Of a DNA stretch of 64,000 bases, positions 1 through 64,000 are shown in pieces. The stretch's first letter is position 1; every line of letters begins with the position of its first letter. The notes below the pieces were generated by a model. It saw nothing but the letters and a program-made list of their open reading frames with translations, was not told where the DNA came from and made no database searches. The stretch is from contig NC_057919.1 in NCBI RefSeq assembly GCF_018873765.1, positions 71,799,984-71,863,983 of the forward strand. The letters run 5' to 3'. Origin of the DNA: Telopea speciosissima (Eukaryota; Streptophyta; Magnoliopsida; Proteales; Proteaceae). Position numbers and translations under genes: made by a program.

Positions 1-201
1 CGTTCTCTATATCATACACCAGTCCTCATTCTCCTTAAGATTCTCACCTTCAAAGCAAAAGCAGCACTAACTCACTCTCTCTCCTTCGGACTATTCAGAT
101 GCGGCTGTGATTTGTGAGTGATAGTGAATTAACAGTTCATTCTCACCGCACAAGAAAACCCAATTTAATCTCTATTTAATGGGTTGCCGACGACATTAGC
201 G

Positions 202-393
202 ATGTTGTTTTGTTGTGTTCATCTTCTATGCCTGGTTCTCTTGCTAGGATTTTCTACCATTCAAGTCGAAGCTAAGAGTGAAACGATGAAATTCGACTTC
301 AGCACGTTAACGCTAAGCAGCCTGAAGCTACTGGGAGCTGCCTTAATTATAAGATCAGGAAAAAAGAAAAAAAAATTTGGATACAAACATTGA
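202..393 (+). pseudogene. Severed 5' end of an L-type lectin receptor kinase (LecRK-VIII-like)
   Basis: Reading from the ATG at 202, a hydrophobic stretch (residues about 2-20) ending near VEA looks like a secretory signal peptide. It is followed by KFDFSTLTLSSLKLLG, which matches the first beta strand of legume-lectin domains and is most like the start of the LecRK-VIII receptor kinases. About 25 residues into the domain the similarity stops at an A-rich run (about 360-375) and the frame closes at 393. A full LecRK would need roughly 600 more residues for the lectin domain, membrane helix and kinase. None of these follows, so this is a truncated copy or captured fragment, not a working receptor. 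A TTG 18 nt upstream could extend the frame, but the ATG gives a normal signal peptide. The 200 nt before it are C/T-rich like a 5' leader. The family assignment rests on one short motif. Confidence 0.5.
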
Positions 394-561
394 ATCTGTA
401 TAAGGAAACACAAGGTTTAGGAGAGACGAGAGAGAGGAAGGAATGGAGGTGAAAAACTTGATTTCAATTTGGACTGTTGGATAGTCATTTGCCACGTGTC
501 ACCTTCCCAGATGTGCACTTGTCTTGCACTTGAGACAATAAAAATGGACCAGGATCCTCTG

Positions 562-676
562 CAGTACCGGCGGGCAGCAGTGCACATCGGACGGCACAAC
601 AGAGGTCAGATGGTACACATAACACACATGGCCTCTACTGTGCCGTTGGATGTGCACTGCCACCCTGCCGGTATTA
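562..676. repeat. Imperfect fold-back repeat (MITE-like)
   Basis: The segment at 562-598 and the segment at 640-676 are imperfect reverse complements. Both carry a taccggc...cagtgcacatc...acggcac arm, with about 40 nt of loop between them. A compact fold-back of this size fits a miniature inverted-repeat element. I did not find a convincing target duplication, so the class is unknown. Confidence 0.45.
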
Positions 677-1357
677 TAGAAGATTTTTAACACATCTACT
701 AATATGTACAGAAAAATAATAATATATCTATGAAAATATCTAAATTTATACTAGGAAAGCTCGTAACACTGCAAAAGATGAATGAGAGTGTTGGAGAAGA
801 GACGAAAATAACAATTTTAACAGTAATTCATTATGATAACATAACATCGTATTCAGGAAAATAGGATTTTATAAATCCGACGGCGCAACAGTGTAAAGGC
901 TTCAGCTTTGTGGGCAAATTTTTTTTTTTTTAGTCAAAAAGCTGTGGGCAATTCAACATTCATATATAGCAGCTCTAGAGGGATGGCGATTGTCAAATGG
1001 CAACAGTTGAACGTGATGTATCCGATAGCTGTGACATAAGAGTCGTCAAAAACAGTGATAAAAAATGAGTAGATGCTGCCGCAATCTGAGCCACCCCTTT
1101 TTTTTTGTCAGAAATCCAAACCCAAGCACTGCAACCTTTCCCACAACAATCGTTTAGCGATAAGGAGAGTTCTGTTTATAGGGCATAATCAATTGGCCGA
1201 ATATTGCCAAAGATCGCTGTCCTATTAATAATATTTGATAGTTGATACATGATAGATGCAGTTACTTTTGTTTATTTCCACGCAGAAATATCATAAATTT
1301 CCATAGTCTCAAGCTGATACCACATAAATAAATAACAATGCTAGTGGATAAAATCAG
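677..1357. other. Spacer, includes the presumed 3' UTR of the cathepsin B-like gene
   Basis: No coding region is recognised here. The stretch is AT-rich with two T tracts (about 920 and 1100). The part next to 1357 should contain the 3' untranslated region and poly(A) site of the minus-strand protease gene, but no single signal is clear. Confidence 0.4.
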
Positions 1358-4300
1358 TTATAGTCCGGGCGCATCTTGATTTTCATCAACATCACCGTGC
1401 TTCCTAATCAAGTTCTTGGATGATGGCAAACCAGCTACTGCATCTTCCTCGATTCCACATTCGTTTGTTCCTCTCCTGATCATGAAGTAACCATCCTGAA
1501 AGCGCACAAACAAAAAGTTAGTACTTGAGACTCGTATACAAAAATGTTAGCCACTAAACACAGCAGTCCCTGCAAATGTGAGGCAGCTAGCGGATGTTGC
1601 ATCAGCAATTCAACACAGTGGGCTTGCAGTGTAAAGCAGTGGGACCCACTGTAATGAGCGACTGAGCAGCATAGGGTCAGCATTCCCGACTACTGTAACA
1701 GTTACCAATATAACATTTTTCATATCAAGGAGCAGAAGGAAACATACATCACCCCAACTTCTATTCCACTGGTTTGCAAGAAGCTGCAACACACAAAGTC
1801 AAATAAAACTTAGACCCATAAATAAGCTGCGTTGTTTCATATTTTAGAAGGCGATGATTAGGAAAATACCCAATAATCTTCCCCATCCTCACTGGTTCCC
1901 CATCCAATTAGCTTCACTGCATGGCCTCCCATGACGTCTCCCGTAACGTGCTTGTAAACCCCTGACCTATAGTGAGCAAAATCCTGCAAATAGAAAAGAA
2001 AGCACGACAATCAGGAAAATTGACACTAATAAACATAAGTTGGCCTCTAATGTACAACAACGCCAGAAAGAAGAAGAGTGTCGAAATTAAAATATAAAAT
2101 ATAGCCACTAGTTTAAAAGAACACGAAGATATAAAAGAAATTCAATCATCATAAAAATGAAATATCAAGGAATAAGAAAAGTTTGGAGTCCTGTTAGAGT
2201 AGGCAAATTCCCACCAGGACTGCAGAGTTTCCCAGAGGATTGTGAGATTATTTTCTTCGCATCAACTAATTGATACTTTAGAGAGCAAGAGATGCAGATA
2301 CTTTTCACGTCACAGGTTCATTAGCATGAAGGATTCAATAAATCAAGTGAAGGAGCTTTCAGATTACCTCGTAGACAGTGAACGAAACCTCAACAGGCCC
2401 ATTCTTATAGACCTCTGCCATGATATCATAAGGATTGGAATTGATTCTGTAGGTATTGACACTGAAATGCTTCACTTCCCACCACAGCTGGTTCTTATCT
2501 TCACACTTCTTTTCACACTTAGGAGTTGGATATGCAGGTTCACAACCAGGGTGAGAGCAGCCAACATCATCGAAGTATGGGTCACACTGCCAGATGAGAA
2601 ACCATTACTTGAGCTATACACTAAGACCATGGTAAGGGTGTAAGTTCTGTACCTCTTCAGTAACAACACCATGTTGAACAAAGTACTGCCATGCATAGAT
2701 AGGATATCCCCCATCACAACCATCTCCACACATAAAGCCGCAGCATGCCAAGAGGTCATTAACAGACAGTGAAATATTCTGCCATGCAGGACAAAGGATT
2801 GAAGGTGTAAATGAAGGGAAGAAATAAATTTCCAAATTCTGACCTCTAAGGAAAGGAAGGTACCATGCCAAAATGGATGCAAAACCGATCGGATAGAGAT
2901 TCCACAGCACCAAAAGCCCAACAAGATCCACAGTGCCCCTGCCACATAATACCAAGATTGGTTAAGCACCATAATTATACATTTGGCCAAATAAAAGTTA
3001 TAGGAGTGGGAACCAAGTTACCTGATCTTTCAATTGTAAAGATGAAGGCACGCCCAGATGGAGACAAGGTAGTGGAGAAGGTCAGTCTCTCATTTAATAA
3101 ATTCTAAACTAACGAGAGGCAGAACAGGTTAACTGACCAAGTATTCTCCCAATTGTGATACACTGAGGCCAAGCTGTCCTCGCATCAAACTCCTTTGGCA
3201 ACTTCAACGAATTTGTATGAGTAATAACAGGGAAATCCTTCAAATCATACTTTGGTGTTGGTTTCACTCCAAGTAGGTGCTTGAATTGGCCAATCTACAC
3301 AGCAGAAGTTCAGTGGCCACAAGGTGTATAATAACGCTTAGATCAGGGGTTTTTTTCTTCTAGAGAAACATGGAAAAAAAGAAGATTATAAACAAGGTTC
3401 TGCTTCTTGAGTACTCACGGTGTAATTATAGAAGCGAGGATTCATGGCAGCTTCCCATCCACTGTGATTGGTATTTATCTGTTGGATGATTGACTCCTGC
3501 TTTGACAAAGTGAGAACCTGAAATTAGTTGATAAAAGCAATACAGGCTAAAACAAAGAATTAATGCATCAGGTGAAAAGTAAAGTACCTGAAGAATCTCA
3601 GATCTAGATCTAATTGTAGGAAATAGTTTCACCCCCACCACCTGCAGTTTTACATCACTGATTAAGTTCTAAAAATAAAAGTCAGGATTATTTATTTTTA
3701 AAAAAGTAAAAATTCATGACTTAAGAAGTTGAAAAGATCAAAGGAAACTTATGGACTTCCCATGAATTGGAATTCTTTGCTGGGCAGCCCATAATGTCCA
3801 GTTCACAAAATGTCTGAGCATTACAAGCAAGTGGCTGCCCCCAAAACAGGTAACTTATTTCGCACAAGAATAGATGTTCCTAAGAAAAGAGATTTGAGGT
3901 GTTTCCTGATCCATTTAGAGGTGTTTTCTCCTAAACAAGCTTAACCATCATTTTGAAAAGCATCTTTGTTTCCATAGTTGTCAAGATGTCCAGGCGCCTG
4001 ATGAGGTTTACTAAGCTGAAAGAAAACAAACACTAGAAACCTACTAGAAACCAGAAAATGAACCAGAAAACTATGAATATGGCAGAAACTAAATATGATT
4101 AGAACTTGCAAACCATAAAATCTGATGGGACCGAGACTAATCTATATTAGAGGTCTTAATGGGGTGAGCATGTGGTTAAAATATTAAAGCAAACAGACTG
4201 TTAAGACTAGGAGATACAAACATGGAAAGAAAATAGAAACTAAGAAAAACCAGAAAATAGCAAGTGAGGATAACTTGAATAACTCTCAATCCACCAGTGT

Positions 4301-7300
4301 GATGGTACTCAAGTTAGAGTTGAATGGAGTAGAAGGGGAAGGGAATTAGCCAAAGCTCAGCCCAATCTGATGGTTAAATATTCTTAAAACAGAGATTAAA
4401 CTTCAGACTCATATGCTGTCAAATAACCCTATCACAGACATGAAACAACACTCAAAATAATAGTAGATAGAAAGAACTTGAAGAGCAAGACTAAAGGATT
4501 AATCAAACACACAAAGGAATTCTGATATCACCTAATAGGAAGCCACGAGAGTGATAGAAACCTGCTGGAAAAAACTGCAGAACAGTAATGGAAGAGAAAA
4601 AAAAAAAAAAAAAAAAGAACATACCCAGTACATGAGGCTCCCACTACTGCGGGGTCTGGGGAAGGTCATAATGTATGCAGGCTTACCCCTGCTTTGGCAG
4701 AGAGGCTTTCCAGACTCGAACCCGTGACCACTTGGTCACAATGGAGCAACCTTACTGTTGTACCAAGGCCCGCCCAGTAATGGAAGAGAGAGAAGAGAAA
4801 AGGAAAAAGAAGGGATGAAGGGGATATAACCAAAGGCTTCAACACCTGTGGCCTGCCGAAAAGAAAGGAAGAAGGGGATATGACCAGAGCCTTCACCACT
4901 TATGGCCTGCGGGAAAGGATTTTCACCACCTTGGGTTGTACTCGCTTCACCACAAGAGCTACTCTCAGCATCACCACTGAAGAGAAGACATTCAATTGAT
5001 CAAAGCCAAAATCATGGGTTAGTGTGCCGCATCTCCTTTATTTATAATAGCCAATGAATTGATTACAAGAATAGAAACTCTCCTTGCTACATGACTGCCA
5101 ACCATGGTTCGAGAACTTGGTTTCGCCCAGCCAAAAAACCAAGTTGGGCCGAGATCTCAGTGAGTTGGTGCACTTTTTTTTTTTTTAAACTCATTTGATG
5201 GTTTCGGTGGGTTTTTGACCTAGTTTGATCATGAAACTTGATATACAGCCTATTTTGGGTCATTTAAACACAATGGCATTATCAAATTTTCCAAAATCAA
5301 AATCCAAATAGGAGTTCGCCTTTGGACCCTAGGTTGGTAGGCTACGATGTACTAAACTACTAATAGGTCTTATTCTACACATAAGTTAGTAATAGAAAGC
5401 AATCAAAGTATACAATTAATGTAAAACAACTTAATTACTTAAATAAGCATTAAAAATGTGAAAGTGTAAAATACATCAATCTTAACATATATCTCTATGA
5501 TTCCAAGCCATAGTTTCGAAGCAAGTTAGCCAATGTATGTGACACATAGGCTTCCCATGTCATAGTGCTGCTGAAGCATTGCACGTACTCTTCCATTTAA
5601 TACATAAAAATGTTGTCATCAACAACTATCCGAAGGAACACTATCCTAGGGTAGGGAAGAGGCAGTTGCGATGAGATTGATCCACTGCTACTGCCATCAG
5701 GGTGTTGAACTACCATCGGCGCAATCCGGCGAGTTTTCTGTCAAAAAATGGGATCAAATCCAATTTTTTCAAGTTTCTTGGAGCTTCACTGTCGAGACAG
5801 CTGAGAGCATCAGGACCAGTCGAGATCTCGATTGGTCTCGGTCGAGTTAAAGCATAACTTAAAAGGGGGTTTGGTTCCGTCTCAGTCGAACCGAGATCTC
5901 GACCGATACAATGTAGTTTTGCATTTTGCCTTCCATCTCGTCTCGCCTATTGAAAATAGCGAGATATTACCGAGATCTCAGCGAGTTCTTGTTCCATGCT
6001 GCCAAGTAAATACTAGGATGGAATCCTTCAAGAGAATCCATTGCTTTTACATGCAAAACAAAAAGTAACAAAAATAGAAACTTTTATTTAGTAACGATCT
6101 TAACCACAAAGTAACTCACAATTCATTAAATGGAAATAGAAACTATTAGAAGATATTCCCAGCTCCCGAATCTCCTCCCATGAAAGCTGGCTTCACGGGC
6201 CCACAGAATCTTCATATATCTTCTGGAAATACACTCCACAAAAGGGCCTGTGGGGCCCACAAAATCTGTCAAGAATCTCCCCCAATGTTGTAGGTCGATG
6301 GCCACATTATGGGAACCGAATATGATTCTAAGTATGACAGGATATGGTCCTTAGATATAACCAGAATAAGGGCCTGAATACTTAAGTCGATAGGCAGAAA
6401 AGAGGCTTGGCTGGGCTGGTTAAATCTTAATCCAATAGGACTAATTAGGGGCCTATTTGGGCTGGCCTTGTACTGCATCAGCTTTCCCCGGCTTGAAGAA
6501 ACTCGACCTCAAGTTTTAGTAAGTCGAGGGATCAACTGTGTATAATGGATGTCCAACTTCAGTCCATACAAGTACTCTGGTAGCACCCAATAGCTAGGAA
6601 TGTAGTTCTCAAGACGTGGCCTTCTTTACTAAAAAAACTTAATGTGTTCCACTTCAGGTTCAGCTTCAATTGTGATGAGTGTTCCGTAGAATCTTCCGGA
6701 AATATAAAGTCCGATGGGTTGAGTTGACAATCCTTTATTGACTCAAAAACTTATCATTTATTCCTTCCCATTGACCAGCTGGTATGGGAGGAGTTCTATC
6801 TTCCCTCAACCACCTACTAACAACCTAATCAAATAGGGTAATCTCCTATCTTGTGCAGGCTATAAAAAGGAAACTCCTTAATTGCCTTAAACACTAAATA
6901 GAAAAAGGAATAAAAGTCCTAAACTGAAAGGAAACTATATCCATTCGACATGTCTCTGTAGGTGTCCTAATCTGACCATGAAACTGAATTAAGACAACTT
7001 ACAATATGTCTGGACTTATAAAGTCCCTAATCCAGCCAACTACACAATAAAAGAATAATAAAATAAGATGAAAATAAACTGCCAAGGACTACTCCATGAT
7101 CTGAACTGCTGACTGGACAGATTAGATAAGATTCCAGGTTCATTGAACCTAGACAATTAAACTAGAGGATTGAACCAACAAACTGGTTTGGAAGTTAATC
7201 GAAATAACCAACCCAAACCAAACCAAGTCTGCATTATTTGGTTTATTTTCTCCATGAAACCTAAGATTGGTAGGAGGTTTATGAGAAAGGAGACTGCCAA

Positions 7301-10300
7301 AGATATTTGGGATACCGTCTCTAAGACGTTTGACCGAGTGGGTAACTCAGCTAAGGTCTACCAACTCCACCAGAAGGTCATCACAATGAAGCAAGGTGAC
7401 AGGACTATTTCTGAATTTTATCACTCAATTATTGGTCTTTGGAAGGAGTATGATCATTTTAGAGACCTCCAACTGTCCAACCTCGAGGACAAAGCAAAGG
7501 TATATAGAAGACTTGAAAAGGAACATGTTCTGATTCTACTTGGCGGGCTGAACCCAGAATATGAGCCAATCTGGGTGCAAATTTTCAGCTGGTCACCTCT
7601 TCCATCTTCAGATGAAGTATGCAGTTACTTGCAAAGTGAAGAGATCCAAAGGAGAGCCATGGACACTATACCATCATTGGAAAGATCTGCACTTTCCTTT
7701 AGCTACCATGGAGATTGACATGTTGGAGGAAGATGCCAAGGGCCACACCGTGGAGATGACGGAGATAGACTCAAATGTGACCATTGTGGGAAACCTGGGC
7801 ACACCAAGGAGAGGTGTTGGGTGCTTCATGAGCATCCCCCTATAATTGCACCTACTAGTATGTGTGGTGGCAGGAGAGGGGGAGCCAGAGCACACATCGT
7901 GATGGCTGAAACTGAATATATGGAGTATCCATCTGGACTACAAGCAGATCACAATTCTCTCAGAAGGGAAGACCTTATAGCCTTTAGATGGATTACGTCA
8001 TATTTGGAGGCTCTTCTTCCTCTACCACAGTGCTAGATCCTTCTGCTTCAGTCCTGCAAGTCTCTATATCAGCCCCTTCCACTGCTCATTGGGTCATTGA
8101 CTCTGGAGCCTCCAATCAGATGACTGATTATGTCTCAGTGTTACGATTCATATTCTGCCTGCTCTGGTAGGGATAAGGTTACAGTTGGTGATGGTTCCCT
8201 TTCCTCTATTTCTAATGAGGATAGTGTTAACGGATGACCAACTGACCCGTGACTCGGACTAAATACATTAGAGTATCTAGGTTCATTATGCACATGTTCC
8301 AAGTGTTGATTATGTTAGGATTTATTTCCAGATTTGTAATGATCTATATGATCATAAATAAAGCAGTGGCCTCTGTCTATTCGATAAGCCAAAATCATTT
8401 TTTTCTCTCGTCTTTCTCAAATTGGTATCAAAGCTCAATCCCCTTGGGATTTTTTAGAAGCCGCCGCCGCTACCACCATCGAGGCATCGGCCTCTTGGTT
8501 AAGCATGGTTAACTGCACATGTGCTAATGCATGTCACACCATGCAAACCATTGCTGATCACTAACCACCACCATGCTACCTACCATTGCCGTCACTACCG
8601 CCGCCATCACCGCCACCCCCGTGGCCCTTTTTGCCCTCCTTTAAGGCTTCTTCTTTGCGCCGACCACGTTGGCCTCCCACTGTTGCTGCCTGCTGGCCCT
8701 GACTGCTTGCACCAGGCCTTCCAGCCCCTGCCGATGCCTCCGCCTGGATCTGCCCAGGCCTGTCGCCCTGTTTCGGCCACAACCTGGACTCATCTGTTTC
8801 TGCCGCCTCTTCCAGGCCCTTGGTCGATCTCTTTAGGCCCTGTTGGCCCTTCAGCCAACCTGCCCAAGTACCGCCAGCCTTTTGCTGCCTTGTGCCGACT
8901 TCCCTTAGCAATTTTTTCTGGTCAAAATGCTCGCTGGCAGTTAGTATATCATTTTATGTGTGACCTTTTTTCAGGTATTTCCAATCCAACTTCTTGTGCT
9001 TATTTTTCTTGGCGCTATGACAGAAGAATCTGTTACTTCCCTTGGTATTGGGAGTGGCCCCTTGAATCGACTTGGCACTCCACACCATTCTCTTCACAGC
9101 CAGGACCCACCAAGTTGAATTGACTTAATTATCTCGCGTGGTAACGTGCTTGTCTCTTTACCATTCGCGGTAATCATTTCTCAGGGAACCTAACTGGTGA
9201 CACCCCTATGCTTACAGAGGATTCTGCCAAGGAAAATTGGTTAGCAAATGATGCCTTGATTATGTCCTCCTTGTTGAATTCTATGGAACCAGCCATCAGT
9301 TAGAGCTTTGTTCTGTTGAAGTCTGCGAAAGAACTATGGGAAGCTGTTAAACACACTTATGGACAGACCAGTAATTATGCTCAGATCTATGAGCTTCGTC
9401 GCCAGGTTCGTGACACCACACAGAAAGAATTGTCCATTTGTCAATACCTGCATAATATTCTGCCCTCACTACTTTATGGCAGCAATTGGACTTCTATCAC
9501 CTTGTTGCCATGACAAGCCCTATTGATGCAGCCACGTTTGCTAAAAAACGTGAAATGGAACGGGTGTATGATTTCCTTACTGGTCTCAACCCATAATATG
9601 ATCCGATTTGGCTTCAAATCTTGAGCAAGCGACTTCCCTTCACTTCTTGAGGCTTACAATATGATTCAGGATGAGGATCGTCGTTGTTCTGTTATGATGC
9701 CTACTGTTGTTCCCACTCGATCTGCCCTTGTCACTACTCCACAGCTCTCTTTATCTGTGGATACTGCTGATACAATTAACAACTCTGGTGCTACTCATGA
9801 ACCTGTGAAATGCGACTACTGTGGTCGTCCTCGTCACACTCGGGAGACCTGTTGGAAACTCCATGGTCGTCCTAAAGGAGGCGGGAAAGGAGGAAAATCT
9901 GGTTCGACTCAACCCCAGGCTCACTTGACTGAGACTACTGATGCTTATACTAGCTCCTCTATGTCTGCCGAACAACTTGTGACCCAGCTCCAACGTATGA
10001 TGACTCAGCTTGGTCCTGCAGCTTCGATCAAGGAACCCCTTACCACGTCTGCCTCTCATTTAGCCCAGTCAGGTATTTTTCTCACTTCATCTGAGACTAG
10101 CCCATCTTGGCTCCTTGATTCTGGGGCATTAGACCACATAACCAGCACTTCGGATCTTCTTCATACCTATTTTCCTTGTTCTGGTAAGGACAAGGTCCGG
10201 GTTTCTGATGGCTCCCTTTCCTCTATTTTTGGTAAAGGCACTATAACCTGTACTCCTACCATTTCTTTATCCTCTATCCTCCATGTCCCTAATTTATGTG

Positions 10301-13300
10301 CTAATTTGCTTTCTATTTCTAGTCTCACTACTGAGCTGAATTGCAGTGTTCACTTTTATTCTACTCGCTATGTATTTTCAGGATCTAATGACAGGAGCAA
10401 TGATTGGATATGGTAAAGTACGGGATGGTCTCTACTACTTAGATCAAGGATCTCCACCTTCCTCTCTGCCGGTCTTCACTAATATTCGTACCCGAGCAGA
10501 GAGCACTCTTACTCAGCTCCAGCAAGGGCATTGTCGTCTTGGACATCCCTCTTATCATGTTTTACGTCATTTATTTTCTTCCTTAGTTAAACATTGGTCT
10601 TTGGATGATTTACATAGTGATGTTTGTGAGTTTGCCAAACATACCAAGTCTTCTTACTTTCCTAGTGACAATAAAAGTTTGATTCCCTTTTCTATCATAC
10701 ATTCAGATTTATGGGGCCCTTCTAAGGTTATTGCTAGGGGTGGGTTTAAATAGTTTATTACCTTTATTGATAATTGTACTCGCTTAACCTGGGTTTATCT
10801 TCTTCAAACTAAATCCGAGGCTTTTTCTTGTTTTCAATGATTTCACAATATGATTCTCATTGTGTTTAATGCCAAAGTCCAAGTCTTACATAGTGACAAT
10901 GGCACTGAATACATTGATGGATCCTTTCTACAGTAACTTGATTCTCATGGCATTCTTTCTCAAACTTCCTGTGTCCGGACCCCTGAACAAAACGGCATCG
11001 CAGAGCGAAAAAATCGCCACCTTCTTGATGTTACTAGGGCATTAATATTTACAAATCATGTCCCTAAATTTTATTGGGGAGATGCAGTTCTTGCTGCTGC
11101 CTTTCTTGTAAATCAGGTTCCTTCTAGTGTCCTCCACTTCAAAACTCCGGTTAGCCAGCTTCCGGATCTTTCCCTTGCTTCTCACCTTTCCCCCAAGATA
11201 TTCGGTTGTGTCTGTTTTGTGCAAGACTCAACCCCTTCTTGTTCCAAGCTGGATCCTTGGGCAATTCGTTGCATCTTCTTAGGGCACTCCACCTCCCAAA
11301 AGGAGTACCAGTGCTATCATCCTCCCATTCGGAAGCTGTTTGTTACCATGGATGTCACTTTTCATGAGACCGAACCCTATTATTAGTTAGCTCTTCAGGG
11401 GAGCATCAACGAGAGGAACAGATTCCTTTTACTACCCCTCTTGTGATTGATATTGTTCCTCTTCAAGGGAAAAGGCCTATTCCAAGTGGTAAGGACATCA
11501 TCACTTCTAAATCATTTCATCCTGTTGTATTCAAGTTGGGCATGCGAGATAACTATGCACCAACTTGAGGGGGAGTGTTAACGGATGACCCAGTGACCCG
11601 TGTACCGGACCCAGATACATTAGAGTGTCTAGGTTCATTATGCACATGTTGCACATGTTGATTATGTTAGGATTTATTTCCAGATCTGTAAGGATCTATG
11701 ACTATAAATAAAAGGGTGGCCTCTGCCTATTCGATAAGCCAAAATCATTCTCTTCTCTCGTCTTTCTCAACTGATAATGTTCAAGTTACCTCTTCCATTT
11801 CTCTTGATTTTGTTCTTCATGTTCCTAACTTGGCCACTAACTTACTATCTATAAGTCAATTAACCAAACCCTTGAATTGTTGTGTCACGTTTCCTTCTCA
11901 TTTTCTTTTTCAGGATTTGGTGACAAAGAGGATTATTAGCAGTGGACGTGAAGAGAAAGGGCTTAACCTTCTTGAACCCCAAACATCTTTTTTACTATAA
12001 CTCAATCTTATGTGTGTGGGTGTAGTGACAATAGCAATGTTGATTCTGTGATGCTTTGGCATCAACACTTAGGCCACCCCTCTTTTAGTGTTATGAAAAA
12101 ACAGTTGCCACATTTTTTTTCTTCTATTTCTAATTCCCATGTATTTCATTGTGAACCATATTTGTTTGTTAAACATTGTCGTTCTTCTTATCCTTATCAT
12201 AGTAATAGATCAATTGTTCCTTTTCATATTATGCATTTTGATGTTTGGGGACCTGCTCCCACTACCTCTTTATTTGGCTATCATTATTTTGTATCGTTTG
12301 TTGATGATTGCTCCCACACCACATAGACCTTTTTGATGAAACATAAAAGTGAGGTCTATGATGCTTTTAAGAATTTCTATCAAATGATTTGCACTTAATT
12401 TAATACCATAATTAAAATTGTTCGCTCTGATAAAGGGGGGGGAGTACATGTATGGTGGACTCCAACACTTTTTTACCAATAATGGCATTGTCCATCAGCT
12501 TGCTTGTGGTGACACACCCCAACAAAATGGGGTAGCTGAGACTTGAGAGGAAAAATCATCATTTATTGGAAGCCACTTGGAGTTTGCTATTTGGCATGCA
12601 TATCCCCAAGACTTTTCAAAACTTGATTGTTTGATTGACACTGGATGGTTGGAGCTTTTGAGGCTTAGATTCGATAGGGTTAGGGATTACAAACCCTTCC
12701 CTAAATCCTCCTGTGATTTGAGTCTCGGATAAATAGTTGAATTGATCGTACAGAGCCTGTTTTCATCATGAGGAATTACGTCACTTCTTCAAAATTGCAT
12801 TTAAGACCTATCTTTTGAGTATTACCCTAAAGCCCTCGTATTTTAAACTATATTTTTGTTTGAACGCATCTCCACATTACTTTCCAGAATGAGCTCTTCC
12901 CTTTAGAATTAATTCCTTATTTATCTCACATTCAGTTATCATACTCATAAGGCCAGAACTATTCTCAGAATTTACATAATTGCCACTCAAATTGAATATT
13001 TGAGTTTTTGGATGGGCACACAGCGACCCATAATCAGGGTCTAGGAAACCGAGATTGCATTACCTACCCAATACAATTGGGGAGATTAAGATGGCATCAT
13101 TGTATCAGAAGATCAAACATCAACGGTTGCACAAGACTGAGTAAATGGAATCTCTACTCTCTATCCTCTACTTGCTACCTCTCTCTTTTGCTGTTCTTTG
13201 CAGGATATGATCTAAGTCTCCACATCTCCTCGTGGGCCCACACATAGCAAGAGAGTACCTCATCATTTTCAGCAATCTCAGCTAGTGTTACCCTTTTGCT

Positions 13301-16300
13301 ATATTAAGGATAGATTCCTTAAAACATAATTTCAGAATTGACTACTGATAGCAGATCTTAATGGGCTCAAAACAGTAATCAAAAGTGCATCAAAACACCG
13401 ACAGATTTCAGCAATAATATAAGGATACTAATCTGACACAGAAAATCAAAATTAGAGTAAAACTAGAAATCCAACTGGAAGTATGACTCTAAGAAATCAG
13501 CACAAAAATCAATTTTCGAAATCATGGGGTTGTTAAGAATACTATCCAATTATCAAATATGAAGTCAGATTTGGAATCACAGATGGAAACAATGGAGAAA
13601 TTGAAATTCCAGCTACTAGTATGCATAATAACATAATACAACTCATCCCAATCAATGGGGTCGGCTACATGGATCCTTTCCCTTCAGTCAGCTCTATTCA
13701 CATACTTGTTACAAGGCCTAAGCTATGCATGTCTTTCCTCACACTTCTCTTAGAGTCATTTTAGGCCTACCCGTCTCCTTTAGCTCCTTCAATCTGAATC
13801 AAATCACTCCTCTGTACCGGAGCATCTAAAGGCCTTCGTTGCACATGTCCATGCTACCTCAAACGACTACCTCGCAGCCTATCATGTAACGGAGCTATTC
13901 CTAATTTAGTTCTAATTTTTTCATTCAATATTTTATCCTTTCTAGTTTTACCACTCATCCATCTCAACATCCTCATCTCAGCTACACTAAGTTTATCTAT
14001 ATGTTGTTTCTATACTACCCAACATTCAGCTCCATAAATCATTGTCAGTCGTATGAATTTCCTATATAATTTTCTTTTTATTTTTAAAGGAAATCGTTGG
14101 TCACAAAACACTCCGGACGTACCTCTCCACTTCATCCATCCTATTTTAATTCTTTGTGCAAAATTATCCTCTATTTCTCCTTCTTTATTTAAGATTGAAC
14201 CTAGATGCCTAAGGTATTCACCAACCTGCACAATGACAGAGTAGAAACTTAAAATTACCAACCTGATTTGATGATGGATAGATTTAAAAAAGGATAGAAA
14301 AGTAGATGGATATCAACCAAGCATTAATATAGTCCTAGATAGGTAGAAGACCAACTAGGAGCCAGTACACCAGGATCTGATATGAACTGGTGGTCCGATT
14401 AGGTCAAAATATGGTTTTAGGTTAAAGTTAGGGTTAGGGTTTGAGGTGTTGGTTATGCTAGGCACGTGTAGGGGAGTCTATCAGTGAAGGTGCTGACATG
14501 TTTTGATGAGCGGAAGTGTGTAGACTAGAATGGCAGCAGGATAGGTTTACGGGTTTCGTGTTTTTGGAAAGTGTAATATGAGGGAATCTAGGGTTTAGAG
14601 TGGATGTCTGGGGAAATCCTTTGGATCGAGTTTCCCTTTAGGGCAGACGAATATTTGAACCAAAATTGGGGCAGAACTGTTGGCTGGTTTGGTCTGTGGG
14701 AAAATTAGGTTTTGGATTTTAGTATGGAGATGGAGAATCTGGGGTTTGAATGGATAAAAGGGGGCAGAAGTGTGGATCGAGTGTAGGGGCTAGGCAAAGG
14801 GTGTTGTGGTTTAAATTGGTGAATTTCTGATGGAGGAATAAGTCTGGACAGAACTGAGAGCGTGGAGAAAAGTAAAAAACACAATGGGGAATGTTAGGGT
14901 TGGGCTGTGAGAGGATTAGAAGAAGTATGGGGTTGGGGATACTTCCGTACTTACTTGCAGTAGCAGGGAGTAATTGGCACTTTGGCAGCCGCTTGTAATG
15001 GCAGTAGCTTGAGTAAAAATTGGATCTTGGACAGAAACTTGGAGTAGAACTTGAATACGAATCACACGGGCTTCACACCGCAAGGTGTTGATTGGATCAC
15101 ACACAAATCCCACCAGCTTTGATCACAAACAAAGCAGTTCATAAAGAGAAGAAAAGTTGCAGAAGCTTGCAAGAGCAGATTTTCATAAAACAGTGAGGTC
15201 AAGAAGAGGATTTGGGGGCTGATGATCTCTGTTGGACTGGGCCTACTTTTTCTTGGAGTAACAAAAGGGTTGGAAATTCCCACATTGATTGTAAACTTGA
15301 TCGTGTTATTGTCAATGAAGCTTGGCTTGCCTCCTTCCCTTCCTCCTTTGCCACCTTTGATACCCCTGGAATTTCTGACCATTGTCCTATTTCTTTATCT
15401 ATCCAGCCTTACACTTCCTTTGGCCCCAAACCCTTTAAATACTTTGACATGTGGTCATCTCACTCTACTTTCTTAGACACTGTTAAGGATGCTTGGGACA
15501 AGCCTGTTCAAGCATTTTCTTTCCCCCCTTATTGCTTTTGCTAGGAAACTCCACAATGTGAAAGCAGCCCTCAAAATCTGGAACACAAATACTTTTGGTA
15601 ATATCTCCCAACATGTCTTGGACTGCAAGGATAAGTTAGCTTCTCTCCAGTTGCAGCTCCAATCCGACCATCTTAATGTTCAACTTGCTATTGATGAAAA
15701 GGCTGCTTCTCTTGAGTTATCTTTGCTGCTCTCCCAAGAGGAAAGTTTCTTAAGGCAGAAATCTAGGATTAAGTGGTTGGAGTTAGGGGACTCTAACTCA
15801 ACCTACTTCCATCGATCCATGAAATCAAGATCCAATTACAACTCCATTTTGCAGCTTGTGACTTCGGATGGTTCCTCGGTTACTGGTGTGAATGACATTA
15901 AACGTATGGCTGTGAACCACTTCAAGGATCTCTTCAATGGTACTTTGGATGATGCTGGCCCAATTCCAAACAATTTGCTAAACAAATTCAGTCCTCCTGA
16001 GCTATTGGAATCTCTCAGGGCCATTCCAACTGAGGCAGAAATTAGCACTGATATCCACTCTTTCAAGCTGAACCGGGCTCCTGGGCCGGATGGATTTAGT
16101 ATGGGTTTTGTAATAGAACAGAACCCTAGGCTAATCTGCAGTAGAGAACAAAGAAGAAGAAGAAGAAAATAGAGAATAAAGAGAAGGAGAAGAGAGAGAT
16201 CGACAAAGAGTATGAAACTCTCCCCCGATTTGTGATTAATCAAATCGTGGGGAGGGGAGTCTTATTCATAATCTCAGCAATAATTAAAATACAATCAATT

Positions 16301-19300
16301 GCCCCAAAATACCCCTAAGACAATAGAAATAACTAGAAACATAAACAGGACTAAAATACCCCAGAATATGGTAAACATAAAACGATAGATCTTAACACTC
16401 CCCCTCAAGCTGGAGCGTAGACATCACCAAGATCCAGCTTGGAACAACCACTCAAGAACTGAGGTCGAAATAGAGCCTTCGTAAACATATCTCCAAGCTG
16501 AAACTGGGAACGAACAAAAGGGGTAGTAATCAGCTTCTTCTGAACAGCATCTCGAACAAAATGACAGTCAACTTCAATGTGGTTGGTTCGTTCATGAAAA
16601 ATGGGGTTGTTGGCAATATAGATGGCAGCTTGGTTATCACAATACATCTCCATGGGCTGATCACTGCAATAACCAAGCTCATGAGCAAAAGAACGAACCC
16701 ACATCAATTCTGCAGCTGTATGAGCCATAGCTCTGTACTCAGCCTCTGCACTCGAACAAACAACAGTGGTCTGTTTCTTGTTCTTCCAAGTAACCAAATT
16801 ACCTCCAAAGAAAGTGCAATAACCTATAGTCGATCTTCTATCTCCATCAGAACCAACCCAATCAGCATCAGAGAACCCAACAATGCTGGTATGACCATGG
16901 TGACAATAAACCAGCCCCTTACCTGGAGCACCCTTGACGTAGCGTAAAATGCGACAAGCAGCATCCCAATGTATTTGCTTAGGTGTCTGCATGAACTGAC
17001 TAACAACACCCACAGCAAAGGAAATATCAGGACGAGTAACTGTAAGATAGATAAGTTTACCGACCAGGTGTCAGTACTGATGTGGGTCACTAAATTCCTT
17101 GTCATCAGCAGAAGAACCAAACTTAACATGGGGATCCATAGGAGTATCAATAGGTTTGCAACCCAACATTCATGTCTCATCAAGTAAATCAAGGACATAC
17201 TTCCTCTGAGATAAGCTAAGACCTCGAGAACTGCGAACAACCTCAATACCAAGAAAGTACCTAAGATTACCCAAATCCTTGATCTGGAAGTTATCATGTA
17301 AATACGTCTTCACCTGTGCAATTCCAGAAGCATCATTACCGGTAACAATAATGTCATCGACATAGACTGCTAAGATGACCACGTTAGACCCCTGACGCCA
17401 AACAAAGATAGAGTGGTCAGAATAGCACTGAGAAAACCCACAACCAGCCACAACACTGCTGAGTTTATCAAACCACGCATGGGGAGACTGTTTCAGTCCA
17501 TAAATTGCCTTATGAAGGCGACAAACCCGGACACTATCCTCCCACTGAGCAACATAACCAGGAGGTTGCTCCATGTATGCTTCCTCCTGGAGATCACCAT
17601 ATAAAAAAGCATTCTTCACATCCATCTGAAATAGAGGCCAGTCAAGATTGACGGCCAGGGAAAGCAAAATACGGACAGAATTTAACCGCGCAACAGGAGA
17701 GAAGGTCTCGAAGTAGTCGACCCCATAGGTCTGTGTAAACCCTTTGGTAACCAAACGGGCCTTGAGCTGCTCCACAGTGCCATTTAGATTGTACTTAACC
17801 GTGTACACCCAACAACACCGAACAAGATCTTTATCAGCGGTAGATCAACCAATGATCAGGTCTTACGAGAAAGCAAGGCATCCATTTCCACATCCATAGC
17901 AAGTTTCCACCCAGGGTGGGACAAGGCAGGCATATAAGAGGTGGGAAGAAAAGTAGAATGTAAAGCAGCAGCAAAAGCACGTTAACAGAGTGGAAGATGA
18001 GAAACAGAAACATAATTAGCCAATGGGTAAAGAGGATGCTGAGTGCAAGTACGAGTACCTTTTCTCTGTGCAATGGGGAGATCATCAATGTCTAAAGTTG
18101 GATCCGCAGGCAAGGAGTCAGCTGGTAGCGGTGGAGGGGCAGCCACAATAGTTTGAGATGGCAAAGATGGCGGCTGTTGTTGGGCACGGCGCGTGTAGAC
18201 CTTAACGGATGTGGAATCAAGATTTGCAATTAATGGAAGAGGAGGAACAGGGGCAGCAACAACACTATCGCCACCACCAGTATCAAACTCAAGACCAAGG
18301 GCAACAGAAGATCCAACAAAATAAGGGGAGTTTTCAAAAAAGATATCGGCGGAAACAAACTGCTTGCGAGAGACGGGATCAAAACACCTATAACCCTTCT
18401 GGGTACGAGAATAGCCAAGGAACAAATACTTGATAGCCCTAGGAGATAATTTATCAAGACCAGGGCGAAGCACATGAACAAAACATTGGCAACCAAAGAC
18501 ACGAGGGGGAAAAGAGAAAACAACCTGGTCAGGAAAAACAACATTAAAAGGAATTTGATTATTAAGAACAGAGGAAGGCATACGATTAATTAAGAAACAA
18601 GCTGTTAATACCGCATCTGCCCAATAGAACTTGGGGACATTCATATGAAACATCAATGACCTAGTAATGTCTAACAAATGGCGGTTTTTGCGCTCTGCCA
18701 CACCATTTTGCTACAGTGTGTAGGAGCAACTAGTTTGATGAAGGATGCCATTGTCAGAACAAAATAAGGAAACCTCACGTTGGATTATTTCTAGGGCATT
18801 GTCAGTGCGCAAAATTTTCAAATGAACACCAAATTGAACACGAATTTCATTATAAAACTGGCTGAAAGTAGATACAAATTCAGATCGATCCTTCAAGAGG
18901 TACAGCCATGTCATACAAGAATGATCATCAATAAAACTAACAAAATAAGAAAAACCTAACCGACTCTTGACCCTACAAAGACCCCAATTATCATAATGAA
19001 CTAATTGAAACAAAGAAGTATTCCTAGACTGTAGACTCGAAGGAAACACAGTACGATGATGCTTGCCAAGCTCACAAGCTTCACACTCAATGCGGGAGAT
19101 AGATTTGCAGCTAGGAACAAGATGACGCAGCTTGGATAATGAAGGGTGTCCTAGCCGATAATGCCAATGTAAAGGAGACACAGTAGAAAAAGTAGCAACC
19201 GCTGCCGTAGAAGTAGATGCCAAATCAAAATAATAGCGGCCACCCTTCTCATGCCTGCCACCAATCATCGTCTTTGTTGCAAGATCCTAACTGACACAAT

Positions 19301-22300
19301 GAGAAGGATGAAAGGTTATAGAACAATTCAAAGACTTAGTTAATTGACTAACAGATAGAAGATTAAGAGGAAGCTTAGGTACATGAAGAACATCAGATAA
19401 AGGGATGTCCCCATGACCAGTAACAGGCATACAGGACCCATCGGCAATAGAAATCCGAGATGGGACAGCGGACTGAGTAAATGAGGAAAATAAATTGGGC
19501 TTACCAGTCATTTGGGAGGAGGCACCGAAGTCAATGACCCACGGAGAAGGTGAGGAGGCAAGACATGCAGTGGATGTACCTGGATGAGCAAGAACAGCTG
19601 TAGATGTAGATGAAGATGCCTCAAGTTGTTGAACGCGTTGTAAGAGCTGAGAAACCAGGTCATTGGAGGAACTACCACTATCGGTGGAAGACCCATGTGC
19701 AGTGTCAGGAGGACGCACAGAATCAGCCTCTCCATTAGAAACTGCAGCGTTTGCAAACTGCTCTCGTGCCCATTGTGGTTTGCCATGTTTCAGCCAACAC
19801 TTGTCAATAGTGTGGTTAGGACAACCACAATGAGAGCACCACCGAGAACCACTATCACTAGAAGACGAACCAGCAAGGTGAGAACCAATTCCATGACCAC
19901 TAGAACCAGCCCCACGTCCACGACAGGATCCAGAACCACGACCTCGAGAAGAGGTACCACCACCACGACCACTCCCTCCAGTAGAAGTGAAGAGGGCAGA
20001 ATTATGTTTAGAGACAGGGGCTGAATCAGATTTCACCACCGTAGGAGAAACAACTCTCTGGATTCGACAATATGCTTCATTCATAGATGGAATCTTCTCA
20101 TCAGCCAGTAATTGGTTCTTGACAAATTGAAGAGTAGAGTCCAATCCAGAGAGAAATTTAGCAACCAAAAATTCAGATCGTTGGGATTTAATCACAGAGG
20201 CATCAGTAGATATAGGCTGGTACACATTGAGTTCTTCCCACATCCCCTTCAGTGAACTGTAATATTCGCCAAGAGACTTTCCTTCTTGCTTGAAAGAGAA
20301 AAACCTCTCATACAAATCATAAATTCGGGACAGATTGGTATCTTGAGAATAGCTCTGCTTGAGTTCTTCCCAAACTCCCTTGGCAGTTTTATGAAACATA
20401 ACATTAGAGGCAATAGAAGGTTCCATGCTATTCCAAAGCCAACACAGAAGGGTGGCATTTTCTGCCTTCCAATCATCATATTTGTCATCTGTAGGAGCTG
20501 GTGGTGTCATAGTGAGATAAGATATCTTCCAGCAAGCAGTAACGTAAACTTCAAAGGGTTGAGACCAAAGAAGGTAGTTGGAGGCACCATTTAACTTAAT
20601 GGTAATAATCTGAATATCCGTAGGAGGCTTAGATTCAGCCATGAGACCAAGTAAAAACTGTGAAGTAATTCCTGGGATGGATAGAGCGCAGCAACAGCCA
20701 GCAATAAAGAGGAATAAGGCACTAAATTGATTCCAGCCAAAACCCTGATTAGGGTAAAAATCGACAATCTGCAGAGGAGGCTAAAACAGCCCAATATGTG
20801 ACCAATTATTGGTGTAAACAATCACCAAAATAAAGAGAATAAAGATCCCCAAACCAGCAGCCAATGTGAAGAAGAATTCCCAGGAGAAGAGAAAAAATCG
20901 ATTTCACAGGGTTTTGAGAAATCGATTTCTCAGATGAAAATAAACACCACTTCAATTTGCAGTAATCTTGGACAGCAGCAGGTGCAAAACACGATCAGTC
21001 TTCAGCATATCAGGGAACCGTAGTCCTTCATTAGTGTATGACTAAGGTTCAGACAAGAGAATACAGCATTTGGTTGCTGTGGACCACGGCAAAAGAGCAA
21101 GGAGAAGGAGAAGCCTTCAAAACCGCAACACCAAGGAGGACTGTGGATCAGACTTAGGGCTCTGATACCATGTAACAGAACAGAACCCTAGGCTAATCTG
21201 CAGTAGAGAACAAAGAAGAAGAAAAAGAAAATAGAGAATAAAGAGAAGGAGAAGAGAGAGATCGATAGAGAGTATGAAACTCTCCCCTGATTTGTGATTA
21301 ATCAAATCGTGGGGAGGGGAGTCTTATTTATAATCTCAGCAATAATTAAAATACAATCAATTACCCCAAAATACCCCTAAGACAATAGAAATAACTAGAA
21401 ACATAAACAGGACTAAAATACCCCCAGAATATGGTAAACATAAAACGATAGATCTTAACAGGTTTCTTTCTTGCTTCTTGGGAGATCATCAAGGAAGACC
21501 TTATTAAAGCTGTCAAAAGTTTCTTCCTTAATCCTAGCCAGATCAAAGGAGTGAACCATACGTTTCTTTGCCTCATTCCCAAGGAGGAGGGAGCTTCAGT
21601 GATGTCGGACTTCAGGCCTATTGGCCTGTGCAACCTTATATACAAGTTCACTGCTAAAGTCCTTGCCTTCAGGCTCAAGACTGTTGTGGATCTTCTTGTT
21701 AGTGAAAATCAGTCGGCCTTCATTCCAAGGAGAAATATCTCGGATAACATCCTCCTTTGCAATGAGATTGTTAGAGGCTTTGAGAGAAAAAACCATTCCC
21801 CCAACTGCTCTTATGAAGATTGATATTCATAAAGCCTTTGATTCTCTAAGATGGGACTTTATTGGTAAGGTGTTGTCTAAGATGGGATTCCCTCCGGTCT
21901 TCACTCATTAGATCCATTGTTACATATCCACCCCCAGGTTCTCTGTGCTTGTTAATGGTAGCCCTGCAGGCTATTTTGCTTCTTCTGTGGGTATTCGTCA
22001 AGGGTGCCCCCTTTCTCCCTACATCTTCACTTTAGCTCTGGAAGTTTTATCTCGGGATATCCAAATTTGTACAGATCAGCAGCTCATTACCCCCATCCCC
22101 AAGTGCAAAGCCCTCAAGCTATCCCATCTGGCTTTCGTAGATGATCTCATGATTTTCTCCAAGGCTTCCATTACCTCCTTTGAGGCTATTATGTATTGCT
22201 TGCAGCAGTTCCAAGTGCTCTTGGGCCTTTAGATTAATCCAACTAAATCCCTCCTTCTCTTGGCTAGGGTCTCAGATTTGGAGAAAGCTGCTCTGGTAGA

Positions 22301-25300
22301 AAAATGTGGGTTCTCTGTTGGACATCTTCCAATCAAATATTTGGGGCTTCCTTTGATCATGGCTCGCCTCTCTGCCCATCACTGTACTCCTATGCTGGAT
22401 CTCATTAGGAAAAGACTGCAACTTTGGAAAGGCAAGCTTCTCTCTTATGCAGGAAGGTTGGTGCTCATCAAATCATTTTTGCAAGCTTCTTATATTTACT
22501 GGTCAGGTATTTATGGGTTACCTCATTCCACCATCAAGTCTTTGGAATCCCTTATGACTTCCTTTCTCTGGAAAGGCTCTGACTCCTCAAGGTTTCTTCA
22601 CCCCATTAGTTGGGCTTCAGTTTGCCTCCCTTTGGAGGAAGGAGGCTTGGGCATTAGAAGAATCAAGGAAGTGAACTCAGCTGGTATCATCAAGTTGATT
22701 TGGAAGATTGCCTCTAGAAAGAGGAGTATTTGGATTGATTGGATTTACTCTGGGCTTCTAAAATCGGATTCTATCTGGGTTGTCTCTATCACATCCGATG
22801 CTTCTTGGGTTTGGCGCAAAATCCTTGCCACTCGTCTGTCTATTCTTGGATCTATCCAATCCCGTATAGGTGATGGGACCTCCACCTCCCTTTGGCCTGA
22901 CCATTGGCACCCTATGGGAATCCTCCTCCATCAGGTCAGCCCTAGAACTATCTATGGCTCTGGATTGGCTCGAAATGCTTTGGTGGCGGATATTCTTGAT
23001 TTGAATGGCTGAGCCCCCCCCGGATTCTCCTAACCCGGTGCTTAACAATATTTGGAGTTACTTACCTTCCATTGTTAGAAGACCCCACTACCGAGGTGAT
23101 TGTGTTACTTGGCTGCCGAGTTCCTTCAGTTCCAAAAAGGCTTGGGATCTCGTTCGTTCTCATGGTCCATTAGCTCCTTGGAGGAAGCTTGTTTGGTTCA
23201 AGCACCATATCCCTCGTCATAGCTTTACAGCTTAGAGAGTCTTTTCCAACTGCCTTCCAACGCAGTCCTTTCTTCGCTATCGGCACATCTCGGTTCCCCC
23301 TAGTTGTGGTCTTTGCTGGAATGCGATTGAGGATTCCAACCATCTCTTCTTTGCATGCCCTTTCTCCTCCTCCATTTGGAAGGGTATCCTTGCAAAATGT
23401 TGGCCAAGCAATCGCAGGATTCTTCCGTTCAACAGAGAATGGATTTGGATTGATATGACTTTTGGTGGCTCTACCCTATGTGATGTGGTGAGCAAGTTGG
23501 TTTTTTGTGCTATCATCAATCACATTTGGATGGAACGCAATCTTCGGAAATGGACTACCAAATCTCGATCTCATCAACAGATTTGGGATTCCATTTCTTT
23601 TGAAATTAAAGCCAAACTTAGTTCGGCTGTTCCCTCTATTTGTATTGACTCCCCAAGGAACAGGCTCATTGTTGTATCCTGGGGACTATCTTCTATTTCC
23701 CCCCGAGCCTCGGACTCCCCTGTTTGAGTCTTTGGCTATTTGTTTTTCCCTTCTTTTCCCTCCTATTTGAGGGTGGTTGTACTCTTTTTTCTTTCTTTCC
23801 TCTTTGGTAATGAATTATTTTATTCACCCAAAAAAAAAGAAGAGCCCCACAGTTGTCCTTTATTTATATTGGCCAAAGGGCCTTACACCTATTCAGCCTA
23901 GGAGAATGAAAGATTCCCCTAGCTGATTCCCTATTACATTGACAAAGAAAAAGGTCATGTGACTCCTAAAATAGCCTATCCGATTCTGGTGTGGTGACAA
24001 CTTAAAAGGTCACACAACTACTAAACAAATAACTAAATTTAAAAATAAAAAGAGGGTCATGTGACCACTTAAGTAGTCACATGACTTTTACATCAAAATA
24101 AAAACCAAGTATGGGAAATAAACTACTAAACAACTAACTAATACTAGTAGTACTACTTGGACCGCTTCTTGTTCTTCTTCTTCTTCTTGCGGATGTAGTG
24201 CATCAGCTCTGCATCAAGCATCTCCACTAGAACTAGATTGGAATACCACCAATTATACCTTAGCATCTCACCAAGGGTTGCTGCTGCATCTCACAGAACC
24301 TATTCTGAACCACACAAATTAAAGGCTAAACAGTCATAGAAGCTATTCTGAATCACACAGATTATAGGGGCAAAAAGCCAAACTTTTATTCATCAAATTA
24401 GTTGGTGGGGGTGTAGTCCCTTACAAACTTATATAAAGGACTCAAAAAAGGAAAGGCCTAAACCAATCTTGAACTGATAAGGTAACATAAACTGAGTAGG
24501 AAACTGACACAAATAAGGACTCTGCCTAAACTAATAAAGTAAATCTTGTATTCCTACCTTCTACCCATATTTTAGGCACATTAAGTGGCCTATTACAAAG
24601 AAAATTCATTGGACTAAAGGTCAAACACATATATAACCAAACCCTAGACTTATTTCACTTCAGTTACCCCGTCTACACCATGGAAGGAACACCCCTCAGG
24701 GCCAGCGGGAGCTTGGCACGGAATTCCCCCCAATCCTCCTAGAAGGTGGAAAGACGGAATTTACTTCTTCGCCTTCGTTAAAATAAGCCTAATTCTGTGG
24801 TTTATCTGCATCACTTTCTCTCACAAGCGTGCGCGCACACACACAAATTGAAGAGCTTATCATGTTCACCCCCCCCCCCACCCCACCCCAACCCAACCCA
24901 ACCCAATTTTTCAATCATTAGATGGCTTTATTTAGCGATATTCTTCTTTCCCTGTTACCTACTAAGATCTACAGTATTTCCCAGTTGGGCCAACTCACTT
25001 ACATTAAGGATTTACCATGTACAGGGTTCAAACAGTTTCCTGCGAAAACCAAATTATAACCAAAGAAACACATCTATTCAACCACATAATCTCTCCATAA
25101 GTGGAGAAGACATGATTGTTAAAGAAGTTATATAAGTTGAAATCAGTGTTGGATGTAGATTAAAATTGACTTATAATCAACCACTCATTTTCTCACAAGT
25201 GCTTCGGGAATTGATTGCTTAAGAATGTATTGTATTTTCATAAAAAGACCATGTACTTAACTACTACTAAATGCATACCGCTTTAATAATCACACTGACC

Positions 25301-28300
25301 GATTTCTTACTTATTTTAGTGGGTTTTGCAATCATGGTGTTAAAAGGAAAAAAGTCAGGATTTAGCTCAAATTGGTAGAGAACTTGGGATGGAGTATGGC
25401 TCCTCTATATCTCAAATTTATTTCCCAAGTCTTGAATTCAACTTTTCAGGTCACTAAGAAGCTAGTTATTGTTCCCACCAAACGGTTTGAAATATAATGT
25501 TACATGCATGGGAACGTTGCATGTGGCTAAGGCTATGCATGGGTTTGGGTGGTGTACATGGATGAAAAGGGCTGCATGGAGAGAATGGTTATAGGCAGTT
25601 ATTTTAATGTAGTTCATGCAGATGCCAAGCTGTTTGGCAAGAAATATATCAAAGGCACTCACGGAAGAAGGGCTGGTTCACTTCACCAATCGGTGGACCA
25701 ACCCATTGGGCCATAGGTCCAACTAACCTTGTGTTGGGCCAGCCCAATAGGGCTGGGAGTTGCAGGGTCTCCCAAACCCAGAATCGTGGGGACAATTTTT
25801 TCATTCTTCTAAAGTTAATAAGCTGCACCAATGGAGACAACTTAAAGGGTGGGGACCACAAGCAGTAAAGTTCGGCTGCACCTCTTAAGCCATCCAAGTG
25901 GGTCCCACAAGGAGATGTGAAGACTTTAGAAGATTCAATTTAGTTTCTATTCTTATGCAATATTTAGTTTCAAAATATTAGTTTCTAATTATGTTAAGTT
26001 TCTATTACTTTTCCTACTTGAGGTGCAAATATGGCCCTCTATATATTGTAAAGGCTTTTAGAAGCCTCCCCATGATTTGAATAGTTGAATGAAAAATTGC
26101 TTTGAAGCAAAAGATTCTCTTGTCCAATGGCTGTGACATGAAGAGCTGTTAGGAGCCTGGCTGTGAGAGCCAATCCCATTATCCCCCTTCTTCTCTTATC
26201 TCCTCTTCTATTGCAATCAATCCTTTGTGTTGCTGTTCTCTGCTGCTCAATACCATTGCTGTGAAGATCAACTGAAGGCTGCTACCAATCTCAAAACACA
26301 ACCAAAGTTGCTGCCGCTGTTTCTCCCACTCGATTAAGGCTGATGTTGCTCCTGCAAGTTGAATAGTTGCTGCCACTCCTGAGTTCCATAACTCCACATC
26401 CCACCACCAGAATCTGCTGGGTTTTGGAGCACTGAACCACACCACCTACCCCTCCACTTGATGTCTCGATCCCAATTCTGGCCTTTTCTACTGGCTGGAT
26501 TGCCCTACACCACTGACCATCTATTTTCATTCTCAACTTCCATCTCCCATTCTGTCCATCAGAACTGAACCAAACTTGCAGCAAAGCTTCTCACCATCAA
26601 GGTCTACACTCGACCTTCATTGGGTGCCAAATACAGTGCTGGTTTGTGAGATATTCCATAACCTTCTATTCAGGAGTTATTTTCATATCTCAGCTGCCAA
26701 CCATCAGAATTGGATGAAATTTGGAGCATAGGCTCCCCCACTTACTACTACACTCAATCCAAGTTGGGTTGCATTCCCATGGCAAGTTTGGCTTAATTTC
26801 CTAAATCTTCTAATTCTGCCTTTGTCTCTATTTTGGATTTGTGGGTATACTTGGGGCTAAATTAACCATGATTTAGTCTTACATTAGTAGTTATTTTAAT
26901 ATGTTATGCATGTAGTTATTTGAGGTGTTATGCATGTACGTGGGTAGTTAGGCTGTGAGTGGTAAATAGTGGCTCTAAGTTAAAGCTTTGGAGGTCAACA
27001 TTGGAAACAAGAGGCTTTAAGATTAGTAGAACAAAGACGGAGTATATGATGTGTAATTTTAGTCACACTGTGATGGATACTGATATGGTTCGAATTGAGG
27101 ATAGAGAGATACCACAAAGTGACTATTTTAGATATCTGGGATCAATCATAAGTAAAGAAGGTGGCATAGAGGATGATGTTTCCCAGAGAATAACAGTGGG
27201 ATGGATGAAGTGGAGAGGAGCGTCTGGAGTGCTGTGTGACCAACGTATTCTTTTAAAGCTTAAAGGAAAGTTCTATAGAACTGTGGTACGACCGGCTATG
27301 ATGTATGGGGCAGAATGTTGGGCAGTTAAGAAGTGTCATATTGATAAGCTTTGTATAGCAGAGATCAGGATGTTAAGATGGATGTGTGGTAAAACAAGGA
27401 AGATAAAGTACGTAACGAACGGATTAGAGTGGATGTGGTTGTCGCCCCGAACAGTGACAAGCTCCGAGAGAATCGCTTAAGGTGGTTTGGTCATATTCAA
27501 CGGAGGCCTAGGGAAGCCCCAATAAGAAGGAGTGATATGATCCCGATTGAAGGAGCTAAAAGAGCTAGGGGCAGACCTAAAAAATCCATAGGAGAAGTGG
27601 TGAGGAAGGACATGCATAGCCTAGGTCTTGTACCTAGTATGACTTCGGACAGGGCCTATTGGAGGGCAAGGATCTAGATAGCAAACCCCATTTAGCTGAG
27701 ATTTTCCTGTCATGCTGGGTTGGGATTCTTTCCTCTTACTATCTTTCATCTTTCACTTGTCATTTTCCACTTTCCATTTTGTATCTAGTGTCATATTGCA
27801 TCTTTCCTCAGTTTCCATTTCTTCTTTCATATTACATCCCTGTTAGAACTTAGTTTTCTTTTATTGTGTTTGGATCCATGTAGCCGACCCCATTAAGTTG
27901 GGATAAATCTGAGTTTGTTGTTGTTGTTGGAGTTCAGTAATGGGGGGGAGTGGATGTTAGTTGTTAGTAGGTTATTTTAACTACATTGTACTTCTTTAAA
28001 TATGATCTCAATGAAAGAGGAGGGGGACTTTCACTTCCTAACAAATACTTCGATAAGACTTCTTCCTCGATAGAGCTCAACCCAATTTCTTCCCAACTAA
28101 ACCTGTCGAACCTTATCCTTCCATTGCCTCTCTCTCTTCTCTTAAAACTCCTACATCATAGGTAATAAAACAGGGACCACGTACATACCAGAGTGGTATC
28201 AAAGGAAGCGAATAGACAAGCGTGTGGATCGGCTAGAGGGTGACATCAACTCCCTCAATGAAGGGCAGAACCAAATTCTGTCGAAATTGGATGGACAGCA

Positions 28301-31300
28301 ACAAATCTTGACTAAGCTATCTGAACTCTTTGAGAGGGAAAGCCTTCCCGTGCCACACATCATTGAACGTGAGCTGGGTGAAACGTCCAGAACTGCAGCG
28401 CAGACTCCCGCAGGACGTTCCTCATACCCAAGCCCAACCGTGCGTACTTCCACTTTCTCAACATTCATTTGCACCTAGGTTGGTTAAGCTGGACTTTCCC
28501 TGGTACAGCGGCGATGAAGTCACAATCACGTGGGTATGTGGGGTCAAACAATTTTTTCAATTTCATCTTACTCCCGAAAATAAAAGGTGGCGTTGGCATC
28601 CTTCCATTTAGAAGGAGATGCCCAATCGTGGTACCAAGTGTTCAAACAGGAAGTTGGCGATGTATCTTGGCAAGAATTTTGTGATGGATTACATGTCCGT
28701 TTCGGTCCAACACCATTTCAAGATTTTTTTCGGAGAGTTAACGAAGCTACAACAGGTGGGGTCTATTCAGGATTACCAATACAATTTTGAAAAGATACTG
28801 TCCAAGGTAGGACCTCTATCTCCTTGCCGGCAAGTAAGTTGCTTCATTAGCGGCTTGACAGAAAATCTTAAAGCTGATGTTCTAGCAAGTCGGCCAGCTA
28901 CCTTATCAGCTGCCATCGGGTTAGCACAATTGTACAAGGCGCGAAATGTTGCACAGAGACGAACCGCTCCTTCCTTTGATGCACGAAGGCCGGTTCCAAT
29001 AAATAAAGGAGCCAACTAGTGGAAGAGTCCTATATCAATCTGAAAGGTGACGCCATCGGAGATGCAGGAGCGTAGAGCCAAGGGACTCTGCTACAATTGC
29101 AATGAATGCTTCGTGCCGGGCCATCGATTCAAGAAAATAGTTTTGCTCGAGGGCTGTTACAAAGGGGAAGAGGTTGATACAAAGGAGGATTCAGCTGATG
29201 ATGTAGCCGAGGAAAGAGAAGACATTCCCGAAGTCTCTCTACATGCAATTTCAGGGATTCAAGCACCAGAGACCATGAGCGTTATGGGCAGTATAGGCCA
29301 CACAGCAATTTCAATCCTCATCGACTCTAGTAGCACTCATAATTTTATGAGTTTGAAATTAGCAAGGAAGGTGGGATTGACTCCTAAAATCAAGCAACCA
29401 TTTGAAGTCATGGTAGCTTCGGGAGAAAAAATATCAAGTTCAGGTATATGTGCCAACGTGGAAGTCACAATCCAAGAAGTCCATTTTTTGCCGATTTCTT
29501 CCTCTTAACATTGGTTATGGATGTTGGGACCCATCATGTGGGATTTTGCCAAGTTAGATATGAAGTTCAACTTAAACAGGAAGGAGGATTCTCTCAAGAG
29601 AGTAACTGCTAGATCGGATAAGGTTGTACAAGATCCTAATTGTGAAACAAAGAAGACTCAACAAGGATTCTTGTCACAACTTTGCTCCATAACTACCTCC
29701 ACGTCTTGTATTGAGGAGGGACCCACACATGAGAAGTTGCGGCTGCTCTTGGACCGGTTTGATGATGTGTTCGCGGAGCCTAGCCAATTACCACCAATTA
29801 AGAGTCACGATCACCAGATTCCCTTGAAGGAAAATAGCCAACTAGTGCGCGCGAAGGCTTATCGACATCCACATTTCCAGAACAAGGAAATTGAAAGGCA
29901 AGTCAACAAGATGCTATCCTCAGGCATTGTACGACCCAGTAAAAGTCCATATTCATCACCAGCCATTTTAATCAAGAAACATGATGGTACGTGGCGCATG
30001 TGCGTGGACTACCATGCACTCAACAAAATGAAGATCAAGGATTGTTTCCCTAGGACCCTATCCCACTGATTGAGGAGCTCTTAGATGAACTCCATGGTGC
30101 ACGATATTTCTCGAAGCTGGATCTTCGATTGGGCTACCATCAAATAAGAGTTGCTGCAAAAGACACTCAGAAGACAGCATTTCGCACTCATCAAGGCCAC
30201 TACGAATTTTTAGTGATTTCGTTTGGTCTCACAAACACACCATCAACCTTTCAATCATTGATGAATCAGATATTCACAGCAAGCAACTCAGGATTTTTTA
30301 TTTGGTTTTCTTTGATGATATTTTAGTCTATAGTGCCACATGGGAAGGATCATTTGGTACACTTAGAGACTATATTATCAATTATAAGGACCAATAAACT
30401 TTTCATCAAGGGAAATGTAGCTTTGGTACTCAACGTGACCACTATTTGGGACACATCATTTCACAGAATGGAGTTGAGGTGGATGGTGAAAAGATTGCGG
30501 CTATGGTGAGCTGGCGCAAGCCAAAAATCATGAAACAGTGAGGGGGTTTCTAGGCTTGATCGGATATTACAGAAAATTCATCCAGAATTACGGTAAAATC
30601 GCAGCCCCGCTTACTAATATGTTAAAAAAATAATCATTTTGAATGGAACCTTGCAGCTGATGTGGCTTTCCAAAAACTCAAGGAGGTTATGACCCAAGCA
30701 CCCGTTCCAGCTCTTCCCGATTTTTCACAAACATTCACCGTGGAGTGTGATGCCAGTGGTTCAGGTATTGGAGCCATCCTCCTACAAAATCGGCCAATAG
30801 CTTTTTCGTCAAGCTTTACAAAGGAAAAATCTATTTTTATCTACTTATGAAAAGAAAATTTTAGCTCTTGTGTTGGCAGTTCAGAGGTGGCACTCTTATT
30901 TGATTGGTCAACAATTCATAGACAAGACCGATCAACGCAGTCTACAGTATTTGTGGGCTCAGAAGATAACTTCTCCTGCGCAGCAGAGTTTGTTACACAA
31001 ATTGATGTACTACGATTTTATAGTGGAGTATAATGAAGGACATGAAAATATTGTGGCCAATGCTTTATCTCAGAGAGAAGATTATGAGAAGGAAAAAGAA
31101 AGGAGATTCCTATTATTTACGAGCAATATCACACCCCTTACCAACGTGGCTTATAGCCATCAAAGAAGAAGTGGCGAATAGTGAGGAGTTACAAAATCTT
31201 CTCCATAAAATTAGCATTGATAGAGGTAGTGGGCCCATGGCAGGTTCTTGAAGGAGTGATTTACTTCAAAGATCTATCTTCCTAAAAACTCTCCCATAAT

Positions 31301-34300
31301 CGACTTGATTATTGGAGAGTACCATGGCAGCACGCATGAGGGATATCAGAAAACATTCCAAAGAATTTGAGCTGCTTTCTATTGGCTAGAGATGAGGAAG
31401 ATTATTCTGGAGAAAATTGCCAAGTGTGACACATGTTAACGACACAAGGTGGAACAGACCACGCCAGCCGGATTGCTCCAACCCCTCCCTATTCCAGAGC
31501 AAATATGGGAGGATATCTCTTTGGGTTTCATGGAGGTATTACCTATTTCTAAGGGCAAATCAATTATTCTAGTGGTGGTAGATCGGCTTTCAAAATATGC
31601 CCATCTATTGCCGCTGTCACAGCCATACACGGCATCCAGCGTGGCACAGGTATTCTTTGACAATATTTTTAAACTCAACGGTTTACAAAAATCAATTGTT
31701 TAGAGACGTGACCTTCACCAGCAATTTTTGGAACGAGTTGTTCCAACTCAATGGAACCAGTTTCAACTTCAGCTCAGCATATCATCTACAAACTGATGGA
31801 CAAAGTGAGGTTGTCAACCGTACGATTGAAATGTACCTTCGATGTTTCACCAGTTCTCACCCTAAAGAGTGGGGTAAGTGGCTTACTTGGGCAGACTATT
31901 GTTATAATACCAGTTGGCATTCAACTATTAAAACCATTCCCTTTGAGGTGGTATATGGTCGACCTCCTCCTACCTTAATAACTAAAGTATCCGGGACAGC
32001 TAAGGTCACGGCCATTGATCATCAATTGGCTACACGGGATGAGAAATTAAAGGAGCTACGGAGCACCTTGACGGAGGCTCAAAACTGAATGAAGCGGATA
32101 GTATGACAGCACGCATCAAGAACGGGAATTTCAGGTGGGCGACTGGTTTATTTCAAGCTGCAGCCCTACAGGCAGACATCCTTATCTCTTCGCAAGTCTC
32201 AAAAACTAGCTACTTGCTATTTTGGACCATTTCCGATCGTGCAGCGAATTGGTAAGGTGGCGTACCGTTAGGCTTTACCTGAAGGATCCCGAATCCATCC
32301 TACCTTCCATGTCTCATTGCTTAAAAAAAAACAGTGAGCAGGCGACACAAAATTCAAGGAGTTCTTCCTGATGTTCAGGGTACGGATGATACCATACACC
32401 CCTTTCCCTCGAGCGATATTAGATCATCGCAGTCAAAGAAGGAAGTCTCAGGTTCTCATTCATTGGCACAGTCTCTCACCGGAGGAAGCAACGTGAGAGG
32501 ACGTGGCACATCTAAAGCTCCAATTTCCCGAGTTTGATCTTGAAGACAAGATCAATTTTAAGGGGGGAGGATCTGTTACATGCATGGGAATGTTGCATGT
32601 GGCTAAAGCTATGCATGGGTTTGGGTGGTGTACGTGGATGAAAAGGGCTGCATGGAGGGAATGGTTATTAGGCAGTTATTTTAATGTAGTTATTTTAATA
32701 TGTTATGCATGTAGTTATTTGAGGTGTGAATGGTAAATGGTGGCTTGGAGTTATCAGTAATTGGGGGGAGTGGATATTAGTTCTTAGTAGGTAATTTTAA
32801 CTACATTGTACTTCTTTAAATATGACGTAAATGAAAGAGGAGGGGGACTTTCACTTCCTAACAAATACTTCGGTAAAAGGCAGAGCTTCCTCGATTGAGC
32901 TCAACCCTATTTCTTCTCCACTAAACCTGTTGAACCTTATCCTTCCATTGTCTCTCTCTCTTCTCTTACAACTCCTACATCATAGGTAATAAAAGAGGGA
33001 CCACGTACATACCACATAAGGGCTGCAATTTTAAAATTAATGACAGTCCTACTTGACATACCAATGGTGTCAACTCTCAAGTATGTTTAAGGAATATAAA
33101 CAAACAAACAAACAACTCAGCCTTATTCCAACTAAATAGGGTCAGCTAAATGGATCTTTGCCCGCCAGTCAACTCTATTCAAGGTCATACTTGATACAAA
33201 GCCTAAATTATGCATGTCTTTCCTCATCACTTCTCCTAGGGTCATTTTGGGTTTGCCCCTGACTCATTTAGTTCCTTCAATCTGAATCAAATCACCCCTC
33301 CGTACTGGAGCATCCAAACGCCTCCATTGAACATGGTCATTCCACCTCAAATGACTTTTTGGTAACTTACAATGTATCGGAGCTACTCCCAAATCAGCTC
33401 TAATATGATCATTCATTACTTTAGCTTTCCTAACTTTGCCACACATCCATCTCAACATCCTCATCTGCTACACTTGAGTTATCTATATGATGCTTCTTAA
33501 CTGTACAACATTCCGCACCATACATCATAGTCGGTCGTATAACTGTCCTATAAAATTTTCCTTTAGGTTTTAAAGGGAAACGTCGATCACACAATACTCC
33601 GAACACACCTCTCCACTTCATCCATCCTATTTTAATTCTCTGTGAAACATCTATCTACAATAATCAGTTTGCGGAACCTCCCTCTCATCAATTTTCACTA
33701 TCTCATTATCTGTCCTAGTGTAACTAAAGTTACACACCATATATTTCGTCTTCGTTCTACTTATCTTTAAACCTTTTGATCCCAAGATTAATCTCCATAA
33801 CTCCAACTTGACGTTAATCCCTGCTTTTCTTTCATCCACCAAAACAATATCATCAGCAAAAAGAATACACCAATGAATCTCGTATTGAATGTCTCTGATT
33901 AATCATCCATGATAAGTGCAAACAAGGGTTTAAAGCTGATCCTTGATGTAAACCAATTGTAATTGGGAATTCACTACCTTGAACCCCCACAGTTATCACA
34001 CTAGTCAACACACCATCATTCATATCTTTAATTATGTCCACAGATTCTTCTCTAGTACTTGCCAGATTAACTCTCTAGGGAGTCTATCATAAGCTTTTTA
34101 TAAATTTAGATTGGCCGACTTCACTTTGAATGTATGATCTGCTAGCATCACAATTCCAGAAATATGTTCAGCCATACCAGAATTTGTTTCTTAAAATAAT
34201 TCTGAGTTTAAAATCAAAATCCAGAAACACTGCACTCTAACGAGACTCTGGATTACTATAATAATCCAAATTAGAATGCGGCAACACTGCACCAAATCAA

Positions 34301-34741
34301 AACTAGGTTATAATAATCCAAATCTGAATTGTATATCTCAACCAAACGTCCCCCTTAAGAGTGATAAAGCTATTTTAGACAGCCATTAGAGAAGCCCTAT
34401 AGCATTAAATTCTTAATGGAAAGGGTTCGACCTTTCCCTTTAACAAAAAGTTAACGAATTATGACAACGACGTGTACTTTACTACTTCCAGTGGAGAAAA
34501 GGCATAAGTAACGAAAAATGGAATGGGGACATAGTCAGCAGTTATCAATAGGATTTGATGGATAAGGGAGTAAACCAGGAAGAAACCATATCAGAACCAA
34601 ACATCCAAAATAAAAGGATCATGAAATAGGAGGTAGAAGGGGAAGGAATAAATGATATTCATTGACAAATACCTGATGCAGAAACGGCGAAATGAATCCC
34701 AAAAGTATGAGAACAACCAAATATGGCGAAGTCGCCGCCAT
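1358..34741 (-). CDS. Cathepsin B-like cysteine protease (C1A family), 11 exons, 31-kb first intron
   Basis: This is a papain-fold endopeptidase of the secretory/vacuolar pathway. The exons in transcript order are 34673-34741, 3588-3641, 3419-3496, 3138-3294, 3022-3026, 2864-2938, 2653-2778, 2368-2586, 1870-1983, 1748-1783 and 1358-1495. All have GT/AG borders and join in frame to 356 residues, the usual length for plant cathepsin B. Residues 1-23 are a signal peptide. The propeptide runs to about 98, and the mature enzyme starts near LPKEFDAR. Catalytic residues are Cys127 (GHCGSCWAF), His282 ([11 protein letters not shown]) and Asn303 (ANQW), with the oxyanion Gln at 121. The insert with [14 protein letters not shown] (from exon 8) corresponds to the occluding-loop region in its plant form, without the animal His pair. 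Sequons are present at Asn51, Asn65 and Asn147. Exon 3 could instead start at 3517, adding seven residues in frame; the 3496 start fits homologues better. No disabling change was seen. Confidence 0.93.
3022..3026 (-). CDS. 5-nt microexon of the cathepsin B-like gene
   Basis: Exon 4 ends after a single G (phase 1) and exon 6 starts cleanly at GGG CAC TGT (Gly-His-Cys). The family needs Asp-Gln between them. On the minus strand the five bases ATCAG lie between an acceptor (ttgaaag) and a donor (GTAACT), with flanking introns of 83 and 111 nt. Adding ATCAG gives GAT CAG, exactly the conserved Asp-Gln of DQGHCGSCW. Without it the frame shifts and a stop follows in exon 7. No other splice choice I tried restores the motif. 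Confidence 0.85.
3973..4012. repeat. Half of a hAT-type MITE (relative of the one at 50628)
   Basis: The stretch beginning catagttgtcaagatgtcc and running through aggcgcctgat repeats the left arm of the complete 138-bp element at 50628-50765. The right arm is missing, so this is a remnant. Confidence 0.4.
4598..4774 (-). mobile_element. tRNA-derived SINE (Au-type), intact with target duplication
   Basis: Read on the minus strand, the element starts in the tRNA-like head with the internal promoter B box ggtcacgggttcgagtc. It continues through the ccagaccccgc...gggagcctc...actgggta body typical of plant Au SINEs, and ends in a run of T/A next to 4598. A 15-bp direct repeat, cagtaatggaagaga, flanks it at 4583-4597 and 4775-4789, showing retrotransposition by target-primed reverse transcription. 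It sits in the first intron of the protease gene. Confidence 0.88.
5094..6007. repeat. Dispersed repeat rich in gagatctc motifs, imperfect terminal inverted repeats
   Basis: Both ends resemble each other in inverted orientation (tgccaaccatgg...cgagaact on the left; agttcttgttccatgctgcca on the right), and the motif ccgagatctcagYgagtt recurs inside. No target duplication is obvious. The interior has no recognisable coding capacity, so a decayed non-autonomous DNA element is the best guess. Confidence 0.35.
6100..6479 (-). repeat. Probable LTR end of a gypsy-like element
   Basis: On the minus strand a purine-rich stretch (about 6480-6515, ttcttcaagccggggaaagc) is directly followed by tgatgcagtacaaggcc, which looks like a polypurine tract meeting an LTR start. 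The rest of the element is not recognisable. This call rests on layout alone. Confidence 0.3.
7255..7830 (+). pseudogene. Gag of copia element A
   Basis: Capsid-like helical region of a copia Gag. It is open from the left edge to about 7718 and then shifts frame before the CX2CX4HX4C zinc knuckle. The N-terminal part of Gag is missing upstream. Gag would bind element RNA and form the particle; this copy cannot, given the frame change. Confidence 0.65.
8225..8419 (+). repeat. 5' LTR of copia element B
   Basis: Runs from tgttaacgg to tttctca and is paired with 11576-11769. The primer-binding site begins 3 nt downstream. Confidence 0.85.
8521..9660 (+). pseudogene. Leader and broken Gag of copia element B
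   Basis: A C-rich, open but low-complexity stretch (about 8570-8930) is followed by gag-like segments. Near 9316 the peptide [20 protein letters not shown] is typical of copia Gag. Stops and frame changes separate the pieces, for example around 9300 and 9510, so no full Gag can be read. Confidence 0.5.
9661..10416 (+). pseudogene. Gag C-terminus and protease of copia element B
   Basis: One open stretch of 251 residues carries the nucleocapsid zinc knuckle [14 protein letters not shown] at about residues 51-64. The aspartic protease active-site motif DSGA is near residues 152-155, and the pre-integrase motif [17 protein letters not shown] comes towards the end. Asp and Gly of the active site are kept. 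It ends by frameshift, and the integrase part continues in another frame from about 10346. Confidence 0.7.
10346..11390 (+). pseudogene. Integrase of copia element B, interrupted by stops
   Basis: The HHCC-like [17 protein letters not shown] region is followed by the catalytic core with [19 protein letters not shown] and [19 protein letters not shown] (about 11000). In-frame stops occur near 10751, 10838 and 10935, with a frame change. This would be the DDE integrase of a copia element; here it is a relic. Confidence 0.7.
11576..11769 (+). repeat. 3' LTR of copia element B
   Basis: Preceded by the polypurine tract gagggggag and ends tttctca, immediately before the resumption of element A coding sequence. 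Confidence 0.85.
11770..12630 (+). pseudogene. Pre-integrase and integrase start of copia element A
   Basis: After element B the older polyprotein continues with [20 protein letters not shown], then the zinc-binding HQHLGHPSF segment near 12065 and [10 protein letters not shown] near 12300. A stop interrupts near 12326 and another near 12543, where GVAE should continue into ERKN. Coding similarity ends about 12630. Confidence 0.65.
12631..13624. other. Intronic spacer without recognised features
   Basis: Ordinary AT-rich sequence. Short open frames (for example 13008-13247) show no recognisable domain. It probably belongs to an unrecognised repeat or to the original intron. Confidence 0.4.
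13625..14250 (-). mobile_element. RTE-type LINE, 5'-truncated copy 1
   Basis: The minus strand encodes the C-terminal part of an RTE-clade reverse transcriptase, with [38 protein letters not shown] and [10 protein letters not shown]. It ends in the conserved 3' tail catgtagccgaccccattgattgggatga (read on the minus strand). Only the last several hundred bases of the element are present, which is usual for RTE copies. Confidence 0.75.
14251..15208. other. Intronic spacer without recognised features
   Basis: G-rich on the plus strand, with a short gttagggttagggttt stretch near 14415. No coding region was recognised. It continues after the L1 element at 23845. Confidence 0.4.
16109..16397 (-). 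repeat. 3' LTR of copia element C
   Basis: The left-hand LTR on the plus strand; the element reads right to left. It is adjacent to the polypurine tract at 16398-16408. Confidence 0.92.
16405..17808 (-). pseudogene. Reverse transcriptase and RNase H of copia element C
   Basis: The RT domain shows [20 protein letters not shown], the catalytic region [12 protein letters not shown] (YVDD pair) and [14 protein letters not shown]. RNase H shows [28 protein letters not shown] and MYCDNQAA with its acidic residues kept. A stop near 17170 and another near 17080 separate the RT thumb from RNase H. The end DLGDVYAPA is the usual copia polyprotein terminus. Confidence 0.85.
17982..19268 (-). pseudogene. 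Integrase of copia element C
   Basis: The zinc-binding region [17 protein letters not shown] and [14 protein letters not shown] are followed by the core with [17 protein letters not shown] and LRTDNALE. A stop then falls just before [13 protein letters not shown], and the C-terminal GKG-like part continues with [20 protein letters not shown]. Two frames/stops (near 18708 and 19287) break the polyprotein. A linker rich in Pro and Ala leads towards RT. Confidence 0.8.
19287..20642 (-). CDS. Gag and protease of copia element C (451 residues, open)
   Basis: This is the longest open frame in the window. It starts [20 protein letters not shown] with the Gag N-terminal region, then the UBN2-like core ([20 protein letters not shown]). 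A Gly/Arg/Ser-rich linker follows, then the zinc knuckle [14 protein letters not shown] at about residues 273-286 and the protease segment [12 protein letters not shown] near 376. The active-site motif is normally D-S/T-G; here the middle residue is Phe, so the protease is probably inactive. The frame closes at 19287 just before the pre-integrase region. Gag coding capacity is intact. Confidence 0.82.
   Translation of the reverse strand: MAESKPPTDIQIITIKLNGASNYLLWSQPFEVYVTACWKISYLTMTPPAPTDDKYDDWKAENATLLCWLWNSMEPSIASNVMFHKTAKGVWEELKQSYSQDTNLSRIYDLYERFFSFKQEGKSLGEYYSSLKGMWEELNVYQPISTDASVIKSQRSEFLVAKFLSGLDSTLQFVKNQLLADEKIPSMNEAYCRIQRVVSPTVVKSDSAPVSKHNSALFTSTGGSGRGGGTSSRGRGSGSCRGRGAGSSGHGIGSHLAGSSSSDSGSRWCSHCGCPNHTIDKCWLKHGKPQWAREQFANAAVSNGEADSVRPPDTAHGSSTDSGSSSNDLVSQLLQRVQQLEASSSTSTAVLAHPGTSTACLASSPSPWVIDFGASSQMTGKPNLFSSFTQSAVPSRISIADGSCMPVTGHGDIPLSDVLHVPKLPLNLLSVSQLTKSLNCSITFHPSHCVS
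21171..21460 (-). repeat. 5' LTR of copia element C
   Basis: The right-hand LTR on the plus strand. The canonical copia primer-binding site is directly adjacent at 21159-21170. Confidence 0.92.
21551..23727 (+). pseudogene. Reverse transcriptase and zinc-finger tail of the L1 LINE
   Basis: RT blocks appear in the expected order. The catalytic Asp pair lies in FVDDL (about 22136). Breaks are seen near 21800 (frame change), 21911, 22232 and 23010-23235, each a stop or shift. The tail reads as a zf-RVT domain followed by an RNase-H-like remnant. Active copies would encode ORF2p for target-primed reverse transcription; this one is dead. Confidence 0.75.
23845..25497. other. Intronic spacer without recognised genes
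   Basis: AT-rich sequence with a short (AC)n near 24831-24845 and a C run near 24870-24880. Phrases such as tttatttatattggcc near 23860 look LTR-like but could not be paired. No coding region is seen. Confidence 0.4.
25615..26886. mobile_element. 1.27-kb insert in the gypsy 5' LTR, probably LTR-derived
   Basis: The insert is bounded on both sides by gtagtt (25609-25614 and 26887-26892). It contains a ctatatattg TATA-like stretch near 26040 and a downstream C/T-rich leader. No coding capacity is recognised. It could be a solo LTR or a small LTR element, but terminal TG/CA is not clean. Confidence 0.45.
26975..27929 (+). mobile_element. RTE-type LINE, 5'-truncated copy 2
   Basis: Encodes the end of an RTE reverse transcriptase. 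It starts at [20 protein letters not shown] and continues with [47 protein letters not shown] and [12 protein letters not shown]. After a frame shift near 27440 come [16 protein letters not shown] and GRPKKS. The 3' tail catgtagccgaccccattaa ends in (gtt)n at 27910-27929. It sits within the gypsy 5' LTR and therefore arrived later than the gypsy element. Confidence 0.85.
28224..29508 (+). pseudogene. Gag and protease of the gypsy element
   Basis: Starts with a coiled-coil-like [20 protein letters not shown]. The gag core follows in shifted frames ([52 protein letters not shown]). The zinc knuckle near 29090 reads [14 protein letters not shown], slightly expanded. The protease motif near 29320 is [13 protein letters not shown], where D-S/T-G is usual, so the Gly is lost. 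Frame changes are seen near 28480, 28600 and 29020. Confidence 0.75.
29521..31181 (+). pseudogene. Reverse transcriptase and RNase H of the gypsy element
   Basis: RT begins with [20 protein letters not shown] and continues with [49 protein letters not shown] and [20 protein letters not shown]. The catalytic aspartates near 30320 fall across a frame break. RNase H shows [17 protein letters not shown] and [18 protein letters not shown], with [10 protein letters not shown] following. Breaks are seen near 30069, 30326 and 30850. Confidence 0.78.
31250..32573 (+). pseudogene. Integrase and chromodomain-like tail of the gypsy element
   Basis: The zinc-binding region is decayed near 31300-31440. 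The core shows [32 protein letters not shown] and, after a frame change near 31700, [19 protein letters not shown] and [20 protein letters not shown]. The tail holds [14 protein letters not shown] and then [11 protein letters not shown] followed by a stop and [17 protein letters not shown], which ends at the polypurine tract. Confidence 0.78.
32574..33014 (+). repeat. 3' LTR of the gypsy element
   Basis: Intact 441-bp LTR, uninterrupted, and the reference for recognising the three 5' LTR pieces. Confidence 0.88.
33083..34085 (-). mobile_element. RTE-type LINE, 5'-truncated copy 3
   Basis: The minus strand shows [15 protein letters not shown] near 33960, [20 protein letters not shown] near 33800, [17 protein letters not shown] near 33600, [17 protein letters not shown] and [14 protein letters not shown] near 33450. 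The conserved tail and a (gttt)n run at 33095-33112 follow. It reaches further 5' than the other two copies, including the QGSALNP block next to the RT active site. Several frame changes. Confidence 0.82.
34086..34672. other. 5' end of the first intron
   Basis: AT-rich, no recognisable element. It contains the splice donor at its right edge. Confidence 0.4.
34673..34741 (-). CDS. Exon 1 of the cathepsin B-like gene: start codon and signal peptide
   Basis: The ATG lies at 34739-34741 on the minus strand and opens a 23-codon exon, [20 protein letters not shown] plus three residues. This is a textbook hydrophobic signal peptide. The exon ends in CAG followed by the donor GTATTT at 34672, in phase 0, and the next exon at 3641 also starts in phase 0. 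The fit in phase and content links this exon to the protease body 31 kb away. No competing coding exon with a signal peptide lies nearer. The A/G context at the ATG is acceptable. The exon-to-body link is inferred from phase and domain order and has no transcript support here. Confidence 0.8.
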
Positions 34742-35201
34742 TTCGTCCCGCCTCGGAGCTGAATCGAAGTGAGGTGGAGTCTCCGTCGACCCGCAGGACC
34801 GTGAGGAGTCGATGGAGGGACGCCACCCTGCGATAGATAGGTGCGGATGAATCTTTCAGACAACAGCAGGTACTACTTCATTATTGAGTACATAAAAGAA
34901 CAGCTGGGCAGATTTATCGTCTCTCCCAGTCGGAGGGCCCGGCCATACATGCACCTATCATGCCTGGGAGGGATGACCTATCATGACTGAACTGATGTCG
35001 TCAAAACAGATAACGCCATAAAAAGATAAACTTTCACGTCAAATGGTTAAGGGTTAAGGAATCCATTCCCCCCTCTCCATTGACGATTAGATAAGTTAAA
35101 AGATGGAAAGAAATCTTCGCGCGCATCCAACGGTTGGAGAATTTTGGGGGTGCGTGCACGGATGCGCCCTGGAAGAGCATTGCCATCCTACCCTTGTAAA
35201 G
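34742..35201 (-). promoter_or_regulatory. Presumed 5' UTR and promoter region of the cathepsin B-like gene
   Basis: Immediately upstream of the start codon on the minus strand. The first 120 nt or so are GC-richer and suit a leader. I could not point to a convincing TATA box. A Mutator-like element begins at 35211, about 470 bp upstream of the ATG, so it limits or contributes to the promoter. Confidence 0.4.
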
Positions 35202-35210
35202 TTTTTTTTT

Positions 35211-37093
35211 GGGAAAATATCATCCCCCTCCCTAAGTTTTCTTAATATCAATACAATACCTAAATTTTGAAAAATGATAATGCCTTTCCTTATTTTTTAA
35301 AGATTCTATCAGTCATATCCTAACTGTTAAAAAACGTCATTAAGTGATGACGAAAATATCATCCCCCTCCCTAAGTTTCCTTAATATCAATTCAATACCC
35401 AAGTTTTGAAAAATGATAATGCCCTTCCCTACTTTTTAAAGATTCTATCAGTCATATCCTAACTGTTAAAAAATGTCATTAAGTGATGACGTAGGTATGC
35501 CCACTTTTTCTAAAACCTCAAATTACCCTTATTGTAATTTTATTTCAATTTTGCCCCCTTCAACCCAAAACACCATTTCTTTTTCTTCTCTAGGTTTTTT
35601 TTTCTTCTTCCGCCAGCACCACCATCATCGCCACCATTGTCGCCATAGATCCTGTTCCACCACCACCACCGTCGAACCCCATTTCCATCTTCTAACCCAG
35701 CTCCTCCATCACTCTCTATCTCCCCTTTCTTCTTCTTCCCCTCTTGCAACCCCCTTCCTGCAACTCCGCCCCCACCCTGCTGCCAACGCAACCCCTTTCA
35801 AGAATAAAATTTGGGACTTGTATTTAAACCCAGACAAATTACGACCATTCACCCAATAAACAACACATTGAAATGGATATCTCACCCAATCAACTAATCA
35901 ACCCACCGACTTCTCACCCAATTTTGTCTTACCGAATCGATGGAGCAGCTGATTTAGGCCAATGGATTGATCCGAATCCCTGGAACTTGATGATTCCTCC
36001 TTCCCCTGTTGCACCTGCCACACCCTATTATTCATCTCGGAGAATCTAATGTTCATGTCCATCGATTCCTGAATCATCATTTCCCCCTCTTCTGTCTCTC
36101 CAAGGAACCTTACTCCTGTCGCGGCCAATTCGGGGTTTTGCGAGGATGTCGGATAGAACAAACTAGGGTACCCATGTTCATGTCGTAGGCAGTCTGTCTC
36201 GCTGTTGGGGTGTGGGTCATCTGGCTGTGAGAGGTGGAGCTCTCTCTTCTGTCCATGGAGACACCGCCGCCGCCTCTCCTGATGGTGGAGATGATGTAGT
36301 ATGGCATCCCTGCTTGGAGTTCATTGTCATCTGTGTCGAGCACAGCGGAATGGGATTGGGAGTGGGAGGAATACGTGGTGGTGATGTGCGTGGCTGGGAA
36401 TGGCGTTCGTGTGGAAAAGGGAGGCTAAAATCAAGTGTATATATGATTCTTCTCTGAGAAGAGAAAGTAGTAGAAAATCAGAGAAGAGATGGAAAATGGT
36501 TTAGAATTTATAAATAAAAAAAAAACAAAAAGAAGGAATGAAACTTAGATAAACCAAGAGAAGACAGATAGAGAGAGAAGGAATGAAATAGGATTTTTCT
36601 AATGGCGGGTCTCTCTATTTCCCCTGTTGTAAGGGAGAAAGGCTTCTATCGTGGTCACCGGTGAAGGCCTGTCGTTCGCCCATGAGTTTCAAGGCTGCCG
36701 GCCCTCCTTTTGGCCACCACAAGGGGCGGCGGGCGGTGGGTGAATTGAAACCCCTCCCTGTTTGTCGAATTGGGGAAGACAATGAGGAATATTCCCCTTA
36801 TTATAATTAAAAAAAAAAAAGGTTTTCTTTAAGATAAGTAATTGGGATTTGCTAACGTGAACTACTGGGGGAAGGTGCTAATGTGCGCCAAGGTTGGGTT
36901 GGTGGATCCACCCATTAACTCCAACTATAAAAGGGTAATATGGTCATTTCATATGTTGTTTTAACAGAGTTGGTCACTTAGGGTACGGTTGATAGAATCT
37001 TTAGAAAGTAGGGGAGGGCATTATCATTTTTCAAAACTTGGGTATTGGGTTGATATTAAGGAAACTTGGAGGGGAGGGGGATGATATTTTCCC
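35211..37093. mobile_element. Mutator-like element with long TIRs, left end duplicated in tandem
   Basis: Ends match as inverted repeats from gggaaaatatcatccccctcc inward over at least 120 bp (35211 onwards and 37093 backwards). Each is flanked by a T run (9 at 35202-35210, 10 at 37094-37103), which could be a 9-bp duplication. The left TIR occurs twice in tandem, with a period of about 138 bp (35213-35350 and 35351-35488). The interior has G/C-rich, gene-like stretches (about 35580-35790 and 36600-36750) and short open frames on both strands, but no transposase and no protein I recognise. It is non-autonomous. Confidence 0.75.
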
Positions 37094-37103
37094 TTTTTTT
37101 TTT

Positions 37104-38060
37104 ATACCTTTCTTTTTTTTTTTTGGTAGAAAAAAGACTATTTCATTCATGCGCGTCCAACGCCAAACAAAGGAAAATGAAATACATAACACAAATAGAG
37201 AGCATGATAAGCACAATGTATGAATATACGGTATCCAAAACCAAGGAGTGGAAATTAACCCAGTCGCACATGCCATTAACTGGGTCATCCAAGCTAGGGG
37301 TTGGGTCACTACCACTTCCCTAGGTAATATGTTGTAGCCATTGCTACAATTAAGCGCATGCACTAACGTGCCAATAGTAGGGGTGCCAAAAAAGCCAAAC
37401 AGTCCAATGCCACACTGCCCACGCGTGCCAACATGCTGCTACAGCTTATTTTCAAACAAACTTGTCGGATCGGCAATAGTCTGCTGGATCGGCGAGTGGA
37501 GCTTTGAATGACAGCCAAAGAGTGTTGGTGAATAATGACCGATGGTTGGAGCATCAGAGCCGACGTATACCTCAGTGCCAAGCACCTGGGTCGGCAACAC
37601 CTGCAAACACACAGAAAAAGAAAAAAAGAGAACCACCCTTGCCAAAGAGCCCAAACACTGAAACAAATCCTTGGAACACAAAAACAACAACTCTTGGCCG
37701 ACAACGGCACAAAACCCTAATCACCCACAGAACTAGGCCACCACTCATCAACAGAAGCACGGTGGAACCCTTGGAGGCCATCTCAACTTTGGCCTTGAAC
37801 TCAGCCTCACAAGACTGGTTCAGCCCCAAATTTGCGCCGGTCAAAAACCCCATCGGAGCCACCGGCGGAGAAGGTATCGGTGCCCCCCCAAGCCGTGTCG
37901 TAAGGCACCCTGCGGTTAACCATAGCCTTACAATCGAAGAAATCAAGAGTGCCAGCAGTATCGTTGCCTGAGGTGCCAAGGTGCTCGGGTTCTGTTCCGT
38001 TCCAACCGACCAAGATGAGGAGCCCCATCACCAATATTAGCTCCCCCATCACATGATAAA
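37104..38060 (-). mobile_element. 3' end of a non-LTR (L1-like) retroelement
   Basis: On the minus strand the sequence ends in gaatgaaatagtcttttttc followed by an A run at about 37110-37125, typical of plant L1 tails. Upstream, short peptides such as DCKAMVNR (about 37915) resemble the RNase-H-like tail of L1 ORF2. Frames are broken, so the assignment is tentative. Confidence 0.4.
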
Positions 38061-38750
38061 GAAATTGATACTCTAAGCGAACCTGGTAGGTTCAGTTCGA
38101 ATCTGGTTCTTGTATTCGGTTCTTATCTGGTTACTTTGTCTAGTTCAGTGATACTACTACAACAACAATACATCATACAAGGATTAAGCACAAATGCACA
38201 ATAGCTACTATGGCTCTTGTAGACTAGAGACCACTCAACACGTAAGTAGAGAAATGAATATTCATAATGGAATATCATCTCCAAATCAAAGTCTTGGTGA
38301 AACAACCCTGGTTTTGCCAAATCATCAATCACCTCATTTGTAGCTCTCGATTTCCATTGAAATTGAAACTATAGTTTCAAAGTAGTAGACAAGAAGTTCG
38401 TAGAATCGTATTCATAGGGTTAACTTAAGGCTTAAGCCTTAAGGAAGTAGAAAACTAAAAGATAAAAGCTATTAGGGTTTTAGCGAGGCGGGTAATTCGG
38501 TTCAAATTCGGTTAGATCCCTCGATTTAGTGGCTAGATCCGGATCGAATCGCATTATAAACACATATTTCAAATCCGGGATTTAACCAGATTATATTAGG
38601 TCTAGATTGGTTCAAGTTATTCAGTCCGGATCTAGATTCGATTTTCAATTCCGGTTCCACATTGACACCGTGTCTTACTATGTGGACCTATGTGACACCA
38701 TTTTGGTCATTATTCCAATTAAATGGAACCTTGGAAATAGTGAAGGACAG
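38061..38750. other. Spacer with degenerate ggttcaaattcggttagatcc repeats
   Basis: Two stretches (about 38090-38145 and 38500-38660) share gttc/ggttc and cggatc motifs in both orientations and may be ends of a decayed hAT-like element. No coding region is recognised. Confidence 0.3.
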
Positions 38751-38761
38751 TTCAAAGTCGC

Positions 38762-38965
38762 TGATACGGGTTTACTCCCCTTCAGTATTTGAGACAGTTT
38801 CAGTAAGATAACTTTGATACGAGTTTACCCCCCTCAACCTTTGAGACTATTTCAGACATTGATACAGGTTTACCCCCATCCATCTTTAAGACTATTTCAA
38901 TACAATGACGCTGATATAGGTTTATCCACTTCAATATCTGAATCTATTTCAGTTTAATGACGTGA
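38762..38965. repeat. About four diverged tandem repeats of roughly 50 bp
   Basis: The unit gataYRGGTTTAcYccc...gagaYtatttcaRtaagatgac recurs about every 50-55 bp. A related stretch reappears near 40885-41070 (gagaccatttcagtaagatgacg, then gcggtttaccc). Confidence 0.55.
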
Positions 38966-38974
38966 ATGCTATTT

Positions 38975-40230
38975 GCCTCATTGAAGACACCACATTTTGT
39001 CTTCCCCCTCGGAGGTTTCTTGTGACGATGATGAGCACCCTCCAAGGCCTAGAGTCGTTGTCTTTGTGGATGTAGCATCAGTGTGCACTGACCAAATCCA
39101 TTTATTGATCGTCGATTCCCCTTGTCGGAGCCCAAACCAGAGCCTCCAAGCCCTCCAAGATCCCCTAGAAACCAACCTGGCTCAATAGCCCAATTCCATC
39201 CCTACTGACACTGGACCTTAATTCGACACTCAAAGACCCAGAGTCAACATCGACCATACCTTCCATCGACATCGACATACCTTCTCACTATCGAGCAGAG
39301 TGTCCCTACTGTCTATATTACCTCGACATTCAAAGTTTTAACATCGACAACCGAGTCATTTCCCTCGATGTTGAGTGTCGTTCATCGACAGCCACTTGAT
39401 GTCGACTCGACCCCAGTTTACTGTCGATTCTGTGCAAATCTGAGAAGTCAAACCTTGTCATTTTTTACTTCGATCTCGATGCCTTTCTTTTCCAAGCTCA
39501 TATTTGGCAACTTGGATCTCAATCTTGGCTCTCTTAGGCCCTAAGAAACCTTCCCTAAGGCAAGAAAAACACATGCCCATACCTTATTAGTCATAACCTT
39601 GACTTTACACCCACCATCGATGCAAATACACCAATTTTCAACGATCAGGATCAAACCCAACATCCTTAACACGAATTTGGGAGTAGACACACCCCTCTAC
39701 ATCTATAAATACTGCCTCTCTCACATTGAGGAGGATTACACAAGTTTTCCACAGAGGTCCTTTCTCGGTTTTCACTTCAATTAGTGCTTGCAAGCTCTAG
39801 TTCAGTTCCCTACTCCATTGCTTTGAGTCCTTAGTCTTTGGCTTCCACATAGCCTTACTCTACTGCCTCTCCCACCTCTTGAGGGTTGCAATTCAACTTG
39901 AGGCCTTCAGATTGAAGCTTAGAGACATCAACCAGATGATCTTGGTGCTTGGACAACAAAGTGTCACTTACAAAGAGACAAGAGAAGCCCCCTTATGAGC
40001 GACGAAACTTGCTCTACGTACACATCTCTTGAGTCACAAATGGAAACCTCCACACCCTTGATTGATTGTCTTCTAACTAGGTAAGAGATCTCTTCTCTTT
40101 ATACTCTAATAAAGTTTTGTTATTTTCCACTTCTCATCTGTTTTGCATCTCTGAGGGAGTGTGATCCCATCTCTCTAGATGGTGATCACACCTTCCATCT
40201 CCTTTCTTTCTCTTCTCTTTCTTTTACTTA
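38975..40230 (+). repeat. Long LTR-like repeat, copy 1
   Basis: Starts near gaagacaccacattttgtc and is homologous over more than 1.2 kb to 59563-60760. Shared landmarks are gacgatgatgagcaccc, the tcgacatt-rich stretch, ggcaacttggatc, a TATA box (ctataaatac near 39702), the leader ctctctcacattgag, and the hairpin at 40159-40191. This layout suits the LTR of a Ty3-gypsy element. Internal coding sequence was not found. Confidence 0.6.
40159..40191. other. 33-bp hairpin, copy 1
   Basis: The arms gtgtgatc and gatcacac, with a second stem catct/agatg, enclose a ctct loop. The same hairpin occurs in the homologous repeat at 60707-60739 with only a loop difference. Confidence 0.6.
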
Positions 40231-42850
40231 TTATACTTGCATGCATGCAATAGTCCATGATCCCTATCCCCGTGGTATAAGCTTTTCCATGTTTACATCC
40301 ATGACATGAATCTTGCATATCTACGTACATGCATGTCATGCATATTCTTAGCCATTGTTTGCAAGTTTGCCAGCATGCATCTTATTTTCTAATTCTTACA
40401 ACTTTCATTACATGCATCATCCTGCCATGCTTAAAGTAGTGTCATTCATGCTTAGATCCCATAGATTTGAGTCCCTTATTTTACTTTCCCGTATACTAAC
40501 CCTTACCTTGCAACTAGTCCTCCGGGTATGTGTTTCTCATCCTCCTTTGTACTGTACTTTCTTACTTTTTTTTTCTTTCACTTTTACTTCTTCCAAAAGC
40601 AATAGGAAAACCGGCAAGTCCAGGCAGACTAGGGTGCCTAATACCTTCCTCATACCATAACTTGACTTGTACCCAGACCAACAGACCATTTGTCCCCAAA
40701 AGGGCGTATCCATGAGAGTCATTACATTACAATTTTGGGTCCTAGACCGTCCTCTAGGTGAAGACTCCCTACATGCATTTTTCACCTCTCTCTTCTCTTC
40801 CTCCAAAACAAAACAGGTTGGGATGAGGTGGAGGACGCATGGCGATCCCCCGCCGCGGCCCTTTGTCCTCACACTCATCCATCCTTGAGACCATTTCAGT
40901 AAGATGACGTTAATGCGGTTTACCCATTCATTTCCCCAATTGAGTCCATCCAAGTCCATGTCTCTAGTATAGTTTATCCTCGAGTCTGCTCTAATCTTAT
41001 GTCAATAGTGCGGTTTACCCCTTTCATCCCCTTCAAGTCTACTCCAATTTTATGTCACTAGTACGGTTTATACTTCCTTATAAGCAAACTCTCCCAAACT
41101 TATTCAACTACTCAGGACAATAACATTCCCACAACATTTGAATATCGTGCATAGGACAAGATTAATTCCCTACTGCACCTTTTCCAAAAACCTCCATTTG
41201 CTTAAAACTATACATTCCCTTAGTTGTTAATCTTGTGCACAAGATAAAAATGATTCCCAACAACACATTATTTTGGAAACATTTACGCATGAGCGTTTGA
41301 TTAGGATAGAACATAATCCTGGTAGCCGCTTCCCAGGTTATTTGACTTCCACTCATTTTCTTAGGACATGACAATTCCCTTGGCATCTCAATTCTGTGTA
41401 TAGGGCACTCCTTTAATATATTGTGCTGAAAAAATTCATGGTTATTTTCTTTGACTTTCGTCCACTACATACTCAAAGAGGGGCATTCTATAGACCACCC
41501 ACCTTGCTGCTAGTAATTGGAGTCCAAAGCATTTTATAGTGTTTTGTACTGTGGAAAATTAACATTTTTCCCCTGTAATGTATAGGAGGCCCAAACATTT
41601 CCAAAACAGGCTGGAACTTTCTGGATAACATAATTATATGTTATTAATGCATCTCCTAAAATTTTGTGCAAATCAAACACTATTTGGCCACCATTACATC
41701 AAACCCTAATTATGTGGGCCCTACCTACTTTGGGGCACAAATTTGATTGTGTCCCTATCCAATCTATGGTGTATCTTTACATAATTGATTATATCATTCA
41801 AAATTCCTTCCAATGATGTGTGGATTGTCAAAATCTGACAGTCGGATCTCCCAAAAGCTTGCTGAAAAAAGCAATCATACTATGAGTCGGCCCGCTATAA
41901 GCACAAATCACGCTATGTTCCCGGAAGAATCTATGGTTTATGTTTATATCATTGGAAAGTAGACTCAAAATTCTTTCCAACAATATACATATCATAAAAA
42001 TCATCTGGAATCAACCTCGGAAGTCAGACGAAGAAGCCACCAAGGCACAGGGCCCATTTCTTGGGCACTTGAGATGCTACCATGTGGTAGCATCCCAGAC
42101 CTAGAAATTGGTGGTGCCGCCTAGCCCTAAGTGGCTCCACAGATGCTCCCCTCTTTTTCTTTCTCCCTTCTATATTTCTTCACTCCCTATAAATAGGGTC
42201 CTTAGTTCATTTGAAATATTATCCCTCAGAGCTATAAGTTTCTGATTTTATGAGTCTTCAAGATCAGGCTCTGTCCTCTCTCATGGCTTAGTCCATCGAT
42301 AGTCTCGCGTAAAAGCCAAAAACCATTAGAGAAATATTGAAATTTAGAGGGAAGCCCACAAAAAGCTAGAGAGAGCAGAAATTTTACAATAAATTTCAAA
42401 TTTTCCTAGGAGTACTGAATTACTATCAAACAACCCAGAAGTGTCGAAATTCCCAAAAAAAAAATTGTCGGTTGTGCCCTAAAAAGTCAATTTTCTCTTT
42501 GCTCCCAAATTTCACCTGAAGGTCCAATTGGTCCCATATTGCAGCAAAAGTGCCCAAAATCTATAGTAAGCGCCACATATGCCTATTTTTTGTCTCAAAA
42601 AGTGGATTTCCTTTCTCATCTTTTACTGGTTCGAGAAGTGCCGAATTAATCTCGGATCACTGTGGAAGTGCCGAAATTTCCTAAAATTCCACCGTCAAGC
42701 CCAATTTGGGCCCCAAAAAGGTATTTTTCTCTCCCATCTCTTATTGCATGTATTTAATCAGTTTTTCACATAGATTGTGACTATGAAGACGGTTTTGCAA
42801 ATTGTGCTCGAATTAAGGCATTTTTCCCTAATCAGGGTTATGCTTAGACC
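40231..42850. other. AT-rich, repeat-like stretch without recognised genes
   Basis: Contains a TATA-like ctataaataggg at 42187-42198 with a downstream leader-like stretch, which suggests another LTR. Open frames are short and carry no recognisable domain. Confidence 0.4.
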
Positions 42851-43398
42851 TAGGGGTGCAAGTTTGGCCCTGTTGGCCCGAACCTGCCCTGGCCCGCCCT
42901 GAGCCCGAACAGGGCCTGGGCTGAGATATTTGGCCCTAAGGGCGAGTCAGGGTTGGAAATTTTTTACCCTGAGTCAGGGTCGGGTCGGGCTAGGGTTGAG
43001 GTATCGGGCTAAGCTTGGCCCGGCCCGGCTCGATCCTGATTTAAGTTATACTATAAGATATATATTGATTTAATACATACATTATAAACTTTAAACGTCA
43101 CCCACATTTTTTTTTATATAATATACTATATATGAAGACAATAAGTGATATAATTCATTTTATTATAGTGTTATTTTATGTAAAATTGATAATGTTCTCC
43201 CCAACCCATGCATTTCTTTCCCCCTTCCCATGATCAGGGCCAATCAGGGTCAGCCCGACTCAACCCTAAGGGCGGGTCAGGGTTGAATTATTCTGGCCCT
43301 GAGTCGGGGTCGGGTCGGGCCTGGGCCCAGCTAAAGGGACTTAGGGTTGGGCTAGGGTTCTATAAAACCCAGCCCAACCCGACCCTCTTATAGCCCTA
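42851..43398. mobile_element. hAT-like non-autonomous element, 548 bp
   Basis: Begins taggggtgcaagtttggccc and ends in the inverted agccctac type terminus. Interior ends are rich in gggtcggg/ggccctga repeats in opposite orientations. The 8-bp flanks cttagacc (42843-42850) and cttaggcc (43399-43406) match at 7 of 8 bases, the size expected for hAT. No transposase. Confidence 0.72.
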
Positions 43399-43406
43399 CT
43401 TAGGCC

Positions 43407-44196
43407 ATTGCCATGTTTATACTTCTATAATGGGTTAGACTTAATATATGCAGTTTTCAAATCTCTTGCATGCCATTATGATGCCAATTTGAAAAATACC
43501 TACATTTTCATACACCTATAAGATTGTTTTTACCGAAAATAGTCATGGTAATGCGGAAGCACTTCCATAACTTTTCAAAATGATTTTCAAAGTATATATC
43601 ATATCATATCCTATCATACTATTATATAAAAGCACGTTGTGGCAAATCTTTCAGTTACCTACTCTACCCTTCATTCTTATCTAAAATTCCATTCTTCAAT
43701 TCTTAATCTTTATGTCATTCTTTCTTATAATTTCATAATCTTAGATACCCTTAGTATTAATTAATATTAATAATATTTATTATTATTTAAAGTAAATATC
43801 TCCACAAAATTAGATTTACCAAAAGTAAATCGAATCTCTCACGTTTCCTTATTTTCCTCTCTTTTTTCTCTTCTCTATCCCACTTTCCTTTTCCTTTCCC
43901 TTTTATCTATTTTTTTTGGAAAACTTAGCTACTAAAAAATTAATCCCCTTATTACCTTCAATCTTTCACGTTTTTTTACCAAAAATAAATAAAATAAAAT
44001 CTTTCACGTTTCATTCTTTATCTCATATATTCTATAAGAATCCTTCTTGAATTGGCTACTTTTTCACTGGTCCACTTTATCCTTCTTTCTTAGTATAAAT
44101 TTCATCTTTCTTGTCTTTACTTATTATTTTGCCATACATTGTGGTACCCCCTTTTTTTTTTTTTAAATATTTATGTAAAATCAATTGAAATAATTA
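43407..44196. other. AT-rich spacer
   Basis: Low-complexity T-rich sequence. No gene or repeat structure is recognised. Confidence 0.5.
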
Positions 44197-44883
44197 ATAA
44201 TTAATGGGAAATTTACATATACCACCCCTGAGGTTTGACAAAAGGATATTTTCACCCCCCAGTTTTGGAAAATTTTGCGTACCCCCCTGAGGTTTGCAAA
44301 CGGTAACAAATAAGCCCATTCCGTCAGTTCATGACTAACACTGTTAAAAATTAGACTTGAACTGACGGAATTGCCCTTACAAGAAAAAAAGAAAAAGAAA
44401 AAAGAAAAATCACCTGCAACTCATCTTCCCCCATCGATTTTGGGGAAGTTGAGCTGCTAGCATCCCTTTCTCTCCTCCTCTCTCTCTCTCTCCCTCTCTT
44501 GTCAAGTACTCTACCGTCTTCTCTTCCCTAAATCTAAATCTCTAATGGGGAAAAAGAAGTACCTGGTCTTCTTTTTCCAATAGATTCACAAGAAACTTTA
44601 AAGCCAGGTGAAGGAAAACATGAGAAAGTACTAGAATCCTCCCTCCCCTGTTCTATACATACAGGAATCTGTGTCCTTCCTCCACAATGTTCAAGAAGTT
44701 TTACGCCAACCATCAAGCAATCTGTGAAGAGTTCTCTGCAATTCGTGTCAATCCCTAAACAAAACCTAAATCAGTGGCAATTTCGATCATCCCAACCTTC
44801 TTTGATGGCCGACGAACCATCTATGATCCATTCAACAACTTTCCCTTCTCAACCTCCCTATCTATTCCTCATCCCAAGCTTCT

Positions 44884-45265
44884 TTGTTTGAATTTTGTAA
44901 AATGGTGAAGGACAGACTGACATTGCCTCTCCTTGTCGATCTCTGTGAGAAAACTGGATTAGTTTCTCCACCATGCTTCATGCTGCTCCTGACTGAACTT
45001 AAGTTTCAAATTATGGATTTTCTTCCAGGTGTAGATACAGCAAAGATTGGCTGTATTTGTTTTGAACTGTGATACCTATCATCAAACGATGATCTGTGGA
45101 AGCAGAAATTTGCAAAATAGTTTGGATTTTCTGTGGCAGAGGGAATTGGAGGGAGCTAGAAGAAGAAGTTTGCTTCACTTTTTGAGAAGAAGAAGATGAG
45201 GAAGAGGAGGATGGGTACCATAAGGCCAATGAGATTACGGCCATATCCATTTGGGGATCCTTATT
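44884..45265 (+). pseudogene. F-box (SKIP22-like) gene fragment captured by the Mutator-like element
   Basis: Translation gives KMVKDRLTLPLLVDLCEKTG, then PPCFMLLLTELKFQIMDFLP and GVDTAKIGCICFEL, then after a stop YLSSNDDLWKQKFAK. The PPCFM-L-TEL-K-I-LPG-D-AK-GC-C pattern is the F-box of plant SKIP22-like proteins, and YLSSNDDLWKQKF is the segment just after it. In-frame stops interrupt at 45070, 45118 and about 45154. The fragment lacks the N-terminal ubiquitin-like part, so it cannot make an F-box adaptor. Family recognition is from memory of the motif and not from a search. Confidence 0.7.
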
Positions 45266-45289
45266 TTGTTTATCAGAGACCCTGCAGTT

Positions 45290-45674
45290 CTTGGACCTTT
45301 TGGTGGGCGCAGTGACGTTTGCCAATGAAACAACTACGTTTGCCAATGCCCAAATCGATTGGAAGGAGACCCCATAAGCCCATATCTTCAAAGCTGATCT
45401 TCCTGGGCTCAAAAATGAAGAAGTGAAGGTTGAAGTGGAAGAAGGCGGAGTTCTCCTGATCAGTGGAAAGCAGAGCAAAGAGCAAAAAGAGAAGAGTGAC
45501 TAGTGGCACCGAGTTGAGCATAGTAGTGGCAAGTTCCTGCGCAGGTATAGGTTGCCAGAGAATGCCAAGATTGATCAAGTGAAGGCTGCCATGGATAATG
45601 GAGTGCTCACTGTTACTGTGCTCAAGGAAGAAGTGAAGAAGCCAGAGGTGAAGGCCATTGAAATCTCTGGCTAG
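45290..45674 (+). pseudogene. Class I cytosolic small heat-shock protein fragment captured by the Mutator-like element
   Basis: One frame ending at the stop 45672-45674 gives TTTFANAQIDWKETP, then [20 protein letters not shown] (alpha-crystallin domain start), then [32 protein letters not shown] and the class I C-terminus VKAIEISG. Stops replace one codon just after KETP (45372) and one before WHRVE (45489), so no chaperone can be made. The 5' end of the gene, upstream of the usual FANARIDW region, is missing or unrecognisable. It follows the F-box fragment directly. Confidence 0.88.
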
Positions 45675-46095
45675 GAGTTCTCGTTCTGACGAGAGAGAGA
45701 GAGAGAAAGGAGGAGAGAAAGGGATGCCTGCAACTCATCTTCCCCAATTTGGGGAAGATGAGATGCAGGTGTTTTTTTTTTTTTTTTTCTTGTAAGGGCA
45801 ATTCCGTCAGTTCAAGTCTAATTTTTAACAATATTAGTTATGAACTGACGGAATGGACTTATTTGTTATCGTTTATAACCCTCAGGGTACGTAGAATTTT
45901 CCAAAATTGGGGGGTGAAAATATCCTTTCGTCAACCTCAGGGGTGGTATGTGTAAATTTCCCATAATTAATCCCAACCTATCGAACCGTCTTCTTCCCTT
46001 CACGATTTCTTTCGTAGTCTCTCTTTATACGTTCCTTCTCTCCCCCCCTCCCCGCCGATCTGTGTCGAAGTGGAGCTCGCTCTCTCTCCACCCCC

Positions 46096-46320
46096 GCAGA
46101 TTTGTGCGAATTACTTCTTCTTGAATAGGCTACCTCCGATGCTCATAAGGCGAGCTCTCTCTCTCTCTCTCTCTCTCTCCACCCTAGCAGATTTGTGCGA
46201 ATTACTTCGTCTTGAATAGGCTACCTCCGATGCTCATAAGGCTCCCATTCTCCCAGTTAAGAGCCATTACCTCGTCTTGGGGAGGCAACCTGTCAATGCT
46301 CATAAGGCTCCCATTGTCCC
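46096..46320. repeat. Tandem repeat of about 91 bp with CT-rich spacer
   Basis: The unit gcagatttgtgcgaattact...cttgaataggctacctccgatgctcataaggc occurs at 46096 and 46187, and a shorter partial copy ends near 46315. A (CT)n tract lies at 46155-46179. The C/T-rich, leader-like character suggests a duplicated 5' UTR piece. Confidence 0.6.
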
Positions 46321-47672
46321 GATCAAGAACCAGGTACCGTCGTCGTCCTAGGAAATTTAGGGTTATTATAACTCACACATCCATCTTCTTTCTGCTTTCT
46401 CACATAGGATTGTTTTCTTCAGAGTTCGATTGTGATTTTAAAGATTATTGGGATCAATGATTTCAATATTTGATTTTTAGTGGTTGGACACCGGTCAATT
46501 GTTATTCATTTCATATTAGTATTATATGGGTTTTGGCATGTATTCCAAACTTCAGCTGGTACATTATACCAATCTTCTATATTTAATGTTTCTCAATTTG
46601 CTACAGTGATTTTTTTTCTTTCTCTGGGTGGAATGGTGATTTTGATATCTTCATGCTTCAACAATTCGTGGTGGAGTAATTTTCTTGTATTTCAGGTATT
46701 CTTTTGCTTGTTTGGTTTGCTTTTGGCTTTCACTAGTTTTTGGGTGGAATGTTGATTTTTTTGTTTTTTGCTTGTTTGGTTTGCTATAGTTAATTTATTT
46801 TTTCCTGGGTGGAATGGTGATTTTGATATCTTCATGCTTCAACAATTCTTGGTGGAGTAATTTCCTTGTATTTCAGGTATTCTTTTGCTTGGTTTTCTAA
46901 AATATGAAAATCAAGATTGATCAATTTAGGTTCTCTTTCAATCTGAACTGTGTTCCTTTAAATTACCTGATTAGATTTTGCTTTTTCTACGGTAAGGTTC
47001 ATAAGGTGTTTTCTCTTCTGAATATGATTCGAGTGTCTCATTTTGCAATTTCTGTGTTCGTTAAACGTTTACATTTTTTTTTCTTTGGAAGTTTAACGTG
47101 TTGCTGAAGAACTCAATTTATGCTTACCATTTTGTAATGGTTTTGCATTTTTTTCCCTTTCCATTTTCTCCCCCTTCCATCCTTGACTGGTTGCCTAAAT
47201 ATTAGTATTCATGAATTTGAGGTTTATTACAATAGTGTTATTCAGAACATCAATTTTTCCTGTTTTTAAGTTGATTTGGTGGATGATGTGGGACTTCCAA
47301 ATGAATATCTAACCTGTTGGCTTTGTTTAGCTCAAGATGTGGGTCTTTTGATCCTACCTATTAGATCAACGGAATCATTTTGATTATCGACTATAGAGGA
47401 TGCTATGTTCATAGAATAAAACATTAAATGCTACCTAAAGATCAATTATTTGAGACCTGCAATTATGTAAAGGTAGGAAACAAAGAAAAAGGTCCAAGGA
47501 GATATCTAGGCTTCACGAATGGATTAAAACCAAGTCAGAGATTGTATGTCCGCAATATATGTAGCAATAGTCGATGTTATTGGTGCTGATAAATACTGTA
47601 AAATTTGTTTTAGCATATTCAATTTTGTCTTGTGTTGCTTAACCCGTTGTGCTTGATTTGTATCTTCTCTAG
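46321..47672. other. T-rich spacer or intron-like sequence upstream of the anoctamin exons
   Basis: T-rich with long stretches resembling introns. A diverged direct repeat (about 46616-46700 and 46800-46880; ggtggaatggtgattttgat) is present. No further anoctamin exon was found. Confidence 0.4.
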
Positions 47673-48098
47673 ATCATGGCAGCTATTGGGACTTCCAATT
47701 TTCTTCATATGCATTACATCATGGCCTGTATTGTTCTTCCAGTTCTGGAAGCGTAAGAACTCTGCTCTTTTAGCCAAGTATTTAGTTATCACCATCTATT
47801 TCCTAGCTGTTAGGTCACATTTTCATCAATAAAGGCTAATATCTTTTAAATTCTTGTTAAGATGGCTGAAAAGTTATTTAGCGGAAGTGGAAAGGAACTC
47901 CGTCCAGTCCTCTGTGGAGCTCATGAAGAAATCAGGGACCAATAACCAAAAAGAAGCTTTTCGAAGAGACAAGTGGTTTGGTCATCTTCTACGATTCAGA
48001 AATGATGCAATTGTTATCTCAAGTATAATTTGTCTTCAATTGCCATTTGAGCTGGCTTATGCTCATCTATATGAAGTTCTTGGGTCCGATGTGATGAA
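47673..48098 (+). pseudogene. Two adjacent exons of an anoctamin-like (TMEM16) gene
   Basis: Exon 47673-47777 encodes [20 protein letters not shown] and RKNSALLAK. Exon 47862-48098 (79 codons) encodes SSVELMKKSG, WFGHLLRFRNDAIVISSIIC and LQLPFELAYAHLYEVLGSDV. Splice sites are clean (ag|atcatgg, aa|gtattt, ttaag|atgg, aa|gtaaga) and phases join. These correspond to membrane segments in the middle of plant anoctamin-like proteins, a family of ion channels/lipid scramblases. A full gene needs about 600 residues. Neither the N-terminal nor the later transmembrane exons are visible nearby, so this is a fragment or a gene with very remote exons. The pieces themselves show no disabling mutation. Confidence 0.72.
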
Positions 48099-50627
48099 GT
48101 AAGAAATCCAAGTTGCATTTGGCTTCTCCCATCCCATAAAAGGTTATTTTGTTATTATGCATCAGCGCCATTGAATAATCTTAAGATTACATGTAATTCT
48201 TTCATTTGCTATTACTGTAATATGTCTTCTGCAACAATTTTTCCTCTCCCTAATTGGCAAAATCGTTGTTGTTCACTAACTTTGATCGGTGATTCCTCTG
48301 TGGTGGCTCTAGGCTGAATATTTTACTATTTCTTTAACTTGCAATCTGGAATCATTTTTCTAATCTGAGCATTATGTCAGCGAACAATCTTATTTACCAT
48401 TTGAATATTCAGAGTTGAACAGGGTATTCTTCCATGAATTAACCTTTGAATTACTTCTTAATTTATCTAGTCCCAGAAGCCCTTTTTTTATTCTTCCACA
48501 CCTCTTCGTATGATTTGAGGATTTTCTTTTTCTTCCTGCATTTATTTCTTTACCTTCAAATGCTTAAAAGTTAAAAGTAGTCTTCAATAGCATATGGTTG
48601 GTTTTTCCTCTCATTATGTTCTGTAATATTGATCCCTCCTCTGTCTTAACCATAAGAAGTAGAAAATGCTTATGATATTCCTGTTTCTTTTCATTTTAAA
48701 TGTATATTCGTCTTTTTTTTTTTTTTTTTTCTTTTTTGGGTTTTGGATGCAGGAATGTTTATTGTGTGCTCTGGGTCATAACGAACAATGCTTTCATTTC
48801 TATTTTGTTTTTTTAAACTTTTTCAAGAAAAAGGTGCTGTTTAAGCTTTAGAATCATTACTCATGAGAAAAGGTTCATGAAACTAATCTTGAAGTGAGTC
48901 GATGGATCGTTTAAAGTACAATTTTATACCATATTGTGAATCTCTTAGTATAACCCTTGTGTTCTACACATTTTTTAATCTGTAGGAAAAGGATAACCCA
49001 AACAGGTATTGGTTTTCTGTCAAATTATCAAACCAATCAATTGTATTCAAGGTGGATGGATTTTGAACCAGTTCACAATCAGGCTCAATTAAGAAGCAAG
49101 AGTGTTATCATTATCATATGTCTGTGGGTTGTGGTGCTGGTCTATTTATGAAGGCAAACTGGTTTAGGAGTTACTAAAGACACTGGTAAATGTAAATCAC
49201 ATGGAAGTGCTGAGGTAGAAACAATCAGTAAAACTTATTTTGGAAGCAAATTTGGGATTAGCCATTGGAGTCCCTGCATTTATGTGGGGATTTTTGGCTT
49301 TTGCTCATATAGGACATGAGGGTTGTGGCTTGCAATTGAAGGGCTGCTAGAATTATACCATGTGGCACAATCAACAAGTCAAGTTCTGTCAAGTTTCACC
49401 TAGGAAAAATATTGTATATACAGTGATCCATATGATTGAAATTTGACTTCAAAATTTGACAGATGGTGGTTAATCCACATATGGTCCCACAGCTTGAATT
49501 GCCACATTCTAATGTACACAGGGGTCAAAATCAATACCCAAACTAAGCTTACTAGGCCCTTGCACCAAATTACAATAAGAATAAGGTAATAAGGACTTGC
49601 CAGGGATCAGAAGAGACACGAACAAAACAGTAGCAGAGAAATTCTGGGCAAATAAGAAGACAATTTGAGGATACAAGGAAAAGTAACTCTCAAACACCAA
49701 TTTAGATTAATGCCAAACTTGAATTGACTAAACTAATAGGTGGTCTGAACTTTGAAGTTGAGTTAGGGCCATTTTCTCAACTTTCATATCAAGTCCAATT
49801 GGGCCAAATTGCTGCTCTGGTCAGTGTTCAGATAGCAGAAATAACAGGTTTAGTAGAGAGATAAAAAGAACTCAAATTGCAAAAGAATACAGAGATCTGA
49901 ATAAGATGATGCCTACGGAATCTCAAAACAGTAAACCATATCCATTCTTGAAAAAAAATTGATACCCATTTCCTATGATGAGGAATTTTTCTTATGGTAT
50001 GTCCATGTGATTAGGCTATGGTAGGAGCCAAGATTGTTGGATCTTTAACTCATTGCATTACAATATATAATAGGAATCTATACCACTCTTCATTCTTTTA
50101 GGTATCCTATTGGTAGCTTATGCTCGCTTATAAAGTTATCAATAGTATATAGTCAATAATTAACTTAATTACTAAATTTTTTTTCATGCTATGTCTCCAG
50201 TTCTATTTAGATCACTATTGCTTGTGCTTTTCAGTTTGTTTCATGAAATGTGCTTTTCAGTTGCATAATGGGTCTAGAAGAGAAGTTTCTTTCATGTTTT
50301 AAATCTTATTGAAATGATGTTCAAGGGTGTGGCCCAAGTACTACATTTCCTGTTAGTAGAGAGCTCTTTCAGTTCTATTATAGCTGGTACATGTCTGGCA
50401 GTTCAGGAAATTGTTATTTTCTCTTGCAAAGCTACTAAACATTTCTCTGTTTAAAAGAATTTTTTTCATCGTCTACTACTCAAGAAAGAATAAAGAAGTT
50501 GCTTTCATGTTTTAAGTCTTAATAGGGGTTCCTTGAAGGGGTACATGTTTGTTAGTTCCTGTTGAATTCGTGCAAAATTTTCACTTGAAGGTTGCAAACT
50601 TACAACCATCATCCAGGAAGTTCCTGT
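48099..50627. other. Spacer without recognised genes
   Basis: T-rich and intron-like. Short open frames have no recognisable domain. No repeat could be paired within the window. Confidence 0.4.
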
Positions 50628-50825
50628 CATAGTTGTCAAGGCGTCGCCTAGGCGTCCAGGCGCCTTGGTCGACTTGGGCGCCTTGCCTTGTTCGCCTAGT
50701 TGGTGTCGCCTTGAACTTTGGCCCTCTCCACCGCCTTGGATCGCCTCACCGCCGTGACAACTATGGTTCCTGTTGCTCGTATACCTAAATCTGAGCCCGG
50801 ATATGTTCTTGATAAGCGCAATCTG
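50616..50825 (+). pseudogene. Exon-like stretch split by the MITE
   Basis: Leaving out the MITE and one duplication, an acceptor-like atccag is followed by EVPVARIPKSEPGYVLDKRN in frame, and then a GTTAGT donor-like site. The protein is not recognised. The stretch is short and may be chance. Confidence 0.3.
50628..50765. mobile_element. 138-bp hAT-type MITE
   Basis: Termini catagttgtcaaggcg and cgccgtgacaactatg are inverted repeats of each other. The interior is a gcgcctagg-rich fold-back. An 8-bp duplication, gttcctgt, flanks it at 50620-50627 and 50766-50773, as expected for hAT elements. It lies inside a short open stretch that looks like an exon. Confidence 0.88.
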
Positions 50826-52500
50826 GTTAGTCTTCCCCCCCCCTTCTTCGAGTCATTTTTTGTTTCTTTACTTGTGTCCATTCTCTTTGATCTAATAAGC
50901 AATGAGTCCTCAGGTTGAAATTCTTAGGGTTTTGCTTCTTCGATAGCTATGTCATGTGCGGGAGTTATGTTTCAAACTTTTGGTGGAGACGTGGTGTTGT
51001 GTTTTTAGCGAAACAATTTTTATTCTTCAACATACGCATTGATTTTGGAATGAGTTAGGCAGTCTTCAATTACATAGGAAAATACCATTGTCTTCAGTCT
51101 CATCGAGAGGCAAAGGTTCCCTCTTACGATGAATCTTCATTGAAAATTCCAGGGTTTTGGGGAACTTTTGTTCAGTATATTGTCAAGGAAACAGAGGTGA
51201 TACCAGCCAAGGTCTTTCAAGCTTGTCTTCTTCTTTCTTATATCTTTTCATTTTATCACTTTTTGAATCTCTGTTTTTATATGATTTTTTTTTTTTAATT
51301 TGGGATAAAAAATGAGATTGTATGGAATGGATGGAAGTGATGATTCTTTCCCCAATTGCTCGACTCTGATGATACTAAGCTATTATCTCTATTTTTCAAT
51401 TATTATTTTTTTTTAAGTTGTTCTTCTCTATTTCATTAGCTTAGGTCAATTAATCTGAAACGAATGGATGGGAGGTGATGACAATTTTCCCATATTATTG
51501 ACACTGATTCAAACTGTTCTGTTTAATCATCTCCAAATCTTTGGAGATTTATAAGCCAGATTTCTGATCCTTTCCAATGGTTTTAAGCATTCTCAATTTT
51601 GAATTTTGATGGTTTATGTTGTATTGGAATTATCAATCTTCCTGTGAATTTTGAATCAAGAAAATTTCTTTGCATTGGATTGACAGGGGGAGGGGGAGAT
51701 TTTTCCCTTACCACACTGGAGCAACCAATTGAAAGTGTTTGTATATTCCAGGGTAAAACATCGAACAAAAAGCTCAGATATGTTGTTGGTATTTCCAAAC
51801 TTCTTCTTGGAGTTTTGGGTTTGAAAGATCAAGTTCCATCTCCTTGAACATTAGAATCTCTTTCAAATTAGAAAATTTAGATATTCTATTAATTTTTGGC
51901 ATGAACAGTATTGATTCAGCCAGAATTTGATTGGTCAAAACCAATTTTAATCTAACTTGTCGATCAACAAATCATTCCTAATTTTTTAAACCGTGGGAGA
52001 GAAGCTATGGACAATGACTTTCTTGATGTTGTATTGTAATCCTCTCTCTCCATTGAAGACCTCGCTCAACCTTCTCCAAGTTCACAATCAGGAGAATGAA
52101 TTCTTCACAAAACTTGTCTTCTGCGGCTGCAACTGGGAGTGGCGCTATCACCCAAACCAACATGATCCAAAGCAGAACCTCAACCAAGTCATCAACTCTA
52201 TACAGAAGACTCTTAGTCTTCTCCATTAGCTTCACCTCATTGTTTCCTCTTTAAGCGTGGCTTCTCAACCCCCTTCCCTGCAACGCCTGTAAATAGATAT
52301 ACCACAGATCTAGCCAACTTATTTTTTTTTAATCATTTGATTCTTTTTCTTCGTATGCATTCAAATGCCTTCACTTTTAGTTTCTGTGTTATATTGTAGC
52401 CTTGGATTTGGAAGCAGTGGTTTATTGTTCTTTATTAATTCATCGGTTTTATATAATTTGCTGGTATTTGTAAGCTAATGTGTAGAAGAAAATATTTGCA
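50826..52500. other. Spacer without recognised genes
   Basis: AT-rich. Short frames at 51599-51847 and 51993-52229 have no recognisable motif. Confidence 0.4.
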
Positions 52501-52526
52501 ATTGCTGGTGTTTTAGTTTAATCCAT

Positions 52527-53046
52527 GATGGGAAGAAACTGGATGAATTCATGAGGGAATATTATCAATGCTGCATGTGTAGAAATCAAATCACCAAAGG
52601 CAAAACTGATGCGTTCAAGGTAATTTTTACTTGTTGTCATGTCCGGATAATTCCGATGTACATTTTTGTTTTCTTGGGTAAGGTCATTGGCTCATTGCCA
52701 TGTGTTCGTGCATGCTTGTTGAATGGTCACGATTTTTTATGGTGAAATATTGTTTAAAATCTTGACCTATTGCTCACTCTTTATTCTACTGTACTAATTT
52801 TTTGTACTGGTGAACTAAGAATTGGTAGAGGTAAGATTTCCTGCTGCACCATAAGTTGATGCTTTGGATTCCATTTCTTGTGAAATCAAGGTGATGTGTA
52901 TCAAATTTTAATAAGAATTCATTTGAGAATGAAATAAGAAGTCATTGTAGAAATACCAGTCGTGGCAATATATTAATTCATTGGCTGTTAAATGGAGGCA
53001 GATAACAGAACCTTGTGATCCAGTTGTGTGGGTTAACAAGCTAAGG
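52527..53046 (+). pseudogene. Two exon-like pieces, tentatively SRFR1-type TPR protein
   Basis: One piece (about 52527-52618) reads HDGKKLDEFMREYYQCCMCR followed by NQITKGKTDAFK, with an acceptor-like ttag before it and a gtaatt donor after it. A second piece (about 52966-53046) reads AVKWRQITEPCDPVVWVNKL and ends at a gtaatc donor. They look like neighbouring exons of one protein. They remind me of the C-terminal region of SRFR1-like TPR proteins, but that is recall, not a match I can verify. No more of such a gene was found. Confidence 0.35.
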
Positions 53047-55910
53047 TAATCTTTCAGTCTTGTTGTGTGTACATTTATACTTGATTTTCTGGTGTTTTGA
53101 CATTGTGTTGCTACTTGGGGTTGCATATTTTTGGGGCTTGGTATTATATAGAGTTTTTTGTCATAATGTTTTATTGGTCTTTGATTTGATCCAACACCTC
53201 TACATTAGTACCATATAGTGTTACTACCCTGAAAATTAGATTATATTTTCGCAAAAGATGTGGTCTTTGTATCTAAATGTTAAAACCACTCAATCCCTTT
53301 TCAACAGATATCAAGAGCAATGTCATGACAATCATAAAGTAGTGTTAATTTGAATGAGCGGTAAGTATCTAATGATATATCATAATGCCCAAGTCCCTGA
53401 TCTCATATTCGTTTTGAATTCTTATGATTTGTTTGCAATTTTAGTTTGTTCTCTCTTTGGTTTTGGTTTGAGTGATTGTAGTGATGGAGTTCTCAGGTTA
53501 CTTTCTTTTATGGCAACAATTATCACTTTCGGGATCTTGTGGAGTTTGGACAATTTGCTTTCACTGCACCTGAATGTGGTCACTATGGCAATCTCGGTTA
53601 CCAGGTCTTTCCAGAAGCCAGAGTCGTGGAGTTTCTGTTATTTTTTTTCTTCCAATCCATTTGTCATTATTTTTCTGCAGCCATAGGTTTTGCATATTGA
53701 CTTTCTCTGTTTTGAGGACTCTTTTTGATCTTTTACTTTCTCACGTCCCTTTCTTGGAGACAAACAGTTTCTAGGATGATGCTGCCCTGAAATCTACAAT
53801 TCTGCATTGCAGAAAAAGAAAAACATTCATCATTCTTGATTAATGCGACAGGTGCCTTTCTCTCTCTCTGAGTTTTAGAAATATCCATCTGCGCCTATAA
53901 TTGTTCTTTGTTGAATTCTTTTACTAATAGCAAGACCATTCATTAAGGCCATCAATCGACTGAATTATCTCTGAATATAGTGCAACTGGAAATCACTTCA
54001 AGTTGGCGTGTTCTTGCATGTTTGTTTTGTTATTTTTTTCTCCATCGTGAGTGGGTTGACTACTGTTGGTTTCCTTCTCTTGAAGAAGGCCATCGCTTAC
54101 TGTTCTTTTCCACTTTCCATGCATACAAAAATTGAATAAAGGATTCCTTACACAAAAAGGAAGGTAAAATCAGGGTGAGATGATAAGGCTTCAACTTTCC
54201 AAGCTTCTTTCATACCCTGTAGATGCCGTGAATATTCAGGAAAAGAGGGTCGAGTACTTGATATTCATCATAGACCTCATTTCTCTCATCATCATAGTTA
54301 CGCCAATCCTTTGTGCCACTCTTTAAATTTTATTCAGTAGCTTAAGTTCTCAATTCAAAACACAGATGTATCACTTGATTTCTAGGCTTAATTTTGATCA
54401 ATTCTCTCTCATCTCTTCCTTTCTCACTCTCACACGACTCCCTGTACTGATTCCTTCCCATACTCCATACCAAATATGGCCATTGAAAGAGCGGATTTGA
54501 GAAATTTTGTCTACTAATACCACTGTTTAGGATAGAAAATCTTTGGTATAAGGTGTCTAAACAATTGGAAATCTTTGATTTCTGCTATTTCCTTAGTAAA
54601 CTATTGTAGTTACAATCTGATTCCATTTGGGGATATTTAGCTCTTAGATGCTAATTGATATTGTCCATTAAATCGATCAATTATTTTTCTGGTGCTACCT
54701 GAAATCAAAATTTGTTTCTATTGTTCTGTTTCTTAGATTTTCTACAACAATAGGAAACTTCTTAATCTCACCAATTGACACAGCCAAATAAGAGAAAAAG
54801 GTTAGTAAGTCTGTCACTTTTTCTCCTTCTCTATTGGTTTAAATAAGTTGTGGCCCTGTCTCACGTATCACGTGACAAAACCAAGACCGCCTAAAGAACC
54901 CTCTTCAAGTTAGCGTGCATAAAAGTTTTCCTCCCATGTAATGTAATGTACATCTTATATATCTTGTTGCTGGAATCAGCTAAGACCATTTGTTTGTAAA
55001 ATCTGCTTTCTTTTTCACGTGTACTCACACGCATGGTTTTGCATAGTTTTGCCATTTTTTTGAAGTATTAATCCTCCGATATTGTATTCACATTGAATAT
55101 TTATATTAAATAATTTATGGGATCCCTAAAGCTAACCACTAACATTCTGCATTACTTTATATGTCCCCTTCTCCTGGTTCTAACATATTTGGATTCATAA
55201 AATGTTGCATGCATTTGGGGGATTATATATGTGATCCATCATATACGGTGAGTTTTATGGGTTTAGTTTATTAGGTTTCATTCCATATGAGTTCTGCCTC
55301 TAGGTTCCCATATTCTCACACCATTTGTATATACCTCTTTTTCGTTTCTTGTGTGTGCGCTCTCTCCCTTTGGTTCTTATCCAATACCAAGAGCATTCAT
55401 ACAACAACATATGGGGACTATTTGGTCACAGGTTTTGCAAGGGATGTGGACAAGTTAGCTTTAACTTTAGGTTTATGTCTCCGGTTTAGTTGTTTTTATT
55501 TGATAAGTATGTAATTCTTGCCCAGCTAAATAGGTGTAATAGCTGATCTACTAACTGGACTTCAGGGAGGTGTCATCTAAATTCAGTTGACAAATAAATC
55601 CCAAACAAATTGTTGAGATATTGCACTCAATTGCCTGGATTAACATAACCCTATTGACTTGGGGTTGAGACGACCATCAAAATTCATAGAATGGGCTTGT
55701 ATTATGGCAAGTAGCACCTACCATCAAGCATAAGACCTCACACCTTAACATGGTTGATAAAGGTTGAACCAAGTTTTTAATGAGAAAAAATATGGTTCTT
55801 GGTCATGCATGAAGATAATGAATTTACTCAAAATATTCATTGGTAAGTTGGTAGTAGAATGGATGAATTGTAAAGCTTGAAGTACCCGATTGCATTCAAT
55901 AACTCTGTCG
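53047..55910. other. Spacer without recognised genes
   Basis: AT-rich. An open stretch near 53510-53640 (PECGHYGNLGYQVF in one frame) could be another exon piece but is not recognised. Confidence 0.35.
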
Positions 55911-56085
55911 ATAAAATTCTGTAACCTAAGGTTGACAGCGTGGGACATGGAATGGGAAGAGGCAGAAGACGACCTTCATAAGATGATTGATGCTTCTCCT
56001 GTCATGCTCTATTCCCTATTTTATCCTCAGTTTCATTTATTTTCTTTCTACAATGTTGAAGAGCTCATAATGGAAATAACTGCAG

Positions 56086-56172
56086 CTGAATAAGAAATTG
56101 CTAGATGGAGAGAAAGCTTGTGAATTGGAGGTGGAAGCTGGGAAGAATGTTGTTGAAGAACATGATAGAGAA
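56086..56172 (+). pseudogene. Exon-like coiled-coil piece
   Basis: Bounded by actgcag and GTAAGA, 29 codons, charged and heptad-like (LNKKLLDGEKACELEVEAGK). A preceding piece near 55935-56025 (WDMEWEEAEDDLHKMIDASP) may belong to it. Protein unknown. Confidence 0.3.
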
Positions 56173-56279
56173 GTAAGAGTCCTAATGTCTTATTCATATT
56201 TATGATTAAGTTTTAGAAATGTAATGATTTCTTTCTGTATCGGTTACAAGCTGAGCCTGCATAATCTAGGATAAGGAAA

Positions 56280-56387
56280 TGGGGTGGCTCTGTAGAACTT
56301 ATAAGGTTGTAATCAATTTTTATCTTCACAAAGTGGGGTGGCTCTGTAGAACTTATAAGGTTGTAATCAATTTTTATCTTCACATAG
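56280..56387. repeat. Two-copy tandem repeat, 54-bp unit
   Basis: 56280-56333 and 56334-56387 are nearly identical, differing only at the last few bases (caaag versus catag), so the duplication is recent. Confidence 0.9.
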
Positions 56388-57187
56388 TTTTGTTTCACTA
56401 ATGTTGCACATTTCCCATCTTATGTACCTAAGCTGGTTCTGCTTCTTGTGGAAGGATTATGTCATAAATAATGGGACAATTTTGGCCAGATCAATAGTTT
56501 TGATGGGTCATTTTTTTCCTATTTGGTTGAAGATTTTAATGGATCATAAGGTAGCTTAAATTACCACATCGAACTGATCTTCAAAAGCTGATGATAATCA
56601 CTGGGTTTTCTGGCATTTTGAGATTGTTTTGATCTTCACCATGGAAATTTCCCAACTGAAGTCGACCATGGATACTGTTCTGTGACAATATGCTGCTTTT
56701 AGGATGGATAGCATCAAAGAAAAAATTATTGAACGAGAATTGAATAAGAGAAAATATTGATGAGAAATACACCACGATACAAATTCATGAACTCAGTCCT
56801 GGGACAATATATTCAAATGTTCTTTGGATTCTTCAAGAAAAAAAATACAAAGCCAAAAACACCCCACAACTGGTAACTTATTTTGTAATCAAAACAGGTT
56901 GGGTTGATTAGTTCTTCTCCTCGATCCATGAATACAACGCAAAGAAAAAAGAACAATTCAACACCTGTAAGGCTGCAATTGCTACACATGCCTGAATGTT
57001 ACCTGCAAGGCTGCAATTGCTACACATGCCTAAATGTTTTTGGTAACAAGTAATATAATGCATTGTGCCCCAAACACATAACGGGAAAGCTACAAAAATA
57101 GTTAAGTCCACTTTTTTCAGACATATGGGTAGCAATTTGCTGATTAGTCAATTAAGATTTTACAAAACTAATCAGGAGAAAATGTTG
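56388..57187. other. Spacer; contains a short direct repeat
   Basis: The phrase aggctgcaattgctacacatgcct occurs twice (about 56970-56993 and 57008-57031). No gene recognised. Confidence 0.4.
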
Positions 57188-57195
57188 GGTCAAAT

Positions 57196-58080
57196 TAAGG
57201 GTGTCAATTGGGACGGTTTCCGGTATTTGGGACGGGATAGTACCGGTAATGGTACCAAAAGTGTCAATCCCGGTACTGTCCCATTTAGTTAACGGGACCA
57301 AATCTAGATTCCAGTCCCGATTACTAGCAGGACGGGATGGTACCAGTTCTGAAACGGCTCTAGGCACTGTAGAAAAAGGGAGAAGAAGTTTAATTGTTTC
57401 TAACAAGGCGGGATTATTAGTGTTGTGGAATTTTTTCACTATCATGAAAATTAAGTTGTCTACTGGTTTTTATAAAGCAACTTAAATTCTGAAATTATAG
57501 TTTTACTTCTTCAAACTCCCTAAGATGACATGTAATAAGCTTCTCATTTTTTTAAATCTAGAGAAGTCTTACAAAATGGAAGAATCCCATTGTGTTTCTT
57601 CTTTGATTTTTCCAAACAAAATTCTATTTATCACACGTCACATGGTAATATGGTACGAAGTACGAAGTGCAAAAAGGAAGAACTTGGTAGATGTAGTTGG
57701 TCGAGGGAGGAGGGAGTAGCACTGTAGCAGGTTCTGTGAGGAGAGACTTCAAGCTACGACTGTTGACCTGTTGTTCCTCTTCGTATTCAAAAGGCAATTA
57801 GTGAAACCCTAATGAGACGTAATTCTTATACCCTTTCTTTAAAAAAATATATGTATCTTATATAATCTTTCCTTTTAAACGGTACTAGTAGTTTCGGTAC
57901 CATCCGGTACCTAATTAGTATTTCGGTACTAGTACCGTTGGGAATCCCATCCCAGACCGGTCCCATTTATTATTCGGTACCAAAATTAGATACCAGTACC
58001 ATCTCATTTACTAATGGGACAGTCCGGTATCGGGTTTTAGCGGGACGGTTCCCGGTTCCGGTCCCAAATTGACACCCTTA
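57196..58080. mobile_element. hAT-like non-autonomous element, 885 bp
   Basis: Termini taagggtgtcaatt and aattgacaccctta are perfect inverted repeats, and subterminal regions are dense in ggtacc/gggac motifs in both orientations. The 8-bp duplication ggtcaaat is perfect (57188-57195 and 58081-58088). The interior (about 57400-57880) has no recognisable coding sequence. Confidence 0.92.
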
Positions 58081-58133
58081 GGTCAAATTCATCCTCTCTC
58101 CATACAGCTCTCACCCCACATCCCTCTCGTACG

Positions 58134-58134
<1 letters not shown>

Positions 58135-58180
<46 letters not shown>
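58135..58180. repeat. (CT)n(CA)n microsatellite
   Basis: About nine CT units followed by about fourteen CA units. (TA)n tracts lie nearby at 58217-58230 and 58286-58307. Confidence 0.9.
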
Positions 58181-58307
58181 TTTTGTCCACACGTGCATTT
58201 GCACGTGCGATTTTACTAGTATATATATATTGTCTTCCGTGTCCCCCATCCCCTCCACATGTGTAGACACCTCATTTTGCCATCCTATATATATATATAT
58301 ATATATA

Positions 58308-59512
58308 TGTTGGATGTAACGTTTATTTGTCCATCAAACCCAATTTAATTTGATTAAATTAATTAATTTAGTTCTATTTAATTATGTGCTTGTTATAATT
58401 ATATGTTGCATCTACCCAATTCAAACCGTTTTGTTCACAACTACGGATAGATTTGGACAATCTGTTCTATGGTTGCTATATAGACACATTTCGTATTGAA
58501 CATGATCCACGGGGATTCCCGAATTATTCACCGTCATGTTGTAGTTGCAATGGGAATCTCTGGTAGTTATTTTCTCTGTACTTGAGAGACACTTACCATT
58601 TTATTTATGTTCTGTACATTTGTGGTGTGTCAATGGTTGATGTTTACCGAAAGGATTGACTAAATATCGGCCGCTAGGTGTGCATAATGTAAATAGTTAT
58701 GGATGTGATGCTTAATAAAGTTTCCACTGCCCGTAAAGGGAGAACACCAACAAGAGAGTGAATAGGTTTGATTGTGCCAAATCCAAGGCTTTGGTATTTT
58801 GTAAAGTGTTTGCAAAGAGTATTTTATTTTATTACTATTAAATTAAATGTATTTTGGAAAAGAGTTTTCAAAGAGTTTTATGACCAATCAAAGTCCTCCA
58901 TACTCTCGTGATAAATTATAATGGACCGGAATTGTGGCGGTGACATTTATCCCATGGTTGCAATGGCCCATTATAGGTGTTAGTAGTGTGGGGAGAAAAT
59001 GTAATAAAATTACCTACCGCAAAGGGTTTTTCAGGTTATGCTCTGGTAGGATTGTCTTTTACTACGATTTTGGATAAGTATTATCCTTATGTGCAATTTA
59101 GGATAATCTTAGGGGCTACCCTTTAGGATCACACCACTTGGTTAGATCTGGACCGTAGATTTGCCACCTCCTCAATTAGGTCTCTATATATATAAAGAGA
59201 CCTAAGGCCAAAGACGATTGATGATGATAGAGAAAAAATCATTAAAACAATTTGCACAAAATTTTGAGAGAGTTTAGAGAGAGGAAAAAAAGTCTTCTTC
59301 TTCCTCAAGCACTATTGATCATTGGAGGTGAAGCAAGCTTTGGAGATCTTCTTCAAGTGTTGCATTCCTTTGGAGGAACACACCATTTGAGTGTTCTAGT
59401 TGACCTTGCTCTCCCCTTGAGGTTAGTACATTAATGTGTTTATTATGATCCTTGCATGTTCATAAAATTTTGTGATTACATGAGAATCCCATCGCTTTTG
59501 CCGCCACTAACA
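58308..59512. mobile_element. Solo LTR, 1205 bp
   Basis: Runs from tgttggatgtaacg to ccgccactaaca, with TG and CA termini and 5-bp flanks atata on both sides (58303-58307 and 59513-59517), although these lie in TA repeats. A TATA-like tctatatatataaag lies near 59181-59195. No internal coding region or second LTR is seen, so it is a solo LTR, the usual product of LTR-LTR recombination. Confidence 0.7.
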
Positions 59513-59562
59513 ATATATATATATATTTATTGTCTTCCATGTCCCCCATCCCCTCCACATGT

Positions 59563-60760
59563 GTAGACACCTCATTTTGCCATCCCTCTGGAGGCTTCCT
59601 AAGATGACGATGAGCACCCTTTAAGATGTAGAGCCGATGTGTCTGTAGATGTAGGGCAAGTGAGCACTTCCTGATTTCATTCACATATCGTTCCCCCAAA
59701 ATACCCCTTAGAGGGAGAGTCCTGCAAACCTCATCGGAGTCAAAACATGAGCCCCTAGACATTCCAAACCACCCTTGGAAGGGCTAGACCCAACCCAATT
59801 CACTTTTGAACCAGCCTAGTCCCACACAAAATGAATGTAAATAGCCAAAAAGCCATTGTCGACACTCAAACCTGGGGTAGACAATCAAAAGCCCTGAGTC
59901 GGCCTTAAGCCACCCTTCCATCGACATTGACCTCACCCCCTGTGAATGTTGAGCAGAGCCTTTTGAATGCCAATGTACACTCGACATTCAGACACATTTC
60001 CACCAACACTCAATAACAGCCACGTAGACATTGACCAAAGTTCTTCGACAACAGCTCGATGTGGACACTGCCCCTGGTAGATATTGACTCGACCTTAGTT
60101 CAACGTCGATTTTCTACAAATCCAAGACACCCAAACTTGCTATGTTTAGCTTCAATTGCAATTCCATTCACGATCAAGCCTTATTTTGGCAACTTGGATC
60201 CGAATATTGGTTCCCTTAGGACTCAAAAAACATAATTTTGACAATAATCGTGCACAACCCAATCGCCATAATTATTGGCAAAACCCTCATCGTCGATGCA
60301 AAGACACCTCACAAGATATAGATCAAAACATCGCTCTATGAATGAATTTGGGAATGCACACCCCCTACGATTATAAATACACCCTCTCTCACATTGAGAA
60401 GGGTCTCACACTTAGTTTCTTGACTGAATTATTAGAGTTCAAGAGCTTGGTTCCCATCTTAGAGCCACTCTTGAGTACTACGACGAAATGTTATCCAAGG
60501 GAGGTTTGACTTAGCCTCCACATGCGTTGACTTAGCCTCCACAAGCGACGTGACAACCTCCAAACACTCTTCTTTTAAGTTACAAAGGGAAGCCTCCACC
60601 CTCTTGAGCAGTCTCCTACTAGGTAAGACCCGCCCATTTTACATTTGTTTAGCCAGTTTTTATCGCCTTTTTCTTCTTTTTTTCATTTTGCATCTACACT
60701 AAAGGTGTGTGATCCCATCTCTTTAGATGGTGATCACACACACAACCCCTTATTATCTTC
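59563..60760 (+). repeat. Long LTR-like repeat, copy 2
   Basis: Starts tgtagacacctcattttgcc and is homologous to 38975-40230, with the same order: gatgacgatgagcaccc, tcgacatt-rich part, ggcaacttggatc, TATA box (attataaatacacc near 60370), ctctctcacattgag and the 33-bp hairpin. The copies differ by many substitutions, so they are old. Confidence 0.6.
60707..60739. other. 33-bp hairpin, copy 2
   Basis: Identical to the hairpin at 40159-40191 except one loop base. Located about 340 bp downstream of the LTR TATA box. Confidence 0.6.
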
Positions 60761-61057
60761 TTCTTGTCTGGATTATCTTCAACGTATGAACGTTATCCCC
60801 TTTAGACTAAGAACTCCTTCATTCATATCTCCCTTTTATTGCAACTTGTCCATTATATTTGCACAAGTTCATGCTTGCATACCTTATTCTCATTTTCTTC
60901 AATTTTCTTATATATTTAGCATGTTCAACCATTATTATCCATGACCCCCAAACCCTTGTTATCCTCTATTTATCACACATGTCTCTAATGTCACCACATC
61001 ATGATTCCCCCCACGCATGAAAGCATACTTGGATTATCTCCTTAGTCATCATTCATC

Positions 61058-62310
61058 ATGTTGGTGTAGACACCCCTTTTTGTCGCCCCGAGTGGTCCTA
61101 GATGATGATGAGCTCAAAATCTACCCAAAGTATGGAAGTGGTTCCCTCGTTATAGTTCGAAGTGTCCCCCTTGCCCCTAGGCAGTGTTCTCAACTCCCAT
61201 GATGGTATAGGTGGTTAAAATGAACCCAAAATAATTTTCAATATAATGGTCAACAATTTTGACGCATTATGATAGTCCCAGACCTTAGTTGAATAGGCTT
61301 AGAACCGGCTACAATACCCCCTGGTGCTACATATGGACCAGGTACATCATGTTCCAAAATAACACTTAATGTCATCAAAACGGCACCCGATGCACCTCTT
61401 CTGGTGTCGTTTGAACTCCAACCTATATCGTTTTTCCCATCTCATGCCATTTTGGCAAAAACTTAGGGATTTGGTGAATCTTAGTGCGAAATTCGATCTG
61501 ACGACTTTAGCACCGGCTTAGACACCTTTTAGGACTTTAAAGAACTTCATAAGACTCTAGAAACTTTCCTTGGATGGATCAAAGTGATTTTTCTTTCATC
61601 CCAAGCAAGAACAAGCCTTCTTCTTATGGTAAGAAGATCTCCCTTTAATGGAAGTTTAGAACCCATACCTTGCACAGTTTTGGGACCCCTTGCACTATAA
61701 ATATGTGATCCCTTACATGTTTTGAGGGATTTCGATAAAATTCTGACAAATTTCGATACGAAGATCAATTAGTTACAAGTGTATTGGACTATTTTGGAGC
61801 ATAAGTTGTTGTGCTGCTTTGTCAGTTTATACTTGATGTCCCCTTTAAGCTGAGTCTATGGCACTCGAACGATTTTCCTTCCTTCATGAAGTTGTAGGCA
61901 GGTGAGTCTTCGTACTTTTGGTTCTGATTTCATATTTTTTTACGATTTCTTATCATTTTTATACTTAGCATGACTCATTGTTGCCCTCCATTGGACAATG
62001 GTACGATGCACAGTTACATTGCTTTGCCGGATGGGTTTCACAAAGAACCCTTTTCACCATGTTTTTCCAACCCCTTACGCTATCTTCTTTGATTTTACCG
62101 GATTTTATGTCACTGTTTTACTATATTTTTATCGATTTTCTCTTCTTAGCATAGGTTGTTTTAATTGTTTTTGCATAAATGAAGTTTTCATCAATTTTAA
62201 CATTTTTTCAATATTTTGATTTGATTTCTTTCAATGTGTTCTAATATTTTAGATGTCTCCCTTATGTTTTCATCGCTTTTCTTCATTTTAGGGTTTTAGA
62301 TCCCTTCCCT
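61058..62310 (+). repeat. Third LTR-like repeat, related start
   Basis: Begins tgttggtgtagacacccctt and gatgatgatgagc, resembling the starts of the two longer copies. It has its own TATA-like actataaatatg near 61695. The rest is diverged or unrelated. No coding sequence. Confidence 0.45.
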
Positions 62311-63060
62311 CCTGTTGCGTCAAGAAATTGTCAGGCGGTCCTTCGGGTGCCGTAACCTGCAAAAGGACCAGGGGGTGACAAAGGAGAACCAGTGTGGTCC
62401 CGGCCAAGGACTCTCCGATGCCAAAGTCAGATCTCCTGAGCAAACAGATGAATAATAGTATTCAAGATGAGTTAAGATGTCCCTCGATGGGGTTGAGTAC
62501 CTTTCCTTTTATAGTAGAGCATGGCAGTGTGGAGAGTCCTGGTTGATGGTGAGTAGTCTTCGTAGTTGATAGAGTCCCTGAGTAGCAGGGTTCATCCTTG
62601 ATTGGTTGTCTTCCCGTGGGACGTAGTGTCCTGATAGACTTGATAGTTGTCTTCCCGTGAGACGTAGTGTCATGATAGACTTGGTTTCCTTGGTGGATAG
62701 ACCTATCTTCGTGGTAGATGAGGTTCCCAGTGTATGAGTCCGTTCAGACTACGTGACTGATAGGTGGTGGCCTAGAGTCCTTTGTGACCTATCCTGTTGA
62801 TGGTGGTGGTGGTCATCGTGTTCAAGGGACATTACGCCCAGGGATGACTGTGCCCGAGGAGATTCACGCCCGGGGATCAGTCCGCGCCCAGGGCAGATCC
62901 GCGCCTGGGGTCCTGCGGTCCACGCCCGGGGTCTGTGGTCCGATTTAGGTCGAATCCCTCCTTGGTTCGCCTGTTTGGTTCTGGTCCTGAGCTGGCCCTC
63001 CTTTTTGGGTTAGGACACGTGGCAGTCCTTGATTGGTCAGGGTGATTTTGCGTTTATCAT
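62311..63060. other. LTR-like, GC-richer stretch
   Basis: Starts near tgttgcgtcaagaaattgtc and contains cttttatagtagagc (TATA-like, about 62509). Two copies of gtcttcccgtgRgacgtagtgtc lie at about 62609 and 62648. Near 62830-62945 the motif cgcccRgggg recurs. Probably part of another LTR element. Confidence 0.4.
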
Positions 63061-63519
63061 TTGCCCCCCACTCTCTTGGAATGGAGTGCTCAAGAGAGTA
63101 TCCTCTGCATTTTTGTACTAATTAAGGGGTTCACGGCAAATAATCTCTTCTCAAAGGGTGTGCCTGTAATTTATTTGGTGAGGGAGAGGTTGTGGGTTCA
63201 AACCTCTCCTCTGCCATCTTTTTGTCTTTTATCTCTTCTCTTTTTCTTTTTTGTAGATATATGCTCTTGTCTCTCTTTTCTTTCTCATTTCTCTTCCTCT
63301 CTCTTGCTTTTTCACTTCTTGATTTTTTGCATCTTCCCCTTTTGCTTGGGCTTTGAGCTTGGTTACTATTCATTGTGCCCCCCCATGTGTTTGCTCCTGG
63401 GTCATAATCAACAGTAGTGTCTTTTGCTTGTTTGCTTGATTTCACTTGACCATTATCCTTGCTTTGGTGGCTTGCTTAGCATCGTGCTCATAGTCTTGCC
63501 CATTGTGCTACGTGTTTAT

Positions 63520-63865
63520 CACTCGTGCCTCGACCCTTGCTCAATGCGCCTGTGCTCGATCGCGCCTGTGCTTCGATCCGCGTTTGTGCTCGATCGCGTC
63601 CTCGATCTGTGCTAGGGCTCAATCTGCACCTGTGCTTCATCATCCGTGCCTGGGCTCGATCCGCTCCTATCTTGATCCACGCCTGGCCTTGTCTGCTCCT
63701 GAGCTTCGATCCACGCCTGGCCTTCGATCCACGCCTGAGCTTCGATCTGCTCCTGGCCTCGATCCGCGCCTAGCTTTGATCTGCGCCTGGCCTCGATCCC
63801 CACCTGAGCTTTGATCTACGCTTGGGCCTCGATCCACACCCGTGCTTCGATCTGCGCCCGTGTGT
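63520..63865. repeat. Decayed minisatellite, unit about 17-20 bp
   Basis: The unit tcgatcYRCGCCTGRGCt recurs many times with small variations, for example cttcgatccacgcctgg. The array is open on both strands in some frames and gives Pro/Arg/Leu-rich repeats, but this follows from the repeat and no gene is implied. Confidence 0.75.
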
Positions 63866-64000
63866 TCTCTTTCATCTTCTTCTCTCTCTCTTTTTTTTTT
63901 CGTACCCTTCCTGATGGGTTTGCATGCTAACGGTTGCAGGTTGGCATCCCTCTTCTTGCATTGGTTGCTTGACTTTTGGAGACCGTTGTTCTGAGTAAGT

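Follow-up and report, generated by a model that had tools for sequence, protein, structure and literature searches.

Can a stretch of only five bases be an exon in its own right, and does its inclusion decide whether an active enzyme is made? These questions are raised by a cathepsin B-like gene of 11 exons that lies on the minus strand within a 64-kb window of the genome of Telopea speciosissima (waratah; Proteales, Proteaceae), the window being the whole stretch of DNA that was analysed. Unless stated otherwise, positions below are those of the window, and the gene features are read on its minus strand.

Gene structure

With the five bases included, the eleven exons splice to a coding sequence of 1071 nt that encodes P0001 without a single difference. 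This predicted protein carries the NCBI name 'cathepsin B-like protease 3 isoform X2 [Telopea speciosissima]'. Exon 1 (34673..34741, 69 nt) encodes the signal peptide, ends in phase 0 and translates exactly to P0001. The other exons were placed by splices matching the same protein. Exon 2 (3588..3641, 54 nt as in isoform X2) and exon 3 (3419..3496, 78 nt) are followed by exon 4 (3138..3294, 157 nt), which ends in phase 1 with CTT G, and by the five bases of exon 5 (3022..3026). Exon 6 (2864..2938, 75 nt) starts in phase 0 with GGG CAC TGT (GGGCACTGT) and encodes the active-site Cys within GHCGSCW. The gene continues through exon 7 (2653..2778, 126 nt), exon 8 (2368..2586, 219 nt), exon 9 (1870..1983, 114 nt), exon 10 (1748..1783, 36 nt) and exon 11 (1358..1495, 138 nt), which includes the stop codon. 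The first intron (34672-3642), again set by splicing that matches P0001, spans 31,031 nt, as against 66-384 nt for the other nine.

Exon 2 has two acceptors 27 nt apart. The one at 3641 gives isoform X2; the one at 3668 would add NLISDVKLQ, and the longer form resembles the Macadamia isoform X1 (P0002).

A five-base exon between exons 4 and 6

The five bases are ATCAG, read from 3026 to 3022, with TTGAAAG before them and GTAACT after them. They divide the 199-nt gap between exons 4 and 6 into an intron 4 of 111 nt (3027..3137; donor GTCAGTTA, acceptor TTGAAAG), the 5-nt exon, and an intron 5 of 83 nt (2939..3021; donor GTAACTTG, acceptor GTGGCAG). The predicted mature junction reads GAATACTTG-ATCAG-GGGCACTGT, and the string GATCAGGGGCAC would mark a cDNA that contains ATCAG. 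The last G of exon 4 and the five bases make GAT CAG (Asp-Gln) directly ahead of GGG CAC TGT (Gly-His-Cys), and the spliced frame reads Ile-Leu-Asp-Gln-Gly-His-Cys. This bears out the preliminary description of this DNA, in which ATCAG was held to restore Asp-Gln before Gly-His-Cys-Gly-Ser-Cys-Trp.

The placement of a 5-nt microexon at 3022..3026 in that description is confirmed by the identity with P0001, which settles that the Telopea protein prediction uses the five-base exon: the match is exact with ATCAG, and the frame shifts without it. ATCAG is an internal exon of a length within the 1-15 nt of plant coding microexons, with AG before it and GT after it. The description had also held the gene to be probably misannotated in its genome; for the NCBI-named Telopea record this is wrong, as isoform X2 contains the exon exactly. 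We regard it as very probable that ATCAG is a genuine coding microexon, the fifth of eleven in a plant cathepsin B-like gene, normally included and supplying Asp-Gln before GHCGSCW.

A match by chance, with exon 5 unused and exons 4 and 6 connected by some other in-frame route, is barely credible. The gap holds seven AG..GT segments of at most 50 nt that would restore the frame, five of them free of stops, so that four stop-free segments compete with ATCAG; Asp-Gln arises from none of those four, and the databases hold the exact Asp-Gln protein for Telopea. When 200,000 sequences were simulated with a first-order Markov model of the 199-nt gap, 0.16% contained AG followed by A(T/C)CA(A/G) and then GT; the same pattern (AGAYCARGT) occurs four times in the whole window, counting both strands. 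The 12-mer GATCAGGTAACT is not special by itself: the 822.9-Mb genome matches it exactly at 62 places, so the meaning of the site comes from its place rather than its letters.

We also considered an extension of exon 4 by the GTCAG that begins intron 4, which would keep the frame with Gly-Gln; it would need a TT donor, and we rejected it. As a side observation, this GTCAG (3137-3133) and the microexon (3026-3022) differ by one base, and an aligner could put exon 5 on the start of intron 4 with a single mismatch, hiding the exon.

Intron 4 is in phase 1 and all other introns of the gene are in phase 0, and exons 4 and 5 together measure 162 nt; exon 5 could therefore have arisen simply, when an intron was gained within an older exon and separated off its last five bases. 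A tandem duplication of exon 5 and intron 5 as the source of intron 4 seems very improbable. It is suggested by the two starts, GTCAGTTAACCTG and ATCAGGTAACTTG, which match at 10 of their first 13 bases, but the local alignment score of both stretches was equalled by 193 of 2000 shuffled pairs, and on this count we rejected it.

What the five bases encode and what skipping would cost

The spliced protein combines Propeptide_C1 (PF08127, E 1.8e-12) with Peptidase_C1 (PF00112, E 4.7e-68), and its best solved relatives are cathepsin B (1pbh); by both domains and these relatives it is a cathepsin B-like C1A peptidase. Asp-Gln stands six residues ahead of the active-site Cys, in a DQGxCGSCW motif that aligned with procathepsin B 1pbh at E 7.9e-91. 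The Pfam and 1pbh comparisons, like the first homologue search, used an exon model that starts exon 3 at 3517 and omits exons 1 and 2; the Pfam-tested model differs from the final spliced protein in the first 7 residues. The Gln of exon 5 corresponds to the oxyanion-hole residue; in papain, too, that Gln precedes the active-site Cys by six residues. In this gene, five bases are enough to provide a catalytic residue and to keep a conserved enzyme in frame.

Skipping of ATCAG shifts the frame and yields a 150-residue product that ends at a stop at 2761, within exon 7, as had been predicted in the preliminary description. This product keeps the propeptide and has no Peptidase_C1 domain by Pfam. 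Its stop lies 475 nt ahead of the last exon junction, and by the usual rule a stop so far upstream of that junction would mark the mRNA for decay.

The junction in other plants

The junction was compared at the protein level in 159 distinct plant proteins, drawn from the best 120 of 4158 hits and the best 120 of 2071 hits. Among these listed homologues, 121 are canonical and 38 are not; seven natural variants of ILDQG (P0006, P0009, P0034, P0047, P0058, P0060 and P0095) were counted as canonical by eye. Entries were assigned by hand to a transcript-like class when their source column named only lgn, jgi, ena or eukprot, or when they came from a 1317-base NCBI contig; contigs in this class measure 1130-2480 bases, and one entry has a TRINITY name in place of a contig. 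Canonical DQGHC is present in all 39 transcript-like entries and in 82 of the 120 others (Fisher p 5.8e-6, ignoring kinship and indicative only, the entries being mutually related clusters at 90% identity).

The 38 departures, all among the non-transcript entries, fall at exactly the exon 4/5/6 junction. They comprise a single changed residue (ILxQG) in 6, foreign residues ahead of an intact DQG in 4, foreign residues behind an intact ILDQ in 2, an insert or change that ends in QG in 8, other inserts or loss of DQ in 16, and loss of HCGSCW altogether in 2. The ILxQG cases could be real substitutions rather than artefacts. Most of the departures look like read-through of the introns that flank exon 5. 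Gly directly follows Ile-Leu in 24 of the 38, as expected from reading through G/GT at the end of exon 4, and in 12 of those 24 it is followed by Gln, as expected from GGTCAG; in Telopea the corresponding boundary is G/GTCAGTTA. The LGQGHC entries P0005 and P0080 appear to derive from the in-frame GTCAG extension described above. At the other end of intron 4, P0046 and P0151 read ..IKDQG and P0154 reads ..NEDQG, and the Telopea intron closes with TTG AAA G/AT CAG, or Leu-Lys-Asp-Gln. P0136 reads ..ILDQVTPFSGHC, like read-through of CAG/GTAAC, and Telopea intron 5 starts with GTAACT (Val-Thr). Since a GTCAG donor and a CAG acceptor can both mimic Gln, certain entries are probably wrong in spite of a correct appearance.

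Judged by their names, the garbled records, among them entries from Salix, Populus, Craigia, Coptis, Striga and Gossypium, belong to rosids, asterids, Ranunculales, one magnoliid and Nelumbo. Artefacts resembling read-through are present at the same junction in proteins of many species. Because the transcript-like entries are all canonical and the garbled records affect one junction in many groups, the exon appears to be old, and its structure is probably conserved across flowering plants, an argument that proceeds from artefacts in proteins. The expectation in the preliminary description that gene predictors miss such an exon was right for other plants and wrong for the Telopea record. PMC3991739 assigns the active-site Cys of AtCathB3 to exon 6, as in Telopea, which fits a small exon 5 in Arabidopsis. 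Plant DNA was also sought among prokaryote and viral contigs; the 24 and 2 pattern matches obtained there included no relative.

How so short an exon may be spliced

An exon of 5 nt is too short for both of its splice sites to be bound, or to hold both splicing complexes, at once. Given this constraint and the short introns on either side, intron-by-intron removal is the most likely course, and we infer that sequential removal of the two flanking introns is the likely mechanism for exon 5. The 111-nt and 83-nt introns would each be recognised as an intron and removed one after the other, probably with the downstream intron 5 going first. Skipping would be an error and not a programmed switch: the frame shifts, the protease domain is lost, and the mRNA probably decays. 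For 69 Arabidopsis microexons, PMC8831610 describes flanking introns that are likely removed sequentially, with the upstream one tending to lag.

The splice sites around exon 5 stand out within the gene. Among the 11 acceptors listed for the gene, all but that of intron 4 (..AAAG) end in CAG or TAG, and no donor other than that of exon 4 begins with GTC. An odd acceptor and an odd donor fit a slow upstream intron and demonstrate none; they would also fit inefficient splicing, a point against normal inclusion.

Is inclusion regulated?

The preliminary description went further and saw in the five bases an on/off splice switch. This found no support: one protein search recovered no skipped product, and Asp-Gln is carried by every one of the 39 transcript-like listed homologues. 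That search, with the frameshifted tail, required shared five-residue words and returned one candidate and no match at E <= 10; its sensitivity is limited, and it would miss a transcript that decays. A regulated switch, in which tissue or stress would control inclusion of the 5 nt and skipping would lower the amount of active protease through frameshift and mRNA decay, is very unlikely on present evidence. In its favour are the early stop in exon 7, so far ahead of the last exon junction, and the splice sites of exon 5, unusual within the gene. There is also a possible parallel in Arabidopsis, where cloned AtCathB1 transcripts were reported to carry frame-shifting intron-splicing events that leave the product inactive (PMC10920296, citing Porodko et al. 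2018); PMC10920296 gives no location for these events relative to exon 5. Against it are the empty search and the uniform inclusion among transcript-like homologues, both weak against rare or decayed isoforms, together with the inclusion above 0.5 reported for most coding plant microexons in PMC8831610.

It is tempting to speculate that exon 5 splicing is a conserved weak point that sets the level of active cathepsin B. The odd splice sites and a slow upstream intron would hold back unfinished or frameshifted mRNA, to be set free when cells die or defend themselves, and AtCathB1 would have lost its activity through an initial failure of exon 5. We consider this a long shot, for which the AtCathB1 frame-shifting splicing is the best lead. 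Regulated inclusion, if it exists, would add a new point of control over a cell-death protease.

Relation to known plant microexons

Our preferred reading, of an exon that is normally included, agrees with the account of coding microexons of 1-15 nt that are conserved among land plants (Yu et al. 2022, PMC8831610; MEPDB, PMC12409088). PMC8831610 counts 2398 microexons in plants, with 45 conserved clusters. Exon 5 is like the conserved coding microexons in its size and coding position, in the high conservation of the surrounding protein, in a length not divisible by three, in its short flanking introns and in the frequent misannotation in other genomes; it sits well among the conserved and mostly included microexons of plants set out in PMC8831610. 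A 9-nt microexon in the same paper offers a close parallel, a tiny exon that encodes part of an enzyme catalytic motif and whose downstream intron tends to go first. Unlike exon 5, its skipping keeps the frame. The plant cathepsin B-like proteases AtCathB1-3 (PMC10920296) belong to the same protein family and share the motif, as in Arabidopsis P0124; a feature that may set the Telopea copy apart is its 31-kb first intron.

A microexon of cathepsin B seems to have escaped mention in the literature covered here. In PMC8831610, Peptidase M1, and not cathepsin B, is the one case for which the main text gives a 5-nt phase-1 cluster, and the terms 'cathepsin' and 'cysteine' are absent from that main text, as 'cathepsin' is from the main text of the matching microexon database paper (PMC12409088). 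A term search of PMC10808074 gave no mention of cathepsin either, and no report of a cathepsin B microexon in plants was found at the level of titles and abstract openings. Exon 5 may already be included in the supplementary cluster list of PMC8831610. We therefore describe exon 5 as real, probably conserved and already part of an NCBI-named Telopea protein, and possibly catalogued before.

The practical consequence lies in annotation. About a third of the non-transcript listed homologues (38 of 120) are wrong or deviant at the exon 5 junction, and those that keep a Gln apparently taken from an intron (donor GTCAG or acceptor CAG) would pass a casual check though wrong. Correcting garbled entries would improve protease annotation, as well as the cloning and modelling of plant cathepsin B from predicted genes. 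Two predicted proteins, P0133 (Brassica carinata) and P0152 (Thlaspi arvense), have no active-site HCGSCW, the segment that adjoins the exon 5 junction.

Content of the first intron

Three long frames on the plus strand of the 31,031-nt first intron (15489-16172, 22260-23012 and 29521-30069) gave no Pfam match. A copia-type retroelement lies at 16405-20642 of the same intron, on the minus strand and in the direction of the gene, split over several frames, with gag, integrase and reverse transcriptase domains found by Pfam in four of five tested frames. Further copia-type pieces with gag and Pol_BBD matches in Pfam are present on the plus strand at 7170-7718 and 9661-10416.
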